The notes under the pieces are model-generated. The model was not told where the DNA came from. It saw only the letters and a list, made by a program, of their open reading frames with translations, and searched no databases. From Acutalibacter sp. 1XD8-33 (GTDB lineage Bacteria > Bacillota > Clostridia > Oscillospirales > Acutalibacteraceae): a stretch of 64,000 bases of DNA. The stretch's first letter is position 1; each line of letters starts with the position of its first letter. Shown one piece after another: positions 1 to 64,000 of this stretch. The position numbers and the translations under genes were made by a program. The stretch spans positions 186,001 to 250,000 of the forward strand of contig NZ_RAZF01000001.1 in NCBI RefSeq assembly GCF_003612555.1. The letters are read 5' to 3'.

Positions 1-1
1 T

Positions 2-181
2 GAAATGGATAAAATGAATTTCGACTGGAAAACGGGAGGCATGGGCTTCCAGTTTGTGCCGGGTGATATTGAGTTTACCATGACGCAGCGGCCGGAGGTT
101 ATTATCAAATATGTGGGCGGCGCGATGTATGTTCCCCCTTCGGCGGACCCCAACCATCAGCCTGTTGATGTAAAGGCTTAA
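2..181 (+). CDS. DUF6470-like flagellar-locus protein, C-terminal fragment
   Basis: The reading frame is open from the left edge and ends with TAA at 179-181, giving the last 59 residues of a longer protein. The tail contains a VPGDIEF stretch and ends PVDVKA. In Bacillus and many Clostridia the gene directly before fliW is yviE (DUF6470), which has a C-terminal PGDIE-type segment, so position and motif agree. The biochemical role of the family is not established. The fliW start lies 22 bp downstream, so the two are probably co-transcribed. The assignment rests mainly on synteny because most of the gene is outside the window. Confidence 0.5.
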   Translation, partial: EMDKMNFDWKTGGMGFQFVPGDIEFTMTQRPEVIIKYVGGAMYVPPSADPNHQPVDVKA

Positions 182-203
182 AAGGATACTAGGAGGAGCG
201 GTC

Positions 204-647
204 TTGAGGCTTTCAACAAAGTACTTTGGCGAAATTGAATATAGCGAAAGCGATATATTGACTTTTCCTCGGGGATTGTTTGCCTTTGAGGAGGAGAAGG
301 AATTTCTGTTGCTGCCTTTTTCAGGAAGTGACGGAACCCTGCTCTGCCTGCAAAGCCTGGTGACCCCGCAGCTGGCGTTTGTAGTCATGAATCCTTTTGC
401 ACTGGATGCCAGTTATGCGCCGGTGCTTCAGCCGGAAGAGCTGGCCGAACTGGGTGTGGAGCATAGTACAGAGCTGTGCTATTATGTGCTGTGCGTGGTG
501 CAGAATCCGGTTTCCAACAGCACAGTGAATATGAAGTGCCCGGTCGCCATCAATGACGATACCCGCCAATGCATCCAGGTGATTTTGGAGAACGATGACT
601 ATGGAATGCGGCATTTGCTGGCGGATTTCCAGGAGAAGGAGGGATAA
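204..647 (+). CDS. fliW: Flagellar assembly factor FliW
   Basis: FliW binds cytoplasmic flagellin and, when flagellin has been exported, binds and inhibits CsrA, so flagellin translation is tied to export. The 147-residue product has the family length and start (residues 1-20 include TKYFGEIEY followed by the FPRGLFAFE segment) and a VNMKCPVAIN segment in the second half. The start is TTG at 204, preceded by AGGAGG at 191-196; no better start fits. csrA begins 5 bp after the stop, the standard fliW-csrA arrangement. The rare start codon may keep synthesis low, which is inference. Confidence 0.95.
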   Translation: MRLSTKYFGEIEYSESDILTFPRGLFAFEEEKEFLLLPFSGSDGTLLCLQSLVTPQLAFVVMNPFALDASYAPVLQPEELAELGVEHSTELCYYVLCVVQNPVSNSTVNMKCPVAINDDTRQCIQVILENDDYGMRHLLADFQEKEG

Positions 648-652
648 GCGCG

Positions 653-904
653 ATGTTGATCCTTCGCCGCAAAGCAGGGGAATCCTTTCTCATTGGCGAT
701 GACATTACCGTAAAGATTATTGCGACCAAGGACAAAGAGGTGCAGATTGCGATTGATGCGCCGAAGGAGGTTCTGGTGATGCGGACGGAATTGGTTTCTG
801 CCATGGACGCCAACCGGGACGCCGCCCAGGAGCAGAGTCTGCCGCAAGATTTGCTGGCCGCGTTTCCCTCTATGCTTTCAGGGGAACATCCGGAAAAGCA
901 CTAG
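653..904 (+). CDS. csrA: Carbon storage regulator CsrA
   Basis: CsrA is a small dimeric RNA-binding protein that represses translation by covering GGA motifs at ribosome binding sites; in Firmicutes the main target is flagellin mRNA and FliW is the antagonist. The 83-residue product opens with the diagnostic MLILRRKAGESF and continues with IAIDAPKEVLVMRTEL, which holds the RNA-binding arginine of the family. The C-terminal tail of about 25 residues is longer than the minimal fold, as is usual in FliW-containing bacteria. It follows fliW by 5 bp and is followed by a strong terminator at 1011-1053. The flagellin gene itself is not in the window. Confidence 0.96.
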   Translation: MLILRRKAGESFLIGDDITVKIIATKDKEVQIAIDAPKEVLVMRTELVSAMDANRDAAQEQSLPQDLLAAFPSMLSGEHPEKH

Positions 905-1010
905 AGGCTGTGAAAGGCTATCAGGTTTCTTCTTGACTGTGGGCCAGTTTCATAGGAAAAACCGCAGGGCAGAAGAATCGGAGGCTATGAGATTTTGGAT
1001 AAAATAAAAG

Positions 1011-1053
1011 CGCGGAGCAATGCTGGAAAACAGCTGGAGCTCCGCGTTTTTTT
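1011..1053 (+). terminator. Rho-independent terminator, probably bidirectional
   Basis: An 8-bp perfect GC-rich stem (CGCGGAGC at 1011-1018 with GCTCCGCG at 1039-1046) is followed by seven T residues at 1047-1053. It sits between csrA (+) and the convergent ComFB-like gene (-). On the minus strand the stem is followed by CTTTTATTTTA, so it can probably serve both transcripts. The T-tract overlaps the stop codon of the minus-strand gene. Confidence 0.85.
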
Positions 1054-1795
1054 AGTTGTCTTTGCGGGGGGCGCCCAAACGGATGCCGCCATCTTCCCCG
1101 AGAGAATGGCGGGGATGTTCGGCAACCTTCTGACAGGCCCACATGAGCTGGGCGGTGACGGCGGGGCTGTAGCGGCCCTCATAGATCGAGAGCATCGGGA
1201 CGCCTTCATGCTCAGGGACAACGATATATTTTGCCGGCAGGCTGGTGAGAGTGAGGGCGATAACGTCTGTGCGGCAGCGGGAGCAGCGGCACATCTGGAA
1301 GCGTTCCATATATTTATCGACCTTATCCTCCACCAGAGCCTGCATCACGTTGATATATGTGACGTTTTCAATGGATTCCTCTCTTTGCTCCGGCAGGGGG
1401 TCTGGCACAGGGGTCGGAGCAGTCTCTGGCTGAGGAGCGGACTCTGGGGCCGGGACTTGCTCCGGTTGGGGAGAAGGCTCCAGATTGGCGAAAGGCGGGG
1501 CTTGCTGGAATTCCGGTTCGGGCTCCGGCTCCGGTTCAAAAACGCTCTGGGAAATAGGCTCAGGCTCTGGCTCCTGTTGAGGCTCGTCGGCCAGTTCCGC
1601 CAGAAGGTCCTCTTCCAGGGCGCTGCGGATGGTTTCCGCAACCTCTTCTGTGTTGTCGGGAACGGAAGGCGGAGGGGCGGAGGGGCTGGCGTGTCTGGTG
1701 GGGGTAGCTGTGGTTTCGCCGGGCTCAGTGAGCAGGTTCAGCACATGGGCCGTTTTGTTGGACTTGGATGACTTCGCTGATTTGGAATTTGCCAT
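1052..1795 (-). CDS. ComFB-domain protein with acidic Pro/Glu-rich linker
   Basis: This 247-residue protein has three parts. Residues 1-20 are basic and Ser/Lys-rich; residues about 25-140 are a low-complexity linker of Pro and Glu; residues about 145-225 resemble the ComFB (late competence) fold, with the start INVMQALVEDKVD, a cysteine cluster C169-x-C171-xx-C174 followed by D177, and the ALTLTSLPAKYIV segment. ComFB proteins are small, often cysteine-rich, and cyanobacterial members have been reported as cyclic dinucleotide receptors. The gene starts 6 bp after the ParA stop, so the two form an operon. A basic N-terminus is a feature of many partners that stimulate ParA ATPases; extending that to this protein is inference. 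The family call is moderately secure, the function unknown. Confidence 0.7.
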   Translation of the reverse strand: MANSKSAKSSKSNKTAHVLNLLTEPGETTATPTRHASPSAPPPSVPDNTEEVAETIRSALEEDLLAELADEPQQEPEPEPISQSVFEPEPEPEPEFQQAPPFANLEPSPQPEQVPAPESAPQPETAPTPVPDPLPEQREESIENVTYINVMQALVEDKVDKYMERFQMCRCSRCRTDVIALTLTSLPAKYIVVPEHEGVPMLSIYEGRYSPAVTAQLMWACQKVAEHPRHSLGEDGGIRLGAPRKDN

Positions 1796-1801
1796 AGTTC
1801 A

Positions 1802-2560
1802 TTACCTCTTTTCTATCAATTCATCCAACAGTGCCTGGAAATCTTGGGCGGGGTTGGAGCTGGGAGCATAGGAAAGCACGCTTTCCCCATGGGCGGGGGC
1901 CTCTGCCACTACCACGCTGGTGCGTATTTTGGTATCCAGCACACAAGTGTCCAGCTTTCGGGCAATTTCGCTGGAGAGCTCCAGGACCTCCCGGTTCAGG
2001 GTCAGACGGTTGTTAAACTTGTTCAGCAGGATTCCCAGAACCCGCAGGTCTGGATTATAATACTTGCGTACGGTATTGATGGTGTCCCGAATCTGAGAGA
2101 TGCCCAGCAGGCTGAGGATTTCCGGCGCCATGGGAATAATCAGCGCCCCGGAGGCTACATAAGCGTTGATGGTGAGCACGTTCAGGGCGGGGGGCGTGTC
2201 GATGATGATATAGTCGTAGTCCCGCTCGACCTTGCTTAGCTCGTTTTTCAACAGGTATTCCCGACCGGGAGTATTGAATTCCAGCTCGGCGGTGGAAAGC
2301 AGGATGTTTGAGGGAAGCATGTCTCCCAGATCAGTGGAGACGATTACGTCCTCAATGGCAGCGGAGCCTTTCATCACCTCGTAGACAGTCTCGCTGTTCT
2401 CAATATCCAGCCCGGCAGAAAAGCCCAGGCTGCCCTGAGGATCCAGGTCAACACCCAGCACGCGGTATCCCCGCATATGCAGGGCGTTGATGAGGGAAAG
2501 GGAAGTGGTTGTTTTGCCTACGCCGCCTTTTTGGTTGGTAACAGCAATAATTTTTTCCAT
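1802..2560 (-). CDS. ParA/Soj-family ATPase
   Basis: A 252-residue P-loop ATPase of the ParA/MinD class. It opens MEKIIAVTNQKGGVGKTTTS, which contains the deviant Walker A with signature lysine; DLDPQGS follows as Walker A', and DYDYIIIDTPP is Walker B. The TKIRTSVVVAEAPAHGESV stretch near the C-terminus is typical of Soj-like ParA, not of the MinD-like FlhG. ParA proteins position chromosomes, plasmids or protein assemblies through ATP-dependent nucleoid or membrane binding. The ATG at 2560 is chosen because GGAGAGG lies about 10 bases upstream; a TTG at 2584 would lie before that site. No parB is adjacent. Its partner is probably the ComFB-domain protein encoded 6 bp downstream. Confidence 0.9.
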   Translation of the reverse strand: MEKIIAVTNQKGGVGKTTTSLSLINALHMRGYRVLGVDLDPQGSLGFSAGLDIENSETVYEVMKGSAAIEDVIVSTDLGDMLPSNILLSTAELEFNTPGREYLLKNELSKVERDYDYIIIDTPPALNVLTINAYVASGALIIPMAPEILSLLGISQIRDTINTVRKYYNPDLRVLGILLNKFNNRLTLNREVLELSSEIARKLDTCVLDTKIRTSVVVAEAPAHGESVLSYAPSSNPAQDFQALLDELIEKR

Positions 2561-2701
2561 TACAAGAGTCCTCTCCAAGAGCAAAATTTTCGCGGAAAGC
2601 TCTTATCTTTCCAGTGGTAATGTCGATATAAATAGGGAATGAGTTAAGTGTTTATCCGCTATTTTTTCTGGGGGAAGGGGGATTTTTTCTCTGGAACGCG
2701 G

Positions 2702-2728
2702 TAAAAACAACCGAGCTGAACCCTATCA
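2702..2728 (+). promoter_or_regulatory. Candidate sigma-28 (FliA/SigD) promoter for fliD
   Basis: TAAA at 2702-2705, a 15-bp spacer, then CCCTATCA at 2721-2728 matches the sigma-28 pattern TAAA-N15-GCCGATAA at all four -35 positions and five of eight -10 positions. It lies 34 bp before the fliD start. Late filament genes are normally sigma-28 dependent and fliA is encoded at 35298. The -10 match is imperfect, so the call is moderate. Confidence 0.45.
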
Positions 2729-2761
2729 TAGATATGTTATCACAAAAAAGGAGTGAATGCA

Positions 2762-5317
2762 ATGGCTTCTGTATCAAGTTTGATGAAAAACAACAGTACC
2801 TCCAGCAGTTTGTACGGCAACAAGAATATTATTAGCGGCCTTGCAAGCGGTATGGACACGGAGTCCATGATTGAAAACAGCATTTCGGGATATAAAACGA
2901 AGATTACCTCACTGCAGCAGAGGATGACCAAGCTGCAGTGGAAGCAGGATGCATACCGGGGCCTGATTGGCTCTATGAACTCCATTTTGAACAAGTACCT
3001 TTCCTATACATCCAATACGAATCTTCTCAGCACCACCTTCTTTAAGAAGGCGGTGAGCACCATCGCCAATGGGGAAAATGCTGCCAAGGTGAATGTGACC
3101 GGCAAGAGCACCAGCAGCGTGGCGATTAACGGCATCAAGCAGATGGCCAGCGCCGCCCAGTATAATATCGACGCGAAGCGGCTGGCTGTGAAGGCCTCTG
3201 CCAATGAGAAGATCGATTGGAGCGCCGAGTCAGTAGAAGTAAGTAATGTGAGCGGTTCTATCAGTCTGGCCCACGGCAACGGCAACAATACCAAGATGAT
3301 CACGCTGAACTTCGGGGCGGACGAGATCTTTACCGACGATCCGGATACACCGGTGCTGGATGCGGACGGGAACCCGGAGAAAAACGACGATGGCACAGAT
3401 AAAGTCATCAAGGGAAAGACTGCCAAAGAGAAGTTTGTGGACGCAATCAACAGCAAGCTGGCGGAAAAGACCATCACCACCAACGGCGGCACCAAGAATG
3501 CCTCCGAATTGATCCAGGCCTCCCTGGATGAGAATGGCAATATCCAGTTCACCGAGAAGAAGGGCAACGCCCTGGAACTCTCCTCTGTGAGCGGCGACAT
3601 GGCCAAGGTGTTCACCAAAAACGGCAATACCATGGAGCAGAACAAGGTTGGCTCCACAGACATGGCTCTGTCCGGCAAGCAAATGGTAGTCACCAAGCTG
3701 CTGGGAGAGACTCTGACTGTGAACCTGGACGGAAACTCCAAGACCTTCAACCTGGGCGACGTTATTATGCGCGCGGTCAGTGCGGATCCGGATCGACCCA
3801 CCGGCGATCCCATGAATATCACTACCGAGAAATTTGCCGAAGAGCTGAACAAGCAGCTGAAAAAGGAATTCGGAGACGGTGTAAGCGTGACTGAGGACGG
3901 CAACGGCGGCCTCCAGTTTGAGATCAGCGACAAGCATAGCTCCTTAACGGTGAACACCACCACCGCGGCAGGAAACAAGGCCCTGGGCCTGGGCGAGGGC
4001 GGCTACAGCAACACCATGAGCACCAGCTGGACTCTGGAGAAGGTCCTGGGAGACAAGGCGGATAAGCTGTTCAACCTGAAAGACGATGAGGGGAACCCCA
4101 CGGGCAATGGCGTTCTGACCATTAACGGCACCGATATCATCGTGAATCGGAACGATACAGTGCAGGATGTGCTGGATAAGATCACCAATTCTGCCGCCGG
4201 AGTAACCGCAAAGTATTCTGCCTTTACGGGCGAGTTCTCCTTCACCAGCAAGGAGACCGGCGTGGCGAAGCAGATTACCATGGGCGCGGAAGGACACGCG
4301 GACGAGACCGGAGCCATGCAGGCCGCCACGGAGGACAATGATATCGCTATGGCATTGTTTGGAGACGTGTCTAAGGCGGCTACAGATGACGACACGGCCA
4401 CAGCGCGGTACTCTGCGGGCCAGGACGCCATTCTGAACGTCACCGTGAACGGGAAGCGCATGGAGATCCAGCGGTCCAGCAACACCGTAGACCTGGACGG
4501 CTACAACGTTACCCTTAAGGGCACCTTCGGCTATGACGAGGACGGCAACGCCATAAAGGATACCGAGGCCATCACCTTCACCACGAAAACTGATTCAGAT
4601 AAGATTGTGGACGCGGTTAAGGGATTTGTGAACGATTACAACGCGCTGGTAAAGGCGTTGCACAGCGCCTTCCGGACGGAGCCTCTGAAGAACAGCAAAA
4701 AGGAAGAGTACCAGCCTTTGACCGATGAAGATAAGAACACCATGAGCGAGAGCGCCATCACCGCCTATGAGAACAAGGCAAAGACGGGGCTGCTCTTTGG
4801 GGACAGTGACTTGGCCAGCCTGTATTCCAAACTTACCAACGCGGTACAGGGCTCTGGCGGAATGGGAGCTGCTTTGCGGTCTATTGGCATTAAAGTGGGG
4901 TATGAGAAGGAAGGCGGTCTGACCACAATCGATTTGGACGAGGACGCTTTGCGCAGTGCCCTGGAGACGGATCCCGACAAGGTAACCAATGCCTTTACCC
5001 AGACGACGTCCAGCGGGGCCTCTGTAAACGGCATGATGGTTAATGTGCGCAGCGTGTTGGAGCAGTATGGTAAGACTTCCATCGGCGACCCGGGTATTCT
5101 CGTGAAGAAAGCCGGCACAACTCTTTCCTCGTATTCTCTGAACAACAACGAGTTGAATGACCAGATCGACTCTCTTAACGAGCAGATTGAAAAGTGGCAG
5201 GACAAGATGAGCAGTAAGATCGACTATTATACAAATCAGTTTACACAGCTGGAATTGCTCATCAATCAGATGAACTCTCAGAGCTCCATGCTGGCTGGCC
5301 TGTCCGGCGGGTACTAA
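2762..5317 (+). CDS. fliD: Flagellar filament capping protein FliD
   Basis: FliD forms the pentameric filament cap that promotes flagellin polymerisation after export. The N-terminal 100 residues contain the FliD_N hallmarks (GLASGMDTESMIENSISGY and a long heptad-rich helix). The C-terminal 250 residues fit FliD_C, ending in a coiled coil (NDQIDSLNEQIEKWQDKM) and QMNSQSSMLAGLSGGY. At 851 residues it is long for the family; the extra length is in the exposed, Asp/Thr/Gly-rich middle. The ATG at 2762 has AGGAG about 9 bases upstream; a GTG at 2753 overlaps that site. It is followed by fliS. Confidence 0.95.
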   Translation: MASVSSLMKNNSTSSSLYGNKNIISGLASGMDTESMIENSISGYKTKITSLQQRMTKLQWKQDAYRGLIGSMNSILNKYLSYTSNTNLLSTTFFKKAVSTIANGENAAKVNVTGKSTSSVAINGIKQMASAAQYNIDAKRLAVKASANEKIDWSAESVEVSNVSGSISLAHGNGNNTKMITLNFGADEIFTDDPDTPVLDADGNPEKNDDGTDKVIKGKTAKEKFVDAINSKLAEKTITTNGGTKNASELIQASLDENGNIQFTEKKGNALELSSVSGDMAKVFTKNGNTMEQNKVGSTDMALSGKQMVVTKLLGETLTVNLDGNSKTFNLGDVIMRAVSADPDRPTGDPMNITTEKFAEELNKQLKKEFGDGVSVTEDGNGGLQFEISDKHSSLTVNTTTAAGNKALGLGEGGYSNTMSTSWTLEKVLGDKADKLFNLKDDEGNPTGNGVLTINGTDIIVNRNDTVQDVLDKITNSAAGVTAKYSAFTGEFSFTSKETGVAKQITMGAEGHADETGAMQAATEDNDIAMALFGDVSKAATDDDTATARYSAGQDAILNVTVNGKRMEIQRSSNTVDLDGYNVTLKGTFGYDEDGNAIKDTEAITFTTKTDSDKIVDAVKGFVNDYNALVKALHSAFRTEPLKNSKKEEYQPLTDEDKNTMSESAITAYENKAKTGLLFGDSDLASLYSKLTNAVQGSGGMGAALRSIGIKVGYEKEGGLTTIDLDEDALRSALETDPDKVTNAFTQTTSSGASVNGMMVNVRSVLEQYGKTSIGDPGILVKKAGTTLSSYSLNNNELNDQIDSLNEQIEKWQDKMSSKIDYYTNQFTQLELLINQMNSQSSMLAGLSGGY

Positions 5318-5348
5318 TTGAACGTCAATAAAGGCAAGAGAGGTAGTT

Positions 5349-5753
5349 ATGGAGAATAACCCTATCCAGCATTATAAGGAACAGTCCATTAGTACGATGA
5401 CATCTGGCGAGTTGCTCCTGTTGCTGTATGACGAGCTGGTCAAAAATCTGATGAGATGTGACTTGGCGCTGGATAAGAATGAATTTGAGCTATTGGAAGC
5501 CTCGGTAGACAAAAGTCTGGATATTATCCGCTATTTAGACGACACGCTGGACCGTCAGTATGAAATCAGCAGGGAGCTTCATGCTTTGTACGACTATTTT
5601 GACTACCAGTTGGCTAGGGTGAAAATAGGCCGGAACAAGGCGGTGCTAGACGATGTGCGCCGCATGGTGATAGAACTGCGGGAAAGTTTTCGTCAAGCGG
5701 AGAAGAACTGCGCGGATGAACAGGAGAAAAAATTCCAGGGAGAGTCTACGTAG
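5349..5753 (+). CDS. fliS: Flagellin export chaperone FliS
   Basis: FliS binds the C-terminus of flagellin in the cytosol, prevents premature polymerisation and delivers it to FlhA. The 134-residue all-helical product has the family opening NPIQHYKEQSISTMTSGELL and the LLLYDELVKNL helix. It starts 31 bp after fliD and is followed 10 bp later by a small helical gene, forming a fliD-fliS-X operon that ends at the terminator at 6198. Length is normal for the family. Confidence 0.95.
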   Translation: MENNPIQHYKEQSISTMTSGELLLLLYDELVKNLMRCDLALDKNEFELLEASVDKSLDIIRYLDDTLDRQYEISRELHALYDYFDYQLARVKIGRNKAVLDDVRRMVIELRESFRQAEKNCADEQEKKFQGEST

Positions 5754-5763
5754 GGGGTGCTGG

Positions 5764-6159
5764 ATGGACAGCCGTATATTGGATGAGCTCTATTTGAAAG
5801 CCAGGCGGCTCTATATCAAGCTGGTAGAGTTTGAAGATATCAGCAGGCAGCTGGCGGAGGCGGTAAACCGCAAGGACGAGGTATCTGTTCAGATGCTGTT
5901 GAATATGCGCGCGGAGCCGGCCAATCAGTTGGAGGAGATCCAGCAGGGGCTCCGGCAGCAGGTGTTGGATTTACCGGAGGAGGACGCGATCCGCGCCCGG
6001 GAAATTCTAGAGGGCGGAGAGGCGCAGGATGCCAACGAAGCAGCACTATGCGGGCAGGTTTCGCAGAATCGGAGGCTGTTGTTGCGGTGCCAGGAAACAG
6101 ATAAAAGAATCAGTATGGGACTGGACAGCCGGCGGTCATTCTATTCCAAATACCGGTAA
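5764..6159 (+). CDS. Small helical protein, FlgN/FliT-like by position
   Basis: A 131-residue, mostly helical, charged protein with no signal peptide. It is the last gene of the fliD-fliS operon, where Firmicutes often carry FliT- or FlgN-type export chaperones, and its size and helical character fit. I see no diagnostic motif, so the chaperone role is inference from position. The ATG at 5764 follows a G-rich ribosome binding site; an upstream in-frame ATG at 5716 would overlap fliS. Confidence 0.55.
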   Translation: MDSRILDELYLKARRLYIKLVEFEDISRQLAEAVNRKDEVSVQMLLNMRAEPANQLEEIQQGLRQQVLDLPEEDAIRAREILEGGEAQDANEAALCGQVSQNRRLLLRCQETDKRISMGLDSRRSFYSKYR

Positions 6160-6197
6160 ATTTCAAAACGCAATCAGCAAACTACAGAATATAGAAG

Positions 6198-6236
6198 GAG
6201 CGCTGCCGGGAGAAGATTCCAGGCGGCGCTCTTGCT
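6198..6236 (+). terminator. Terminator of the fliD-fliS operon
   Basis: A 10-bp stem (GAGCGCTGCC at 6198-6207 with GGCGGCGCTC at 6222-6231, one G-T pair) with a 14-base loop is followed by TTGCTTTCCT. It lies 38 bp after the last stop of the operon. The T-tract is interrupted, so termination may be partial. Confidence 0.6.
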
Positions 6237-6390
6237 TTCCTGAGAAAGAAACGTTTAGATCTGTCAAAACATCATGGAGAGAAAGGGCATATTTGGGGAA
6301 GGAAATGATTTCAGAATAAGGGTGATAGAAAGCGGAGAAGATTACTGCCAGCTGGTAGAGAGCATTTTTAAAAAGGAATGATTTCTCCTC

Positions 6391-6419
6391 TTGTTGTGGG
6401 AGAAAAATGGTGGTATAAT
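6391..6419 (+). promoter_or_regulatory. Sigma-A promoter of unclear target
   Basis: TTGTTG at 6391-6396, a 17-bp spacer and a perfect TATAAT at 6414-6419. Transcription would run rightward into the region convergent with the C39 peptidase gene. The rest of the 6160-6580 gap holds the terminator at 6198 and otherwise nothing I recognise. Confidence 0.5.
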
Positions 6420-6469
6420 GAAGGCGATATCCAGATAGCAAGTCACTATATTATGTGCGGAGGGACGGT

Positions 6470-6784
6470 TTGAAGCGCCAAATTGGCAAGCTATCCACCT
6501 TTATAGAGCTTTATACAGAAGCAAAATGTAAAGGTACATACTTGCAACCAGCCTTTTTGAAAAGTGAATCCCTTTACAGACTAGCTTTCTGGAGAAGAGA
6601 TCAGCCATATACGCACGCCATCGCCATTACTGGCGGCCGCCTCGTCGAGGATGAACTGGGGATCCCAGAGGGCCAAGCTGTTTTCCCTGCTGTTGGAGTC
6701 AGCAATCAAGACTTCACCGGAGGGAGCGGAGCCGTGGAGCACAATAAAGTGTCCGTTAGAGGCGAAATGCCCAGGACCCATTAG
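6470..6784 (+). CDS. Possible short ORF, doubtful
   Basis: A TTG at 6470 preceded by GGAGGG at 6459-6464 and by the promoter at 6391-6419 could start a 104-residue product. From 6581 onward it lies antisense to the C39 peptidase gene, and I recognise no family. It may be a gene remnant or chance; the expression signals are the only support. Confidence 0.15.
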   Translation: MKRQIGKLSTFIELYTEAKCKGTYLQPAFLKSESLYRLAFWRRDQPYTHAIAITGGRLVEDELGIPEGQAVFPAVGVSNQDFTGGSGAVEHNKVSVRGEMPRTH

Positions 6785-7543
6785 GGCTATTGCAAACCCA
6801 CCGCCGTTGAGATGCTCACGAAGGGCGGCGGCAGTGCATTGCTTGTCAAGAATGCAATCAAGGGAAAAGGCTTTACATGTTTCCTCTACAATGGTCAGAT
6901 AGGAACCGCTGCCAGAACACCAGTAACCGTGCTCATAGGCCCATTGGGCCATTTGCGCCGGGTCCATTTTCTGGCTGGTCATGCTGGAGATTACAATAGA
7001 CATCGCGGTGGGCCCGCAGCCGTAGGGACCGATGGTGTCGTAGCCGTAGGGCTTATCCCGCCAGGCCTCGTCAGTCTGATTATAGTAGACACAAGGAATT
7101 TTACCGCCTGTCAGAAAAGTGCCGTCATCTTTCTCCAGGAATTCCGTGATGGCGGGAGCCTTGGGGGGAACCTCGGGAATGACGGGAAGCGGAGTTACTT
7201 GCGGCGGGTCAGGAAACGGCACGGGCCTTGGGGTGAAGTATTCCCCGGCGGCGCCGACAATCGCTATCACGGCAAAGTCCCGGCGCCGACGAAAGCGCCA
7301 GAGGTCCATCTGGGATTTGACTGCTTGGACTGCCTCTACCACAGGCTGCACCACGGGGCCCGTAACTTTTTGGAAGAGTGCCGGGGCAAAATAGGAGCAA
7401 AAAGCCAGCTCTGTGCCACAAACACACAAAAAGGCCAGAGCCAGAGCCAGGGCAATGGATTTTCGGTTTCGTTTTGGGGGGCTTTTTCCGGCGGTAGGCC
7501 GGAACACGTTGCTGGAACTTTTCAAGTGGTCCTCCAGAATCAT
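6581..7543 (-). CDS. Membrane-anchored C39-like cysteine peptidase
   Basis: The 320-residue product has a short cytoplasmic N-terminus, one membrane segment at residues about 30-50, a Pro-rich stalk (about 100-130) and a C39-like papain-fold domain (about 145-315). The presumed catalytic cysteine is C176 in YGCGPTAMS, the histidine H265 in NGHFIVLHG and the aspartate D282 in ADSNS. Family members are cysteine peptidases acting outside the cell or processing leader peptides; the substrate here is unknown. The ATG at 7543 is chosen because a minus-strand promoter (7577-7605) lies just upstream; longer reading frames would run through the divergent ATPase gene. The ribosome binding site is weak. 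Confidence 0.8.
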   Translation of the reverse strand: MILEDHLKSSSNVFRPTAGKSPPKRNRKSIALALALAFLCVCGTELAFCSYFAPALFQKVTGPVVQPVVEAVQAVKSQMDLWRFRRRRDFAVIAIVGAAGEYFTPRPVPFPDPPQVTPLPVIPEVPPKAPAITEFLEKDDGTFLTGGKIPCVYYNQTDEAWRDKPYGYDTIGPYGCGPTAMSIVISSMTSQKMDPAQMAQWAYEHGYWCSGSGSYLTIVEETCKAFSLDCILDKQCTAAALREHLNGGGFAIALMGPGHFASNGHFIVLHGSAPSGEVLIADSNSRENSLALWDPQFILDEAAASNGDGVRIWLISSPES

Positions 7544-7576
7544 GGAAATAGTAGAATTGTACCGCAATTTGATTTG

Positions 7577-7605
7577 ATTATAGCAAAAAAAGAATGCTTT
7601 GTAAA
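7577..7605 (-). promoter_or_regulatory. Sigma-A promoter for the C39 peptidase gene
   Basis: On the minus strand TTTACA (7605-7600), a 17-bp spacer and TATAAT (7582-7577). It places transcription start near 7570, about 27 bases before the chosen ATG, and rules out starts further upstream. Confidence 0.75.
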
Positions 7606-7640
7606 GCACCGCAGATGAAGGGGAAGGAGCAATAGCAGCC

Positions 7641-8354
7641 ATGCCAACGATTCGCCTGGAGAATGTTTCGAAACTGTTTAAGGGTTCTAAAAAGACCAAT
7701 AAGCGATATGAGACGCTTTCTCGAGTAAACTTGGAGATCGAACAGGGAGATTTTGTCTTTTTTGTAGGCAGCAGAGGTGCGGGCAGCAGTACGTTGCTGA
7801 ACCTTATCTCTGGAGTTTTGCAGCCGGATGAGGGGGCGGTATATCTGGACCAGGTCAATCTGTCCAAATTGAACCGACGGCAGGAGAAAAAGCTGAAATA
7901 TATTTTCGGCCGGGTGCCGCAGGAATCCGGGCTAGTACGCACTGCCACCATCTACGACAATCTTTGTCCTCCGGGCCGCTTCGCGAAAATGGGCGGGGCG
8001 ATTACGGACAAGCCGCTGATCAGCAAGGCGCTGGGGCTGGTAGGAATGCCTGACTGCGAGGACAAGTATCCGGCGGAGCTGTCCTCTTCCGAATGCCGAA
8101 GGGTAGAGCTGGCAAAGGCCATTGTCTATAGTCCGCCCATCCTGATTCTGGATAAGATAACGGACCGGATGGATGACGACAGCATCTGGGATGTGATGCA
8201 TCTTTTGGACGAAATGAACCACAGAGGAACCACCATTCTCATGGCCACCCATGCCAAACAGTTTGTAAATATTATGCGCAGGCGGGTGGTTACCCTGGTG
8301 GATGGGAGAATCGTGGGAGATGTGCAAAAGGGCAGGTTTGGAGACATTGTTTGA
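7641..8354 (+). CDS. FtsE-like ABC ATPase with degenerate catalytic motifs
   Basis: A 237-residue ABC nucleotide-binding domain closest in layout to FtsE. The Walker A region reads GSRGAGSST (43-51), with serine at position 49 where the catalytic lysine is expected. The Q-loop glutamine (Q94) is present. The signature reads LSSSE (147-151) in place of LSGGQ. Walker B is ILILD (167-171) but the next residue is K172, not the catalytic glutamate. The switch histidine H204 (MATHAKQF) is kept. FtsE works with FtsX to control cell-wall hydrolases; no ftsX is adjacent, but the divergent neighbour is an anchored peptidase. I infer weak or no hydrolysis. The frame is intact over its full length. Confidence 0.85.
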   Translation: MPTIRLENVSKLFKGSKKTNKRYETLSRVNLEIEQGDFVFFVGSRGAGSSTLLNLISGVLQPDEGAVYLDQVNLSKLNRRQEKKLKYIFGRVPQESGLVRTATIYDNLCPPGRFAKMGGAITDKPLISKALGLVGMPDCEDKYPAELSSSECRRVELAKAIVYSPPILILDKITDRMDDDSIWDVMHLLDEMNHRGTTILMATHAKQFVNIMRRRVVTLVDGRIVGDVQKGRFGDIV

Positions 8355-8403
8355 ACCGTTATTTCATAAATATCAGAAATATCAGAAAGAAGAAATTTAT
8401 TGT

Positions 8404-8432
8404 TTGACAATCTGAATATTGGGGTTTATAAT
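8404..8432 (+). promoter_or_regulatory. Perfect-consensus sigma-A promoter P1 of the MCP gene
   Basis: TTGACA at 8404-8409, a 17-bp spacer, TATAAT at 8427-8432: an exact consensus match with optimal spacing. It lies about 200 bp before the MCP start codon and shows that the long upstream extension of that frame is not translated. Confidence 0.85.
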
Positions 8433-8487
8433 AGGCCTTAGGGAATGCCAAGGGACAATTCTGGCTATTGTTTCCAGCTTGATTTTG

Positions 8488-8516
8488 TTGACAGCAGGAA
8501 TCGAATGGCTTATAAT
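8488..8516 (+). promoter_or_regulatory. Perfect-consensus sigma-A promoter P2 of the MCP gene
   Basis: A second exact TTGACA (8488-8493), N17, TATAAT (8511-8516), 84 bp downstream of P1. It gives a leader of about 105 bases. Two exact consensus promoters in tandem suggest strong constitutive transcription in place of sigma-28 control. Confidence 0.85.
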
Positions 8517-8628
8517 TGGTATGGCAGGTTTCCAAGCCGGCTTGAGTGGGAAATTACGGAAACGGCGGAAAACCTCAATCCCCGCCGCGCCCGTTATAAA
8601 AAAGAACCAAAGAGAAGGAGGAGCAGTC

Positions 8629-10401
8629 ATGCTCAAAAACATGAAAATCAAGATGAGTCTTATCCTGGGCTTTTCGGTCACTGTTGTGGTAAGCATTGCC
8701 ATTGTGGTGGCCACGCTGGTGATTATGAACATTCAGTCCAGCAGCTATCAGAGAATCATCGACACTAATGTTCGTGCCAGCACTCTTGTTCGTACCTGCC
8801 GCCTGAACGTGAATATGGCCGCCCGCAACCTGCGTGACGTAGCTTTGGCGCCTGATTCGGAGTATGTGTCTACTGCGTCAAAGATCATAAACGAAAAACT
8901 CAGCACGCTGGAGAAGGACATTCCGGAGCTGATGGCTCTCCATGCACTGGAGGACGATACCTCTTTGAACAACTACATATCTGAGGTGCAGGTCTGGGGA
9001 CAAATAGTGCCGGATATTTTAGCTAATGCGACTGGCGGCAATCTGCAGGAGGCTATCCGCCAGTTGCAGGAGGAATGTACTCCGGCGCTGAGCAAGGTAG
9101 ATGAGGCAGCGGCCGCGCTTCAGGAAGAGATTACTGCCAGCCAAGATGCGATCCTGAAAACGCAGGCGAATACCAGCATGATTTCTATCATCATAATTAT
9201 TGCGGTGCTGGTGCTGGCAACGATTCTGGTTATGCTTTTAGAGCTGCGTATTATCCGTAACATCATGGCTCCCGTGGAAGAGGCCCGCACAGCCCTGATC
9301 GGTTACAGCGAGGGCAAGCTGGACATTCCGGTGAACTTTGAGAGCCAAAACGAGCTGGGTGATATGTGTCAGGCTTTGCGTACTAGCCAGCGGGTGCTGA
9401 GCAACGTGATTGCGGATGTGAACCGTCTGCTCAAGGCCATGGCTGAAGGCAACTTCGATATCCGTACGGAGGCGGAGGACGACTATGTGGGCGCGCTCAG
9501 CGCGGTGCTTACCTCTATCCGGGGTATCAACCTCAATCTGAGTGACACGCTGACGCAGATCCAATCCTCTTCCGAACAGGTTTCCTCTGGCGCGGATCAG
9601 GTTTCCAACAGCGCCCAGACGCTGGCGCAGGGAGCAACCGAGCAGGCTAGCGCTGTGGAAGAGCTCTCCGCAACCATCACGGAGATTGCCCAGGGCGCTG
9701 AGGAAGGCGTAGGCCTTGCCAGGGATTCCAGCCAGCTTTCCAACGACGCGAGTGCTCAGATTACAGTATGTAGCGATTTGATGCAGAGCACGGTAGGCGC
9801 TATGAACGACATCAAGGCAGCCGCCGAAGAGGTGGGCACCATTATCGACACGATTTCTAACATTGCGTTCCAGACCAATATTCTGGCTTTGAACGCCGCT
9901 GTGGAAGCTGCCCGGGCAGGTGTTGCCGGCAAGGGCTTCGCGGTGGTAGCCGATGAGGTCCGTGTGCTGGCCTCCAAGTCTGACGAAGCCAGCCGTGCCA
10001 CGAAGGAGCGCATTGAGCACGCCATCAACGCCGTACAGAAGGGCAGCTCCTATGTGGCCGATGTTTCTGAGGCGCTGGATAAGACCGTGAGCATGGTAAA
10101 CGGTGCTGTCGCGAAGATGGGCGATGTGGCGGATGCCAGCGAGCATCAGGCCGAGTCCATTGAGCAGATTCGCGAGGGTATCAGCCAGATTTCCGCCGTT
10201 GTGCAGAGCAACTCCGCCACCAGCGAAGAGAGTGCTGCCGCCAGCGAGCAGCTGTCCTCTCAGGCTCAGATTATGGATCAGCTGATGAGCAAGTTCCAGC
10301 TACGCAAGGATGGAATTGGCACTCCGGTTACTGTTCCGGTTCGCAACAATGAGGGAAGCTCCAGCGACAGCTTTACCGGTGCAGGCTATGATAAATACTA
10401 A
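8629..10401 (+). CDS. Methyl-accepting chemotaxis protein
   Basis: A transmembrane chemoreceptor of 590 residues. Layout: membrane helix 1 at about 8-32, an extracytoplasmic four-helix-bundle-type sensor (about 35-185), membrane helix 2 (about 187-212), a HAMP domain, and a cytoplasmic signalling domain whose tip contains NIAFQTNILALNAAVEAA and GKGFAVVADEVRVLA, the CheA/CheW contact hairpin. The ligand cannot be predicted. The ATG at 8629 has GGAGGAG 8 bases upstream. The gene is monocistronic: two sigma-A promoters before it and a strong terminator after it. cheA, cheW, cheR and cheB are not in this window. Confidence 0.95.
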   Translation: MLKNMKIKMSLILGFSVTVVVSIAIVVATLVIMNIQSSSYQRIIDTNVRASTLVRTCRLNVNMAARNLRDVALAPDSEYVSTASKIINEKLSTLEKDIPELMALHALEDDTSLNNYISEVQVWGQIVPDILANATGGNLQEAIRQLQEECTPALSKVDEAAAALQEEITASQDAILKTQANTSMISIIIIIAVLVLATILVMLLELRIIRNIMAPVEEARTALIGYSEGKLDIPVNFESQNELGDMCQALRTSQRVLSNVIADVNRLLKAMAEGNFDIRTEAEDDYVGALSAVLTSIRGINLNLSDTLTQIQSSSEQVSSGADQVSNSAQTLAQGATEQASAVEELSATITEIAQGAEEGVGLARDSSQLSNDASAQITVCSDLMQSTVGAMNDIKAAAEEVGTIIDTISNIAFQTNILALNAAVEAARAGVAGKGFAVVADEVRVLASKSDEASRATKERIEHAINAVQKGSSYVADVSEALDKTVSMVNGAVAKMGDVADASEHQAESIEQIREGISQISAVVQSNSATSEESAAASEQLSSQAQIMDQLMSKFQLRKDGIGTPVTVPVRNNEGSSSDSFTGAGYDKY

Positions 10402-10450
10402 TTGCCTGACCAGTGCTGAAAGCCGCGGTGTGTAAATAGCAAACGAGATC

Positions 10451-10485
10451 CGGGCGGCCTATATATCTAGGCCGCCCGTTTTTTT
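10451..10485 (+). terminator. Terminator of the MCP gene
   Basis: An 11-bp perfect stem (CGGGCGGCCTA at 10451-10461 with TAGGCCGCCCG at 10468-10478), a 6-base loop and a seven-T tract at 10479-10485. Confidence 0.92.
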
Positions 10486-10658
10486 GTAAGGGTAGAGGCT
10501 TATGGCTGGAAGGGAAGAGGAGAGGCGTTTGACTAAAAGGCGAGCGCATGAAAGCGCCCGCTGAATCTCCCCGGATATAAGGGAAATCCTAATTGTATGC
10601 CTGGGAGAAGCAGGCCTAGGCTGGAAAACCGTAATTGATAAATGAAGAGGTGAGTGCT

Positions 10659-12851
10659 TTGCCGGAGAGCTTGAAAAAACAGGATGCAGGGACTGTATTC
10701 GCGCTGGATATCGGCACCCGAAGCATTATTGGCATGTTGGGCCAGGTGGAAGAGGGCCGCTTTCATGTGGAGGCCATTGAAAAAGAAGAGCACGGCCGCC
10801 GTGCCATGTTGGACGGGCAAATTGTGGAAATTGAACAGGTGGCAGCAGTAGCCCAAGAGGTAATCCACCGGTTGGAGAGCAAAACCGGCACTAAGCTCGG
10901 CCGGGTCTGTGTGGCGGCGGCAGGCCGGGCATTGAAATCGCAAAGCGCCAGCTTTCGGCTGCAATTTGACGACCTCCGCCGGGCCGACGCGGATGTAATC
11001 GGCCAGCTGGAGGCAGGAGCAGTTTCTGAGGCAGAAAAGCGCATTGCGGGAGAGAGCGCTGGTCAGGGCCGGTTTTATATGGTAGGCTATACCGCCCGGC
11101 AGTACGTGGTGGACGGCTATCCCATGATGAACCTGTTGGACCACCGGGGGCGGGTTTTTGAGGCGGATGTGGTGTCCACGTTTCTGCCCAGCGGGGTGGT
11201 AGAGAGCCTGTATGCTGTTACCAATCGTTTGGGGCTGGAGGTGTCCAGTCTGACACTGGAGCCCATTGCCGCCCTGAATGCCGCGATTCCGTCGGATATC
11301 CGTCTGCTGAACCTGGTTCTGGTGGATATCGGCGCGGGAACTTCGGACATTGCGGTGTGCCGGGAGGGCAGCGTGGTGGGATATACCATGGCTACTGTGG
11401 CCGGGGACGAGATTACAGAGCTGCTGATGCGCAGCCTGCTGGTAGACTTTAAAACTGGAGAGCGGCTGAAGATGGGGCTGGGTTCTGTGGAGCCTTTACA
11501 GTATCCAGACATTTTGGGCGTCAAGCATGAGATCAGCAGTGAGAATTTGTATGACATCCTGCTTCCGGCGGCACAGCGGCTGGCGAAGGAGATCGCGGCC
11601 CAGATTATGGAACTGAACGGCGGCGTGCCTTCGGCGGTATTCCTGGCGGGAGGCGGCAGCAAACTGATGGGCCTTACCCAGCTGATTGCCGCTGAGCTGG
11701 AGATGAGCGAGGCCCGGGTGGCCTTGGCTGGAAATCATTTTGGCAGCAGCGCCTGGTCTGACGAATACGAACTGAATGATCCGGAGTACGCCACTCCTTT
11801 GGGGATTGGCGCCTCGGCGGCCTTGGGCATGATCAATGACAGCTATATGGTGACACTGAACGGATTTCCGGCAAAGCTGTTCCGGAACGGAGCGTTAAGC
11901 CTGCGGGACGTGCTGCTGATGAATGGATATCATTATGGGGATATGATGGGCCGTACCGGAGGAAACTTGTCTTTTACGCTGAACGGACAGCGCGAATTTT
12001 TCCGGGGCATGCCGGGCGTAGAGTCCAAGATGTCCATTAACGATCGGGAGGCGGAGTTTTCCACTGTCGTACAGGCGGGGGACCGAATCCAGTTTACACC
12101 GGCCAAGCCTGGAAAAGCCGCCACTCAGACCTTGTTTCAACTGCTGGGCCAAGATTTTTCTGGAACCGTAATGGTAAACGGCCAGCCGGTAGAGGATTTG
12201 GCATATGAAATCCGCCAGGGAGACGCGATTGAGACGGCGGGAGGAAAGATTCCTGCACGGCGCGGGATGGCAAACTCCATGACTAAGCTGGCAAACGTGG
12301 AAAAGCTGGCCGGGAAGGAAAGGGCGGATGCTGCGGAAACAGCTACGAAAAAGCCGGAGGAAACAGTTTCTCGTTCTGAAAAGACCGAGGAAGGGCTGCC
12401 TGTAGCGCAGGGATTGAAGTTGGCGGAAAAAGAGGAAAAAGAGGCGGTGGAGAAACAGCTTGCTGAGACCGTGGAGCTGGCTGCAAGCAAACCAGAAAAC
12501 GCGAAACCGGCCTTGCCGCAAAGAATGGCCATAGAGTCAAAGAAGAACTTCCAGCCGCCTGCGAGAGAAGAAAAGCCTGTTCAAAGAGAAAAGGTTTCCC
12601 AAAAAGAGCTGGAGGCTCCGGAACAGCTCTCCTTTGGAGGGGGGATGCGGGTGATGCTCAATGGCGAACCCATCCAGCTGAAGCCAAAAGCACAAGGCGG
12701 GGATTATTACTTGATGGACCTTTTGGAGCTCTCCGGACTGGATTTCAGCCATTTGGACCGTCCGGTGGATTTGCTGGTAAACGGCGCGGAGGGACAGTTC
12801 AGCCAGATTTTGCGCAGAAATGACCAGGTTACCATCAAGTACCGGGAGTAA
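10659..12851 (+). CDS. Large FtsA-like actin-fold protein
   Basis: A 730-residue protein with an actin/FtsA-type ATPase domain in the first 390 residues: phosphate-1 motif FALDIGTRSI, phosphate-2 LVDIGAGTSDIAV and adenosine motif VFLAGGGSKLMG. About 340 further residues follow: a segment starting MVTLNGFPAKLF, a charged Lys/Glu-rich linker, and a C-terminal segment of about 75 residues (VMLNGEPIQLKP to IKYRE) that looks like a small beta-grasp domain. It is much longer than classical FtsA (about 420), and no ftsZ is nearby, so it is probably a clostridial FtsA paralogue. The start is TTG at 10659 because AGAGGTGAG lies at 10645-10653; an upstream TTG at 10635 lacks such a site. Confidence 0.75.
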   Translation: MPESLKKQDAGTVFALDIGTRSIIGMLGQVEEGRFHVEAIEKEEHGRRAMLDGQIVEIEQVAAVAQEVIHRLESKTGTKLGRVCVAAAGRALKSQSASFRLQFDDLRRADADVIGQLEAGAVSEAEKRIAGESAGQGRFYMVGYTARQYVVDGYPMMNLLDHRGRVFEADVVSTFLPSGVVESLYAVTNRLGLEVSSLTLEPIAALNAAIPSDIRLLNLVLVDIGAGTSDIAVCREGSVVGYTMATVAGDEITELLMRSLLVDFKTGERLKMGLGSVEPLQYPDILGVKHEISSENLYDILLPAAQRLAKEIAAQIMELNGGVPSAVFLAGGGSKLMGLTQLIAAELEMSEARVALAGNHFGSSAWSDEYELNDPEYATPLGIGASAALGMINDSYMVTLNGFPAKLFRNGALSLRDVLLMNGYHYGDMMGRTGGNLSFTLNGQREFFRGMPGVESKMSINDREAEFSTVVQAGDRIQFTPAKPGKAATQTLFQLLGQDFSGTVMVNGQPVEDLAYEIRQGDAIETAGGKIPARRGMANSMTKLANVEKLAGKERADAAETATKKPEETVSRSEKTEEGLPVAQGLKLAEKEEKEAVEKQLAETVELAASKPENAKPALPQRMAIESKKNFQPPAREEKPVQREKVSQKELEAPEQLSFGGGMRVMLNGEPIQLKPKAQGGDYYLMDLLELSGLDFSHLDRPVDLLVNGAEGQFSQILRRNDQVTIKYRE

Positions 12852-12948
12852 GCTGACCAGAGTAAGAACTTGTGCCGAATTAGCCGGAAACATAGGCGCG
12901 GAATCTTATTGGAGCAAGTTCTAAGCAAAGTAGAAAGAAGGGATACCA

Positions 12949-13416
12949 ATGAAACACAACAGTCTTGCCCTGGGCGCTGTAGTCTTGGCTTTTGGCCTGT
13001 CCATGGCGGCCTGCGGCAGCGGGAATGGCGGTTCCTCCTCTTCCCAGACCTTGGCGGAGGGCTCTAGCCCAGCGGTAAATGGAGAGACTTCGGGGAGCTT
13101 AATAAGCTCCGAGGGAACTTCTTCGGCCCTAGTGGAAAGCCAGGAAGAGCTGCATATGATGACAGTGGAGGAGACGGTGGACTTTTTTTACCGGCTGAAC
13201 CCGGAGGATCTGGGCCTTTCCGGCACAGAAATGGCAGAATACCAAATTTATCCCAGCGAAAAAGCGGTGCCTGTGGATAATCTGCCCTGTATGAAGATCA
13301 TCGTCTATTCGGACGCCTCCGGGAGCAACCAGCCAGAGGGCACGTTCCTGGTGGCCCGAGATGGTACGGCTGTCTACCGGCTGGAAGAGAATGAGGTTAC
13401 CAGGGTGGAAAAATAA
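12949..13416 (+). CDS. Small secreted lipoprotein
   Basis: The 155-residue product has a signal peptide (residues 1-21) ending in SMAAC, with C22 as the lipidated cysteine, then a Gly/Ser-rich linker (about 23-65) and a small domain (about 70-155) with no motif I recognise. It should be attached to the outer face of the membrane. The gene lies 97 bp after the FtsA-like gene. The gap holds an inverted repeat (AGAACTTG / CAAGTTCT, about 40 bases apart). Function unknown. Confidence 0.8.
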   Translation: MKHNSLALGAVVLAFGLSMAACGSGNGGSSSSQTLAEGSSPAVNGETSGSLISSEGTSSALVESQEELHMMTVEETVDFFYRLNPEDLGLSGTEMAEYQIYPSEKAVPVDNLPCMKIIVYSDASGSNQPEGTFLVARDGTAVYRLEENEVTRVEK

Positions 13417-13421
13417 AGACT

Positions 13422-13466
13422 GAGACAAAGCGCGACAAAAACGGGATAATATTTTGTCTCCTCTTT
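13422..13466 (+). terminator. Weak candidate terminator after the lipoprotein gene
   Basis: GAGACAAA (13422-13429) pairs with TTTGTCTC (13453-13460), a loop of about 23 bases, followed by CTCTTT. The stem is AT-containing and the T-tract short, so this is tentative. Confidence 0.3.
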
Positions 13467-13565
13467 CCATAGAATGAAGGGACAGCCTGGCAATCGCCTG
13501 AAATTCCAGAAAAGTTCCGGTGTTTCTTGGGAAAGAATTCCTGAATATAAAATTCAACGTAGGGC

Positions 13566-13594
13566 TTGCAGAAAATGCGAAAACGTGTTATACT
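13566..13594 (+). promoter_or_regulatory. Sigma-A promoter of the flgB operon
   Basis: TTGCAG at 13566-13571, a 17-bp spacer and TATACT at 13589-13594, 62 bp before the flgB start. It is the only promoter I see at the head of the long flagellar cluster, in keeping with early flagellar genes being read by the housekeeping sigma factor. Confidence 0.75.
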
Positions 13595-13656
13595 AAAACG
13601 GAATTCCTTTTGGGTAGAGACACTGCCCAGAAGAAACCAAGTTAGGAGGGTTAGCT

Positions 13657-14043
13657 GTGAACAGCATTACCAATAACAGTATGCGCATGATGGAACGCTC
13701 CATGGAGTTTCTTTGGACAAAGCAGGTGGCCATGCTGGACAATATTGCGAATGTGGAGACACCCAACTACAAGCCAAAGCTGGTTACATTTGAGGAAAAT
13801 TTTCAGGCCCAGCTGGAGGCAGCCGACCACGGTAGGAACAGAGCCAGCAAAAGCTCTATGCGCCAGGCGATTGAGGATGCCAGCGTGAGCATAGAAGAGA
13901 TTGGGGAAACCACCCGCCGGGATGAAAACGGCGTGAATCTTACAGAGCAGATGACCGAGCTGGTGCGCAACGCTTATCAGCTGCAATATGTGTATCAGAG
14001 CCTGACCAGCGATATCAGCGCCCTGCGGACCGCGATCGGGTAA
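13657..14043 (+). CDS. flgB: Flagellar basal-body rod protein FlgB
   Basis: A proximal rod subunit exported by the flagellar type III system. The 128-residue protein carries the rod/hook N-terminal motif (MLDNIANVETPNYKPK) and the C-terminal helix MTELVRNAYQLQYVYQSL, as FlgB does. The start is GTG at 13657 with AGGAGGG about 8 bases upstream. It heads the operon flgB-flgC-fliE-fliF. Confidence 0.95.
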   Translation: MNSITNNSMRMMERSMEFLWTKQVAMLDNIANVETPNYKPKLVTFEENFQAQLEAADHGRNRASKSSMRQAIEDASVSIEEIGETTRRDENGVNLTEQMTELVRNAYQLQYVYQSLTSDISALRTAIG

Positions 14044-14140
14044 ATTTGGCCTGCCCGCTGGAATCGGATAAGTAGAGAAGAATACCGCTAAAACGGGTTC
14101 TTTTCGCAGAGTCTTTTTCAGAAAGGAAATGAGTACATAA

Positions 14141-14599
14141 ATGGCTTTTTTAGGGTCAATCAATGTGGTAGGCTCCGGCCTGACGGCGCAGCAGCTGCGG
14201 CTGGATGTGATTTCTGAGAATATCACCAATATCAATACCACCCGTACGGAAAACGGAGAAGGACCTTACCGCCGGAAGATGGTAGTCTTTGAGGCGGAGG
14301 GCGACCGCAATGGTTTCCGCATGGCTATGGCCAATGCTATGGGTGCTTCTAACCGAGGCAGTGAAAAAGACGGCGGCGTACGCGTGGTGGAAATCATGGA
14401 GGATCCCTCAGATTTCCCCATCAGCTATGATCCGGCCCACCCGGATGCCAATGAAGAGGGGTATCTGGAAATGCCCAATGTTATCCTGGTGAAGGAGATT
14501 GCCGACGCGATGGCGGCCAGCCAGGCCTATTCCGCCAATGTGACGGCGTTCAACACGCTGAAAACGGTGATTTCCCGGGGATTAGAGCTGGGTAAATAA
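14141..14599 (+). CDS. flgC: Flagellar basal-body rod protein FlgC
   Basis: A second proximal rod subunit, 152 residues. It has the rod motif ISENITNINTTRTENGEGPY near the N-terminus, the YDPAHPDANEEGYLEMPNV stretch typical of FlgC, and the C-terminal AMAASQAYSANVTAFNTLK helix. It lies 97 bp after flgB. Length is normal. Confidence 0.96.
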   Translation: MAFLGSINVVGSGLTAQQLRLDVISENITNINTTRTENGEGPYRRKMVVFEAEGDRNGFRMAMANAMGASNRGSEKDGGVRVVEIMEDPSDFPISYDPAHPDANEEGYLEMPNVILVKEIADAMAASQAYSANVTAFNTLKTVISRGLELGK

Positions 14600-14763
14600 G
14601 AAGTGCTGTGGCTCTTTTCAGCCGCCGCTTGACGGATGATCAGATCGCTTATGTGAAGTTGAAACAGAAAGATCGTAATAGCTTGTGCAGAAAACTGTGG
14701 CGGCAAGGCGCTCTGTAGACGCCCTGTGCTTTGCCGTGATGTGGGAAAGGAAGTTTTGCAAGA

Positions 14764-15063
14764 ATGATTACCAGTTCTATTACTCCGCTGTTCCCTATAG
14801 AGGGGGCTCAGGCTCCAGAGCAGAAAAGTGCTCTCGGACTGGAGGGCGGCTTTGCCGGTATATTCCAGTCTGCCGTGGACAATGTGAAGGAGACGGACGC
14901 GACCAAGACGCAAATGCAGTACCTGATGGCGACAGGCCAGCTGGATAATCCGGCAGCCCTGTCTTTGGCCAGCAGTAAATATGAGCTTTCTGTAAACCTC
15001 CTGGTCCAGTTGCGTAACCGGGCGCTGGAGGCTTACAATGAGCTCATGCGCATCAGCCTGTAA
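14764..15063 (+). CDS. fliE: Flagellar MS-ring/rod junction protein FliE
   Basis: FliE links the MS ring (FliF) to the rod and is needed before other rod proteins can be exported. The 99-residue product has the family C-terminal half (ALSLASSKYELSVNLLVQLR and a final LMRISL). It is preceded by a 164-bp gap after flgC in which I see no promoter or terminator, and followed 48 bp later by fliF. Confidence 0.92.
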   Translation: MITSSITPLFPIEGAQAPEQKSALGLEGGFAGIFQSAVDNVKETDATKTQMQYLMATGQLDNPAALSLASSKYELSVNLLVQLRNRALEAYNELMRISL

Positions 15064-15110
15064 AGCCGTGCGTATAGATTACCCACAGCCGGGCTGAGGA
15101 GGATACGCAA

Positions 15111-16751
15111 GTGGAAGACAAAGCGAAAGATATGTGGGCCAAAGTCAAAGACACTGTAGGCGGCTTGAGCAAAACGGTAAAAGCCGCCATTATCGCGGTT
15201 ATCGTGGTGCTTCTGGTGGGTTTGGCAGTGTGGCTGTCATGGAATTCCAATACAGACTATAAGGAGCTGTTTACCGACCTGAACGCTGAGGACATGAGCT
15301 CCATTACCAAATATTTGAGCGATAACGGGATTACGGACATCCTCATCAAGGACGAGGATACCATCATGGTGCCCGCTAGCCAGGAGGCGCAGCTCAGGGC
15401 CCAGCTGATCGCGGAGGGCTATCCCAAAAGCGGCACAGACTACTCCCTGTATCTCACCCATATTAGCGCGCTGTCTACCGAATCTGACAGGGCGCAGCTG
15501 GCATTATATGAAACCAACAACCGCCTGGCCGCCACGATCCGCTATCTTGAGGGCGTGCAGGACGCGGTGGTGAATATCGCTCCGGGAGAGGACAGGCGTT
15601 TCGTGCTGGGCCAGGACGAACCCCTAAATGCTTCCGCCTCCGTGGTGGTTACCATGAAGGACGGGGCCGCCATGAACGCCAAACTGGCGGAGTCTATTCG
15701 TGCCATCGTGAGCCACGCGGTAAAGGGTTTGATTATCGACGACGTGGATATTCGGGACAGCCAGGGCAACTCCTTTGACGGTTCTGACAACATGGACGTC
15801 AAGACCATTGCGGCCATGAAGCTGGATCTGGAGGACCAGTGGAACAAAAAGCTTCGCCGCCAGGTTTTGGATGTGTTGGAGCCCATGTTCGGCGAAGGGA
15901 ATGTCTCCGTCTCGGCCAATACTACGGTGGAGATGAGCACCTCATATTCCGAGTCCACCACCTATTCCCAGCCCGATTGGGCGGGAGGCAATACAGGTGG
16001 CGAGGGAATCATCGGCAAGAAGGTTTGGTCCGGCAGAGTGGCCAGAGGTGAGGGCAATGCTGGCGGCGTGGTGGGTGCAGCTCCCAACGCCGATCTGAAT
16101 ACTTATGTGCAGGAATACACCCCTACCGGAGACGAGGACGCCCTGGAGGTGAGCGGTGAAACCGAATTTGAAAACAACAAGACGACGACCCAGCAGGAGC
16201 GCATCGGCGGATACATAGATGACGTGACCATTGCCGTTAGCATCAACAGCCGGGTGCCCAACACCACCAATCCCCAGGACCTGGTGGCCCATGTGGCTCG
16301 TTCGGTAGGCATCAATGCCAATGTGCAGGATCAGAAGATTTCCGTCATCAGCCATGACTTCTACTCGCCGGAGGAGAACCAGCCGGCTGTTACGGAGCCG
16401 GTGGCCAATCCTTTGGCGGATATTCCCCTGTGGGTATACCTGGCCCTGCTAGCCGGATTGTTCTTGTTCATGACCGTGTTTCTGGTGTTCGTTTTGCTGG
16501 GACGCAGTCACAGCCGGCGCAGGCTTCAGCAGCTGGAGCCTGCGGTAGTAGTTGGTCCAGAGCAGCCTTTGGAGATGGAAGAGAATGAGGAAGCGGTCGA
16601 GCCGGCCGGCGCGGATATTATGGATGTACACACTGAGAAGAGCATGGAGTTGCGCAGAAGCGTGCGCGAGCTGGCCGAAAGCAATCCGGAGATTGCGGCT
16701 CAGGCGATTAAGACTCTGCTGAGGGGAGATGAAGAGGGCAATGGCGGATAA
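15111..16751 (+). CDS. fliF: Flagellar MS-ring protein FliF
   Basis: FliF forms the MS ring in the cytoplasmic membrane on which rod, export gate and switch assemble. The 546-residue protein has a membrane helix at about residues 24-44, the YscJ/FliF secretin-like domain, a second membrane helix at about 440-465 and a C-terminal cytoplasmic tail that binds FliG. The start is GTG at 15111 with GAGGAGGA upstream. The last codons overlap the start of fliG. Confidence 0.96.
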   Translation: MEDKAKDMWAKVKDTVGGLSKTVKAAIIAVIVVLLVGLAVWLSWNSNTDYKELFTDLNAEDMSSITKYLSDNGITDILIKDEDTIMVPASQEAQLRAQLIAEGYPKSGTDYSLYLTHISALSTESDRAQLALYETNNRLAATIRYLEGVQDAVVNIAPGEDRRFVLGQDEPLNASASVVVTMKDGAAMNAKLAESIRAIVSHAVKGLIIDDVDIRDSQGNSFDGSDNMDVKTIAAMKLDLEDQWNKKLRRQVLDVLEPMFGEGNVSVSANTTVEMSTSYSESTTYSQPDWAGGNTGGEGIIGKKVWSGRVARGEGNAGGVVGAAPNADLNTYVQEYTPTGDEDALEVSGETEFENNKTTTQQERIGGYIDDVTIAVSINSRVPNTTNPQDLVAHVARSVGINANVQDQKISVISHDFYSPEENQPAVTEPVANPLADIPLWVYLALLAGLFLFMTVFLVFVLLGRSHSRRRLQQLEPAVVVGPEQPLEMEENEEAVEPAGADIMDVHTEKSMELRRSVRELAESNPEIAAQAIKTLLRGDEEGNGG

Positions 16752-17856
16752 GGTCAAGGTGGAAAAGCCGAAAAAGGCCAAAAAGGGAGAAGCGGCAGCG
16801 CCCCCTCCCCCAGAAGAGGTCGCTGTACCCGAGTTGCCCCCCCAGACATCCCTGATACAGGCCATGAGCGGCGCCCAGAAGGCAGCGGCGGTCATTGTCT
16901 CCCTAGGAGTGGATAAGGCCTCCCAGCTGTATCAATATATGGAGCCTGAGGACGTGGAAATGATCACCCTGGAGGTTGCCAAGCTGGGGTATCTGGACGC
17001 GGACTCCACCGAAGCGGTGCTCAACGAGTACTACCAAATGTGCATGACCAACAAGGCGGTGACAGAGGGCGGATTGGAGTACGCCCGCACTGTGTTGGAA
17101 AAGGCGTTTGGAGCCCAAACAGCCAATGAGCTTCTGGGTAAGGTGACGAAATCCCTGAAGAACCGGGAATTTTCCTTTATGAACAAGGCGGGAGAAAAGG
17201 ATCTGTTCACCGCCCTACAGAACGAACGGCCCCAGACCATCGCCCTGGTGCTCTCCTATGTAGAGCCGGATAAGGCGGCGGCGGTAATCGCCCAGTTAGA
17301 GCCGGATACTCAGATCAAGGTGGTGGAGCGCATTGCCACCATGGACAGCGCTTCTCCCGCGGCGGTGAAGATCATTGAGGCGGAAATGTCCAACAAGTTC
17401 GCCAACATCTTCAGCAGCAGCAATATCCAGGTGGGCGGCATCGACTTCGTGGCCGATGTGATGAACAATGTGGACCGGGTCAGCGAGAAGAGCATTTTCG
17501 ACGGCCTCACCATGTACGACGCTGTGCTGGCCGACGAGATCCGCAAGCGCATGTTCGTGTTCGAGGATATTCTCACCATGGACGACCGTTCGGTGCAGCG
17601 CTTTGTGCGGGACTGCGACACCCACGACCTGGTGCTGGCCCTCAAGCCCGCCAGCGCAGAGCTCGCCAACAAGTTGTTCAAGAACATGTCCACCCGTATG
17701 GCGGAGTCTATCAAGGACGACCTGGAGATTACCACCAATGTGCGCATGAAGGACGTGGACGAGGCCCAGCAGCGTATTGTGGGACTGATCCGCGATTTGG
17801 AGGCCAAGAACGAAATTATTATCCTGAAGGGCGGCAAAGACGACATTATCGCGTGA
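16741..17856 (+). CDS. fliG: Flagellar motor switch protein FliG
   Basis: FliG is the rotor protein that receives torque from MotA and couples to FliF and FliM. The 371-residue product has a Lys/Pro-rich N-terminal extension of about 40 residues before the usual start (MSGAQKAAAVIVSLGVDKAS), then FliG N, middle and C domains. The C-domain holds the charged helix DEIRKRMFVFEDILTMDDRS that faces the stator. The start overlaps the fliF stop; an alternative ATG at 16729 adds four residues. The extension is longer than in most FliG proteins. Confidence 0.95.
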   Translation: MADKVKVEKPKKAKKGEAAAPPPPEEVAVPELPPQTSLIQAMSGAQKAAAVIVSLGVDKASQLYQYMEPEDVEMITLEVAKLGYLDADSTEAVLNEYYQMCMTNKAVTEGGLEYARTVLEKAFGAQTANELLGKVTKSLKNREFSFMNKAGEKDLFTALQNERPQTIALVLSYVEPDKAAAVIAQLEPDTQIKVVERIATMDSASPAAVKIIEAEMSNKFANIFSSSNIQVGGIDFVADVMNNVDRVSEKSIFDGLTMYDAVLADEIRKRMFVFEDILTMDDRSVQRFVRDCDTHDLVLALKPASAELANKLFKNMSTRMAESIKDDLEITTNVRMKDVDEAQQRIVGLIRDLEAKNEIIILKGGKDDIIA

Positions 17857-17980
17857 TGGGCGACTGGCAGAGGGCTGGATGTGAATATAGAGCGGAAAAG
17901 GGCGGCAATCGCCGGAGGTTGCAATGGATGAGAGCCGCCCCCTATGCTGGGATATTTTCTTTAGAAAGGAGGTTTTCTAC

Positions 17981-18820
17981 ATGCCGGGAATTTTTAAGCG
18001 GTTACTGAATGTGACTGCGGACAAATATGTGTTTCCGGACGCGGAGGACCTCGCTTTTTCTGAGCCCGAGCCGGAGCCGGAGGAGAGCGTCCAGACGGAG
18101 TCTGCGGTGGTGGATCACCTGCGGGAAGAACCGGAGCCGGAGCCTCAAGAGCCTTCACCGGTGGATTTTGCCCAGGTTCAGGCGGAGGCCATTTTGGCCC
18201 AGGCAGAGAAAGAGGCAGAGGAGCGAAAGGCCAAGGCTTTGGAGGAGGTTCAGGCCGAGTTGGAACAGCTGCGGAAGGTCGCCAAAGAGGACGGCTACAA
18301 TATGGGTTTTGCCCAGGGAGTGGCCGAAGGCCGTTTGGAGGCGAAAAAGCAGCTGGAGGAAATGGCTGCGGCCCAAGAGCAGGACGTGCAGAAGTTTTTG
18401 AAAGAAGCTGTGCGGTTGCGGGACCGGCTGTTGGAGGACAGCAAGCAGGACTTGAAAGAGTTAGCGCTGGCCATTGCGGAAAAGGTAATTCGCGTGAGCC
18501 TGAAAAGCAGCGGGGATATCCTGATCCGTATGATCGAGTCAGCGACGGCGAAGCGCCGCCGGTGCGAATGGGTGCAGGTCTATATCGCAGATTGCGACGC
18601 CAGGGCCTCCGCGTCCACAGTGCCAGAACTGGCGGAAGCTCTGTCCAGGCTGTCTGAGCGGGTGCGGGTTATCCCCATGGCGGACGATGAGTCCGGCACA
18701 TGTATTATTGAAATGCCAGATGAGATTATTGACGCCAGCGTGTCTACCCAACTGGATAATCTGCGGGGCTTGATTTCTAACTCTGAGCCCGATGGCAGCA
18801 GATCCGGCTGGCCGGGCTGA
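17981..18820 (+). CDS. fliH: Flagellar export stator protein FliH
   Basis: FliH binds the ATPase FliI and anchors it to the switch C-ring. The 279-residue protein has an acidic Glu/Pro-rich N-terminal part, a long central coiled coil rich in Ala/Glu/Lys, and a C-terminal FliH/V-ATPase-E-like domain (KELALAIAEKVIRVSLK). The ATG at 17981 has AAGGAGG about 10 bases upstream; a frame extension to 17924 lacks one. fliI follows in close coupling. Confidence 0.9.
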   Translation: MPGIFKRLLNVTADKYVFPDAEDLAFSEPEPEPEESVQTESAVVDHLREEPEPEPQEPSPVDFAQVQAEAILAQAEKEAEERKAKALEEVQAELEQLRKVAKEDGYNMGFAQGVAEGRLEAKKQLEEMAAAQEQDVQKFLKEAVRLRDRLLEDSKQDLKELALAIAEKVIRVSLKSSGDILIRMIESATAKRRRCEWVQVYIADCDARASASTVPELAEALSRLSERVRVIPMADDESGTCIIEMPDEIIDASVSTQLDNLRGLISNSEPDGSRSGWPG

Positions 18821-18842
18821 TAAATGCCGAAACGGTGAATTT

Positions 18843-20150
18843 ATGTTTCAAGATATCATAAAACAGGTGCGGCAGGCCGAAACCATAGGCCACACCGGGA
18901 AGATTGAAAATATTGTGGGCATGTCTATTGAAGCCAGCGGCGGCCGGGCTGCGGTAGGGGATATATGCCGCATTTATAGTGGAGAATCCGGCGGACAGGT
19001 GCCTGCCGAGGTGGTGGGCTTTAAAAACGACCGGATGCTCTTAATGCCTTATGCGGAAATGACGGGCATTTCTTCTGGAAATTTTGTTCGTAACACGGGC
19101 CATCAGCTTCAGCTCAGAGTGGGGCCCTTCCTCAAGGGGCGGATCATCAACGCTCTGGGACAGCCAATTGATGACAAGGGGCCCTTTTCTGGAGGCAATA
19201 CTTATTTTTTAGGTAGCGAGTACATAAATCCCTTGACAAGGCCGCCCATCCGGGAACGCATGGAGTTTGGAGTGAAGGCCATAGACGGCCTGCTTACCAT
19301 TGGTAAGGGACAGCGTATGGGGATCTTCGCCGGGTCCGGCGTGGGGAAAAGCACGCTTATGGGGATGATCGCCAAAAACGTCAAGGCGGATATCAACGTG
19401 ATTGCCCTGGTAGGAGAACGCGGCAGGGAAGTTTTGGAGTTTGTGGAGAAAGACCTGGGCGAGGAGGGCATGGCCCGTTCTGTGCTGGTGGTGGCTACCT
19501 CTGACCAGCCGGCTATGCTGCGAAAGAAGTGCCCTACGGTGGCCACAGGCATTGCGGAATATTTCCGGGATCAGGGGCTGGATGTGCTTTTGATGATGGA
19601 TTCCCTTACCCGATTTGCCATGGCTCAGCGGGAAGTAGGACTCGCGGTGGGTGAGCCCCCAGTGGCCCGAGGCTATACGCCGTCGATTTACGCGGAGCTG
19701 CCCAAGCTCTTGGAGCGCAGCGGAAATTTTCAACGGGGTTCTATCACCGGGATTTATACGGTACTGGTGGAGGGAGACGATACCAACGAGCCCATCGCGG
19801 ATACGGTGCGAGGGATCTTGGACGGACACATTGTGCTGACCCGCAGCCTTGCCGCGGCCAACCACTATCCGGCCATTGACATTGGGGCCAGCATTTCCCG
19901 TTTGATGGTAGAGCTGGTAGACGACCGGCATAAGCAGATGGCTTCCCGTCTCCGGGACATTATGAGCACCTATAACCAGAATGCGGATCTGGTATCCATC
20001 GGCGCGTACAAGGCCGGGACCAATCCAAAGCTGGACTTTGCATTGACAAAAATCGACAAAATCAACGAGTTTCTCATGCAGGGCACGACAGAGGCCTTTA
20101 GCTATGAACAGTGCCTTGAGCAGATGGACCGCATTTTAAGCGGGCGATAG
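18843..20150 (+). CDS. fliI: Flagellum-specific ATP synthase FliI
   Basis: FliI is the F1-like ATPase of the flagellar export apparatus; it unfolds or releases chaperone-bound substrates. The 435-residue protein has Walker A GSGVGKST (164-171), Walker B VLLMMDSLTRFA and the conserved REVGLAVGEPPVARGYTPS loop. Length matches the family. The ATG at 18843 follows a GGTGA; an in-frame ATG at 18792 inside the fliH end is possible but has no ribosome binding site. Confidence 0.96.
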   Translation: MFQDIIKQVRQAETIGHTGKIENIVGMSIEASGGRAAVGDICRIYSGESGGQVPAEVVGFKNDRMLLMPYAEMTGISSGNFVRNTGHQLQLRVGPFLKGRIINALGQPIDDKGPFSGGNTYFLGSEYINPLTRPPIRERMEFGVKAIDGLLTIGKGQRMGIFAGSGVGKSTLMGMIAKNVKADINVIALVGERGREVLEFVEKDLGEEGMARSVLVVATSDQPAMLRKKCPTVATGIAEYFRDQGLDVLLMMDSLTRFAMAQREVGLAVGEPPVARGYTPSIYAELPKLLERSGNFQRGSITGIYTVLVEGDDTNEPIADTVRGILDGHIVLTRSLAAANHYPAIDIGASISRLMVELVDDRHKQMASRLRDIMSTYNQNADLVSIGAYKAGTNPKLDFALTKIDKINEFLMQGTTEAFSYEQCLEQMDRILSGR

Positions 20151-20258
20151 TTGCAAGGAGAGGCCAAATTTGTAGAAGTCTGTGCTTTTTGAAGGAAACG
20201 GCATCGCACATTTCCTTCGCATAAAGTATAGGATACCTATGGGGAAGGAGTGGCCGCC

Positions 20259-20720
20259 ATGAAAAAGTTCCGGTTCCAGTTGGATACCGTGTTGCGATAT
20301 AAGACGCAGATATTGGATATCCGGCTGGCAGAGCACGGCACGGCGTTGGCTCAGGTACGTAAGCAGGAGGGCGTGCTGGAGCAGGCAACCAGGAATCGCG
20401 TGGCCTGCGAAGAAGAGTATCGCCAGAAGAAAGCGGAGGGCCTGACAATCGCGGACGCCATGAAGTATGAAACAGGAATTGAAGTGTTGGAGCGTACGGT
20501 GCGCCGGGAGGCGGAAAAGCTGAGGGAGCTGCGAAAACTGGAAGAGGAGAAGCGGGCCCGTCTGGTAGAGGCCAAGCAGGAGACACAGTCTCTGGAGAAG
20601 CTGAAGGACATCAAACGGGGAGAGTATGACGCGGCGGCGGCGAAGGCCGAAGAAAAAGAGATTGACGACCTGGTAATGGCCAGGCGCTCGGCGGCAAGCC
20701 GGGAACAACAGAGCGTATAA
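20259..20720 (+). CDS. fliJ: Flagellar export chaperone FliJ
   Basis: FliJ is a coiled-coil protein that sits in the FliI hexamer and contacts FlhA. The 153-residue product opens KKFRFQLDTVLRYK, as FliJ proteins do, and is helical and highly charged throughout. The ATG at 20259 has GGGGAAGGAG about 8 bases upstream. Position after fliI and before fliK is canonical. Confidence 0.92.
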   Translation: MKKFRFQLDTVLRYKTQILDIRLAEHGTALAQVRKQEGVLEQATRNRVACEEEYRQKKAEGLTIADAMKYETGIEVLERTVRREAEKLRELRKLEEEKRARLVEAKQETQSLEKLKDIKRGEYDAAAAKAEEKEIDDLVMARRSAASREQQSV

Positions 20721-20793
20721 GGCCGGGAACCTATAGAATTTGGGGTCAACCGGCATAATATATAGCATATCATTTAGAAGGGAGGTGAACGCG

Positions 20794-21966
20794 ATGAATG
20801 TAAATATGTTGATTCAGGGATTGGCGGCTGAGATTGTTCGGGCTGCCCAAAGCGACGCTTTGACTGAGCCGGGCCAGGAGGGCGCGGAGTTTGAGGCGAT
20901 GCTTCGGGAGCAGAGCAAAGCTGCGGGAACCCAGAAAAAGGATCCAGCTAAGGACCAGAAAACCACCAAGAAAGACGAAGGACAGGAAAAGCAGGAGACG
21001 GAAGAGTCCCAGAAAAACAGCACCAAGGGAGAGGGAATTCCAGCGGAGGGCTACGAAGTAGCGGCCGCGATGGTAACTTCTCAGCCCGTGGTGCCGTTTG
21101 AGCTTCTTGCCCCCGTGGCTGAGGAGCCTGCGGGAGACGGTGCTGTCATGATGGAGCCCGCCCCGGTGGAAGATATTCTTCAGGAGCAACCTGGGGAAGC
21201 CGAAGTGGAGAGCTATCCGGAAGCCCCGGTCACAGAGGGAAACCGACCGCAGGAAGCCTTCCAGGCGGATGCGCCGGTCCGGGAGTTCCAGGCACAGGTT
21301 GAGCCGAAAGCCGAGGCAGTGGAGGCCAAGGCCGCCGCGCCCCAGCAGGAGGCGCAGCCGGAGCTGAACGGTCAGCAGGCTGGACTCGCTCAGACAGTGG
21401 AGAGCCAAGTGAAAGCCGACACCAAGCCGGAGGGTGAAAAGGATACCCAGACGGCGGACGTGTGGCAGCAAAGCCAGCCGGTGTTCCATCAGGTGAATGC
21501 CGCGCCGGTGAAGGTGGCGGAAAACTACCAGCCTGCGGAGCCCCAGGAGACGGAGGTCCTCACCCAGGTGCGGGACCAACTGAGCCAGGCGCTTCAGCAG
21601 GGAGAGTCCATGGTGGAATTCCAGATGGAGCCCGCCAATTTGGGCAAGGTGCTGGTGGAGATCACCCGGGGCGCGGACGGTTCGCTGGCTGTTATGCTGA
21701 CGGCCGCTACCGAGAAAACGGCCAGCATCCTGCAAAGGCATAGCGCCAACCTGCAGGAGTTGATGAACATCCACACTCAAAGCCCGGTGCAGGTGGAGGT
21801 GCAGCAGCCCAGAGAGCAGGAGCACAGTAGCCAATTCTTGAATCCGGACGGGCATAACCAGCACCAGGAACAGCACAAGCAGCAGCAAAGCCGCAGGCAT
21901 CAGAACAACACCACTGACTTTTTACAGCAGCTGCGGCTGGGCCTCATTGGCCTGGAAGAGAAATAA
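20794..21966 (+). CDS. fliK: Flagellar hook-length control protein FliK
   Basis: FliK measures hook length and switches the export gate from rod/hook to filament substrates. Residues about 1-270 are low-complexity, rich in Glu, Gln, Pro and Ala, as expected for the ruler part. The C-terminal Flg_hook domain (about 270-360) has FQMEPANLGKVLVEI and the following VMLTA segment. The tail is Gln/His-rich. The ATG at 20794 has GGGAGGTGA upstream; the frame extension to 20740 is rejected. 390 residues is within the variable range of the family. Confidence 0.9.
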   Translation: MNVNMLIQGLAAEIVRAAQSDALTEPGQEGAEFEAMLREQSKAAGTQKKDPAKDQKTTKKDEGQEKQETEESQKNSTKGEGIPAEGYEVAAAMVTSQPVVPFELLAPVAEEPAGDGAVMMEPAPVEDILQEQPGEAEVESYPEAPVTEGNRPQEAFQADAPVREFQAQVEPKAEAVEAKAAAPQQEAQPELNGQQAGLAQTVESQVKADTKPEGEKDTQTADVWQQSQPVFHQVNAAPVKVAENYQPAEPQETEVLTQVRDQLSQALQQGESMVEFQMEPANLGKVLVEITRGADGSLAVMLTAATEKTASILQRHSANLQELMNIHTQSPVQVEVQQPREQEHSSQFLNPDGHNQHQEQHKQQQSRRHQNNTTDFLQQLRLGLIGLEEK

Positions 21967-22013
21967 AACCCTCTGAAAGAACCCAAAAATCTAGATAGAA
22001 AGGAGAGAGGCAC

Positions 22014-22616
22014 ATGAATGCGACAGCATCCATGATGGACGTAAACAACCGCCAGAACCTGGAGACAGGCGCGGTGAAAAAGGCCACCCAGAGCACCAAC
22101 AAGAAGGCCGGCAGCGAACTGGACATGACAGATTTTTTGACGTTAATGGTGGCCATGTTCCAGAACCAGGATATTGACAACGCGGCTTCAACCACCGACA
22201 TGATGAATCAGATGGTGCAGATGTCCGTGGTGCAGGCGATTACGAGCATCAGCACGCTGATCGACGATTCCACAGTGTTGACCTATGCGGCTTCTCTGGT
22301 GGGCAAGGAGGTTACCATCGGCGAATATAACGGCAAAGAGCTCAAAGAGATTGTGGGCACTGTCACCGGCACCGGCACCCTGAACGGACAGCAGGTGGTA
22401 TTTATTGGCGACAAGAGCTACTATCTCAGCGACATTATGGCCGTTGGCCGTCTGCCTGCCAAGGAGGACCTGAAAGAGCCCGGCGCAGATGAATCCGAGG
22501 GTACGGAAGGCGTTGGAGGTACAGAAGGAGCAGAAGGCGGCGCAGAGGAGAATGGCGGCTCTGAGTCCGGTGGCACAGAAGGTACGGAAGGCACAGAAAA
22601 CACCCAGCGGGTGTAA
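22014..22616 (+). CDS. flgD: Flagellar hook assembly scaffold FlgD
   Basis: FlgD caps the growing hook and is later discarded. The 200-residue product has the FlgD N-terminal signature (DMTDFLTLMVAMFQNQD and MNQMVQMSVVQAI) and a short C-terminal domain (SLVGKEVTI to GRLP). The last 45 residues are a Gly/Glu/Thr-rich low-complexity tail (EGTEGVGG-type repeats) not needed for the fold. It sits between fliK and a TIGR02530-type gene. Confidence 0.93.
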   Translation: MNATASMMDVNNRQNLETGAVKKATQSTNKKAGSELDMTDFLTLMVAMFQNQDIDNAASTTDMMNQMVQMSVVQAITSISTLIDDSTVLTYAASLVGKEVTIGEYNGKELKEIVGTVTGTGTLNGQQVVFIGDKSYYLSDIMAVGRLPAKEDLKEPGADESEGTEGVGGTEGAEGGAEENGGSESGGTEGTEGTENTQRV

Positions 22617-22631
22617 CGGAGGGCGAGGGGT

Positions 22632-23003
22632 ATGATAAACCGCGTACAGGGCGTTGGGGCCGTAGGTCCCCAGCAAAGTCAAAAAGCCCAGAACGCCCCC
22701 TCCAAGGCCAGCTTCGGCCAGATGCTGGAGCAGGTACGGCAGGAAAAGTCAGGGATCAATTTCTCTAAGCACGCCATGAGCCGCGCTGAGGAGAGAGGGA
22801 TCGAGCTGACCCCCGCGCTGATGGAGCAGCTGGCGGGGTCCGTGGAAAAAGCCCAGGAGAAGGGCGCGAAAAACATCCTGGCGTTTAACGCCACCCAGGC
22901 TTTCATCATCAACGTTCCCTACGGGCGGGTGATTACCACCATGAACCAGGACGAGATGAAAGAGAACGTTTTTACCAATATTGACGGCGCGGTGCTTCTC
23001 TAG
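22632..23003 (+). CDS. TIGR02530-type flagellar operon protein
   Basis: A 123-residue protein whose core (NFSKHAMSRAEERGIELTPA and NILAFNATQAFIINVPYGRV) matches the small family found between flgD and flgE in many Firmicutes and spirochaetes. Its role is not firmly known; involvement in hook assembly is inferred from conserved position. It starts 15 bp after flgD. Its stop codon lies within the stem of a hairpin that precedes flgE. Confidence 0.85.
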   Translation: MINRVQGVGAVGPQQSQKAQNAPSKASFGQMLEQVRQEKSGINFSKHAMSRAEERGIELTPALMEQLAGSVEKAQEKGAKNILAFNATQAFIINVPYGRVITTMNQDEMKENVFTNIDGAVLL

Positions 23004-23052
23004 CGGGTCCCGAAAGGGGCGCTAGAGCCGCGGGCCCGAATGGTCCGCGGCT
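23001..23052 (+). other. Two tandem hairpins before flgE
   Basis: Hairpin 1 (23001-23024) has a GAAA tetraloop, a CCC/GGG stem, and an outer TAGCG/CGCTA stem that contains the stop codon of the upstream gene. Hairpin 2 (23026-23052) is an 11-bp stem around AGCCGCGG / CCGCGGCT. Neither has a T-tract, so they look like mRNA processing or stability elements ahead of the abundantly made hook protein. That role is inference. Confidence 0.5.
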
Positions 23053-23084
23053 GACGTGCCGGGAGAAAAGGAGAATGTAACGAA

Positions 23085-24374
23085 ATGACAGGTGCAATGT
23101 ATGCGGCCGTAGCTGGTTTGAGAGCCCATATGAGCGCGCTGAATGTAATCGGCCAGAACATTTCCAACGTGAACACCAACGCCTACAAGGCTACCCGGTA
23201 CACGTTTTTGGAGGCCCTTTATACCACAGTGCGGGGCGGCAGTAACGGCTCGGCTCTTTTGGGCGGCAAGAACCCCGCCCAGAACGGCTACGGCTCTTCC
23301 ATCGGTACGATCGACCTGGATATGAGCACGAAAAACTACACCCCCACAGGCAGAGCCACCGACGTGATGATCGACGGCGACGGCATGCTGATTGTGGGCG
23401 ACAAGACGGCCACCTTCGGCAAGAACGGCACAAATAAGCTGTCGGATATGTTCCTCACCCGCCTGGGCAACCTGGAGTTTGACAACCAGGGCTATCTGGT
23501 GGACGGCCAGGGCCAGGTGGTGTACGGCTTCCTCTCTGTAAAGAATCCCATCTATGAGGCGCAGATGGGAGATCCCACCAAGCTGCCTCCACGTCTGGAC
23601 GCCAACCCGGCCCCGACGATCACGGCTGGAAACTACTATCTGGACAAGGACGGTCAATTGGTGCAGGTCACCGACGTGGACGCCACCACAGGCGCCTATA
23701 AGGTCAAGGTGATCGACGAGTACACCCCGGCCCCCACCCTCACCGCCATCCGACTGCCCATGATGGCCAGTCTGGTGGAGGAGGACATCAAGGACGCCAA
23801 TGGCAATGTGACGGGTAAGAAAACCGTCACCAAGCTGGGCGACGCCCTGTATCCCACCTACGACAAGACAACCGGCGAAGTCAAGGACGTGGACGACCCC
23901 ACCAAGTGCGAGGGCCGGCGCTGCAAGGTGGACAGCATCAGCATCGACGAGAACACCGGCCGGATCACCTGCACCACCAGTTCTGGTCAGGCCATTGTGG
24001 TGGGCACCATCGCCATCGCCAAGGTGGATAACCCCAACGGCCTGACCCATGTGGACGGCCACTACTACAAGGCCCTGGACGGCGCGGGAGACGTGAGCCT
24101 GACTTCCGTCGGCTTCTCCGTGAAGAACACTGACGACCCGGAGAGCCCCTTCTACGATCCGGCTGCCACCACCCACGACATGACCGGGGCGGAGGAGAGG
24201 ATTATTTCCAGCGGCACCACCAAGCTCATCAGCGGCGGACTGGAGAGCAGCGGCACCGACCTGGCCAGCGAGATCAGCAATATGATTATGATCCAGCGCG
24301 GCTACCAGGCCAACACCCGCATCGTCACCGTAACCGACAGCATGCTGGAAGAGCTGGTGAACATGAAGCGCTAA
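23085..24374 (+). CDS. flgE: Flagellar hook protein FlgE
   Basis: FlgE polymerises into the flexible hook. The 429-residue product has the rod/hook N-terminal motif (MTGAMYAAVAGLRAHMSALN, then ISNVNTNAYKATRY), a variable middle domain, and the C-terminal D0 helix (SEISNMIMIQRGYQANTRI). Length is at the lower end of the FlgE range. It is preceded by two hairpins and followed by a 223-bp gap with a possible weak terminator (GCGCTTT at 24402-24408 against AAAGGCGC at 24413-24420). Confidence 0.93.
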   Translation: MTGAMYAAVAGLRAHMSALNVIGQNISNVNTNAYKATRYTFLEALYTTVRGGSNGSALLGGKNPAQNGYGSSIGTIDLDMSTKNYTPTGRATDVMIDGDGMLIVGDKTATFGKNGTNKLSDMFLTRLGNLEFDNQGYLVDGQGQVVYGFLSVKNPIYEAQMGDPTKLPPRLDANPAPTITAGNYYLDKDGQLVQVTDVDATTGAYKVKVIDEYTPAPTLTAIRLPMMASLVEEDIKDANGNVTGKKTVTKLGDALYPTYDKTTGEVKDVDDPTKCEGRRCKVDSISIDENTGRITCTTSSGQAIVVGTIAIAKVDNPNGLTHVDGHYYKALDGAGDVSLTSVGFSVKNTDDPESPFYDPAATTHDMTGAEERIISSGTTKLISGGLESSGTDLASEISNMIMIQRGYQANTRIVTVTDSMLEELVNMKR

Positions 24375-24597
24375 ATCCCGGTAATGTAGATTAGAACGGC
24401 TGCGCTTTCACTAAAGGCGCTGTTTTGGCGGCTGGAGCGCGTCCAGACTGGGAATTTGATTCAATCCAGAGCACAAAAGCCCGAATTGCACTTCAAAGCA
24501 TTTGCTTTTCAGAGTTCCCAAGAAGAAAGAATGCCGCGCCCGGGGGAGGCGAGGGGCCTTCCCCAGGGCGGGCTGTATTTAAGAGGAGACGAGCGTC

Positions 24598-24864
24598 ATG
24601 ATCATGCTGACAAAGACCAGCGGAGAAAGATTTCTGGTAAACCACCTGCAAATTGAATGCATTGAGCTGATACCCGAAACCAAGATTGTGATGATGAACC
24701 GGGACTTCTATCTGGTTCAGGAGACGGTTCAGGATATCATCAGCCGCATCGGGGACTACAATGCCAAGGTGCAGGATATCCACCGGGAAATCTCCGTGAA
24801 CGACAACCCCAAGCCCGGGCCTGCCGGGCGGACCTCGACCCAGCGACCTGGCTATCGGAGATAG
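24598..24864 (+). CDS. flbD: FlbD/SwrD family flagellar protein
   Basis: A small cytoplasmic protein of 88 residues. Its core (MLTKTSGERFLVNHLQIECI and the ETVQDIISRI helix) fits the FlbD family, whose Bacillus member SwrD raises motor torque. The C-terminal 25 residues are a Pro/Gly/Arg-rich tail outside the usual domain. It precedes motA by 36 bp, fitting a role with the stator. Confidence 0.9.
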   Translation: MIMLTKTSGERFLVNHLQIECIELIPETKIVMMNRDFYLVQETVQDIISRIGDYNAKVQDIHREISVNDNPKPGPAGRTSTQRPGYRR

Positions 24865-24900
24865 TAAGGCCGAGAATTTCAAAATGAAGGTGAAGGACCT

Positions 24901-25716
24901 ATGAACATTAGCTATATCATCGGCCTTGTGCTGGCTATTGCGGTTTTGATACTGGGCATGGCCGGGGGATTTCCCCCCTATACTTGGTCGCAGCTGGGCA
25001 ACTTTATTGACGGCGCCAGCGTCATGATCACCATCGGCTGTTCCATCGCCATCGTGCTGGCCAGCTTCCCGCTAAAGACATTCCTAAGCATTCCAAAGCA
25101 CTTTGCTGTGATGCTGAAAAACGTGAAGCAGAAGCCCGAATACATCATCGACCAGCTGGTGGACCTGGCCCAAATCGCCCGTAAGGACGGCCTGCTGGCC
25201 CTGGAGGAAAAGGCCAACGAGCAGGAGGATCCCTTCTTCAAGCAGGCGATCATGCTGATTGTGGACGCCAACGACCCCGACCGTGTGCGGGCCACCCTGG
25301 AAAATGACATTGAGTGCATGTCTGACCGGCACAGCGCTGCGGCGGCCATGTATGACAAGGCCTCAGCGGTTTCTCCGGCGTTTGGCATGGTGGGCACCCT
25401 GATCGGCTTGATCAACATGCTGAAAACCATGGACCCCACAGAGGGTTCCAGCAATATCGGTGCCCAGATGAGCGTGGCGTTGATTACAACCCTATACGGC
25501 TGCATCCTGGCCCATATGGTGTTCGGCCCCGTTGCCAACAACCTGCGCATCCGGGACTCGGAAGAGGTGCTGAACAAGATGATCATCGTGGAGGGCATCA
25601 CCTGTATCCAGGCCGGCGAAAACCCCAAGCTGCTGCGGGAAAAGCTGCTCACCTTTGTGGCTCAGAAGCAGAGGGAGAAGTTAGCTGACGGTTCCGGGAA
25701 GGGCGGCGGAGAATAA
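24901..25716 (+). CDS. motA: Flagellar motor stator protein MotA
   Basis: MotA forms the proton- or sodium-conducting stator ring with MotB and pushes on FliG. The 271-residue protein has four membrane segments (about 5-22, 35-55, 150-175, 185-210), a cytoplasmic loop between the second and third, and the conserved proline motif KASAVSPAFGMVGTLIGLI. Length is normal. A 287-bp gap with its own promoter and a structured leader separates it from motB. Confidence 0.95.
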   Translation: MNISYIIGLVLAIAVLILGMAGGFPPYTWSQLGNFIDGASVMITIGCSIAIVLASFPLKTFLSIPKHFAVMLKNVKQKPEYIIDQLVDLAQIARKDGLLALEEKANEQEDPFFKQAIMLIVDANDPDRVRATLENDIECMSDRHSAAAAMYDKASAVSPAFGMVGTLIGLINMLKTMDPTEGSSNIGAQMSVALITTLYGCILAHMVFGPVANNLRIRDSEEVLNKMIIVEGITCIQAGENPKLLREKLLTFVAQKQREKLADGSGKGGGE

Positions 25717-25780
25717 TTCTCCAATGGAAAACACCTGGGAAATATAGCAGCACTTTCCTTGCAAAAGACGCAGGATGCTC

Positions 25781-25810
25781 TTGACGTAAGGGGAAGAAAT
25801 TTGGTATAAT
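25781..25810 (+). promoter_or_regulatory. Sigma-A promoter before motB
   Basis: TTGACG at 25781-25786, an 18-bp spacer and a perfect TATAAT at 25805-25810. Transcription would start near 25817 and give a leader of about 187 bases before motB. Nothing else in the motA-motB gap looks like a gene. Confidence 0.7.
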
Positions 25811-25822
25811 GATTCAATGCCG

Positions 25823-25960
25823 GAGGTTGGCTTTTCTCAAAGGCAGGCGAAGCGGAGGCTGCTACCCGAACTTTTAGGGTATCGCTTCGCAGGGCATGGG
25901 CGCGCCCATATCCGGCGAAGCGGTATTCGCCGGCGCGGAAAGCGGGATAATTTCCCAAAG
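25823..25960 (+). promoter_or_regulatory. Structured leader of motB with alternative pairings
   Basis: The leader contains four strong elements: GCGAAGCG (25847-25854) with CGCTTCGC (25883-25890), an inner TACCC/GGGTA stem (25863-25867 / 25877-25881), a 14-nt palindrome centred on GGCGCGCC (25896-25909), and CCGGCGAA/TTCGCCGG (25912-25919 / 25926-25933). The 10-mer GGCGAAGCGG occurs twice (25846-25855 and 25914-25923), so either copy can pair with 25883-25890 but not both. I do not recognise a known riboswitch family; c-di-GMP class I and II consensus sequences are not apparent. Confidence 0.5.
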
Positions 25961-26003
25961 CTTAGGCATATGAAAAAGAGTTTCTAAGGAATGGAGGCGC
26001 GAC

Positions 26004-26987
26004 ATGAAAAAGAAAAGCGGAGGCGGAGAAGGCGGCGCAAACTGGATGGATACATATGGCGACATGGTTACGCTGCTTCTGTGCTTTTTCGTCTTGCTAT
26101 ACTCCATGTCCACCATAGACGAGGAGAAGTGGAAACAGGTGGCGATGAGCTTTAACCCCAACGCACTGTCAACCCCCACCGATCCAGGGTTAGGTACGTC
26201 CAGCGGGCCTTTTCAGGAGGAAAACGAGAATAATCCCGGCGTTGCGGACCCCTCGGACCTTCTGGAGCAGGCCATGAAGGAAAAAGAAAAAGAGCAGCAG
26301 ACCATTGACAGCAATATTGAAAAGCTCTACCAACAGATGAAGGAGTACCTGGACCAGAGGGATCTTGGCAAGAATGTGGAGATTACCAAGGGTGACGGGG
26401 GCATCTATCTCTCTTTCGCGGACGCGGTGTTTTTTGCCGGAGATAGCTATTTTCTGCTTAATGAGGGACAGGAGCTTTTGCGGGGCATCGCCCCTATGCT
26501 GACAGAGGCGAAGGATTCCATTGATGAGATCCGAATTATGGGCCATACCGCCCAGGCTTATGACCATCCTAATATTGTAGAGGACGACCGTATGTTAGCC
26601 TCTGAACGGGCTGCCCAGGTGACTGCGTTTTTGCAGGAGAACTGCCAGGTTGACCCGGCCAGACTGGTGAGTCAGGGCTACGGCCAGCACCGGCCTGTGG
26701 CGGAAAATGACGATGTAAACCGCTGGAAGAACCGCCGGGTGGAGATGGTGATCACTGGCAAGGATCTGATGGATAAGTTGGGCGACGCCCTGGAGCAGTA
26801 CACCACCCTTCGGGAGGACGGCCCCGGCAAGACCAGCGATGTTTACGCCACGCCCGAGCCGGCGGAAGGCTCCAGCAGCTCCGAGGGCACAGACGGCAAC
26901 CAGAGTTCAAGTAGTTCCAGCGCTGCGAGCGGCGGGGATAATTCCGGCAGCCCGGCAGAATCCAGCGGCGAAGGCCAGGAGGGTTAG
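26004..26987 (+). CDS. motB: Flagellar motor stator protein MotB
   Basis: MotB is the peptidoglycan-anchored ion-channel half of the stator. The 327-residue protein has a single membrane helix (about 18-40) with the essential aspartate D20 in TYGDMVTLLLCFF, a plug/linker region, and an OmpA-type peptidoglycan-binding domain (about 130-255) ending in NRWKNRRVEMVI. The last 60 residues are a Ser/Gly-rich tail. fliM starts 4 bp after the stop, so motB is co-transcribed with the switch genes. Confidence 0.95.
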   Translation: MKKKSGGGEGGANWMDTYGDMVTLLLCFFVLLYSMSTIDEEKWKQVAMSFNPNALSTPTDPGLGTSSGPFQEENENNPGVADPSDLLEQAMKEKEKEQQTIDSNIEKLYQQMKEYLDQRDLGKNVEITKGDGGIYLSFADAVFFAGDSYFLLNEGQELLRGIAPMLTEAKDSIDEIRIMGHTAQAYDHPNIVEDDRMLASERAAQVTAFLQENCQVDPARLVSQGYGQHRPVAENDDVNRWKNRRVEMVITGKDLMDKLGDALEQYTTLREDGPGKTSDVYATPEPAEGSSSSEGTDGNQSSSSSSAASGGDNSGSPAESSGEGQEG

Positions 26988-26991
26988 GCTA

Positions 26992-28011
26992 ATGCCAGAG
27001 GTATTATCACAAAGCCAGATAGACGCCCTGCTGAATTCCATGAACAGCGGCGGGAACGACAAGCCCGCTGAGGAAGAAAAGCAGCCGGAAAAGAAGTATA
27101 GAAAGTACGACTTCAGCACGCCGCGGAAATTCACAAAAGACAGGCTGAAGATGCTCAACAGCATTTTCGACAACTATTCCCGGGTGCTGACCACCAGAAT
27201 CAATGGCCTTGTCCATACCACCTGTGAAATCAGCGTGGAATCTGTGGAGGAACAGCGCTACTATGAGTTCTCCAACGCCTTGATGGATAATGCCGTGCTG
27301 ACCACCGCTCATCTGGTCTTGGACGGTGAGCAGAGAGAGACGCCTGTGCTGCTGTATGCCTCGGCTCCCATTATGGTGAGCATGATGGACCGTATGACAG
27401 GCGGCAGCGGGGATGTGGATAATCTTCCGGATGACTATGTATACACCGAGCTGGATCTGAAGCTGTATGAGGTGCTTTTGCAAGATTTCGTGTCCAGAAT
27501 GGGCGTGACCTGGGAGAACTACATACAGCTGGATTTTGAGTTCGGCCGAGTGGAAAACAACCCCACGCTTGTACAGCTTATTGGGCTGGAAGAGACGGTG
27601 GTGTTGGTTGACATGAAGATGAGCTTCCCGAATGTGGAGGGGAGTGTCAGCATTGTGCTGCCAGAGGAAATCCTGATGGACATTTTCACCCAGATCAACG
27701 CTGGAAATCCCGCGAAGAAAATCAACAGCGTGGAACATCAGGAGGAGATCTTCGAGCATCTGCGGGACTCCACTCTGGAAATACGGGCGGAACTGGCCCG
27801 AACCACCCTGCGGCTGGATGATGTGTACCGGCTGAACGTGGGGGATGTGATTGACCTGAACCAAAAGAAGGACAGTGCGCTGAACCTGTATGTTGGCGGC
27901 CAACGGTGGTTTAACGGATTGATGGGAGTCAGCGATAAAAAGCTGGCGGTGAAGATTAAAGATGTATACCATAACGCCGGTGGAAGGGGCAGAATACAAA
28001 ATGAACAATAA
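26992..28011 (+). CDS. fliM: Flagellar motor switch protein FliM
   Basis: FliM is the C-ring protein that binds phosphorylated CheY and FliG. The N-terminus PEVLSQSQIDALLNSMNS is the CheY-P binding peptide of the family; the middle CheC-like domain and the C-terminal SpoA domain follow. 339 residues is normal. The ATG at 26992 has AGGAGGG upstream; longer frames start inside motB and are rejected. The stop overlaps the start of fliY by 11 bp. Confidence 0.95.
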   Translation: MPEVLSQSQIDALLNSMNSGGNDKPAEEEKQPEKKYRKYDFSTPRKFTKDRLKMLNSIFDNYSRVLTTRINGLVHTTCEISVESVEEQRYYEFSNALMDNAVLTTAHLVLDGEQRETPVLLYASAPIMVSMMDRMTGGSGDVDNLPDDYVYTELDLKLYEVLLQDFVSRMGVTWENYIQLDFEFGRVENNPTLVQLIGLEETVVLVDMKMSFPNVEGSVSIVLPEEILMDIFTQINAGNPAKKINSVEHQEEIFEHLRDSTLEIRAELARTTLRLDDVYRLNVGDVIDLNQKKDSALNLYVGGQRWFNGLMGVSDKKLAVKIKDVYHNAGGRGRIQNEQ

Positions 28012-29257
28012 TGTTTTCAAACCAATGGAGCTGAGCGCTATCGGAGAAATTATGAACATCAGTCTTGGCTCTTCAGCTACGGCGGTTTCCAATTTGCTGG
28101 ACCACCGGGTGGACATCACCACGCCGACGGTGTCGATTGTAGATGTTAAGGATTTCGAGCTGGGAGACATTGAACCGGCAGTGGGCGTAGAAATCAAGTA
28201 TGTTTCCGGTTTGGACGGCAGCAATCTGATGTTGCTGCGCATGAGTGATATCAAGGTGATTGTGGACATTCTGATGGGCACGGACACTCCATTGGATGAG
28301 TTCCAGCTGGACGAACTAAGCCTGAGCGCTGTGTGCGAAGTAATGAACCAGATGATGGGCGCGGCTTCCACGGCTTTGTCAGACTTTTTGGGCCGGGTGG
28401 TGAATATTTCCACTCCGGAAACTTTTGATGTATACGACATCGAGTCCATGAAGCGGGACCGGATGCCTGTAAAAGAAGGCCCCATTGTGGTGGTTCGATT
28501 TGCTCTTAGCATTGAGGACCAACTGCAAAGCGAGTTTATGAATGTAATTTCCGTGGATTTGGCGAAAGAGTTGGTAGCTGGCTTTGGACTAGAGGAGGAC
28601 GAGGAAGAGGCAGTTGCGCCCCCGCCGCCGGCACCCGAGCCGGTTCCCCAGCCTGCCGCCGCCTCTGGTGGGGAGAGTGGAGGAAAGCTAAGCCAGGAGG
28701 AAATTGAGAAGCTCATGGCGGGCAGTCTTTCTCCGGCAGCGCCCCAGCCGGAACAGCCGGCCGTTCCTTCCATGCCGGTACAGCAGCCTGCTATGTCGCC
28801 TATGGCGATGCCCCCAATGCAGGCGCAGCCTGGACAGGAGGGAATGCAGCCGCCCTATCCGGGCTACCCCTATTATCCGCCCTATCCGGGCTATCCCTAC
28901 TATCCCCCGCAGCCAGAGCCCAAGGTGATCAGCACCACGCCGCCGCCCATGCCAAAGCTGGAAAATGGCGAGGAGCTCAGTCGGGAGCAGTCGCAGAATC
29001 TGGACCTGATTATGGGTGTGCCTTTGGAGGTTACTGTGGAGATTGGCCGCACGAGAAAGCGGGTTCAGGAAATTCTGTCCTTCTCTAAGGGATCGCTGGT
29101 GGTTCTGGATAAGTTGGCTGGAGATCAGGTAGACCTGTTCGTCAACGGGAAATGCATTGCCCGGGGCGATGTGGTGGTAATAGATGACAATTTCGGCATT
29201 CGGGTGACGGAAATTTTGAAGAAGCCCGGCATAGAGGAAATTGCACAGCAGCTTTAG
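28001..29257 (+). CDS. fliY: Flagellar switch phosphatase FliY
   Basis: FliY is the Firmicutes switch component that joins a CheC-type CheY-P phosphatase to a FliN domain. Both phosphatase sites fit the ExxN-x22-P pattern: EIMN starting near residue 15 and EVMN starting near residue 115. Residues about 200-310 are Pro/Gln/Tyr-rich and include two copies of PPYPGYPYY from a 27-nt tandem repeat (28850-28903). The SpoA/FliN domain occupies about 335-415. FliN-type contact with FliH is expected. 418 residues is somewhat long because of the linker. Confidence 0.94.
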   Translation: MNNNVFKPMELSAIGEIMNISLGSSATAVSNLLDHRVDITTPTVSIVDVKDFELGDIEPAVGVEIKYVSGLDGSNLMLLRMSDIKVIVDILMGTDTPLDEFQLDELSLSAVCEVMNQMMGAASTALSDFLGRVVNISTPETFDVYDIESMKRDRMPVKEGPIVVVRFALSIEDQLQSEFMNVISVDLAKELVAGFGLEEDEEEAVAPPPPAPEPVPQPAAASGGESGGKLSQEEIEKLMAGSLSPAAPQPEQPAVPSMPVQQPAMSPMAMPPMQAQPGQEGMQPPYPGYPYYPPYPGYPYYPPQPEPKVISTTPPPMPKLENGEELSREQSQNLDLIMGVPLEVTVEIGRTRKRVQEILSFSKGSLVVLDKLAGDQVDLFVNGKCIARGDVVVIDDNFGIRVTEILKKPGIEEIAQQL

Positions 29258-29472
29258 GGTCTGATTGAAAACCGAAGAAAAGCCGGGTTTATGTTCGGCA
29301 ACAGGTCGATCTATGCCGCGAACTTGCCTGCGGCAGGGCACTTTGAGACGGAAAGGAACTGCTTCTTGTCCCGCCAGATCGGGCAAAAATCCGCCTGCTC
29401 GAAGGTTTACAACTGACTCTGCGCTGCTTGGCCTGCAAGAGCAAATCATTATTGAAAAGAGGATGAAAGACT

Positions 29473-29838
29473 ATGGCAAAGATTTTACTGGTTGACGACG
29501 CTGCTTTTATGCGCAAGGTAATCAAAGACACCTTGTCCAAGAACGGCTACACAGAGCTTTTCGAGGCTGTGGATGGCGCCGACGCGGTGGAGAAATTCTC
29601 TGAGATCAACCCCGATCTGGTGATTATGGACATCACCATGCCCAACATGGATGGCCTGGAGGCATTGAAGGCCATGCGTGCCAAGAACAGCTCCGCGAAT
29701 ATTGTGATGTGCTCTGCCATGGGCCAGGAAGCCATGGTAATTGAGGCAATCCAGTCTGGGGCGAAAGACTTCATTGTAAAACCCTTCAAGTCGGACCGTA
29801 TTATGAAAACCGTAACATCTATTGTTGGCGCGCCTTAA
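29473..29838 (+). CDS. cheY: Chemotaxis response regulator CheY
   Basis: A single-domain receiver of 121 residues that carries the signal from CheA to the switch. It has the acidic pair in LLVDDAAFMRK, the phosphorylated aspartate in LVIMDITMPNMDG (residue about 54), the conserved serine in CSAMGQ and the lysine in FIVKPFK. A 215-bp gap separates it from fliY; I see no gene, promoter or terminator there. Its stop overlaps the first candidate start of fliO. Confidence 0.96.
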   Translation: MAKILLVDDAAFMRKVIKDTLSKNGYTELFEAVDGADAVEKFSEINPDLVIMDITMPNMDGLEALKAMRAKNSSANIVMCSAMGQEAMVIEAIQSGAKDFIVKPFKSDRIMKTVTSIVGAP

Positions 29839-29852
29839 TGAAAGGTGCGGCA

Positions 29853-30236
29853 ATGCTTCGGGCTTTCAGCGCCAGCACGGGAGGGAACGTCCTCTCTCTT
29901 TTGGGGATGTTGCTGACTGTGATAGCTGTGCTGGCGCTGGCCTATTGGTGTACCCGATGGATCGGCCAGCGCGGTATGCCTGGCTGGGCCAGAGGTGCGG
30001 CCGGCGGGGAAAAGCTCCAGCTCCTGTGGCAGGTCAGTTTGGGCAAGGGAGAACGCCTGGTACTGGTGCGGGTGCATGAACGCTGCTTGCTGCTGGGAGT
30101 TACCGGCGGGGGAATCAGCGTATTGACCGAACTGACAGAGCAAGAGGCGGCCGGCTGGCTGCAAAAAACGGGAGATCCCCCCCAGGCGTCCAGCTTTTTG
30201 GAGATTTTGCGGGAGAATCTGCCGAAACGGAAATGA
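29853..30236 (+). CDS. fliO: Flagellar biosynthetic protein FliO
   Basis: FliO is a small membrane protein that helps build the FliP-FliQ-FliR export gate. The product of about 127 residues has one membrane helix (about 15-38) and a cytoplasmic domain with KLQLLWQVSLGKGERLVLVR, the recognisable part of the family. ATG 29853 has AAGGTG upstream; ATG 29838, which overlaps the cheY stop as TAATG, is an alternative adding five residues. fliP follows. Confidence 0.85.
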   Translation: MLRAFSASTGGNVLSLLGMLLTVIAVLALAYWCTRWIGQRGMPGWARGAAGGEKLQLLWQVSLGKGERLVLVRVHERCLLLGVTGGGISVLTELTEQEAAGWLQKTGDPPQASSFLEILRENLPKRK

Positions 30237-30246
30237 GCGTGATAGA

Positions 30247-30921
30247 TTGCCTGATACTATAGACGGGATCATAAATATAAATGGCGACAGCGTGCAGGCT
30301 TTGGAAATTATTATTTTGACCACCCTGATTACGCTTTTGCCTTCGCTGGTGATTATGTGCTCTTCCTTCACCAGATATGTTATCACGCTTTCTTTTCTGC
30401 GCAACGCCATGGGAACACAGCAAACCCCGCCGAACATGGTTCTGGTGGGTATTGCCTTGTTTTTGACATTATTTACCATGGGACCGGTTATCGACCAGGT
30501 AAACGAAGTGGCCTACACCCCGTATATTAACGAGGAAATCACCCAGGATGAATTTTTTGACCTGGCTCAGGTTCCCTTAAAAGAGTTTATGCTACGGAAT
30601 ACAGAGCCCTCCGCGCTCAATATGTTTTGTGATCTGGCTGGGGTGGACAATCCCAGTACAGAGGAGGAAGGAGTGGAGCTGCCCCTGCGCATTGTTACTC
30701 CCGCGTTCATTACCACAGAGCTGAAACATGCTTTTGAAATCGGCTTTTACCTGTACATCCCGTTCCTGCTTATTGATATCGTGGTGGCTTCCACGCTGAT
30801 GTCAATGGGTATGGTAATGTTGCCCCCTTCCATGATTTCCACCCCCTTCAAGCTGCTGCTTTTTGTTAGCATTAACGGCTGGGAGATGGTGTTTTCCACA
30901 TTGGTGCAGACGTTTCACTAA
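30247..30921 (+). CDS. fliP: Flagellar export gate protein FliP
   Basis: FliP is the main subunit of the export gate. The 224-residue product has the conserved FTRYVITLSFLRNAMGTQQTPPN segment, LPLRIVTPAFITTELKHAF, and the terminal MVMLPPSMISTPFKLLLF. Membrane helices lie at about 15-40, 55-75, 155-185 and 195-220. The start appears to be TTG at 30247; no ATG fits and the ribosome binding site is weak, so translation may depend on coupling to fliO. Confidence 0.94.
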   Translation: MPDTIDGIININGDSVQALEIIILTTLITLLPSLVIMCSSFTRYVITLSFLRNAMGTQQTPPNMVLVGIALFLTLFTMGPVIDQVNEVAYTPYINEEITQDEFFDLAQVPLKEFMLRNTEPSALNMFCDLAGVDNPSTEEEGVELPLRIVTPAFITTELKHAFEIGFYLYIPFLLIDIVVASTLMSMGMVMLPPSMISTPFKLLLFVSINGWEMVFSTLVQTFH

Positions 30922-30978
30922 GGCAGGGGCGGGGACAAAAAGAGAAGTGAGCGAAAGGATTAAGGAGGTGGCAGCAAA

Positions 30979-31236
30979 ATGGAATTACCGGTTGTGGATG
31001 TGTTTCGAGACGCGATCGGCGTTGTGATCCGCATGGTTGCGCCGATGCTGCTCTTGAGCATGACGGTAGGCGTCTTGGTAGCCATTTTGCAGGCGGTCAC
31101 GCAGATTCACGAGCAGACGATTTCATTTATCCTGAAACTCATTGTAGTGGTGCTGTTTTTGGTGATGGGAGGAAGCTGGATGATGTCCACGCTGCAGGAA
31201 TTTACCCTGGAACTGTTCGAAGTGATGAAGGGGTGA
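30979..31236 (+). CDS. fliQ: Flagellar export gate protein FliQ
   Basis: An 85-residue protein with two membrane helices (about 15-38 and 48-75) and the family motif VGVLVAILQAVTQIHEQTI. It forms the outer part of the export gate with FliP and FliR. It has a clear AAGGAGGTGG before the ATG and is followed 4 bp later by fliR. Confidence 0.95.
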   Translation: MELPVVDVFRDAIGVVIRMVAPMLLLSMTVGVLVAILQAVTQIHEQTISFILKLIVVVLFLVMGGSWMMSTLQEFTLELFEVMKG

Positions 31237-31240
31237 CGTT

Positions 31241-32017
31241 GTGGACGGCTTGAATTGGGACGCCCTCACGCTATTTCTTTATATCATGATGCGTATGGCC
31301 GGATTTGTGCTATTCACTCCGTTTTTTGGCAGGAACAATATTCCCAGGTACTATAAGGCCGGGATGATTCTGGTGTTTTCCATTGCGGTAAACGCTGTCT
31401 ATGCCGGAGAAGCGGCCGCTCCTGGAACGATTCTGGAGTTTGCCGTAAAATCCATGCTGGAGCTGGCTATGGGGTTCTTGATCGGAACGGTGATGAATAT
31501 TTTCCTGTATGTGCCCGCCTATGCAGGGCATATCATAGATGAGCAGATGGGCATGGCGATGGCCAGGACGTATGACCCCAGCTTTCAGGGACAGTCCACA
31601 CCCATGGGGAATGTCTTAAATATCCTGAGCATTCTGATTTTCTTTACGGCAAACGGACACCAGACGCTATTGCGCCTGATGCTGGATTCCGGGGGACTGG
31701 TGCCCTTTGGAACAGCCAGCTTTGGAGAAATGGTGGCGGAAAAGGTGGCGCAGACCTTCATAGACTGCTCTTTGCTGGCAATTAAGCTGTGCCTGCCGGT
31801 GCTGGGGGCAGAGCTGATGGGCCAGGTGGGCATGGGTATTTTAATGAAAGCCATCCCGCAGATCAATGTGTTTGCCATCAATATTGAGATGAAAGTGATT
31901 ATCGGCCTTGTAATGATGTTTTTCCTAATCAGCCCTTTCAGCGAATTTCTGCTTCAGATGGAAAACGATATGCTCTACCAGGTGGAACAAGCGATCTCCT
32001 TGTCGGGCGGCGGCTAG
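31241..32017 (+). CDS. fliR: Flagellar export gate protein FliR
   Basis: A 258-residue membrane protein with about six helices, the single-copy subunit of the export gate. It has the conserved RMAGFVLFTPFFGRNNIPRYYK near the N-terminus and the family AGHIIDEQMGMAMA segment. The start is GTG at 31241, 4 bp after fliQ. flhB follows. Confidence 0.94.
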   Translation: MDGLNWDALTLFLYIMMRMAGFVLFTPFFGRNNIPRYYKAGMILVFSIAVNAVYAGEAAAPGTILEFAVKSMLELAMGFLIGTVMNIFLYVPAYAGHIIDEQMGMAMARTYDPSFQGQSTPMGNVLNILSILIFFTANGHQTLLRLMLDSGGLVPFGTASFGEMVAEKVAQTFIDCSLLAIKLCLPVLGAELMGQVGMGILMKAIPQINVFAINIEMKVIIGLVMMFFLISPFSEFLLQMENDMLYQVEQAISLSGGG

Positions 32018-32068
32018 ATAGCGAACGCATTTCATTGAAGCAGAAAGTCAGGAAAAGAGGTGGCGGCG

Positions 32069-33133
32069 GTGCCCGGAGAGGATAAAACCGAAAAAGCAAC
32101 CCCAAAACGACGAAGAGATGAACGCAAAAAAGGCAATGTGCTTATGTGCCAGGACATCATTGCCGTGTCCACTTTGATCGGCAGCGTGGTGATGCTGAAA
32201 TTTATTGGCCCCACTTTTGTAAAACAGATCAGCGAATTCTTTTTTCGCAGTTTTGACTATGCGAAAACCGCTGTTTCCAGCACAGCAAACGACTATATAG
32301 GAGCCGCGCTGTTTCAAGGCGTTGAAACCTTTGCGGTGACAGCGGGTCCTATGCTTCTGGTTACGATCTTGATTGGCATTTCGGCAACCTTTGCGCAGAC
32401 TCGGTTTTTGGTGGCGGGAGAGATCATCCGGCCAAAGTTCAGCAAGCTAAACCCATTGAACGGTTTTAAACGGCTTTTTTCGCTGCATAGTATCATGGAG
32501 GCAGTGAAAGGGCTCATAAAGATTACCATTTTAATCATTTTTATTTACAACAATCTTGTGAACTTGATGGAAGTGGCGGGCAAGTTCATGTACACGGATT
32601 TAACGGCCGCCTGTCAAGCGTTGTTTGACGCGATTTACAGTTTGCTCCTGCAAGTCTGCTTGGCTTTTGTCACCATTGCGTTTTTCGACTATCTTTACCA
32701 GCGGTGGGACCATGAGCGGCAGATGAAAATGTCGAAGCAGGAGATCAAAGAGGAATATAAGCAGACGGAAGGCGACCCCCAGGTAAAAGGGCGTATTAAG
32801 TCGATCCAAAGAGCCATGGCCCAGCAGCGAATGATGCAGGCTGTGCCCCAGGCGGACGTTATCATCCGGAACCCCACCCATTTCGCGGTGGCTCTGCGGT
32901 ATAAGCAAGGGGAGGATTCCGCCCCTGTGGTATTGGCGAAAGGGCAGGATGAGCTGGCTGCCAGAATTGTGGCAAAAGGTGAGGAACACAAGATTCCAGT
33001 CATCGAAAACGTGCCTTTGGCCCGGGCCCTCTATGCCCAGACAGAGGTAAATCAAGAAATTCCCCCAGACCTGTACGCTGCGGTAGCGGAAGTCTTGGTA
33101 TACATCTTTAAACTGGACAATAAGCTGGCTTAG
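32069..33133 (+). CDS. flhB: Flagellar export switch protein FlhB
   Basis: FlhB sets substrate specificity of the export gate and is cleaved at an NPTH site. The 354-residue protein has a basic N-terminus (EKATPKRRRDERKKGNV), four membrane helices (about 30-210) and a cytoplasmic domain with the autocleavage motif NPTHFAVALRY. The start is GTG at 32069 because AGAGGTGG lies about 7 bases upstream; a GTG at 32060 lies in that site. Confidence 0.95.
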   Translation: MPGEDKTEKATPKRRRDERKKGNVLMCQDIIAVSTLIGSVVMLKFIGPTFVKQISEFFFRSFDYAKTAVSSTANDYIGAALFQGVETFAVTAGPMLLVTILIGISATFAQTRFLVAGEIIRPKFSKLNPLNGFKRLFSLHSIMEAVKGLIKITILIIFIYNNLVNLMEVAGKFMYTDLTAACQALFDAIYSLLLQVCLAFVTIAFFDYLYQRWDHERQMKMSKQEIKEEYKQTEGDPQVKGRIKSIQRAMAQQRMMQAVPQADVIIRNPTHFAVALRYKQGEDSAPVVLAKGQDELAARIVAKGEEHKIPVIENVPLARALYAQTEVNQEIPPDLYAAVAEVLVYIFKLDNKLA

Positions 33134-33204
33134 AGCCGCCCTTTTAAAGGGCTTCAGGCCAGAAAATATAGAACAATTGCATGAAAACGGAAGGAGGAAC
33201 GACG

Positions 33205-35301
33205 ATGAAACGAATTTTAAACAACGGCGTGTCCCTGATAGTTGTAGTAATCGTTCTGTTTCTGATTCTCCCCCTGCCCACCTTCATCCTGGACATATTG
33301 CTGGTAATCAATATTTCCCTGTCCATTGTCATTCTTCTGATTACCATGAACATCAAGGAGACGCTGGAATTTTCCATCTACCCCTCCTTGCTGTTGATTA
33401 CCACATTGTTCCGGTTGGGTTTGAACGTATCCACAACCCGGCAGATCCTTTATCAAGGCTATGCCGGCGACGTGATCAAGGCCTTTGGAGACCTGATTAC
33501 CAGCGGCAATGTGGTGATTGGATTTATCATTTTCTTCATCATTGTCATGGTGCAGTTTATCGTCATCACCAAAGGCGCCGAGCGTGTGGCCGAGGTTGCC
33601 GCCCGGTTCACCCTGGACGCCATGCCCGGCAAACAGATGGCCATTGACGCCGACCTGAACACCGGCCTTATCGATGAAGCTACCGCCCGGGCTCGCCGGG
33701 AAAAAATCCAGCGGGAGGCGGACTTCTATGGCGCCATGGACGGCGCCACCAAGATTGTAAAAGGCGACGCTGTAATGTCCCTGATTATTACAGCTATCAA
33801 CCTGATCGGCGGCATTATCATCGGTATGGTGCAGGGCGGCATGGAGATCAACGAGGTACTGACCCGCTACTCTACCGCCACCATCGGCGACGGCCTGGTG
33901 TCTCAGCTGCCTGCTCTGATGATCTCCACCGCCACAGGCATGATTGTGACCCGGTCGGTGTCTGACGACAGTTTAAATATGGACGTGGTCCGCCAGTTTA
34001 CCGCGCAGCCCAGGGCTATTATGACTGCGGCCGCCGCGTTGGTTTTCCTGGCCATAATGCCGAATACGCCCCACCTGTCGCTGGTGATCGTGGCAGTGGT
34101 GCTCTTCACACTGGGCTTTTTCCTCAACCGGAAGATGCAGGCCCAGCGGGAGATGGAGCTGGCGATGGCGGCCGCCCCGGAGGAAATCGCGCCGGAAGCG
34201 GCCCCCACAGAAGCCGATTATTACAAGGATATCAGCAATGTGTATTCCCTGCTGACTGTGGAGCCTATTGAGATGGAAGTGGGCTATAGCCTGATCCCTC
34301 TGGTCGATGAGGGCAGCGGCGGCAAGCTCATCAACCGCATCGTGATTTTCCGCCGGCAATATGCCCAGGAAATGGGTTTTGTGGTACCGACGGTGCGGAT
34401 GCATGACAGCTCGGTGATCGGGACGAACCAGTATACCATCCGGATCAAAGGCGAGGAGGTCGCCAAAGGGGAGATTTTGGTGGACTACTATCTGGCTCTG
34501 GAGCCCTCCAAGCCCTTGGGTGAAATCGACGGCATTGAGACGGTAGAGCCGGCCTATGGCATCCCCTCCCGGTGGATTCTCCCAGAGAACAAGGAGATGG
34601 CGGAGATTTATGGCTACACGGTCATTGACCCCCTGTCGGTAATCTTGACGCATCTTTCTGAAACCATCAAAAAGCATGCCTATGAGCTGCTTACCCGCAC
34701 AGAAACCATCCAGCTGGTGGAGAACTTGAAGCGGACCTCTCCGGAACTGGTGGAGGAGGCCTGCCCCAGTGTGATTTCATACGCCCTGTTGGAAAAGGTT
34801 CTGCGGAATCTTTTGATGGAGGGGATTCCTGTCCGGGATATGCAAACGATTCTGGAGACCATGGTGGATGCCATGGGCACTACCCGAGACCCGGATCTCA
34901 TTACCGAAAGCGTGCGCAATGCTCTGAGTCGTACCATTACCCGGAGGTTCTGTCAGGACGGGCAGCTGCGCGCCATTACCCTGGACGCGGAAGTGGAGCG
35001 CAGGGTGGTATCCTCCCTTACCAAAAACGAGCATGGCATCTACTTAGCGATGGAACCGGACTTGATCCAGGCTCTGATTACGCAGCTGGCGGAACATATG
35101 CCGAAATTTGCCGAGCTGGGCCAGTCGCCTATTCTGCTTACCAGCCAGGTGGTACGTATTTACCTGAGCCGGCTGCTCTCTCAGTATTTCAACAACCTTT
35201 ACGTGCTCTCCTTCAGCGAAATTGTGGGCACCGTACAGATACAATCTCTAGGAAACATTACGTTGCAGCAGCCCACGGTTAGAAGGGCGGTGGGCTCATG
35301 A
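33205..35301 (+). CDS. flhA: Flagellar export protein FlhA
   Basis: FlhA is the largest gate protein, forming a nonameric ring that docks chaperone-substrate complexes and couples to the ion gradient. The 698-residue protein has about eight membrane helices in the first 330 residues, the FHIPEP region (RFTLDAMPGKQMAIDADLN), and a large cytoplasmic domain. The ATG at 33205 has GGAAGGAGG upstream. The stop overlaps the fliA start by 4 bp (ATGA), so flhF and flhG, which often sit here, are missing. Confidence 0.96.
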   Translation: MKRILNNGVSLIVVVIVLFLILPLPTFILDILLVINISLSIVILLITMNIKETLEFSIYPSLLLITTLFRLGLNVSTTRQILYQGYAGDVIKAFGDLITSGNVVIGFIIFFIIVMVQFIVITKGAERVAEVAARFTLDAMPGKQMAIDADLNTGLIDEATARARREKIQREADFYGAMDGATKIVKGDAVMSLIITAINLIGGIIIGMVQGGMEINEVLTRYSTATIGDGLVSQLPALMISTATGMIVTRSVSDDSLNMDVVRQFTAQPRAIMTAAAALVFLAIMPNTPHLSLVIVAVVLFTLGFFLNRKMQAQREMELAMAAAPEEIAPEAAPTEADYYKDISNVYSLLTVEPIEMEVGYSLIPLVDEGSGGKLINRIVIFRRQYAQEMGFVVPTVRMHDSSVIGTNQYTIRIKGEEVAKGEILVDYYLALEPSKPLGEIDGIETVEPAYGIPSRWILPENKEMAEIYGYTVIDPLSVILTHLSETIKKHAYELLTRTETIQLVENLKRTSPELVEEACPSVISYALLEKVLRNLLMEGIPVRDMQTILETMVDAMGTTRDPDLITESVRNALSRTITRRFCQDGQLRAITLDAEVERRVVSSLTKNEHGIYLAMEPDLIQALITQLAEHMPKFAELGQSPILLTSQVVRIYLSRLLSQYFNNLYVLSFSEIVGTVQIQSLGNITLQQPTVRRAVGS

Positions 35302-36083
35302 GTGCTGCCCCCAAAGAGCGGAATTACGAAGGAATGACCACCAACGAGCTGTTTCAGGAATATCGTCAAAGCAGGGACCAGCAATTAAAATGGGAAATTG
35401 CCATGCGGTATACGGGGCTGATCAAGAGCATTGCCTTGCAGATCAGAGGCGTGTTTTGCAGCTTTACCCAGCTGGACGATATTATCAATGAGGGCCTGAT
35501 TGTGCTGGCAGACGCGGTGGATAAGTTTGATCCGGAAAAAGGGCGCTTTGAAATGTATGTAGCCAAGCGTATCCGGGGGATGATTGTGGACCTGGCCCGG
35601 CAGCAGGATTGGGTTCCCAGAAGCGTGCGCCAGCGCGCGCAACGGATTGAAAAAGCAATGACAGAGCTGTATAATGCCACGGGGAAACTGCCTACAGACG
35701 AGGAAGTCGCCCACTATTTGGGATTTTCCATGGAGGAGTACCAAGAGGCTATGTCCAACGCCTCTTTGCATAATATCCTCTCCCTTGACGAATTGTTCGA
35801 AAGTATTGATCAATGGCCGGCCGGTCCTGAAGGTGAGGATGAAGCCGGGCTTCCGGAACAGGCGCTGATGAATGAAGAACTGACAGAAATTGTGACCCAA
35901 GCCATTGCCTCTATGAAGGAGAACGAGCAGCTTGTGTTATCCCTTTATTATGAGCAGAATTTGAAGATGAAGGATATTGCCACAGTGATGGATATTACGC
36001 CGCCCCGTGTTTCTCAGATCCATGCCAGAGCGGTGCAAAAGCTAAAAATTATTCTGGAGAAATACCTGCACGGCGGGGAGTAA
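35298..36083 (+). CDS. fliA: RNA polymerase sigma-28 factor FliA/SigD
   Basis: A 261-residue sigma factor that reads late flagellar and motility genes. It has sigma regions 2 (DDIINEGLIVLADAVDKFDP, then FEMYVAKRIRGMIVDLARQQ), 3 and 4 (LKMKDIATVMDITPPRVSQI). Length and the WVPRSVRQRAQ segment match FliA/WhiG. It overlaps flhA, so it is made only when the export gate operon is transcribed. The anti-sigma factor flgM is not in the window. Confidence 0.95.
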   Translation: MSAAPKERNYEGMTTNELFQEYRQSRDQQLKWEIAMRYTGLIKSIALQIRGVFCSFTQLDDIINEGLIVLADAVDKFDPEKGRFEMYVAKRIRGMIVDLARQQDWVPRSVRQRAQRIEKAMTELYNATGKLPTDEEVAHYLGFSMEEYQEAMSNASLHNILSLDELFESIDQWPAGPEGEDEAGLPEQALMNEELTEIVTQAIASMKENEQLVLSLYYEQNLKMKDIATVMDITPPRVSQIHARAVQKLKIILEKYLHGGE

Positions 36084-36144
36084 GGGGACGGAGAAAAGTT
36101 TCTGAAAGAATTTCACTTTTCCTAGTGCAAAAAATCGGAAAAGG

Positions 36145-36153
36145 TGATATAAT
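36145..36153 (+). promoter_or_regulatory. Extended -10 promoter before the rod genes
   Basis: TGA directly before TATAAT (36148-36153) forms an extended -10 element (TGNTATAAT). The -35 region is poor, as is common for such promoters. It lies 33 bp before the rod gene at 36187 and would drive the rod, cheC-cheD-cheV genes. Confidence 0.55.
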
Positions 36154-36186
36154 CAATATGAGTTCATTTGGATGGGGGATAGAGCT

Positions 36187-36948
36187 ATGTTTAAAGGCTT
36201 CTATAATTTGACTTCCGGGATGATTACCCATGGAAAGCACTTGGATGTGATCTCCAATAATATGGCCAATGTAGCCACTACAGGCTTTAAAGCTGATACC
36301 TTTACAGGCCAGACTTTCGATGAGGTCATGTTCAGCCGGGTGGGCAACAAGGACAAGGAGTACATCGACATCGGCAACCAGAGTTATGTCACTGTACCCA
36401 GCCAATTGTATACGGATTTCAGCCAGAGCAGCTTTGACGAGACGGGTATGCCTCTGGATTTCGCGATTGAAGATGACGGCACCGGCTTTTTTGCCATTCA
36501 GACAGAAGGCGGCGTGGTGTACACCCGGGCGGGCGATTTTTCCCTGGACGACGAGGGGTATCTTGGCCTGCCAGACCATGGCCGGGTTCTGGATGTGAAC
36601 GGAGAGGAAATTCTGCTTACCACGGATAAAATCACGACGGACGATTATGGCAGGATTTACACAAAAAACGGCGGCTTTCTGGGGCAGATTGGCGTGTATG
36701 TGTTTGAGAATACCGATGGCTTAGAGCGAGATCCTATGGGGATGTTCACAGCGGCTGGCGGCCCCCAGCCCCAGGTGCAGCCCACCCGGGTGCATCATGG
36801 AATGCTGGAGCGTTCCAATGTGGGGCTGGTACAACAGATGGCAAAGATGATAACGACCCAGCGGGCCTATCAAAGCGCGGCCACTTTGACCAAAATCTAT
36901 GACCAGGTGATGGTCCATGCCTCTGACGATCTGGGCAGATTGCAGTAA
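36187..36948 (+). CDS. flgF: Flagellar rod protein, FlgF/FlgG (FlhO-type)
   Basis: A 253-residue distal rod-type protein. The N-terminus MFKGFYNLTSGMITHGKHLD and VISNNMANVATTGFKAD are the rod/hook D0 motifs; the C-terminal helix MAKMITTQRAYQSAATLTK is present. Firmicutes carry two such genes (flhO-flhP) after sigD; which one corresponds to FlgF is uncertain. The ATG at 36187 has GGGGGA upstream. Confidence 0.82.
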   Translation: MFKGFYNLTSGMITHGKHLDVISNNMANVATTGFKADTFTGQTFDEVMFSRVGNKDKEYIDIGNQSYVTVPSQLYTDFSQSSFDETGMPLDFAIEDDGTGFFAIQTEGGVVYTRAGDFSLDDEGYLGLPDHGRVLDVNGEEILLTTDKITTDDYGRIYTKNGGFLGQIGVYVFENTDGLERDPMGMFTAAGGPQPQVQPTRVHHGMLERSNVGLVQQMAKMITTQRAYQSAATLTKIYDQVMVHASDDLGRLQ

Positions 36949-36962
36949 AGGAGTGAGGGCAC

Positions 36963-37691
36963 ATGAATCAATCATTCTATACGGCCACAGTAGGCGCATG
37001 GCAGCAGCAGGTGCGGCTGAATGTTCACGGAAACAACATCGCCAATGTGAACAACTATGGCTTCAAGGCGAAAAAGCCCGTGTTTTCCGATTTGATGTAC
37101 GGATACATTCAGGGCGCCGAGCAGGAGGAGATGCCCCGGGGCACCGGCGCTTACATGGTGACTGCGGATACGGATTTCAGCGCCATGGGCTTGGCGGATA
37201 CAGGCCGGGCCATGGACTACGCCATTGAGGGAGACGGTTTCTTTGCCCTCTGGGATCCGGCTACCGGGAATTATAGCTACACCCGGGACGGCTCCTTTAC
37301 CATGTCCCAGTATATGCTGCAGGGACAGGACGGGGAGCTGGAAACCAAATGGTATCTTTCAGACGGCCTGGGCCAGTTTGTCATTGGCAGAAACGGCCAG
37401 CTGATTGAGGTGACGGATCAGAAAGCGGAGCTGCCGGTGGGCATTTTCGATTTTGTCAATACCAACGGAATGCAGCATATTGGAGACAACCGGTTTGTGC
37501 CGGTGGAAAAGAACGGCCAGCTGCGGGTAGGCAGCGGAAAGCTGGTGCAGGGATATCTGGAGAATTCCAATGTGGACCTGGGCGGCGAGTTGGTAAAAGT
37601 GATTGAATCCCAGCGTTCCTTTACGTATGCGCTGAAGATGATCCAGACCTCTGATGAAATTGAAACCACGGTGAACGATTTACGCAGATAA
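36963..37691 (+). CDS. flgG: Flagellar rod protein, FlgG (FlhP-type)
   Basis: A 242-residue paralogue of the preceding gene, 14 bp downstream. It has the D0 motif LNVHGNNIANVNNYGFKAKK and the C-terminal VKVIESQRSFTYALKMIQTS helix. It should form the distal rod. The insertion GDGFFALWDPATGNYSYTRD is typical of the FlgG core. cheC follows 22 bp later. Confidence 0.85.
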   Translation: MNQSFYTATVGAWQQQVRLNVHGNNIANVNNYGFKAKKPVFSDLMYGYIQGAEQEEMPRGTGAYMVTADTDFSAMGLADTGRAMDYAIEGDGFFALWDPATGNYSYTRDGSFTMSQYMLQGQDGELETKWYLSDGLGQFVIGRNGQLIEVTDQKAELPVGIFDFVNTNGMQHIGDNRFVPVEKNGQLRVGSGKLVQGYLENSNVDLGGELVKVIESQRSFTYALKMIQTSDEIETTVNDLRR

Positions 37692-37713
37692 GTTTTTGGT
37701 GGAGGGACCTAGA

Positions 37714-38340
37714 ATGGTTATTAAGAATTACCAAGAGCTGAGCAGCCTGGAGATTGACACGCTGAGAGAAATCGGCAGCATTGGCACGGGCAATGCCGCG
37801 ACAGCTCTGTCCGGAATGCTGGGATGTCCTGTGCGCATTACTCTGCCAGAAGTGCGCATTATGGAGTATAATGAAGCCATAGATTGGATTGGCGGTCCGG
37901 AATCCGTCACCGCAGGTGTACTGGTTCACATTGGAGGCCAGCTGAATGGCATTATGCTTTCCGTTCAGCCGCTGGAGTTTATCAATATTATTCTTGATCG
38001 TATGCTCTCAAACTCTATTGAGGACTATGGACAGCTGGACGAGTTGCAGCGGTCCGCCCTGCTGGAGGTAGGGAACATTATGATATCTACTTTTATTAAC
38101 GCCCTGTCCGGCTTGGCTGGGCTGAAAGTAGAATTAACCGTACCCAGCCTGACGGTGGATATGCAGGGTGCCATTTTGACCGTGCCCATGGCTGAGTATG
38201 GTGGACAGACTGATTATCTGATGACCATCGGGGGAAATTTTTCTTGCGACGGGCATGAGCTTCCCTGCCGGTTGATCCTTTCTCCCGACATTCGGTCACT
38301 CAATTTCCTTTTGAGAAAGCTGGGCGTGGAAGATGACTAG
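37714..38340 (+). CDS. cheC: CheY-P phosphatase CheC
   Basis: CheC dephosphorylates CheY and binds CheD to control receptor deamidation. The 208-residue protein has two pseudo-symmetric sites. The second, EVGN followed 22 residues later by proline, is intact. The first reads EIGS, with serine in place of the expected asparagine, followed by IGTGNAATALS. The site may therefore be asymmetric. The ATG at 37714 has GGTGGAGGGA upstream. It overlaps cheD by 8 bp. Confidence 0.93.
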   Translation: MVIKNYQELSSLEIDTLREIGSIGTGNAATALSGMLGCPVRITLPEVRIMEYNEAIDWIGGPESVTAGVLVHIGGQLNGIMLSVQPLEFINIILDRMLSNSIEDYGQLDELQRSALLEVGNIMISTFINALSGLAGLKVELTVPSLTVDMQGAILTVPMAEYGGQTDYLMTIGGNFSCDGHELPCRLILSPDIRSLNFLLRKLGVEDD

Positions 38341-38821
38341 TGGTTCTAAACTAGTGATAGGGATTGCGGACATGAAAATGACGCAGGCAGGCAATGAACT
38401 AATTACGTATGCGCTGGGGTCCTGCTGCGGTATTTGTCTCTTTGACCCCAATGTAAGGCTGGCTGCCTTGATCCACATTATGTTGCCTCTGAATATGGAG
38501 ACCGGACGGAAGAACACGATGAAATACGCCGACACCGGGATTCGCGAGACATTGAAACAGATGGAGGCAAAGGGGGCAAGGCGGCCCAGAATTGTGGCCA
38601 AGGTAGCCGGAGGCGCAAAGATGTTCGCCGTGTCCGGGTCAGGCAGTCTGGGAAATATCGGACAGAGAAACATAGAAAGCGTACATAAGGTGCTGCGAGC
38701 GGAAAATATTCGTCTGATCGCGGAGGACGTGGGCGGTTCAGTGGCTCGGACCCTCTCGTTTGATCCTACCACAGGCAAGGCAACCATCAAAAGCTACGGC
38801 AAGCCGGATATTGTGCTGTAG
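38333..38821 (+). CDS. cheD: Chemoreceptor glutamine deamidase CheD
   Basis: CheD deamidates glutamine residues on chemoreceptors and is a partner of CheC. The 162-residue protein has the catalytic cysteine in TYALGSCCGICLFD and the histidine in LIHIMLP. Other family features (AKVAGGAKMF and NIGQRNIE) are present. It overlaps the end of cheC, so the two are translationally coupled. Confidence 0.95.
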   Translation: MTSGSKLVIGIADMKMTQAGNELITYALGSCCGICLFDPNVRLAALIHIMLPLNMETGRKNTMKYADTGIRETLKQMEAKGARRPRIVAKVAGGAKMFAVSGSGSLGNIGQRNIESVHKVLRAENIRLIAEDVGGSVARTLSFDPTTGKATIKSYGKPDIVL

Positions 38822-38848
38822 GCTGAAACAGGAAAGGAGTTAGGAAAG

Positions 38849-39787
38849 ATGGACATTATGAGGGACGAGATCCTGCTGGAGTCGGGCACGAACGAAATTC
38901 AGATTCTGGAATTTACCATTGATGGCGTGCTATACGGCATTAACGTGGCGAAGGTGCGGCAGATCACCATTTCCGAGCCGGTGAAATTTATGCCCCATAC
39001 CCATGAGGCGGTGGAGGGAATCTTCAAGCCCCGGGATGAAGTGATCACAGTGATCAATCTTCCCCGTTTTCTGGGCAGCGCCAATTATGAGCCCAAGGAA
39101 AAGGATATGTTCGTCCTCACCGGGTTTAACAAGATGACCGTGGCGTTCCGGGTACATACGGTGGAGGCCTTGAGCCGCATTTCCTGGAAAGGCATTCAGA
39201 AGCCGGATACCACCATTAACGGTGGGAATGATGGCGTGGCAACCGGCATTGCCCAGTGCGGTGACGATTTGGTGACGATTCTGGACTTTGAGCGGATTGT
39301 GGCGGAGATTGCTCCGGAGACTTCCATCAAGATCAGTGAGATCGATGCTCTTGGCCCCCGGGAACGGAATAACAGGCCGATTGTGATTGCGGAAGATTCC
39401 ATTCTGCTCTCTCATATGATTAAGGAGTCCCTGACAAAAGCAGGCTACACGAATCTGAGAATGTTCCCCAATGGCCACGATCTGTGGATATTCCTTTCCG
39501 CTTGTAAGAAAGAGAACACGCTGGATGAGAATGCGGCGCTGATCGTCACGGACATTGAGATGCCTCAGATGGATGGCCACCGGCTGACAAAGCTGGTAAA
39601 GGACGACCCGGAGATGAAGCATATCCCGCTCATTATATTCTCATCACTGATTAGCGAAGAAATGCGCATTAAAGGGAAAGAGCTGGGCGCGGATGAACAA
39701 ATGAGCAAGCCGGAAATCGGCCGTTTGGTAAACGTGATGGATGCTTTGTTGGTAAAGAAAGAAGAAAAGGCCAAACAGGCTGTGTGA
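38849..39787 (+). CDS. cheV: Chemotaxis coupling protein CheV
   Basis: CheV joins a CheW-like coupling domain (residues about 15-160) to a receiver domain (about 175-305). The receiver has the phosphorylated aspartate in LIVTDIEMPQMDG and the lysine in EQMSKPE. It links receptors to CheA and is thought to take part in adaptation. The gene lies 27 bp after cheD and 10 bp before the EAL/HDOD gene. Confidence 0.94.
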   Translation: MDIMRDEILLESGTNEIQILEFTIDGVLYGINVAKVRQITISEPVKFMPHTHEAVEGIFKPRDEVITVINLPRFLGSANYEPKEKDMFVLTGFNKMTVAFRVHTVEALSRISWKGIQKPDTTINGGNDGVATGIAQCGDDLVTILDFERIVAEIAPETSIKISEIDALGPRERNNRPIVIAEDSILLSHMIKESLTKAGYTNLRMFPNGHDLWIFLSACKKENTLDENAALIVTDIEMPQMDGHRLTKLVKDDPEMKHIPLIIFSSLISEEMRIKGKELGADEQMSKPEIGRLVNVMDALLVKKEEKAKQAV

Positions 39788-39797
39788 GGAGAGGACC

Positions 39798-41072
39798 ATG
39801 AGAGAAAGGTATATCGTCCGGCAGCCGATTAAGAATACTCAGAATCAGATTGTAGCGTATGAAATTCTGTATTACGGGGAAAACCAGGCATATGGGAACA
39901 GCGACGAAAGCGGAGCCAATGAATTTGCCGTGGCAGATACTGTATATAGTTTTCTCATGCAGAATATGGAGAAGTCCCTGAAAGATACAGTCCATTTTAT
40001 GACTTTTACCACTACACTGCTGATGAAAAAGACCCCCGCGCTTTTTCCCAAGGATAATTTGATTATTCAGATTGATGACAGCGTGGTGATCCATCCTCTT
40101 GCGCTACGATTCGTACAGCAGTATGCCCGGGACGGCTATAAGATTGCCGTGAATGAATTTCAGTTTGCGCCTCGATATCTGTCTCTGATTGACTATATTG
40201 ATTATATCAAGCTGAACTTTAGGACCACCAATGAACGCACCATTACCAATATCATTGACTTGGCCCGGAGCATGAATAAGAAAGTCATCGCCACAGAAAT
40301 TGGCGATGAGGAGCTGTATAAAAGGGCTATCGATGTGGGTGTAGACGGTTTGGAGGGGCCCTATGTGGCAAAGAAGCTGGCGACAAAGGCCCACTCCAGC
40401 GGGTATATGCAGAGTAATTTCTTCCGATTGATGGTGGCGGTTGTCCGGGAAGAGCCAGATATGGAGGAGATCGAGCAGATTATCTCCATGGACGCGACCT
40501 TGAGCTATGGCCTGCTGCGTGTGGCAAATACTGCGTATTTTACCACAAAGCATAAGGTGACTACCATTCGCCAGGCAATCGTCACTTTGGGAATTGCCCA
40601 GTTGAAGCAATGGATCTACCTGCTGAGCACTACCAATGCCAACAATGAAATTGACGAATCTGCCGAGGAATTCCTGAAGATGTCCTTTATGCGTGCCAGC
40701 TTTTGCAGCGAGCTAATGAACTATGTGAAGGACCTGCCGATTACCCGGTCTGAGGCGTACCTGATGGGAATGTTCTCTACCTTGAATTATCTGATTGACG
40801 CCCCCTTAGAAGAGATTCTCTCCACAGTGCCGATTGCGGACGAGATCAAAAATGCCATTTTGAAGCGTGAGGGCCGCTGCGGTGAACTCTTTAATTTGGT
40901 GTTGAGTTATGAGCAGGCGGATTGGAACCAGATTACCGTTCAGGCGCAATCTTTGGGTGTACCGGCTTATACATTGACGAATATCTACTTTAATTGCACC
41001 GAGTCAGTGAATGAAACATGGAAACAGATTTGCTCCCCAGCGGAGGTATCTGTGGAAAAGGCGGAAAGCTGA
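39798..41072 (+). CDS. Degenerate EAL plus HDOD signalling protein
   Basis: A 424-residue protein of the YuxH/CdgJ class: an EAL-like N-terminal half (about 1-200) and an HDOD domain (about 205-400). The EAL signature is replaced by YEILYYG and the metal-binding residues are not evident, so c-di-GMP hydrolysis is unlikely. HDOD domains are non-catalytic relatives of HD phosphohydrolases found in signal networks; homologues affect motility. It ends the flagellar cluster and is followed by a strong terminator. Confidence 0.88.
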   Translation: MRERYIVRQPIKNTQNQIVAYEILYYGENQAYGNSDESGANEFAVADTVYSFLMQNMEKSLKDTVHFMTFTTTLLMKKTPALFPKDNLIIQIDDSVVIHPLALRFVQQYARDGYKIAVNEFQFAPRYLSLIDYIDYIKLNFRTTNERTITNIIDLARSMNKKVIATEIGDEELYKRAIDVGVDGLEGPYVAKKLATKAHSSGYMQSNFFRLMVAVVREEPDMEEIEQIISMDATLSYGLLRVANTAYFTTKHKVTTIRQAIVTLGIAQLKQWIYLLSTTNANNEIDESAEEFLKMSFMRASFCSELMNYVKDLPITRSEAYLMGMFSTLNYLIDAPLEEILSTVPIADEIKNAILKREGRCGELFNLVLSYEQADWNQITVQAQSLGVPAYTLTNIYFNCTESVNETWKQICSPAEVSVEKAES

Positions 41073-41110
41073 GCGGGGCAAGAATTTTACGCCTTTTGTA
41101 TGTAACTGTC

Positions 41111-41149
41111 AGAAAGAAACGTCCCCGCTTGGGGGCGTTTTTTCTTTCT
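41111..41149 (+). terminator. Terminator at the end of the flagellar cluster
   Basis: AACGTCCCC (41118-41126) pairs with GGGGGCGTT (41131-41139), a 4-base loop, followed by TTTTTT. An outer AGAAAG/CTTTCT pair extends it, so it can work in both directions. Confidence 0.92.
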
Positions 41150-41343
41150 GATTCCTATCGTATCCACAAGGACGGATTGCGGCATTTCCACCGGAGAAAG
41201 GAAATGCACAGGGGGAAACGGTTGGCCTGAATTAGGAGCGTGCGGAAAGCGCGACAATATGAAGATAAAAGAATTTGTTGTATAATAAAAATGATCAATT
41301 ATAGCGGAGCAAGACCTATACCATTCTAGAAAGGATGATATCC

Positions 41344-43491
41344 ATGGAAAACAATCCATCTGTACACGCGCTGGATGCCCAGGCCCTTGACAAAAATGAC
41401 GCATTGGCCAGCATGAAACTGCCCAGTAATATCCATCTGGTGCCTCTGGACTTTATCCAGTGCAACGGCGTGACCTATTCCATCCGACCGGGCTTTTATG
41501 AGATCAACGGCGCCACGGCCATCCCTGGCGGCGTGAACTTCACCGTGCACTCCAACGGCGCCACCGGCATCTCCCTGGTGCTCTTTCATCCGGGAGAGGC
41601 GGAGCCCTACGGGGAGATCCCATTTCCGGAGCCCTATAAAATCGGCAATGTCTACTCCATGATTGTGTTCAAGCTGGACATCGCGGAGTTCGAGTACGCC
41701 TATCGGGTAGACGGGCCCTATGACCCCAAAAAGGGGTTGATTTTTGACAGAAGCAAGGTCCTGCTGGATCCCTATGCCAAAGCGGTTACCGGCCAGCGGG
41801 ACTGGGGGGAGAACCAGCCGGGAATGCAGCAGTATAAGGCCAGGGTGGTAAAGGATGACTTTGATTGGGGAAACTTTCACCAGCCGCTGATCCCTATGGA
41901 GGATCTGGTAATCTACGAACTGCATGTGCGGGGCTTTACCAAAGACTCCTCTTCCAGGGTAGCACATCCGGGCACTTTTGAGGGCCTGCGGGAGAAAATC
42001 CCCTACCTCAAATCCCTGGGCGTGAACGCGGTAGAGCTGATGCCTATTTTCGAGTTCGACGAGATGCAGGATTACCGGGAAAATAACGGAGAAAAGCTCT
42101 ATAATTACTGGGGCTACAGCACGGTGAGCTTTTTTGCGCCCAATACGAGCTACAGTGCCACCACGGAGCACAACCGGGAAGGCAACGAGCTGAAAAGACT
42201 GATCCGGGAGCTAAATGAAAACGGTATAGAGGTCTATTTGGACGTGGTGTTCAACCATACGGCCGAGGGCAACGAACAGGGCCCCTTCTTCTCCTTCAAA
42301 GGGTTTGACAATAATATTTACTATCTGCTCACCCCAGAGGGGTACTATTACAATTTCAGCGGATGCGGCAACACGCTGAACTGCAACCACCCCATCGTCC
42401 ACCAGATGATCCTGGACTGCCTGCGCTATTGGGTTACCACGTACCGGGTGAGTGGCTTCCGCTTTGATTTGGCCTCCATCCTGGGCCGGAACGAAGATGG
42501 CTCCCCCATGGATAAGCCGCCTCTGCTTCAGTCTCTGGCATTCGACCCCATCCTGGGCGGGGTGAAGCTCATCGCCGAGGCCTGGGATGCCGGCGGACTC
42601 TATCAGGTGGGCACCTTCCCCTCTTGGAACCGCTGGGCTGAGTGGAACGGCAAGTACCGGGATGATATGCGCAGCTATATCAAGGGCGACGGGAACTCGG
42701 CCCAGACCGCGGCCCAGCGCATCGCGGGCTCCCGGGACATCTACGGGGCCTCCGGCCGCACTAACGCCTCGGTGAACTTCCTCACCTGCCACGACGGCTT
42801 CACCATGTACGACCTGTTCGCCTACAACGAGAAGCACAACGAGCGCAACGGCTGGAATAACACCGACGGCTGCTGGACCAACTACAGCTGGAACTGTGGG
42901 ACAGAGGGGGAGACAGGGGATCCTGGAGTGAATGCCCTGCGCAGGCGAATGATTCGCAATTCCTTTGCGCTGTTGATGTGCAGCCGGGGGACGCCTATGT
43001 TCCTGGCGGGAGATGAGTTTTGCAATACACAGTTCGGCAACAACAACGCCTATTGCCAGGACAACCTGATCTCCTGGCTGGACTGGAGAAGGCTGGAGCA
43101 GTATCGGGATATGTTTTCCTTCTTCCAGTACATGATTGCTTTCCGAAAAAAACACCGGGTCCTGCGCACGAATCTCAGCGATGGAACCATGGGCCTGCCG
43201 GATGTGAGCTTCCACGGGGTGACGCCCTGGCATCAGGGGGCCTTTGGAAGCGATGAACATTACATTGGCGTCATGTTTGCCGGATATGAACGCACGGGAG
43301 GTTCTGAGGCCGTGTACGTGGCTTCCAACGCCTACTGGGAGGAACTGACGGTGACCCTGCCGGAGCTGCCCCAGTCCATGAAGTGGGAGCTGGCGGCCAA
43401 CACCTGGACTTCCGAGCAGACCCCCTGGCACATGGAGGGCCGCACGTTCCAGATCGGGCCACGCTCCGTGATGATATTCGTGGGGAAATAA
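41344..43491 (+). CDS. glgX: Glycogen debranching enzyme GlgX type
   Basis: A 715-residue alpha-amylase-family (GH13) debranching enzyme that hydrolyses alpha-1,6 branches of glycogen-like glucans. A CBM48-like N-terminal domain (about 45-150) is followed by the (beta/alpha)8 barrel. GH13 regions are visible: VYLDVVFNHT, GFRFDLAS with the nucleophile aspartate, LIAEAWDAGG with the acid/base glutamate, and NFLTCHDGFTMYD. The ATG at 41344 has AAAGGA 9 bases upstream; the ATG at 41335 is too close to it. A TATAAT sits at 41281-41286 with a poor -35. It is monocistronic. Confidence 0.92.
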   Translation: MENNPSVHALDAQALDKNDALASMKLPSNIHLVPLDFIQCNGVTYSIRPGFYEINGATAIPGGVNFTVHSNGATGISLVLFHPGEAEPYGEIPFPEPYKIGNVYSMIVFKLDIAEFEYAYRVDGPYDPKKGLIFDRSKVLLDPYAKAVTGQRDWGENQPGMQQYKARVVKDDFDWGNFHQPLIPMEDLVIYELHVRGFTKDSSSRVAHPGTFEGLREKIPYLKSLGVNAVELMPIFEFDEMQDYRENNGEKLYNYWGYSTVSFFAPNTSYSATTEHNREGNELKRLIRELNENGIEVYLDVVFNHTAEGNEQGPFFSFKGFDNNIYYLLTPEGYYYNFSGCGNTLNCNHPIVHQMILDCLRYWVTTYRVSGFRFDLASILGRNEDGSPMDKPPLLQSLAFDPILGGVKLIAEAWDAGGLYQVGTFPSWNRWAEWNGKYRDDMRSYIKGDGNSAQTAAQRIAGSRDIYGASGRTNASVNFLTCHDGFTMYDLFAYNEKHNERNGWNNTDGCWTNYSWNCGTEGETGDPGVNALRRRMIRNSFALLMCSRGTPMFLAGDEFCNTQFGNNNAYCQDNLISWLDWRRLEQYRDMFSFFQYMIAFRKKHRVLRTNLSDGTMGLPDVSFHGVTPWHQGAFGSDEHYIGVMFAGYERTGGSEAVYVASNAYWEELTVTLPELPQSMKWELAANTWTSEQTPWHMEGRTFQIGPRSVMIFVGK

Positions 43492-43500
43492 GTAAGAGAA

Positions 43501-43535
43501 AATCCTGGCTTCCAGAAGAGGCCAGGATTTTTTTG
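43501..43535 (+). terminator. Terminator of glgX
   Basis: AATCCTGGC (43501-43509) pairs with GCCAGGATT (43521-43529), an 11-base loop, followed by a run of T to 43534. Confidence 0.92.
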
Positions 43536-43670
43536 AGTGTGAATAGGCCTCCGGCACACCGCGCCAAGCGAGACGAAATGATCAGGCTGGGTTTCGCGGT
43601 GTGTCATGAGTTTTCCTGCGGAAAACTCTGCCAAGCTGGGTGCGGACGCTCTCAGCCGGCCAGGGGCCTG

Positions 43671-43717
43671 TCTCGTCTGCCGACTCGGTCGGGTCAGAAC
43701 GGTCTCCACTGGAGACC
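43671..43717 (-). repeat. Structured intergenic repeat, copy 1a
   Basis: A 31-nt segment (43671-43701) is identical to 58937-58967. It leads directly into a hairpin, GGTCTCC-act-GGAGACC (43701-43717). At the other copy the same position holds GATTGCC-acc-GGCAATC, a different sequence with the same shape. The gap 43536-43934 holds this, copies 1b and 1c, and no gene I can support. Confidence 0.7.
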
Positions 43718-43760
43718 TTCCCCGCCCCTTGACCGCGCAAAGTGTCTCGTGGGCGCACAT

Positions 43761-43809
43761 AGCTAACCAGGGTAAAGTTTTCGTCCACCTTTTTCAAAAG
43801 GTGGTGGGG
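43761..43809 (+). repeat. Intergenic repeat module B, copy 1
   Basis: About 49 nt that recur nearly identically at 61331-61377, beginning AGCTAACCAGGGTAAA and containing a hairpin in which CCACCTTTT pairs with AAAAGGTGG. Small length differences lie in the A and T runs. Confidence 0.75.
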
Positions 43810-43811
43810 TT

Positions 43812-43883
43812 CTCAGGGGGCGACAATCGCCAGTGGCGATTTCCCGTCGCCGACCGAACCGGCAGGTGAGAAAAGCCCCTGAG
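43812..43883 (+). repeat. Structured intergenic repeat, copy 1b
   Basis: An outer stem CTCAGGGG/CCCCTGAG (43812-43819 / 43876-43883) encloses a GGCGAC/GTCGCC stem, the hairpin AATCGCC-agt-GGCGATT (43825-43841) and the conserved CGACCGAACCGGCAGGTGAG. The same layout, on the other strand, occurs at 61201-61278. Confidence 0.65.
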
Positions 43884-43934
43884 CCGCCGGAGGCCTTCCA
43901 ATACTTAAAAAAATATTTTCACACACAGCTACCG

Positions 43935-45506
43935 TCAGGGCACCAGCTCCCGGCTCATATGGGTGGAGAGGACCTCCTCCTCGGTGAAGAGCTGGGCGGG
44001 AGGCTCCGGCCTGCCCACAAACTGCATATGGGGGTAGATCACCCGGAGGACCTCGTCGGGATATACCCAGTCAAAGAAGGCCTGAAGGGAGTTCGTGGCG
44101 GGGACCTCGTTGATCCGCTCGTATTGGCGGAAAACCGCCCCCGCGGACAGGGCAATGTCAAAGACCATAAACAGAGTGAACACAACCGTCAGGGGGCGGC
44201 CCAGCTTTTTGGGAACCTGCTCCAGCTTGCGGGAGACAATGGGATACAGGTCCTTCACCCACACCAGGCCCAGCACACCCCAGAACACGGAATACATCAG
44301 GTTGGTGCGCCCGCCCACGTTCAGCAGGGAGTCGCTATATTCCCAGGATACCGAGCCGAAGGCCACCTGCTGGAAGAGGCTGCACAGGTACTCGAAGGAG
44401 GCGCCCACCACCATGCTGGTGATGAAGATCAGCACGTCCCGCTGGTTGTACATCCGCCGCAGGAACAGGGTGATGGCCACCGCGCCGAAGCCGTAGACCA
44501 GGATGAAGGGCCCGATGACCACGCTGACCCGCAGCTCGAAGTGGTGGGGCGGCATGATCAGGGCGTAGACCGTCTCCAGGAACCAGCCCACCACGTTGCC
44601 CGCCATGAAGATCCAGAAGAGCTTCTCGTAGCAGATCAGGTAGGCGAAGGGCTTCTCCTGGCCGGGGGCCAGATGCTCCTCGTAGGCGGCCTCGGCGGCT
44701 TCGTTCCGGCGGCGGATGGCGTCCTTGGACTTGCGGCGGAATACGTCCAGGCTTTCCTGCAGGGCCTCCAGCTGTTCGTTATGCCGCAGGGAGCGCAGGT
44801 CGGGGAAGGCTTTGAGCAGGCGGCGGTGGAGCAGGTTGGAACGCAGGCTTTGCTCGTATTTCTCCCGGAGTTTTTCCGCGTCCATCTGTAGGACCTCTGC
44901 CCGCTTATGGGCAGAGGCGGTATGCCTGAACAGATCCTCTCCTAGCTTATCGGAACCCACCCTCAGCCGCTCAGAGACAAATTCCAGCATTTTCAGCTTG
45001 CGGTTCAGGCCAATGATGGCAACCACAGTAACGACCAAATCGGAGAGCAGAAGCCCGGACAGAACGGCCAGCAGGCCCCAGCCCATAGGCCTGGGAATGA
45101 GATTGACCAGATGGCTGGTGGCGGGTACCACAAAACGCACCACAACGGCCCCGGCAAAGCCCCACAGAACAGAAAAGCGCAAGCAGATATAGCCGTTCAG
45201 GTTGTGGGGCTCATTGGAATAGTCCCACCATTTTTGCCGGAAAATCTTTTCCAGTAGATATCCGGCAGCCCACTCCAGGGCGGAGCCAAGAATCATAGAG
45301 CCGATCATCAGCGCGGCAAGGCTTCCCTGAAAAGGGCGCATGAAGAAGGCGATCAGCACAACGCCCAGACCATATATGGGACAAACGGGACCGTTGAGAA
45401 AGCCCCGGTTTACAAAGCGTTTCTCAATAGCGGCGGCATAGACCACTTCACCGCACCACCCTAGAAAAGCATAGATAAAAAAGCAAGATAAATAGGTATA
45501 TGCCAT
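43935..45506 (-). CDS. CmpB-type putative ABC transporter permease, duplicated
   Basis: A 523-residue membrane protein made of two copies of the PF06541-like (ABC_trans_CmpB) unit. The N-terminal half (about 1-190) has NGPVCPIYGLG and WWDYS; the C-terminal half (about 300-470) has VVIGPFILVYGFG and VSWEYS; each ends in a similar SVLWGFAG / SVFWGVLG segment. A charged helical cytoplasmic stretch of about 110 residues joins them. The transported substrate and any partner are unknown, and no ATPase gene is adjacent. The ATG has GGGGAGGGG upstream. The leader contains a 127-bp insertion. Confidence 0.8.
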   Translation of the reverse strand: MAYTYLSCFFIYAFLGWCGEVVYAAAIEKRFVNRGFLNGPVCPIYGLGVVLIAFFMRPFQGSLAALMIGSMILGSALEWAAGYLLEKIFRQKWWDYSNEPHNLNGYICLRFSVLWGFAGAVVVRFVVPATSHLVNLIPRPMGWGLLAVLSGLLLSDLVVTVVAIIGLNRKLKMLEFVSERLRVGSDKLGEDLFRHTASAHKRAEVLQMDAEKLREKYEQSLRSNLLHRRLLKAFPDLRSLRHNEQLEALQESLDVFRRKSKDAIRRRNEAAEAAYEEHLAPGQEKPFAYLICYEKLFWIFMAGNVVGWFLETVYALIMPPHHFELRVSVVIGPFILVYGFGAVAITLFLRRMYNQRDVLIFITSMVVGASFEYLCSLFQQVAFGSVSWEYSDSLLNVGGRTNLMYSVFWGVLGLVWVKDLYPIVSRKLEQVPKKLGRPLTVVFTLFMVFDIALSAGAVFRQYERINEVPATNSLQAFFDWVYPDEVLRVIYPHMQFVGRPEPPAQLFTEEEVLSTHMSRELVP

Positions 45507-45530
45507 AAAAGCCCCTCCCCGCAGATTAAG

Positions 45531-45657
45531 AGCCTATCCCCAAATAGCCCGCACACAGCTTTCACTTGTCAATCGCGAGATTGACTGCGCGCAATCTGTG
45601 CGTTCTGGCGCAAAATCTGACAGCGCAATTTGCACACGTCTTATTTCAGGATAGGCT
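45531..45657. mobile_element. MITE-like element with 5-bp target duplication
   Basis: A 127-bp element bounded by inverted repeats AGCCTATCCNNAAATA (16 positions, two mismatched) and flanked by direct repeats TTAAG at 45526-45530 and 45658-45662. It encodes nothing and contains an internal hairpin CAATC-gcga-GATTG. Size, ends and target duplication fit a miniature inverted-repeat element moved by a transposase elsewhere. Confidence 0.75.
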
Positions 45658-45666
45658 TTAAGAATT

Positions 45667-45695
45667 ATTTTATCAGAATATCATAGGGTTGTAAA
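45667..45695 (-). promoter_or_regulatory. Promoter of the CmpB-type gene
   Basis: On the minus strand TTTACA (45695-45690), a 17-bp spacer, TAAAAT (45672-45667), with TGA directly before the -10 (extended -10). The start point would be near 45660, at the edge of the inserted element, so the element is transcribed as the leader. Confidence 0.65.
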
Positions 45696-45699
45696 GGGG

Positions 45700-47220
45700 T
45701 TATCCTCTTTCAACTTTCTTACATATTTCCGGCAAATACTCTATCACATCCGTAGGCAGCATGGATCTGGCTGAGAGAGCGTCCCGGCAGAGATCCCCAC
45801 AGAGGCCATGGAGAAAGGCCCCGGCCTGGGCGGCGGAGAAGGGCGAAAGCCCTTGGGCCATCAGCGCGCCGGTGATTCCGGTCAGCACGTCGCCGCTGCC
45901 TCCCTTGGCCATGCCAGGATTACCGGTGGAGTTCAGAGCCAGCCTTCCTTCCGGGGAGGCGATGACAGTGCCCGCGCCCTTTAACAGAGCCGTGCCCCCG
46001 GAAATCTCTGCCAGCAGCCGGGCCGTTCCGATGCGGTCGCGCTGGATTTCCGAGACAGAGTGCCCGGTAAGCCGGGCAGCTTCTCCTGGATGGGGCGTGA
46101 TGAGCAGGGGGACGCCTAGGCTCTTCAGGGGGAAGCCGGAGCGTGCGCAGTGATTCAGGGCGTCCGCGTCCAGCAGCAAGGGGACCCGGCATTGGGAGAA
46201 GAGGATGGGGCAGAGGAGGTCCGCCAGGGCACCCAGCCCACAGCCCGCCGCGCAGGCGGTGGCCGCTTGCAGTGCGGATTCCAGGCGGCTGGCGGCGGCT
46301 TGGGGATCCTCCAGGTCCAGGACGGTGAACACCGCCTCTGGGACCGCCGGGGCCAGCAGGGAGTAGATCCGGGCGTCGGCGGCAATGTCCACCAACCCCA
46401 CGCCCGAGCGCAGGGCGGCCCGCGCGGCCATGATGCAGGCTCCGGCCATGCCGTAGCTCCCGCAGACCAGGAGCAGACGACCCATGCTGCCCTTATTGGT
46501 CTGGACGTCCGGGCGGGGGAGCAGGGCCCGCACCTGTTCCAGGGTGGTGAGGCTGGCCCCGGTCTGGGCGGAATCTACCAGAGCGGGAGGCAGACCCACC
46601 TGCCGGACCACGGTCTCTCCGGCGAATTCCTTGGCGGGATAGCTCTGATGGGCGGGCTTTTCCCCGGTGAAGGCCACAGTGACCTGGGCCCGAAAGCTGC
46701 CGGGGTCCGCCCGGCCGGTGTCACACTCCGTTCCGCTGGGCAGGTCGGCGGCCAGCCGGGGGCAGCCCAGGGCGTTGGCCAGGGCGAGGACGCGGGCACA
46801 GTGGGGGTCCAGGCTCCCGTGAAAGCCGAAGCCGAAGAGGCAGTCGATCACCAGGGCGCAGGGGGACAGAGCCGGACCGGCCAGGGAGGAGTTTTTGACA
46901 CAGTCGATCACCTGGACGGTGGGGGGCAGCCGGGAGAAAGCCTGCTGGGCGAGGCTGGTTTTGGGCAGCCCCTGCACCAGCACGATAGCACACCGGGCCC
47001 CCTCCTCAAAAAGAATCCGGGCGCAGACGAAGCCGTCCCCGCCGTTGTTTCCCCGGCCGCAGAGTAGAACCACCCCCTTCCCAGAGAGAGGCCCCCAGCG
47101 CTCCTGGGCCTCCCGGGCCAGGGCGGCTCCCGCGTTTTCCATCATCTGCTCCAGGCTGACGCCAAAACGAGCTCCGGCTGCCTCCAGATTTTGCATTTCC
47201 TCTTTGGAGAATAGCTTCAT
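45700..47220 (-). CDS. nnr: Bifunctional NAD(P)HX epimerase/dehydratase
   Basis: A repair enzyme of 506 residues that restores hydrated NADH and NADPH. The N-terminal YjeF-type epimerase domain (about 1-205) has LLCGRGNNGGDGFV; the C-terminal ADP-dependent dehydratase of ribokinase fold (about 220-500) has LITPHPGEAARL and NPGMAKGGSGDVLTG. Both active-site regions look intact. The ATG at 47220 has AAAGGAG about 8 bases upstream; a longer frame to 47271 has no such site. Confidence 0.93.
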   Translation of the reverse strand: MKLFSKEEMQNLEAAGARFGVSLEQMMENAGAALAREAQERWGPLSGKGVVLLCGRGNNGGDGFVCARILFEEGARCAIVLVQGLPKTSLAQQAFSRLPPTVQVIDCVKNSSLAGPALSPCALVIDCLFGFGFHGSLDPHCARVLALANALGCPRLAADLPSGTECDTGRADPGSFRAQVTVAFTGEKPAHQSYPAKEFAGETVVRQVGLPPALVDSAQTGASLTTLEQVRALLPRPDVQTNKGSMGRLLLVCGSYGMAGACIMAARAALRSGVGLVDIAADARIYSLLAPAVPEAVFTVLDLEDPQAAASRLESALQAATACAAGCGLGALADLLCPILFSQCRVPLLLDADALNHCARSGFPLKSLGVPLLITPHPGEAARLTGHSVSEIQRDRIGTARLLAEISGGTALLKGAGTVIASPEGRLALNSTGNPGMAKGGSGDVLTGITGALMAQGLSPFSAAQAGAFLHGLCGDLCRDALSARSMLPTDVIEYLPEICKKVERG

Positions 47221-47253
47221 TGGGCGCTCCTTTCTTGGTGGACGGCAAGGTCG

Positions 47254-47330
47254 TGGGCCTGCGCGGCCCACACCCCGCCAAACTTTTTGAAAAGAAGTTT
47301 AAGCCGTTACCTTCGGTAAGTCTCAAAAAC
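47254..47330 (-). other. Hairpin-rich gap segment before nnr
   Basis: The segment upstream of nnr holds GTGGGCC-tgcgc-GGCCCAC, an AACTT/AAGTT stem and TTACC-ttc-GGTAA in succession, and leads into repeat module C. It resembles the hairpin clusters at 58.9 and 61.2 kb in style but I find no long identical stretch. Confidence 0.3.
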
Positions 47331-47365
47331 TTTTACCCACTCCTCGCTTTGCTCGTCGTGAACGT
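47331..47365 (+). repeat. Intergenic repeat module C, copy 1
   Basis: 35 nt identical to 59091-59125, beginning TTTTACCCACTCC and ending CGTCGTGAACGT. It lies in the 660-bp gap between nnr and ribU. Confidence 0.8.
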
Positions 47366-47405
47366 TTTATAATGCTTTTCACCTAGCCTCAACACATTGC
47401 GCGGT

Positions 47406-47449
47406 CCAGGGGCGTTAGGCCCCTGGCGAGGTGTGGAGCAGAGCTCCAC
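47406..47449. other. Tandem hairpins in the nnr-ribU gap
   Basis: CCAGGGGC (47406-47413) pairs with GCCCCTGG (47419-47426), and GTGGAGC (47433-47439) with GCTCCAC (47443-47449). No T-tract follows, so they are not clear terminators. They lie between repeat module C and the ribU promoter. Confidence 0.5.
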
Positions 47450-47541
47450 GACCTTGCTGGAATGCGCGTTTCTATGCGCATGGAGGCCCCTACTACTTCA
47501 AAAAACACGCGTTTTGGACACTCCCCGCGTCTTTGGGGGTA

Positions 47542-47570
47542 TTGACATTTTTCCGCCGATACAATATAAT
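47542..47570 (+). promoter_or_regulatory. Perfect-consensus promoter of ribU
   Basis: TTGACA at 47542-47547, a 17-bp spacer and TATAAT at 47565-47570. Transcription starts just before the FMN riboswitch, which begins at about 47583. Confidence 0.9.
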
Positions 47571-47582
47571 AATACCAGCAAA

Positions 47583-47735
47583 AGGTCTTCGGGGCAAGGT
47601 GAAATTCCTGACCGGCAGTGATAGTCTGCGAGCGGAGCGGGGGAACCCGTGTTTCGCTGAACTGGTGAAATTCCGGTACCGACGGTGAGAAAACGCCGCG
47701 CTTGGCGCGGGTTTCGCAGTCCGGATGAGAGAAGA
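47583..47735 (+). ncRNA. FMN riboswitch (RFN element)
   Basis: The conserved aptamer segments appear in order: GGTCTTCGGGGCAAGGTGAA, ATTCCTGACCGGCAGTGAT, AGTCTGCGAGC, GTGAAATTCCGGTACCGACG and CAGTCCGGATGAGAGAAGAT. It precedes the riboflavin transporter ribU and binds FMN. A terminator follows at 47780-47816, so FMN is expected to stop transcription. Confidence 0.97.
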
Positions 47736-47779
47736 TCGCGGCGGGAGCTTTTCAGCTTCCGGCGCTGAATCTTGCCGTA

Positions 47780-47816
47780 AATCCCCCAGGCGTTTGACGC
47801 GTCCGGGGGATTTTTC
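47780..47816 (+). terminator. Expression-platform terminator of the FMN riboswitch
   Basis: AATCCCCC (47780-47787) pairs with GGGGGATT (47805-47812), with an inner GCGT/ACGC stem, followed by TTTTT. It lies between the aptamer and ribU. Confidence 0.88.
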
Positions 47817-47880
47817 TGTTGGAGTCGCAGATCGACTCATAGGACCTCTTTGCAGAAATGAATCTGAAAGGGTGTAGACA

Positions 47881-48513
47881 ATGGAGAACAGAAGCAACAT
47901 GGCACAGCAAGCAAAAACGTTGGAAGGAAGGAGCGGACGCGTCAACATAAGAAAATTAGCGGTGACGGCGGTGCTGGGCGCGGTGGCCGCAGCGCTGTAT
48001 TTTGTCGGATTCCATGTGCCGTTTATGCCCAGCTTTATTCAGCTGGACGTCTCGGAGCTTCCGGCGCTGATCGCGGCGTTCAGTATGGGTCCTTTGAGCG
48101 GCGTGGCGGTGTGCTTGATTAAGAACCTGGTGCATCTGCTGGCTACCTCTACCGGTGGCGTGGGGGAGCTGAGCAACTTCCTTTTAGGCGCGGCTTTCGT
48201 GCTGCCGGCAGGGTTGGTGTACCGGATGAAGAAAGATCGTGTGGGCGCGCTGATTGGAGCACTGGCCGGGGCCGTGGCCATGGCGGCGCTGAGTCTGCCG
48301 GTGAACTACTTTATCATCTACCCGGTCTACTTTAATTTTCTGCCAAAGGAAGCGATTATTCAGGCGTATCAGGCCATCAATCCCAACGTGAACAGCCTTC
48401 TGGACGCCCTGATCTGGTTTAACGTACCGTTTACCTTTGTAAAGGGGCTTTTGAGCGTTGTGGTTACATTCTTGATCTATAAACGGATCTCCCCTGTCAT
48501 CAAAGGCAAGTAA
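47881..48513 (+). CDS. ribU: ECF riboflavin transporter substrate-binding subunit RibU
   Basis: RibU is the membrane S-component that binds riboflavin; it needs the shared EcfA-EcfA'-EcfT energising module, which is encoded elsewhere. The 210-residue protein has about six membrane segments, the family start VTAVLGAVAAALYFVGFHVP and LDVSELPALIAAFSMGPLSG, and a terminal VTFLIYKRISPVIKG. The FMN riboswitch in its leader confirms the substrate class. The first 20 residues are a poorly conserved cytoplasmic tail. Confidence 0.94.
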   Translation: MENRSNMAQQAKTLEGRSGRVNIRKLAVTAVLGAVAAALYFVGFHVPFMPSFIQLDVSELPALIAAFSMGPLSGVAVCLIKNLVHLLATSTGGVGELSNFLLGAAFVLPAGLVYRMKKDRVGALIGALAGAVAMAALSLPVNYFIIYPVYFNFLPKEAIIQAYQAINPNVNSLLDALIWFNVPFTFVKGLLSVVVTFLIYKRISPVIKGK

Positions 48514-48518
48514 GACGA

Positions 48519-48552
48519 GCCGGGCCTTCTCCAGAAGAGAGGGCCCGGTTTT
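48519..48552 (+). terminator. Terminator of ribU
   Basis: CCGGGCC (48520-48526) pairs with GGCCCGG (48542-48548), a 15-base loop, followed by TTTTCC. It may also serve the convergent diguanylate cyclase gene. Confidence 0.75.
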
Positions 48553-48561
48553 CCGTCAGTT

Positions 48562-49965
48562 CTATTCTTTCGAGGCTTTTTCAGCGGGCGTCGGGATCCC
48601 TTCTTCATAAAAGCGGCAGCCGCACCGGCCGTTCTCCTTGGCTGCGTAGAGGGCGGCGTCAGCCTGGGCGTAGAGACTGTCGGAGAAGCCGCAGCTTGAA
48701 AAAGCGCCGCCAACGCTGAGGGAAACCGGAGGGGCGCCGTCTGTGGGCGCGAGCAGCGTATCGTTGATAGAGCGTATTTTGGCTTCTACCATAGGCTGGT
48801 GTTTGCAGTCAATGTCCGGCAAGATCACAGCGAATTCATCACCGCCGATTCTGGCGGGATAGTCTGTGGAACGGAAGCTCTCTTCCAGAAGCCGGGCCAC
48901 TTTTTTCAATACCAGATCGCCTGTTTCATGGCCATAGCCATCGTTGATCAGTTTGAATTTGTCCACATCAATGATAAGCAGCGCGAGAGCCTGGCTCTTG
49001 ACCTTGAGTACCTGCCGGACATGTTCAAAGGCTCCCCGGTTGATCAGGCCGGTTAAAGAGTCGTGCTCAGCCTGATGGCGCAGGAGGATCTCGTTGGCGG
49101 CGTTGATCTCGTAGATATCGTTATAGGTCAGGGCCAGATATTTGAACTCATAGGCTCCGGTGATCTCCATGCGCTTTTCTTTTTTAATGCAGTTTACATA
49201 GATTTGCAGGGGTTTGACAATTAAAAGGATAATCATGAGGAAGATGGAGATGTTCATCAAAAAGAGAATACTGAAGAGAATGCGCTCCATGGCCATGGAG
49301 CGGGCGAGATCGTCCATGCTGGACTGCTGGCCCTGCTGGGTGGAGGCCATGACGTCGCTGAGAAAGTAGCTGATATTGCTGGTAATCAACTGCTTTTTTG
49401 CCTGATATTCTGAGCCAAACACCTTTTCCCGGGCGGCCTCCAGCTGTTCTTCCGGGGAAAGGCGCTGATGGCCGGGAAAGATCTGGGTATCGGCCACTTC
49501 CTGGGGAAGAGAGGCAGGGTCCATACTCTGAGCCTCGGCCACCAGGCGCATGGAATAGATTTCCTGTTCCATCAGGCGGTTGGAATTTTCCAAGGCTTTT
49601 TCCATGTATTCCAAGGCTTCCGAGCTGGCCTGATCGGTAAGGCTGATCAGGGCGCGCTTCCGGCGGCGGGTTACATGGACCTCCTCAAAATAGTTTTCCA
49701 TATGTGCGGGATCCATGGTAACGGCGAACATCCTGGCCTGGTCGGTAAGGTAGTCGGAGGCCTCAGAGAGCATGGAGGCGTTTTCCTGACACTGTATGTA
49801 CAGATTGGTGGCCGTTACCATAGCCTGATAGTTTTGAGAAGCTCGATACGTGACGGCCAACAGCATAGTATACAGCAGACAAGAAAGGAAAATCATAATG
49901 AAGTTTACAGTACGCACCTTTATGCCTTTTACATGGGCTTTTTTTCTGGCGGGGGTCTTTTCCAT
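48562..49965 (-). CDS. Membrane diguanylate cyclase (GGDEF)
   Basis: A 467-residue protein predicted to make c-di-GMP. It has two membrane helices (about 20-45 and 230-260), between them a large helical extracytoplasmic sensor domain, and a C-terminal GGDEF domain (about 300-455). The catalytic GGDEF begins at residue 374 in ARIGGDEFAVI and the inhibitory RxxD site (R365-D368) is intact, so product inhibition is expected. The ATG at 49965 is preferred because AGGAGG lies 9 bases upstream; the ATG at 49974 is too close to it. A TATAAT with a weak -35 lies about 90 bp upstream. Confidence 0.93.
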   Translation of the reverse strand: MEKTPARKKAHVKGIKVRTVNFIMIFLSCLLYTMLLAVTYRASQNYQAMVTATNLYIQCQENASMLSEASDYLTDQARMFAVTMDPAHMENYFEEVHVTRRRKRALISLTDQASSEALEYMEKALENSNRLMEQEIYSMRLVAEAQSMDPASLPQEVADTQIFPGHQRLSPEEQLEAAREKVFGSEYQAKKQLITSNISYFLSDVMASTQQGQQSSMDDLARSMAMERILFSILFLMNISIFLMIILLIVKPLQIYVNCIKKEKRMEITGAYEFKYLALTYNDIYEINAANEILLRHQAEHDSLTGLINRGAFEHVRQVLKVKSQALALLIIDVDKFKLINDGYGHETGDLVLKKVARLLEESFRSTDYPARIGGDEFAVILPDIDCKHQPMVEAKIRSINDTLLAPTDGAPPVSLSVGGAFSSCGFSDSLYAQADAALYAAKENGRCGCRFYEEGIPTPAEKASKE

Positions 49966-50115
49966 TTGCAGCATCCTCCTAAAGGGGCTGAACTGTTTGA
50001 TTTTTTTCTGTCCTCTTGTTGGAAGCGAAAAGGACTACCCAAATTATAACCGATTCCGGCGGATTTGGATAGCCCTTTTTGCAAAATTTTCTAGATATCG
50101 TGTAAGAGAATAAAT

Positions 50116-52227
50116 TCAGGTACTGTACATGAGATCTGCATAACTGGGATAAGGCCAATACTTGCTGGAAACATTCTGTTCCATTTCATCAATGGTAGCC
50201 CGCAGACGGTTCATGGCGGGAATCACCTCGTCCCGGTAATGGGTGGCGGCGGTAAGGATATTTTGGCTCTGAGTTTTCGGATCCTCTACCATCAGGAGGA
50301 GTTCTTCCACTTGGCCATAGGCTTTGTCCAGCAGGGCGGAGAGTTTCTCTATCAGAGCGGTTTCAGCCACACAGGGCAGACCTGCCAGGATGGCGCGTTT
50401 GGCGCCCACAGCCTCCGCCAGGGAGGCAATATAGCTGCTTACCGCTGGCAAAATTTCCTGACGCACCATGCCGCCCATCGTAAGGCTTTCAATATTCAGC
50501 GTTTTAACGTACTCTTCCATGATCGTCTCATAGCGGGCTTCCATCTCGGCCTCGGTATAGACCCTGTGCCGGGCGAAGAGCTCCACGTTTTTCTGGTCCA
50601 GATATCGGGGCAGAGCGTCCACTGTGGTGCGCAGGTTCAGAAGCCCCCGGCGCTGGGCCTCCTGGACCCATTCCTCCGAGTAGCCGTCGCCGTTGAAGAT
50701 AATGCGCTTATGCTTCAGCACCACCTGGCGGACCAGAGCGGCAACCGCGGCGGGCAGGTCCGCCGCTCCTTCCAGCTCTCCGGTAAACTGCCGCAGCTCT
50801 TCGGCTACGATGGTATTCAGCATAATGTTGGGGCAGGCGATGGAAATCGCTGAGCCCAGAGAGCGGAACTCAAATTTGTTGCCGGTAAAGGCAAAGGGGG
50901 AGGTACGGTTCCGGTCGGTGGTATCCTTATTAAAATCGGGCAACACCCGCACGCCGGTTTCCAGCTTTTTCTCCTCCGTGCTCTGATAGGGCCGGCTATT
51001 TTCAATGGCCTCCAGCACGGCGGTGAGCTCATCCCCCAGGAAGATGGAGATGATGGTGGGCGGGGCCTCGTGGCCGCCCAGGCGGTGGTCGTTGCCGGCG
51101 GAAGCCACGGAAATCCGCAGCAGGTCCTGATATTCGTCTACACCCTTGATAACCGCCGCGAGAATCAGCAGGAAGGGGAGGTTTTCCCAGGGGCGCTTGC
51201 CGGGGTCCAAAAGGTTTTTGCCGGAGTCGGTGGAAAGGGACCAGTTGTTATGTTTGCCGCTGCCGTTTACTCCGGCAAAGGGCTTCTCGTGGAGCAGACA
51301 GACCAACCCGTGGCGTCCGGCCACAGTTTTCATCATTTCCATGGTGAGCTGATTGTGGTCGGTGGCGATGTTCGTGGTGCTGAAAATCGGGGCCAGCTCA
51401 TGCTGGGCGGGGGCAACCTCGTTGTGCTTGGTTTTGGCCAGCACGCCCAACTTCCACAGCTCCCGGTCCAGGTCCCGCATGAATTCCGCCACCCGGGGCT
51501 TAATGGCCCCATAGTAGTGGTCGTCCAGCTCCTGACCTTTGGGGGCTTTTGCCCCGAAAAGGGTGCGGCCTGTAAAGATCAAATCCTTGCGGCGATTGTA
51601 AAGCTCCTTGTCGATCAGGAAGTATTCCTGCTCTGGCCCCACGGTAGTGATGACCTGCTGGGTCTTTTCATCTCCAAACAGCCGCAGCATCCGGACTGCC
51701 TGGGTGCTCAGGGCCTCCATAGACCGGAGTAAAGGCGTTTTCTTATCAAGGATCTCGCCGCTATAGGAGCAGAATGCCGTGGGTATGTACAGGGAGTTGC
51801 CTTTCACAAAAGCATACGAGGTAGGGTCCCAGGCAGTGTAGCCTCGGGCCTCAAAGGTGGCGCGCAGTCCGCCGGAGGGGAAGGAGGAGGCGTCGGGTTC
51901 ACCTTTAATCAGCTCTTTGCCGGAGAACTGCATGATTACCCGACCGTCGCTGGTGGGGGAGATAAAGCTGTCGTGCTTTTCAGCGGTGATGCCATTCAGC
52001 GGCTGGAACCAGTGGGTATAGTGGGTGGCCCCCAACTCCACAGCCCAGTCCTTCATGGCAGAGGCCACGGCGTTGGCTACGTTTAAGTCCAGTTCCTTGC
52101 CTTCGTCGATGGTCTTGCGCAGAGACTTGTACACATCTTTTGGCAGACGCTCCATCATTACATCGTCGTTAAAGACGGCGCTGCCAAAAAGCTCTGGCAC
52201 AGATTTGCGGTTTTCACAGTTTCCCAT
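50116..52227 (-). CDS. glnN: Type III glutamine synthetase
   Basis: GSIII makes glutamine from glutamate, ammonia and ATP. At 703 residues it is the long GlnN form found in Bacteroides and Clostridia. Features include the opening [77 protein letters not shown] and the [20 protein letters not shown] stretch, all part of the active-site regions. The ATG at 52227 has GAGGGG upstream. A promoter and a hairpin leader lie before it. Confidence 0.97.
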
Positions 52228-52291
52228 CAATAACCCCTCTTTCCGCAGATTCATTTTGTAGTTACTAAGCTACTACCATTATAAGGAGAAA

Positions 52292-52322
52292 GGCGCTGAA
52301 AGGTTCCCCCCCGTTCAGCGCC
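52292..52322 (-). promoter_or_regulatory. Leader hairpin upstream of glnN
   Basis: GGCGCTGAA (52292-52300) pairs with TTCAGCGCC (52314-52322), a 13-base loop. On the minus strand the stem is followed by TTTCTCCTT, so it could act as an attenuator between the promoter and glnN. Clostridial glutamine synthetase genes are sometimes controlled by ANTAR antiterminators, but I see no matching antiterminator gene here. Confidence 0.4.
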
Positions 52323-52336
52323 CTGCTTATGACTCT

Positions 52337-52365
52337 ATTTTAGTCCGCCGGAGGAGATTTGTCAA
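52337..52365 (-). promoter_or_regulatory. Sigma-A promoter of glnN
   Basis: On the minus strand TTGACA (52365-52360), a 17-bp spacer and TAAAAT (52342-52337). Transcription would start near 52330, giving a leader of about 100 bases that contains the hairpin at 52292-52322. The rest of the 52366-52650 gap shows nothing I recognise. Confidence 0.75.
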
Positions 52366-52650
52366 CGGGCCATGGGTATTTCTTTGGATTTTGCGGAGAT
52401 TGCCCAATACGCTGGGAAATTGGAGGGAAAATCTTATCAGAATTTTGAGCGGGCTTTGTTCTGGGAGTTAGAGAGCCTTTTACGGCCCAGATTATAAAGC
52501 GGTAATTCTTTATAAAAGCGGACGCTGTGAAGGAACATGGCTGTAATGTTTTAAACGCTGTAAAGAACGGGCGCGAGGATGAAAAGGCAGTCGGCCTTAT
52601 GGGCTTAGCACGAAAAAAACGGAGATTGATGGGAAAATGAAATTTTCCTC

Positions 52651-52679
52651 TTGCGCTCTGGCGCTGTTTCCTGTACAAT
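52651..52679 (+). promoter_or_regulatory. Sigma-A promoter of the car operon
   Basis: TTGCGC at 52651-52656, a 17-bp spacer and TACAAT at 52674-52679, 47 bp before the carA start. The leader is short and shows no PyrR-type attenuator. Confidence 0.6.
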
Positions 52680-52725
52680 ATAAGATTGAACAGGAAGAGG
52701 CAAAACGGAAAGGAAAGTGTTGCAT

Positions 52726-53796
52726 ATGGGGAAAACGGCTTATTTAGTATTAGAAAACGGCAGAGTGTTTCAGGGCAGACGCTTCGGCGCGGATGGCGAG
52801 CTTACCGCCGAGGTGGTGTTTACCACCGGCATGACGGGCTATCTGGAAACCCTGACCGACCCTAGTTATTGGGGACAGATTGTGGTGCAGACATTTCCGC
52901 TTATCGGCAATTACGGCGTGATACCGTCTGATTTTGAAAGCGGTATGATAGGCCCCGGGGGGTATATAGTTAAGCATTGGTGCCAAGCTCCTTCTAACTT
53001 TCGTTCAGAGGGCAGCCTTGACGCCTTTTTTAAAGAAAAGGGCCTGATTGCCCTGGAGGGTATCGATACCCGCACCCTTACCAAAATCATCCGGGAAAAG
53101 GGCGTAATGAACGGCGCTATTGCGGACGACCCGGCGGGCGTGGACCTGGAAGCCCTTCGGGCCTGTCGGACGCAGAAAGGCGCGGTGCGGGCAGTCTCCA
53201 CCAAGGAAAAATACCTGGTGGGGGCGGAGAACACGGGCAAGCGCATCGCCCTGATGGATTACGGTACAAAGAGGAACATTGCCGGGGAGCTGGCCAAGCG
53301 CGGCGCCCGGGTGACGGTCTGCCCCTGCGATACCCGGGCGGAGGAGATCGCAGCCATGGGCGTGGACGGCATCATGCTGTCAAACGGCCCTGGCGACCCG
53401 GCGGAGAACGTGGAGCTCATCGCCGACCTGCGGGAGATCCAGGACCTGGGGAAGCCCATGTTCGGCATCTGTCTGGGGCACCAGCTGCTGGCCCTGGCCC
53501 ACGGGTGCCGGACCGAGAAGCTGAAATACGGCCACCGGGGGGAGAACCAGCCAGTGAAGAACCTGGAGACCGGGCGGGTATACATCACCAGCCAGAACCA
53601 CGGCTACGCGGTGGTGGGGGAGAGCATTGATCCCAGCTGGGGCCGGGAGCTGTACCGCAACGTGAACGATGGCACCTGCGAGGGGGTGCGCTACACGGAC
53701 TGCCCGGCTTTTACCACCCAGTTCCATCCCGAGGCCTGCGGAGGCCCCCTGGATACGGAGTATCTTTTCGACGAGTTCTTCGCCATGATGGACTGA
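52726..53796 (+). CDS. carA: Carbamoyl-phosphate synthase small subunit CarA
   Basis: CarA is the glutamine amidotransferase subunit that supplies ammonia to CarB for carbamoyl phosphate, used for pyrimidines and arginine. The 356-residue protein has the N-terminal CarA domain (about 1-150) and a class I glutaminase domain: nucleophile C249 in FGICLGHQLL, with H334 and E336 in QFHPEACGGP. Length is normal. The ATG at 52726 has AAAGGAAA about 9 bases upstream. A NUDIX-GNAT gene lies between it and carB. Confidence 0.96.
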   Translation: MGKTAYLVLENGRVFQGRRFGADGELTAEVVFTTGMTGYLETLTDPSYWGQIVVQTFPLIGNYGVIPSDFESGMIGPGGYIVKHWCQAPSNFRSEGSLDAFFKEKGLIALEGIDTRTLTKIIREKGVMNGAIADDPAGVDLEALRACRTQKGAVRAVSTKEKYLVGAENTGKRIALMDYGTKRNIAGELAKRGARVTVCPCDTRAEEIAAMGVDGIMLSNGPGDPAENVELIADLREIQDLGKPMFGICLGHQLLALAHGCRTEKLKYGHRGENQPVKNLETGRVYITSQNHGYAVVGESIDPSWGRELYRNVNDGTCEGVRYTDCPAFTTQFHPEACGGPLDTEYLFDEFFAMMD

Positions 53797-53826
53797 GTTT
53801 TCTTTTGGGAAGGAGGCGGCTTCTCT

Positions 53827-54804
53827 ATGGCGGAAGCCTCAACAGACTGGAGCCGGTCGGTGACCGGAATCGTCATCCGGGAGGGCAGAGTCCTGCTGGC
53901 CCGGCACACCTACGGCGGGGGCAAGGGCCTGCTCATCGTCCCCGGCGGGTATCTGGAGCGGGGAGAGTCTCCCCGGGACGCGGTGAAGCGGGAATTTCTG
54001 GAGGAGACCGGGGTCCTGGTGGAGCCCGGAAAGCTCCTGGCGGTGCGCTTCGGGGAGAAGGACTGGTATGCGGCGTTTTCGGCGGAGTATGTGTCCGGCG
54101 AGGCGGTCTCGGACCACGACGAGAACGATCTAGTGGTCTGGATGGATGTGGACGAGGCCCTCTCCAGGGAGGACGTGCCTGGGCTGACCAAGGCGCTGAT
54201 CCGCTGCGCTTTGCGAGAAGAGGGCCTTGTGCCCATGGCGTACGACACGCCCTCTGGGGCTGTGTGGCAGGACCTGTACGCGGCTCCGGGCCGGGAAAGG
54301 GACAGGATGGAGTATCATTTTATGCGGGGAAGCCCCCAGGACGCCCCTGGGGTAATGGCCCTGATACAGGAGCGCGTGGCCTGGATGGATCGGGCGGGCA
54401 TTTGCCAATGGAATGTCAACAGCTACCAGGAGGCCTACCCGGAGGAGTACTATCGGGAGAAGGCGGAGGCTGGCCGGCTATACCTGCTGCGGCGGGGGGA
54501 CGGGACCATTGCCAGCGCGGCGGTGCTTCTGCGGGAGGATGACCGCTGGGAGGACAGCACCACGGCCCAGGCCTTGTATGTGCACAATTTTGTGTCGTCC
54601 TTGGCGGACCAGGGCGCAGGAGGTCGGCTGCTGGACCACGCTGCGGACTTGGCAAGGGAACAGGGCCTGGCGGCCCTGCGGCTGGACTGCGCTGTGAACA
54701 ACGCCCCCCTGAACGAATATTACGAGAAAAAGGGCTTCCGCCTGCGCGGGGGACAGTGCGTGGACGGGCCCTATATAGGCAATAAACGGGAAAAGACGCT
54801 GTAA
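53827..54804 (+). CDS. NUDIX hydrolase-GNAT acetyltransferase fusion
   Basis: A 325-residue two-domain protein. The NUDIX domain (about 8-145) has a perfect box: G41, E47, REFLEETG (55-62). The C-terminal half (about 160-320) is a GNAT N-acetyltransferase with an acetyl-CoA loop around QGAGGRLLD and the NNAPLNEYYEKKGFRL end. NUDIX enzymes cleave nucleoside diphosphates linked to a moiety X; GNATs transfer acetyl groups. Substrates cannot be assigned. It lies 30 bp after carA and 16 bp before carB, so it is in the same operon. Its GC-rich codon use matches its neighbours. Confidence 0.88.
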   Translation: MAEASTDWSRSVTGIVIREGRVLLARHTYGGGKGLLIVPGGYLERGESPRDAVKREFLEETGVLVEPGKLLAVRFGEKDWYAAFSAEYVSGEAVSDHDENDLVVWMDVDEALSREDVPGLTKALIRCALREEGLVPMAYDTPSGAVWQDLYAAPGRERDRMEYHFMRGSPQDAPGVMALIQERVAWMDRAGICQWNVNSYQEAYPEEYYREKAEAGRLYLLRRGDGTIASAAVLLREDDRWEDSTTAQALYVHNFVSSLADQGAGGRLLDHAADLAREQGLAALRLDCAVNNAPLNEYYEKKGFRLRGGQCVDGPYIGNKREKTL

Positions 54805-54820
54805 AAAAGAGGAGGATACT

Positions 54821-57800
54821 ATGCCACTGAATCAAGACATAAAAAAAGTACTGGTGATCGGTTCCGGGCCCATTGTGATCGGACAGGCGGCGGAGTTTGA
54901 CTACGCGGGCACCCAGGCCTGCCGGGCTCTCCGGGAGGACGGCATCGAGATCGTGCTGGTAAACTCCAACCCGGCCACCATCATGACCGACCAGGCCATG
55001 GCCGACCGGATCTACATCGAGCCCCTGACCCTGACCACTGTGAAGCGCATCATCGAGAAGGAGAAGCCGGACAGCATCCTCTCCGGCTTCGGCGGCCAGA
55101 CCGGCCTGACCCTCTCCATGCAGCTGGCCCGGGAGGGTTTTCTGAAAAAGCACAACGTGCGCCTGCTGGGGGCGGGCCCCGAGACCATCGACAAGGCCGA
55201 GGACCGGCAGCTCTTCAAGGACGCCATGGAGCGCATCGGCCAGCCCTGCGTGCCCAGCAAGGTGGTCACCACCGTGGAGGGCGCGGAGGACTTCGCCGGG
55301 GAGATCGGCTACCCGGTGATCATCCGCCCGGCCTTCACTTTGGGCGGCACCGGCGGCGGCATCGTCAACAACCCCCAGGAGCTGCGGGAGATCACCGCCA
55401 ACGGCCTGGCCCTGTCCCCCATCACCCAGGTGCTGGTGGAGAAGAGCATCGCCGGGTGGAAGGAGATCGAATTTGAGGTCATGCGGGACGGGGATGGCAA
55501 CGCCATCACCATCTGCTCCATGGAGAACCTGGACCCTGTGGGCGTGCACACCGGCGACTCCATCGTCATCGCCCCCACGGTCACCCTCTCCGACAAGGAG
55601 TATCAGATGCTGCGCACCGCCGCCCTGGACATTGTGAACGAGCTGGGGGTGGAAGGGGGCTGCAACTGCCAGTTCGCCCTGCATCCCACCAGCTTCGAGT
55701 ACGCCGTCATTGAGGTGAACCCCCGGGTGAGCCGGTCCTCCGCCCTGGCCTCCAAGGCCACGGGCTACCCCATTGCCAAGGTAGCCACGAAAATCGCCAT
55801 CGGCTACCGGCTGGACGAGATCAAAAACGCCGTCACCGGGGTCACCTACGCCGCCTTCGAGCCCACCATCGACTATGTGGCGGTGAAGTTCCCCAAGTGG
55901 CCCTTCGATAAATTCGTATATGCCAAGCGGGATCTGGGCACCCAGATGAAGGCCACCGGTGAGGTGATGAGCATTGCCGACACCTTTGAGATGGCCCTGA
56001 TGAAGGCCGTGCGGGGGGCGGAGATCGGCCTGGACACCCTGAACCTGCCCAAGTTCGCCGGGGAGAGCGAGGAGACCCTCCTGCACATCGCGGAGCACGC
56101 CACCGACGAGCGGATCTTCGCCGTGTACGAGCTCTTGAAGCGGGGCCATTCCGTGGACAGCCTCTATGCGCTGACCATGATCGACCGGTGGTTTCTCTCG
56201 AAGCTCCTGGTGCTGCTGGACTACGAGCGGGAGCTGGCAAAAGGCGTCCTGACCCAGGAGCTCTACACCGAGGGCAAGCGGCTGGGCTATCCGGACCGGA
56301 TCATCGCCCGGCTCTCCGGCTGCGAGGTGAAATTCCCCCGGAAAACCACCTTCAAGATGGTGGACACCTGCGCCGGGGAGTTCGCCGCCCATACCCCCTA
56401 CTTCTACGCCACCTATGACACCGAGGAGAGCGGCGGGGAGGACGAGGCCCTGGAGTTCATCAAGGACAAGGGGGATAAGAAAACCATCATTGTGCTGGGC
56501 TCCGGGCCCATCCGCATCGGTCAAGGCATCGAGTTCGACTATGCCAGCGTCCACTGCGTCATGTCTTTGCAGCAGCTGGGCTATCAAGTGGTGATCATCA
56601 ACAACAACCCGGAGACCGTGTCCACAGACTTCGACACCGGCGACCGGCTCTACTTCGAGCCCCTCTCCCCGGAGGACGTGATGGATATTATCGCCATCGA
56701 GAAGCCCATTGGAGTGGTGGTTGCCTTCGGCGGGCAGACGGCCATCAAGCTCACCAAGACCCTGGCGGAGAACAAGATCCCCATCCTGGGCTCCTCGGCG
56801 GACACCATCGACATGGCGGAGGACCGGGAGCGCTTCGACGAGCTTCTGGAGCGGGCGGGCATCAAGCGGCCCAAGGGCTCCACGGTGATGACGGCGGCGG
56901 AGGCCCTGGAGGCGGCGGAAAAGCTGGGATATCCCGTGCTCATGCGGCCTTCTTATGTGCTGGGCGGCCAGAACATGATCATCGCCACCTGCGCGGAGGA
57001 CATTGAGGAGTATATGGAGATCATCCTCTCCACCAAGCAGGACAACCCGGTGCTCATCGACAAATACCTCTCCGGCATGGAGATCGAGGTGGACGCCATC
57101 TGCGACGGGGAGGACATCCTGATCCCCGGCATCATGGAGCATGTGGAGCGCACGGGCATCCACTCCGGGGACAGCATCGCCGTGTACCCCGCCTCCGACA
57201 TTGACGACGGTATGAGCCAGAAGATCGTCTCCACCACGGAGACCCTCTGCCGGGAGCTCCACGGCATCGGGCTCATCAACCTCCAATATATTATCATGGA
57301 CCGGGAGATCTACGTGATCGAGGTGAACCCCCGGGCCAGCCGCACCGTGCCCTATATCAGCAAGGTCACCGGCGTGCCTATGTGCGATCTGGCCACCAAG
57401 TGCAGCCTGGGCTACAAGCTCCGAGACCTGGGCTATGGCACCGGGCTCTACAAACCCTCCCCCTATGTGGCGGTGAAGGTGCCGGTGTTCTCCTTTGAGA
57501 AGCTGGCGGACGTGGACACCCACCTGGGCCCGGAGATGAAGTCCACCGGCGAGGTGCTGGGCATCGGCAACTGCCTGGAGGAGGCCCTTTACAAGGGGCT
57601 CATCGCCAGCGGCCACCAGATGAAGAAGGGCGGCGGGGTATTCATCACCGTGCGGGACCAGGACAAGCCGGAGATCGCGGAGATCGCCAAGAAATTCGAG
57701 CGCCTGGGCTTTAAGCTCTTCGCCACCGGCGGCACGGCCCTGCTGCTGTTCAAAGCCGGGCTGAACGTGACGGTGGTGGACAAGATCCACGAGAACTCCG

Positions 57801-58903
57801 GCCACAACACCATCACCCTCCTGGAGAGCGGGCAGGTGAACTACGTGATCTCCACCTCGGCCAAGGGCCGCAACCCCGCCCGGGACAGCGTGAAGATCCG
57901 CCGCAAGGCCAGCCTCCTGGGCATTCCCTGCCTGACGGCCATCGACACGGCCAACGCCCTGGCCGATTCCCTCATGAGCCGCTACACCCCGGAGAACACG
58001 GAGATTGTAGATATCAACGACCTGAAGGCGGAGAAGCAGAAGATCCGCTTCACCAAGATGTCCGCCTGCTCCAACGACTATATCTACGTGAACTGCTTCG
58101 ACCCCCAGAACCGGGTGGCCTCGCCGGAATCTCTGGCGGTGAGCCTCTCCGACCGGCACAACGGCGTGGGCAGCGACGGGGTGATCCTCATCGAGCCTTC
58201 GGAGGTTGCCGACGCCCGGATGACCATGTTCAACCGGGACGGCAGCGAGGGCATGATGTGCGGAAACGGTATCCGCTGTGTGGCAAAGTACCTCTATGAT
58301 AACGGCATCGCCAAGGGAACCCTGGCCGGCGTGGGCCGCAGCGTGCTCCACATCGACACCAGAAGCGGCGTGAAGGAGTGCACGGTGATCACCAAGAACG
58401 GCCTGTGCCATCAGGTGGCGGTGAATATGGGCAAGGCGGAGCTTCAGCCGGAAAAGGTGCCGGTGAAGCTCTCCGGAGGCCCGGTGGTAGGCCGCCGGGT
58501 GGAGATTGCCGGGGAGCGGTACGAGATTACCTGCTGCTCCATGGGCAACCCCCACGTGACGGTGTTCGTGCCCTCTGTGGACAAGGCGGACGTGGAGAAG
58601 CTGGGGCCGGTGTTCGAGCACGACCCCCTGTTCCCGGAGCTGGTGAATGTGGGCTTTGTGGAGGTGATCGACAGCCACACCCTGAAGGCCAGGATTTGGG
58701 AGCGGGGCAGCGGCGAGACCATGGCCTGCGGCACCGGGACCTGCGCGGCGGCTGTGGCGGCGGTGCTCAACGGCTACTGCGAGAAGGGCCGGGATATCCG
58801 GGTGATCCTCAAGGGCGGCGAGCTGAAGATCAATTATACCGACGAGCGGGTGCTGATGACCGGCGAGGCCGTGAAGGTCTACGACGGCGTGGTGGAGGTC
58901 TAA
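54821..58903 (+). CDS. carB: Carbamoyl-phosphate synthase large subunit fused to diaminopimelate epimerase
   Basis: A single 1360-residue frame. Residues about 1-1070 are a complete CarB: two ATP-grasp halves (IGSGPIVIGQAAEFDYAGTQ at the N-terminus, IGQGIEFDYASVH in the second) and the allosteric MGS-like domain ending near EIVDINDL. Residues about 1074-1360 are a DapF domain with both catalytic cysteines, C1147 in MMCGNGIRC and C1303 in MACGTGTCA, and RHNGVGSDG. The usual MHGxGND substrate loop reads MSACSND (1080-1086). CarB makes carbamoyl phosphate; DapF converts LL- to meso-diaminopimelate for lysine and peptidoglycan. No stop or frameshift separates the parts. A separate dapF lies at 61703. 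Whether the fused epimerase is active is not known. Confidence 0.95.
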   Translation: MPLNQDIKKVLVIGSGPIVIGQAAEFDYAGTQACRALREDGIEIVLVNSNPATIMTDQAMADRIYIEPLTLTTVKRIIEKEKPDSILSGFGGQTGLTLSMQLAREGFLKKHNVRLLGAGPETIDKAEDRQLFKDAMERIGQPCVPSKVVTTVEGAEDFAGEIGYPVIIRPAFTLGGTGGGIVNNPQELREITANGLALSPITQVLVEKSIAGWKEIEFEVMRDGDGNAITICSMENLDPVGVHTGDSIVIAPTVTLSDKEYQMLRTAALDIVNELGVEGGCNCQFALHPTSFEYAVIEVNPRVSRSSALASKATGYPIAKVATKIAIGYRLDEIKNAVTGVTYAAFEPTIDYVAVKFPKWPFDKFVYAKRDLGTQMKATGEVMSIADTFEMALMKAVRGAEIGLDTLNLPKFAGESEETLLHIAEHATDERIFAVYELLKRGHSVDSLYALTMIDRWFLSKLLVLLDYERELAKGVLTQELYTEGKRLGYPDRIIARLSGCEVKFPRKTTFKMVDTCAGEFAAHTPYFYATYDTEESGGEDEALEFIKDKGDKKTIIVLGSGPIRIGQGIEFDYASVHCVMSLQQLGYQVVIINNNPETVSTDFDTGDRLYFEPLSPEDVMDIIAIEKPIGVVVAFGGQTAIKLTKTLAENKIPILGSSADTIDMAEDRERFDELLERAGIKRPKGSTVMTAAEALEAAEKLGYPVLMRPSYVLGGQNMIIATCAEDIEEYMEIILSTKQDNPVLIDKYLSGMEIEVDAICDGEDILIPGIMEHVERTGIHSGDSIAVYPASDIDDGMSQKIVSTTETLCRELHGIGLINLQYIIMDREIYVIEVNPRASRTVPYISKVTGVPMCDLATKCSLGYKLRDLGYGTGLYKPSPYVAVKVPVFSFEKLADVDTHLGPEMKSTGEVLGIGNCLEEALYKGLIASGHQMKKGGGVFITVRDQDKPEIAEIAKKFERLGFKLFATGGTALLLFKAGLNVTVVDKIHENSGHNTITLLESGQVNYVISTSAKGRNPARDSVKIRRKASLLGIPCLTAIDTANALADSLMSRYTPENTEIVDINDLKAEKQKIRFTKMSACSNDYIYVNCFDPQNRVASPESLAVSLSDRHNGVGSDGVILIEPSEVADARMTMFNRDGSEGMMCGNGIRCVAKYLYDNGIAKGTLAGVGRSVLHIDTRSGVKECTVITKNGLCHQVAVNMGKAELQPEKVPVKLSGGPVVGRRVEIAGERYEITCCSMGNPHVTVFVPSVDKADVEKLGPVFEHDPLFPELVNVGFVEVIDSHTLKARIWERGSGETMACGTGTCAAAVAAVLNGYCEKGRDIRVILKGGELKINYTDERVLMTGEAVKVYDGVVEV

Positions 58904-58936
58904 GACCAAGACCTTGGGGACGCTGGTCTCGCCTGG

Positions 58937-59025
58937 TCTCGTCTGCCGACTCGGTCGGGTCAGAACGATTGCCACCGGCAATCTTCCCCGGCTCGGTCGG
59001 CGCTTGACGGTCCCCACCGGGGATC
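58937..59025 (-). repeat. Structured intergenic repeat, copies 2a and 2b
   Basis: 58937-58967 is identical to 43671-43701. Hairpins GATTGCC-acc-GGCAATC (58967-58983) and GGTCCCC-acc-GGGGATC (59009-59025) follow. The second is preceded by CGGTCGGCGCTTGAC, shared with 61231-61245 with one difference. The gap 58904-59460 holds this, modules C and D, a 9-bp palindrome (59062-59082), a 9-bp hairpin (59160-59180) and a terminator; no gene. Confidence 0.7.
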
Positions 59026-59090
59026 AGCGCCCCCAAACCCCTGCCACCTTTGAGAAAGGTAAGACTTCGTAGAACGAAGTCTACGAAACA

Positions 59091-59125
59091 TTTTACCCAC
59101 TCCTCGCTTTGCTCGTCGTGAACGT
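59091..59125 (+). repeat. Intergenic repeat module C, copy 2
   Basis: 35 nt identical to 47331-47365. It follows a perfect inverted repeat, AGACTTCGT-aga-ACGAAGTCT (59062-59082). Confidence 0.8.
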
Positions 59126-59134
59126 CTTGCGGAA

Positions 59135-59158
59135 CAACATTGACCGGTCCAGCTGGTC
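59135..59158 (+). repeat. Intergenic repeat module D, copy 1
   Basis: 24 nt that recur in inverted orientation at 61290-61313 with one mismatch; the core is TGACCGGTCCAGCTGG. The two copies face each other across the lipoprotein and LURP-one-like genes. Confidence 0.7.
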
Positions 59159-59343
59159 AAAACTTGGCAAAGCCAAGTTTACAGCTGGCGGGGAGTTTGA
59201 GGGGTGAGCGTCCGCCGGGGGCGGACACTCCGTGAACCGACCGAGCCGGCAGGCGAGACTCGCGCAGCCCTCAAGGTCTTATCCCTTGACCTTAACACCT
59301 GAGAAGCGCATTTTTTGAAGGTGAATTGACACGAAGCGTCAAG

Positions 59344-59376
59344 AGGGGACTTTTTTGAAAGAGAAAAAAGTCCCCT
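59344..59376 (+). terminator. Strong hairpin, probable terminator
   Basis: A 13-bp perfect stem (AGGGGACTTTTTT at 59344-59356 with AAAAAAGTCCCCT at 59364-59376), 7-base loop. The T-run lies inside the 5' arm on the plus strand and the A-run in the 3' arm, so on either strand it is not followed by a separate T-tract. It isolates the repeat region from the lipoprotein gene. Confidence 0.5.
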
Positions 59377-59460
59377 AGTCCTGGAGAAAGCCAATATCGT
59401 GTGGTTTTTTGCGACTATACTGGTAGAACCATTTCATTCTTAGAAAAGGAGCGAGAAACC

Positions 59461-60495
59461 ATGAAAAAGACCACAGAAACCGGAAAAACGGTAAAAAACA
59501 ACAGACTGGGATGCTTCCTGCTGGCGCTTTGGCTGACGCTGGGCCTTGCGGCCTGCGGGCCCGACGATTTCCAGCCGGAGGCGGCGGGCCCTGGGAACGG
59601 GGCGTCCTCCGAGGACGGGAGCGGGGCCGCCAGCGAGCCGGAATCCTCCCCGGAGAGCCAGTCCGCCAGCCACGAAGCCCCCGGCGAGAGTGAGGATTCC
59701 TCTTGGTACGGGGACAACTACCTGCTGGAGTCTAGCCCGGCCTACTCCGACGAGAACGGGCTGGCCCAGGATCTGGCCGTGTCCACGGACCTGGACTGGG
59801 TTTGGTACGCCAACCCGGAAGCTCTGGGGCGGCTGGCCCCTGGCGCGGAGCGGGCGGACGCCATGTGCCGGAAAGGCGTGCTGGAGTTCGCGTTCTCCGG
59901 TCAGGAGGACTTGGGAGAGCTGGCGGAGAAATACGGCCTGAGCCGGGAGGAGCTGGAGATCGGAACCATGAAGTCCTGGCCCTGGGATAGCTGGGAGACC
60001 CTGGTCCGGGAGTACACCCTATATGTCGGCGCCTTGGAGCTGGAAGAGCCGCCTGCTATGGACATCTACTGGATGCCGGACGCCTGGGACCTGCGGCGGG
60101 GAGAAGAGGGCGAGCTCTCGGGGGCAGGCTGGGGCCCTTATGGGGAGGATGCCCAGGGGGGAAGCCAAGCCCCCACACCTACTCCGGAGCCTACTCCGGA
60201 ATGGGAGCCCGCCGGGGAGTACCAGCCCCCGGAGTTCCAGCCGGTGGAGGAGCATCCGGGCTTTGAGATGGCCGTGACGGAGCCGGGCCCGGGGGAGCTT
60301 CCCCTTCAGGTGCGGCTGCGGTGGCGGCGGGAGGGGCGCTGGTGCTTCGCCCAGATTCCCGGGCACAGCCTGGAGGCCTTCTGGAGCTGCCACGAGGACC
60401 TGCTGGAAAAGCGGGACCTGGCCCCCCTGCGGGAGGAGCGGCAGAAAGAGCGGCAGGAGGTCGGAGGCGTGAAAAGCGAACCAGAAAAACCATAG
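59461..60495 (+). CDS. Secreted lipoprotein with acidic linker
   Basis: The 344-residue product has a signal peptide with lipobox LAAC and lipidated C32, a Ser/Glu/Gly-rich linker (about 35-80), then a domain with several WxW-type aromatic clusters (LDWVWYAN, MKSWPWDSWETL) and a second Pro/Glu-rich stretch (about 238-275). I do not recognise the domain. The ATG at 59461 has AAAGGAGCG upstream; the longer frame to 59401 has none. The LURP-one-like gene follows 9 bp later, so they are an operon. Confidence 0.75.
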   Translation: MKKTTETGKTVKNNRLGCFLLALWLTLGLAACGPDDFQPEAAGPGNGASSEDGSGAASEPESSPESQSASHEAPGESEDSSWYGDNYLLESSPAYSDENGLAQDLAVSTDLDWVWYANPEALGRLAPGAERADAMCRKGVLEFAFSGQEDLGELAEKYGLSREELEIGTMKSWPWDSWETLVREYTLYVGALELEEPPAMDIYWMPDAWDLRRGEEGELSGAGWGPYGEDAQGGSQAPTPTPEPTPEWEPAGEYQPPEFQPVEEHPGFEMAVTEPGPGELPLQVRLRWRREGRWCFAQIPGHSLEAFWSCHEDLLEKRDLAPLREERQKERQEVGGVKSEPEKP

Positions 60496-60504
60496 GAGCG
60501 CGAT

Positions 60505-60975
60505 ATGAAATTACTATTTAAGCAGAGATTTTTTTCCTGGCTGGACAGCTACGACATCTACTATGAGGACGGCAGCACGGCCTACACCGTGAAGGGCCAG
60601 CTCAGCTGGGGGCACTGCCTGAAGATCTTCGACCCCTACGGCCGGGAGGTGGGCACGGTGAAGGAGCGGGTGCTCACCTGGATGCCCAAGTTTGAGCTGT
60701 ACCTGGGGAGCCAGTACATCGGCTGCATCAGCAAGGAGTTCACCTTTTTCAAGCCCCGGTACAACATCGAGTGCAACGGCTGGCAGGTGGAGGGGAACTG
60801 GATGGAGTGGGACTATCAGGTGTTGGGGCCCCAGGGGGACCTGATCGCCACAGTCTCCAAGGAAATCTGGAACTGGATGGATACCTATGTGATCGACACG
60901 GCCTTTCCGGATGACGCCATCTATGTTCTGATGCTGGTGCTGGCTATCGACGCGGAGAAATGCTCAAGAGATTGA
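60505..60975 (+). CDS. LURP-one-related (scramblase-like fold) protein
   Basis: A 156-residue protein that fits the LURP-one-related family: an antiparallel barrel around a central helix. Recognisable parts are KLLFKQRFFSWLDSYDIYYE at the start, YTVKGQLSWGHCLKIFDPYG, and the terminal YVIDTAFPDDAIYVLMLVLA helix. Bacterial members have no settled function; phospholipid binding has been proposed from the fold. No signal peptide is present. Confidence 0.8.
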   Translation: MKLLFKQRFFSWLDSYDIYYEDGSTAYTVKGQLSWGHCLKIFDPYGREVGTVKERVLTWMPKFELYLGSQYIGCISKEFTFFKPRYNIECNGWQVEGNWMEWDYQVLGPQGDLIATVSKEIWNWMDTYVIDTAFPDDAIYVLMLVLAIDAEKCSRD

Positions 60976-60977
60976 AA

Positions 60978-61062
60978 CGCGGGGCGTTTCAACTCTCCAA
61001 GTTTTTGCTCGCGGTTTGCAAAACCGCGATGCGATTTCATAAATGAAATACCGCAAAAACTT
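60978..61062. other. Nested inverted repeats after the LURP-one-like gene
   Basis: An outer stem AAGTTTTTGC/GCAAAAACTT (60999-61008 / 61053-61062) encloses CGCGGTTT/AAACCGCG (61010-61017 / 61021-61028) and ATTTCAT/ATGAAAT (61034-61040 / 61043-61049), making a three-way junction. A hairpin around GAAACGC/GCGTTTC lies just before. The gap 60976-61454 also holds repeat copies 3a, D2 and B2 and no gene I can support. Confidence 0.55.
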
Positions 61063-61200
61063 TTGTCCCGGCGAAAGAGGCGGGAAGCTGGGCGAAATGA
61101 GTGGGCTGGATGCCAAACCTCCAGGACACTACCTAAAGGATAAGTTTTGTAGAGTCATACGGAGTGGCCGCAGCCGCCACAGACTGGCGGCTGCGGCAAG

Positions 61201-61278
61201 GTCGTGGGGTTTCGGTCTCACCTGCCGGTTCGGTCGGTGCTTGACGGTCCCCACAGGGGACCAGCACCCCCACACGAC
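61201..61278 (+). repeat. Structured intergenic repeat, copy 3a
   Basis: A GTCGTG/CACGAC stem with a GGG/CCC extension encloses the conserved CACCTGCCGGTTCGGTCGG, a GGTGCT/AGCACC stem (61236-61241 / 61263-61268) and the hairpin GGTCCCC-aca-GGGGACC (61246-61262). Read on the minus strand it has the same layout as 43812-43883. Confidence 0.65.
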
Positions 61279-61289
61279 GACCAGCTTAA

Positions 61290-61313
61290 GACCAGCTGGA
61301 CCGGTCACTGTTG
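61290..61313 (-). repeat. Intergenic repeat module D, copy 2
   Basis: Inverted copy of 59135-59158 with one mismatch (core CCAGCTGGACCGGTCA). Confidence 0.7.
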
Positions 61314-61330
61314 TTAATTGTAGCATTTCA

Positions 61331-61377
61331 AGCTAACCAGGGTAAAAGTTTCGTCCACCTTTTCAAAGGTGGTGGGG
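61331..61377 (+). repeat. Intergenic repeat module B, copy 2
   Basis: Near-identical to 43761-43809, with the same hairpin (CCACCTTT / AAAGGTGG). It is followed at about 61391 by a CCGCCGGAGGCC stretch also present at about 43885. Confidence 0.75.
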
Positions 61378-61454
61378 GACGGGGGGCGAAGCCCCCAGCC
61401 GCCGGAGGCCATACAACACTCAAAAAAAGATTACAGCAGAAGGGAAGGAAAGCC

Positions 61455-61670
61455 ATGTTTATTGTGCTGCTGATCGTCTTTGTGATCTACGGGATCGTCT
61501 CTCTGGCTGCCCCGGAGGCCATCTGGGAGCTGGAGGAGCGGATGCGCTACAAGGACTCGGACCGGGAGCCCTCCACCGCCGCTCTGGTGATGATCCGGCT
61601 GTCGGGGGTGTTGATGACCGGCGTGGCCATATTCGGCATATTCCAGAGCTGCTCCTCTGGGGGCATGTAA
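61455..61670 (+). CDS. Small two-helix membrane protein, DUF6199-like
   Basis: A 71-residue protein with membrane helices at about 2-19 and 46-64 and a short charged loop between them. The loop and second helix (PEAIWELEERMRYKDSDREP, then VMIRLSGVLMTGVAIFG) resemble the small DUF6199 family. The ATG at 61455 has GGAAGGAAAG upstream. It ends 33 bp before dapF and is probably co-transcribed with it. Function unknown. Confidence 0.6.
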   Translation: MFIVLLIVFVIYGIVSLAAPEAIWELEERMRYKDSDREPSTAALVMIRLSGVLMTGVAIFGIFQSCSSGGM

Positions 61671-61702
61671 CGGAAGAACGGAGAAAATCAGGAGGATTGT
61701 GA

Positions 61703-62551
61703 ATGAGCGGACATACACTGCGGTTTACGAAAATGCACGGCTGCGGCAACGACTACGTCTATTTCGACTGCTTTCATCAGGAGATCGGGGACCCGGAGGC
61801 CCTCTCCATACGCCTTTCCGACCGGCACAAGGGGGTGGGCGGCGACGGGATCATTCTGGTCTGCCCCTCGGATGTGGCGGACGGAAAGATGCGCATATTC
61901 AACGCCGACGGCAGCGAGGCGATGATGTGCGGCAACGGCATACGGTGCGTGGCGAAGTTCCTGTATGACACCGGGCTCTGCCGCAAGAAGCATCTGGAAA
62001 TAGACACGTTGAGCGGCGTGAAATATTGTGATATTATTGAGCAAGACGGCGAGGCCGGGGCGGTGACGGTGGATATGGGCCAAGCGGAGCTGGAGCCGGG
62101 GAAGATCCCGGTGAACCTGCCGGGAGAGAGCGTCATCGGCCGGCGGGTCTCTGTGGCTGGGGGCGAGTACGCTGTCACCTGCGTGTCCATGGGCAATCCC
62201 CACTGCGTGGTGTTCGGCGGCGATCCCATGGAGCTGGACCTGGAGGAGCTGGGCCCGAAATTTGAGAACGACCCCCTGTTCCCGGACCGGGTGAACACGG
62301 AGTTTATCCAGGTGCTGGACAGCCATACCCTCTCCATGCGGGTGTGGGAGCGGGGCAGCGGCGAGACCATGGCCTGCGGCACCGGGGCCTGCGCGGCGGC
62401 GGTGGCGGCCTGCCTGAACGGCTTCTGCTGGGTCGGGGAGGACATCACCGTGAAGCTGCGGGGCGGGGACCTTGTGATCAACTACACGCCGGAGCGGGTG
62501 ACCATGACCGGCGAGGCGGTGCGGGTGTTCGACGGCGCGGTGGAGGCGTAG
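61703..62551 (+). CDS. dapF: Diaminopimelate epimerase DapF
   Basis: Converts LL- to meso-diaminopimelate for lysine and peptidoglycan by a two-base mechanism. The 282-residue protein has the substrate loop MHGCGND (11-17), RHKGVGGDG, the first catalytic cysteine C76 in MMCGNGIRC and the second C225 in MACGTGACA. All expected residues are present, so this is the likely housekeeping enzyme. It is closely similar to the DapF domain fused to CarB (54821-58903). The ATG at 61703 has AGGAGG upstream. Confidence 0.96.
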   Translation: MSGHTLRFTKMHGCGNDYVYFDCFHQEIGDPEALSIRLSDRHKGVGGDGIILVCPSDVADGKMRIFNADGSEAMMCGNGIRCVAKFLYDTGLCRKKHLEIDTLSGVKYCDIIEQDGEAGAVTVDMGQAELEPGKIPVNLPGESVIGRRVSVAGGEYAVTCVSMGNPHCVVFGGDPMELDLEELGPKFENDPLFPDRVNTEFIQVLDSHTLSMRVWERGSGETMACGTGACAAAVAACLNGFCWVGEDITVKLRGGDLVINYTPERVTMTGEAVRVFDGAVEA

Positions 62552-62557
62552 ACTCTC

Positions 62558-62674
62558 GCCAGCCCGCCCGCGTTTGCGCTTCGCGCAAACGGCCGGACCA
62601 GTGCCGGGGGGCGAGGCCCCCGGTACTGGCAGCGGCGATTCGTCCCCGAGGGGGACGAATCCGGGCGGGTGGGC
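62558..62674. other. Multi-hairpin structured element between dapF and pyrG
   Basis: An outer stem CCCGCCCG/CGGGCGGG (62563-62570 / 62662-62669, extended by GCC/GGC) encloses three hairpins in a row: CGTTTGCGC-ttc-GCGCAAACG (62571-62591), a 13-bp stem around CCGGGGG/CCCCCGG (62598-62629), and GATTCGTCCCC-gag-GGGGACGAATC (62637-62661). Together they form a four-way junction covering almost the whole gap. No T-tract follows. Confidence 0.65.
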
Positions 62675-62733
62675 CACGGCGCCGTACCCATAGCAGCATA
62701 CCGGCAGGACAAAAATTTTGAGGGAGATAAAAA

Positions 62734-64000
62734 ATGGCAAAGTATATTTTCGTCACAGGCGGAGTGGTCTCCGGCCTGGGCAAGGGCATCACGGCGGCGT
62801 CTTTGGGGCGGCTGCTGAAATCCAGGGGGCTGAAGGTGGCGGCCCAGAAGCTGGACCCCTACATCAATGTGGACCCGGGCACCATGAGCCCCTACCAGCA
62901 CGGGGAGGTCTACGTCACGGAGGACGGCCTGGAGACGGACCTGGACCTGGGCCATTACGAGCGGTTCATCGACGAGGACCTGAACAAGTTCTCCAACCTG
63001 ACCACCGGCAAGGTCTACTGGAACGTGCTGAACAAGGAGCGCCGGGGGGAGTATCTGGGGGAGACCATCCAGGTGATTCCCCACATCACCACAGAGATCA
63101 AGAGTTTTATCTACAGCGTGGGAAGCAAAAGCAACGCGGACATTGTCATCACGGAGATCGGTGGCACGGCGGGCGATATTGAGAGCCAGCCATTCCTGGA
63201 GGCCATCCGCCAGGTGAGCCAGGAGGTGGGGCCGGGGAACTCCCTGTTTATCCATGTGACCCTGGTGCCCTATCTCAAGAGCTCCGGCGAACACAAATCC
63301 AAGCCCACCCAGCACTCGGTGAAAGAGCTGCAGAGCATGGGCATCAAGCCGGACATTATTGTTCTGCGCACGGATGTGCCTATCGACGACCCTAGTATCT
63401 TCCAGAAAATCGCCCTGTTCTGTAATGTGCGCCCAGACTGCGTCATTGAAAACCTGACCATTCCCGTACTTTACGAGGCGCCCATCATGCTGGAAAAGAG
63501 CAGGTTCTCGGACATCGTCTGCCGGGAGCTGGCTCTCAGCACTCCTGAGCCGGATATGACCGAATGGCTGGAGATGGTGGACAAGATCAGGAGCCGAAAG
63601 AAAATGGTGCGTATTGCCCTGGTGGGCAAATATGTGAAGCTCCATGACGCTTACCTCTCTGTGATGGAGGCCTTGCGCCATGCCGGGTATGACCACGGCG
63701 CCAAGGTTGAGATCGACTGGGTGGATTCTGAAAATCTGGACGAGGAGAACATCCAGACCCGCCTGGGGGACTGCCACGGCATCATCATTCCCGGGGGCTT
63801 CGGCAGCCGGGGCATCGAGGGCATGGTGCTGGCGGCCCGGTTCGCCAGAGAGCGGGATATCCCCTATCTGGGCATCTGCCTGGGAATGCAGGTGGCGGTG
63901 ATTGAGTTCTGCCGGAACGTCTGCGGCATCGGGGACGCCAATTCCGGCGAGTTTGACGAGTACGGCCTGCACAAGGTCATTGACTTTATGCCCGACCAGA
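62734..64000 (+). CDS. pyrG: CTP synthase PyrG, N-terminal part
   Basis: PyrG makes CTP from UTP, ATP and glutamine. 422 residues are visible before the window ends; the full protein is usually about 535. The synthetase domain (about 1-265) starts [20 protein letters not shown] and has the [20 protein letters not shown] segment. The glutaminase domain begins at about 290 and shows the nucleophile elbow LGICLGMQ. The ATG at 62734 has GAGGGAG about 8 bases upstream. Confidence 0.97.

Follow-up and report, generated by a model that had tools for sequence, protein, structure and literature searches.

The ParA-ComFB gene pair and its surroundings

The locus belongs to a window of 64,000 nucleotides from Acutalibacter sp. 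1XD8-33, the whole stretch of DNA analysed here, and consists of two genes separated by six bases, which encode a Soj-like ParA ATPase and a protein with a ComFB domain (Table 1). The original prediction had placed the two as one unit between csrA and fliD, and both the coordinates and the Pfam assignments confirm this. Between csrA and the ComFB gene, which converge at this point, lies an inverted repeat which resembles a terminator. In the gap between parA and fliD, a sigma-28-like promoter was considered and dropped, as the scan was loose (three mismatches allowed) and returned many weak matches.

Table 1. Genes and sequence features of the window that bear on the ParA-ComFB pair.
Feature	Position	Strand	Remarks
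fliW	204-647	+	Flanking gene; Pfam
csrA	653-904	+	Flanking gene; Pfam
Inverted repeat CGCGGAGC/GCTCCGCG	about 1001-1053	strandless	T-runs on either side; terminator-like, read by eye
ComFB-domain protein, partner of ParA	1052-1795	-	Second of the two genes, 247 aa; motif at the N-terminus, then a long linker and ComFB at the C-terminus
ComFB domain, residues 144-230	1106-1366	-	Pfam; nearest solved folds ComFB (4wai) and CdgR-c-di-GMP (8hja)
CxCxxC (C169, C171, C174)	1274-1291	-	Matches three ComFB zinc ligands; H230 is compatible with the fourth, a Cys or His
Pro/Glu-rich linker	1367-1729	-	Differs among partners in both length and sequence; a single helix predicted, residues 49-69
Type I motif KTAHVLNLL, residues 14-22	1730-1756	-	Proposed ParA-contacting helix; modelled helix 14-23, low confidence
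ParA ATPase	1802-2560	-	Soj-like, first of the two genes, 252 aa; Pfam AAA_31, E 4.8e-53
Deviant Walker A KGGVGKTT of ParA, residues 11-18	2507-2530	-	Read from the sequence
fliD	2753-5317	+	Neighbour of parA, divergent; Pfam
flhA, then directly the flagellar sigma factor gene	33181-36083	+	flhF-flhG absent from the junction; Pfam
GGDEF protein	48562-49974		Pfam, E 1.7e-35

The ATPase combines a Pfam AAA_31/CbiA domain with the deviant Walker A motif KGGVGKT and its signature lysine, the features of the ParA branch, and K11, G12, G13, G15, K16, T17 and T18 are invariant columns in an alignment of eight ParAs. Its sequence relatives with a solved structure include Soj, while the best PDB matches are ParA/Soj-type chains along with two chains annotated as cobyrinic acid a,c-diamide synthase. 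It is like the ParA of ParABS systems in fold family, in its Walker A motif and in its 40% identity to the chromosomal Soj of the same genome, but unlike it in having no adjacent ParB, in having a ComFB-domain protein as partner and in residing at a flagellar locus instead of in the vicinity of spo0J. The predicted absence of parB holds throughout the window, in which no ParB_N match was found; the single match on the contig falls below the cut-off and lies about 150 kb from the pair. The soj-spo0J pair of the genome is found on contig C16, where another ParB-like gene immediately precedes it.

A further difference from ParABS is seen in the ParA tree, where the type I ParAs, to which that of the window belongs, form a clade of their own (96/87) apart from Soj. 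The type II ParAs are grouped weakly (69/22), and L153, which had been labelled Soj-like beforehand, falls among them. The tree contained five copies from the genus (G000, G001, G010, G020, G028), eight of the 48 non-ComFB loci discussed below and five further own-genome ParAs beside Soj, with L132 and L134 omitted for their X residues; its root is uncertain because of the long branches of L028_own, L030_own and G041. Basic RGRP-like tails, which we take to resemble an AT-hook, occur on the ParAs of five relatives (L142, L144, L145, L146, L203), and the ParA of the window has none. These tails and the kinship with Soj are hints that such ParAs may act as ATP-dependent dimers which bind DNA without sequence specificity.

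The combination of an ATPase with a c-di-GMP receptor has a precedent in flagellar control, as Pseudomonas possesses the MinD-like ATPase FleN and the c-di-GMP-binding regulator FleQ. By analogy, the pair could govern flagellar gene expression or assembly number instead of position, with ParA as a switch set by the cyclic-dinucleotide receptor; that many loci have the pair next to fliW-csrA or to the operon of the flagellar sigma factor agrees with this, as does the occurrence of FleN among the weaker PDB matches of ParA. These are, however, far outscored by the ParA/Soj-type and cobyrinic acid a,c-diamide synthase chains, and since ComFB is the sole Pfam domain of the partner, neither a DNA-binding nor a sigma-54 domain was recognised in it, which leaves a role in expression or number quite unlikely.

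Two conserved islands in the partner protein

The partner is made up of two conserved islands with a variable linker between them. Four lysines (K5, K8, K11, K14) make the N-terminus basic and the linker is rich in Pro and Glu, both as noted originally. The motif of this first island is present in 49 of 54 partners, as opposed to one of 2,881 other open reading frames; the 54 include the partner of G041, which stands outside the family. Changes in the motif are paralleled in ParA: the four type II partners pair with a ParA carrying AEAQ or SEAQ, and 48 of the 49 type I partners with one in which this stretch ends in P (the ParA of the 49th, G024, is truncated by the end of the contig). The conservation of the motif together with this parallel change supports a putative ParA-binding peptide at the N-terminus of the partner. 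It would also be in keeping with ParA/MinD ATPases more generally, the partners of which are described in PMC10241942 as working via positively charged, disordered N-termini, a feature shared with the partners of Soj/ParA. The linker has a mean identity of only 0.15-0.41 per ten residues across 26 partners, is modelled with low pLDDT save for residues 49-69 and gives a distance from motif to domain of about 35-377 residues (median 159) in partners with the CxCxxC pattern.

The second island is the ComFB domain, for which Pfam PF10719 matches residues 149-228 of the partner with an E-value of 1.3e-13 and 51.2 bits, where the gathering cut-off is 25. It was confirmed in all 26 partners submitted, namely that of the window and those of 25 of the 31 loci which have an adjacent ComFB in the ParA-led search described below. 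C169, C171 and C174 are invariant and H230 is nearly invariant among 26 partners. The alignment thus has the three close cysteines and the distal Cys or His of a zinc site, which is a predicted one here; in B. subtilis ComFB the zinc ligands are given as C25, C27, C30 and C88 (PMC4381287). The only convincing fold matches of the domain are 4wai and 8hja, and for the latter, CdgR with bound c-di-GMP, the model of the partner is matched by Foldseek with a probability of 1.00 (E 2.7e-3, a comparison at the level of the fold), and a profile match has an E-value of 0.0013. The partner is not the competence equivalog, as it scores 32.5 bits against the cut-off of 120 for the NCBIfam model NF052654 (ComFB late competence protein). 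It shares domain family, predicted fold and, at the predicted zinc site, three cysteines and a distal His with B. subtilis ComFB and with the CdgR/ComFB proteins of cyanobacteria. The latter two stand alone, and their genes accompany comFA/comFC or hfq (PMC12313861), whereas in the window-type partner an N-terminal motif and a linker precede the domain, and the association is with ParA, within flagellar gene clusters.

ComFB is reported to bind both c-di-AMP and c-di-GMP (PMC12313861). Putative binding of a cyclic dinucleotide by the partner is supported by this literature on ComFB and CdgR, by the predicted CdgR fold and, in certain relatives only, by PilZ and GGDEF genes which precede the pair (PilZ above the cut-off in eight and GGDEF in six of the 18 loci listed). 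The diguanylate cyclase of the window had been put forward in the same sense; the GGDEF protein is real, but at about 46 kb from the pair it is weak evidence, and no GGDEF or PilZ genes were seen beside the window's own pair. Two genomes, G284 and G404, retain ParA and the motif with partners which have no Pfam ComFB match, and therefore ligand sensing cannot be essential everywhere. The core of the system might accordingly be the motif and ParA, with ComFB merely dimerising through its zinc fold and sensing no second messenger: the G284 partner keeps the KT..V motif after the loss of the cysteines and of the Pfam match, and ComFB of B. subtilis is described as an obligate zinc-bound dimer (PMC4381287). 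Against this, the conserved ComFB core is retained otherwise and PilZ and GGDEF genes lie upstream in some relatives, so that a role in dimerisation alone appears unlikely.

Flagellar linkage and the lack of FlhF matches

The co-occurrence with flagellar loci, proposed originally as a check, proved strongly positive in the genus, in the loci found through ParA and in the class sample. Sixteen of 29 genomes of the genus encode a long ComFB protein, in every case with an adjacent ParA beside flagellar genes; FlhA is present in 14 of these, the remaining two genomes being only 60% and 63% complete, and the other 13 genomes have neither ComFB nor FlhA. A search led by ParA, for which the ComFB profile was built from 21 partners, retained 80 loci with an adjacent ComFB in 31, all of them within the best 32 by E-value, and in none of the 48 below. 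The exception within the best 32, L146, has a subfamily ParA with a ParE-toxin-like gene in the place of ComFB. The flagellar settings of the pair comprise fliW-csrA/fliD, cheV-EAL/HDOD/fliD, flgG/cheC and flgB-flgC. As the arrangement recurs in several families and at differing positions within flagellar clusters, it is not due to chance.

Instead of lying mostly away from motility genes, the ParA subfamily has flagellar genes nearby in 31 of 32 loci, with L147 as the only one without a flagellar neighbour in the stretch covered. There, the pair adjoins mreC, mreD, a PBP gene and a MinD/ParA-family gene. This could indicate that the pair ties cell cycle or shape to motility, the partner signalling mainly to division or elongation and ParA placing that machinery, similar to CdgR of Anabaena, which mediates effects of c-di-GMP on cell size and viability according to PMC13075795. 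The flagellar genes near the 31 other loci speak against it, as do the 13 genomes of the genus which, fragmentary carriers aside, are without FlhA and also without ComFB, and such a link to cell cycle or shape seems decidedly unlikely. G041 has a divergent ParA-ComFB pair with no motif and no flagellar match in its 20 kb, and in the tree its ParA, long-branched, falls with rows which resemble Soj. It was rejected as a member of the family.

In the class sample, the ParA subfamily occurs in six of 393 genomes, all six with FlhA and without FlhF. A ComFB match is found in 114 of the 393, nearly always in a short reading frame, roughly 60-140 aa in length. Such solo ComFB genes were rejected as bearers of the pair, with no match to the window ParA in 30 class loci with short flanks (L072-L101) or in 17 annotated loci with longer flanks (L104-L119, L121), some genomes being shared between the two sets; the ComFB loci L005, L020 and L021 (of G034, G048 and G041) do have a ParA. 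Class ComFB genomes beyond the annotated loci were covered by the ParA profile search of the 393 genomes. To judge by the partner, the pair is not a partition system carried by plasmids or phages: as tblastn query (E 1e-5), the partner had no match among 72,556 records of plasmids and 50,697 of phages. Many Clostridia of the gut type have the pair in their flagellar clusters, and its lineage takes in Pseudoflavonifractor, Intestinimonas, Agathobaculum and Eisenbergiella.

FlhF was unmatched in all 32 genomes with this ParA subfamily (E limit 1e-35, up to 53 candidates scored in larger genomes) and in the six carriers of the class sample (E limit 1e-40, six candidates scored per larger genome). 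In G000 no FlhF exceeds the cut-off and flhA leads straight into the sigma factor gene, a junction without flhF-flhG which is the same in 22 related loci. The subfamily is present in six of 18 class genomes with FlhA and without FlhF, compared with none of 137 with both (Fisher p 1.1e-6), a value which overstates the independent evidence because the FlhA tree needs only two changes for the pair. The other 12 FlhF-less flagellates are without this ParA, and flhA runs into the sigma factor gene also in the non-carriers among them that were inspected; neither the lack of FlhF nor the junction is therefore peculiar to carriers. As a statistical claim, replacement of FlhFG by the pair was not upheld in view of the two changes and of FlhF calls which hang on E limits.

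In the FlhA tree (39 hand-picked rows, midpoint root), the pair-bearing flagellar systems cluster, with two changes for 22 rows, and the linkage may thus trace to a single ancestor. The genus is represented by the window, G020 and G028 only; G404, L137 and L139 do not appear in it, nor do loci which lack flhA, L053 is partial, and the FlhF-bearing L220 and several others have long branches. Such clustering would also be expected if a flagellar cluster of one successful type had simply carried both genes along without their taking any part in motility. The linkage persists, however, while the position among the flagellar genes shifts, and ParA and both islands of the partner are highly conserved, which makes mere carriage very improbable.

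A possible positioning system gated by a second messenger

With the gene pair, its flagellar linkage and the two partner islands all conserved, a ComFB/CdgR fold predicted and no FlhF found in the carriers tested, the pair could be a nucleoid-based positioning system for flagella or chemotaxis arrays which is gated by a cyclic dinucleotide, a reading whose chances we judge to be about even. Both genes would then act as a single module for spatial control of the flagellar system. Like Soj-type ParAs, the ATPase would bind ATP and the nucleoid, and the partner, a dimer through its ComFB domain, would contact ParA with its basic N-terminal helix and stimulate the ATPase, as do other partners of ParA/MinD proteins. 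The ComFB domain would sense a cyclic dinucleotide, most likely c-di-GMP, with the linker passing the signal on to a cargo from the flagellar or chemotaxis machinery. A gradient of ParA on the nucleoid may in this way spread or place the cargo, and the second messenger would turn the process on or off. In this scheme we infer the contact between ParA and partner, DNA binding, the ligand, the cargo and the direction of the switch.

Such a system would be similar to ParC-ParP and McdA-McdB, in which a ParA/MinD ATPase without ParB and a dedicated partner are encoded beside the genes of the cargo (PMC10241942), but would differ from them in a partner which contains a likely second-messenger receptor. 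Like FlhF-FlhG (YlxH/FleN), the pair provides a ParA/MinD-superfamily ATPase encoded in the flagellar cluster, for which a role in the flagellar pattern is presumed; unlike it, there is no FlhF match in the ParA carriers searched and the gene position is different. FlhG of G037 adjoins flhF and has 27% identity to the window-type ParA over 157 residues. To our knowledge, the partner domains of ParP and McdB are not ComFB. The pair would bear on how flagellar number and place are controlled in flagellates without FlhF and FlhG. It is possible, if on balance doubtful, that a second-messenger-gated ParA system performs the function of FlhF-FlhG in one large lineage of Clostridia, with ParA on the nucleoid setting the place or number of flagella or arrays and the built-in c-di-GMP receptor of the partner redrawing the pattern upon a change of lifestyle.

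Among the papers listed from the open-licence literature, no description of a flagellar ParA-ComFB pair was found by title or start of abstract. The pair suggests an undescribed way to place or number the swimming machinery on an internal signal. If this is true, it would be the first case, in the literature searched, of a ParA cargo adaptor which doubles as a cyclic-dinucleotide receptor. Should the partner bind c-di-GMP, the level of the second messenger would feed straight into a positioning motor of the ParA type, and the ComFB family would gain a testable function beyond competence and cell size.

The gene pair in the window and the genus

Both genes of the pair lie where the original prediction had placed them, a ParA gene followed after six bases by the downstream gene for its ComFB-domain partner. 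The neighbours FliW, CsrA, FliD and FliS were verified by Pfam, and inspection by eye shows a palindrome, flanked by T-runs, in the interval from the stop codon of the ComFB gene to csrA. Against the NCBIfam ComFB equivalog, the partner scores 32.5 bits, with 120 required. The genome encodes several further ParAs, the nearest of which (40% identity) is the chromosomal Soj adjoining Spo0J on another contig.

Features of the window and of two related loci
Feature	Sequence	Position	Strand	Remarks
ParA gene	window	2560 to 1802	-	Pfam AAA_31, E 4.8e-53
ComFB protein gene	window	1795 to 1052	-	Pfam ComFB over residues 149-228, 51.2 bits vs cut-off 25
Lone FtsE-like ABC ATPase	window	7641-8354	+	inside flagellar cluster; recurs near fliD-fliS in many related loci
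FtsA/actin-like protein, 738 aa	window	10635-12851	+	inside flagellar cluster; recurs near fliD-fliS in many related loci
EAL-HDOD protein (Pfam)	window	39798-41072	+	after cheV; counterpart directly adjoins the pair in several related loci
carB with a diaminopimelate epimerase domain apparently fused in frame (Pfam)	window	54821-58903	+	1360 aa
Second dapF, stand-alone	window	61703-62551	+	after carB fusion
ParE-toxin-like gene and small second ORF	L146	10850-11348		directly after PilZ, GGDEF and ParA genes
ParA and type II ComFB partner	L147	10001-16466		upstream of mreC, mreD, PBP and MinD/ParA-family gene

ComFB is present in 20 of 60 related genomes and, within the window's genus, in 16 of 29 (its own included). 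Each of the 16 has ParA immediately upstream of its long ComFB gene, at gaps of 6 to 426 bases, the ParA of G024 being cut by a contig end. csrA lies on the ComFB side in ten of these carriers (window included); in four others (G001, G002, G006, G011) the ParA side is occupied by fliD and no csrA match was found within the available stretch, and in G020 and G028 these neighbours are replaced by chemotaxis and rod/export genes. FlhA was found in 14 of the 16, the two misses being genomes 60% and 63% complete, and neither ComFB nor FlhA was found in the remaining 13 of the 29. Outside the genus, the csrA/fliD arrangement is shared by G048 of another family, the pair of G034 lies beside flgG and fliD, and the divergent pair of G041 has no flagellar match within its 20 kb.

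Distribution across the class and the relation to FlhF

Named genomes were scanned with an alignment of eight ParAs, leaving ComFB aside; the best 80 loci were kept from at least 588 stretches (at least 510 confirmed), which is no census. ComFB is directly downstream of ParA in 31 of these best 80. The ParA subfamily was defined as the 32 loci with the lowest E-values (L122-L152 and L156, none above 8e-69, against 1e-60 for the locus that follows), and 31 of these 32 have an adjacent ComFB, while a search of the other 48 with our own profile found none. Flagellar genes occur within the available stretch in 31 of the 32. The lone locus without ComFB, L146, has a ParE-toxin-like gene in its position, and the lone locus without a flagellar match, L147, has mreC, mreD, a PBP and a MinD/ParA-family gene nearby. 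The subfamily loci include Oscillospiraceae, Lachnospiraceae, one Butyricicoccaceae strain and two Erysipelotrichaceae MAGs.

Among 393 genomes of the class, each at least 90% complete, FlhA was found in 155 and FlhF, of the known flagellar placement system FlhF-FlhG, in 138; both occur together in 137 and FlhF alone in one (G122). Searched with the same eight-ParA alignment, six genomes score 365-480 bits, the next best match being 251. These six carriers are G000 (the window's own genome), G048, G196, G265, G284 and G404. They represent five families; every one has FlhA, and FlhF was found in none of them. Carriers thus amount to 6/18 genomes with FlhA and without FlhF, against 0/137 with both and 0/238 without FlhA. 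FlhF was likewise found in 0 of 32 genomes behind the named subfamily loci at E <= 1e-35, many of these being MAGs for which completeness is not given. flhA shares a strand with the gene for the flagellar sigma factor in 22 of 37 loci, and the two are adjacent in all 22 (gap -4 to 81 bases); in all four FlhF-bearing controls (G092, G061, G082, G037), probed with sequences derived from G037, flhA is followed by flhF and flhG.

A strong reading of this pattern is weakened because 12 of the 18 FlhF-less flagellates of the class sample are without the subfamily ParA, because the sigma factor gene also follows flhA in those of them that were examined, and because two changes on the FlhA tree suffice to explain the distribution of the pair. 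In that tree, FlhA of G265, Hungatella and Eisenbergiella clusters with other carriers and not with FlhF-bearing G082, a long branch from the same family (f48) as G265, a grouping that would fit transfer of the whole cluster.

The partner and its putative ligand

An alignment of 26 partners (the window's and those of 25 of the 31 ComFB-adjacent subfamily loci) has two conserved islands, one at window residues 11-20 (mean identity 0.69) and one in the ComFB domain (0.66-0.69 over 171-190, 0.63 over 221-230); blocks of ten residues from 21 to 140 reach 0.15-0.41. Within the first 70 residues, the type I pattern [KR]T..[VI][LM].[LV][LIV] occurs in 49 of 54 partners and the type II pattern [DF][KR][ED].MY.K[IL]MP in four (L147, L151, L152, G034); G041 has neither. 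Both patterns were written after viewing the sequences, so that 49/54 is descriptive and the background count serves as control: in 2,881 other ORFs (100 aa or longer, all frames, many of them non-genes), type I occurs once and type II never. Net charge up to and including the motif is +1 to +5 (median +3, 47 scored). Where the partner is type II, the AEAP stretch of ParA reads AEAQ or SEAQ (four of four); where it is type I, the stretch varies but ends in P in 48 of 49, the 49th (G024) being truncated. Because type I ParAs group in a supported clade (96/87, ParA tree), a single event may account for this parallel change.

In the AlphaFold model of the partner (mean pLDDT 73.7, 26 sequences), residues from about 141 to 230 form a domain modelled with confidence; of two helices ahead of it, the one at 49-69 is better modelled than that at 14-23, which is of low confidence. 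Among PDB structures, Foldseek gave convincing matches to two alone, 4wai (ComFB of B. subtilis, E 5.6e-5) and 8hja (Synechocystis CdgR in complex with c-di-GMP, E 2.7e-3), and both were also recovered by a sequence profile search. The zinc-binding cysteines that PMC4381287 describes for ComFB are conserved in the aligned partners. For Synechocystis ComFB, PMC12313861 gives a KD of 2.6 uM for c-di-AMP and quotes 1.7 uM for c-di-GMP, and PMC13075795 has CdgR mediating c-di-GMP effects in Anabaena.

Upstream genes on the ParA strand were catalogued for 18 loci. A PilZ gene scoring above cut-off lies one to three ORFs upstream in eight (L142, L144, L145, L146, L150, L156, L202, L203) and slightly below cut-off in L133 and L135. 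A GGDEF gene, Pfam-confirmed in every case, is upstream of ParA in six (L142, L144, L145, L146, L202, L203), separated from it in L144 and L145 by 0.7-1 kb with a small ORF; this linkage may be one event, because the six share one ParA clade. In L129 (Agathobaculum), a GGDEF-EAL gene lies beside the pair on the opposite strand. Taken together, fold matches, literature and PilZ/GGDEF neighbours lean towards c-di-GMP rather than c-di-AMP as the putative ligand. Short solo ComFB genes also exist: an extra one in G028 (L059) stands without ParA, and those of L117 and L119 adjoin GGDEF genes, another hint of c-di-GMP for the ComFB family.

A possible positioning system

PMC10241942 attributes the action of known ParA/MinD partners to N-termini that are disordered and positively charged. 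The ComFB partner, with a predicted basic N-terminal helix that is conserved, a flexible linker and a putatively dimeric sensor domain, is compatible with this scheme. Five relatives (L142, L144, L145, L146, L203) have basic RGRP-like C-terminal tails on ParA, which we take to resemble the AT-hook consensus and which would be compatible with DNA binding. From the partner's plan and these tails we arrive at a reading, to which we give an even chance, in which the pair would position a cargo by way of the nucleoid, under second-messenger input; that cargo could be basal bodies, receptor arrays or parts of the export apparatus.

The partners of G284 and G404, found via ParA and not via ComFB, also have the type I pattern; G284 has lost the cysteines, and the Pfam ComFB match is lost in both of these f25 genomes. 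These sequences show that the receptor part can apparently decay while the motif persists, which would place the contact between motif and ParA at the core of the system.

All components belong to known families, and the pair would be a variant of the ParA/MinD positioning kind. No description of a ParA with a dedicated ComFB-type partner inside flagellar clusters was found in searches of the open-licence literature, and it is in this combination that the novelty would lie.
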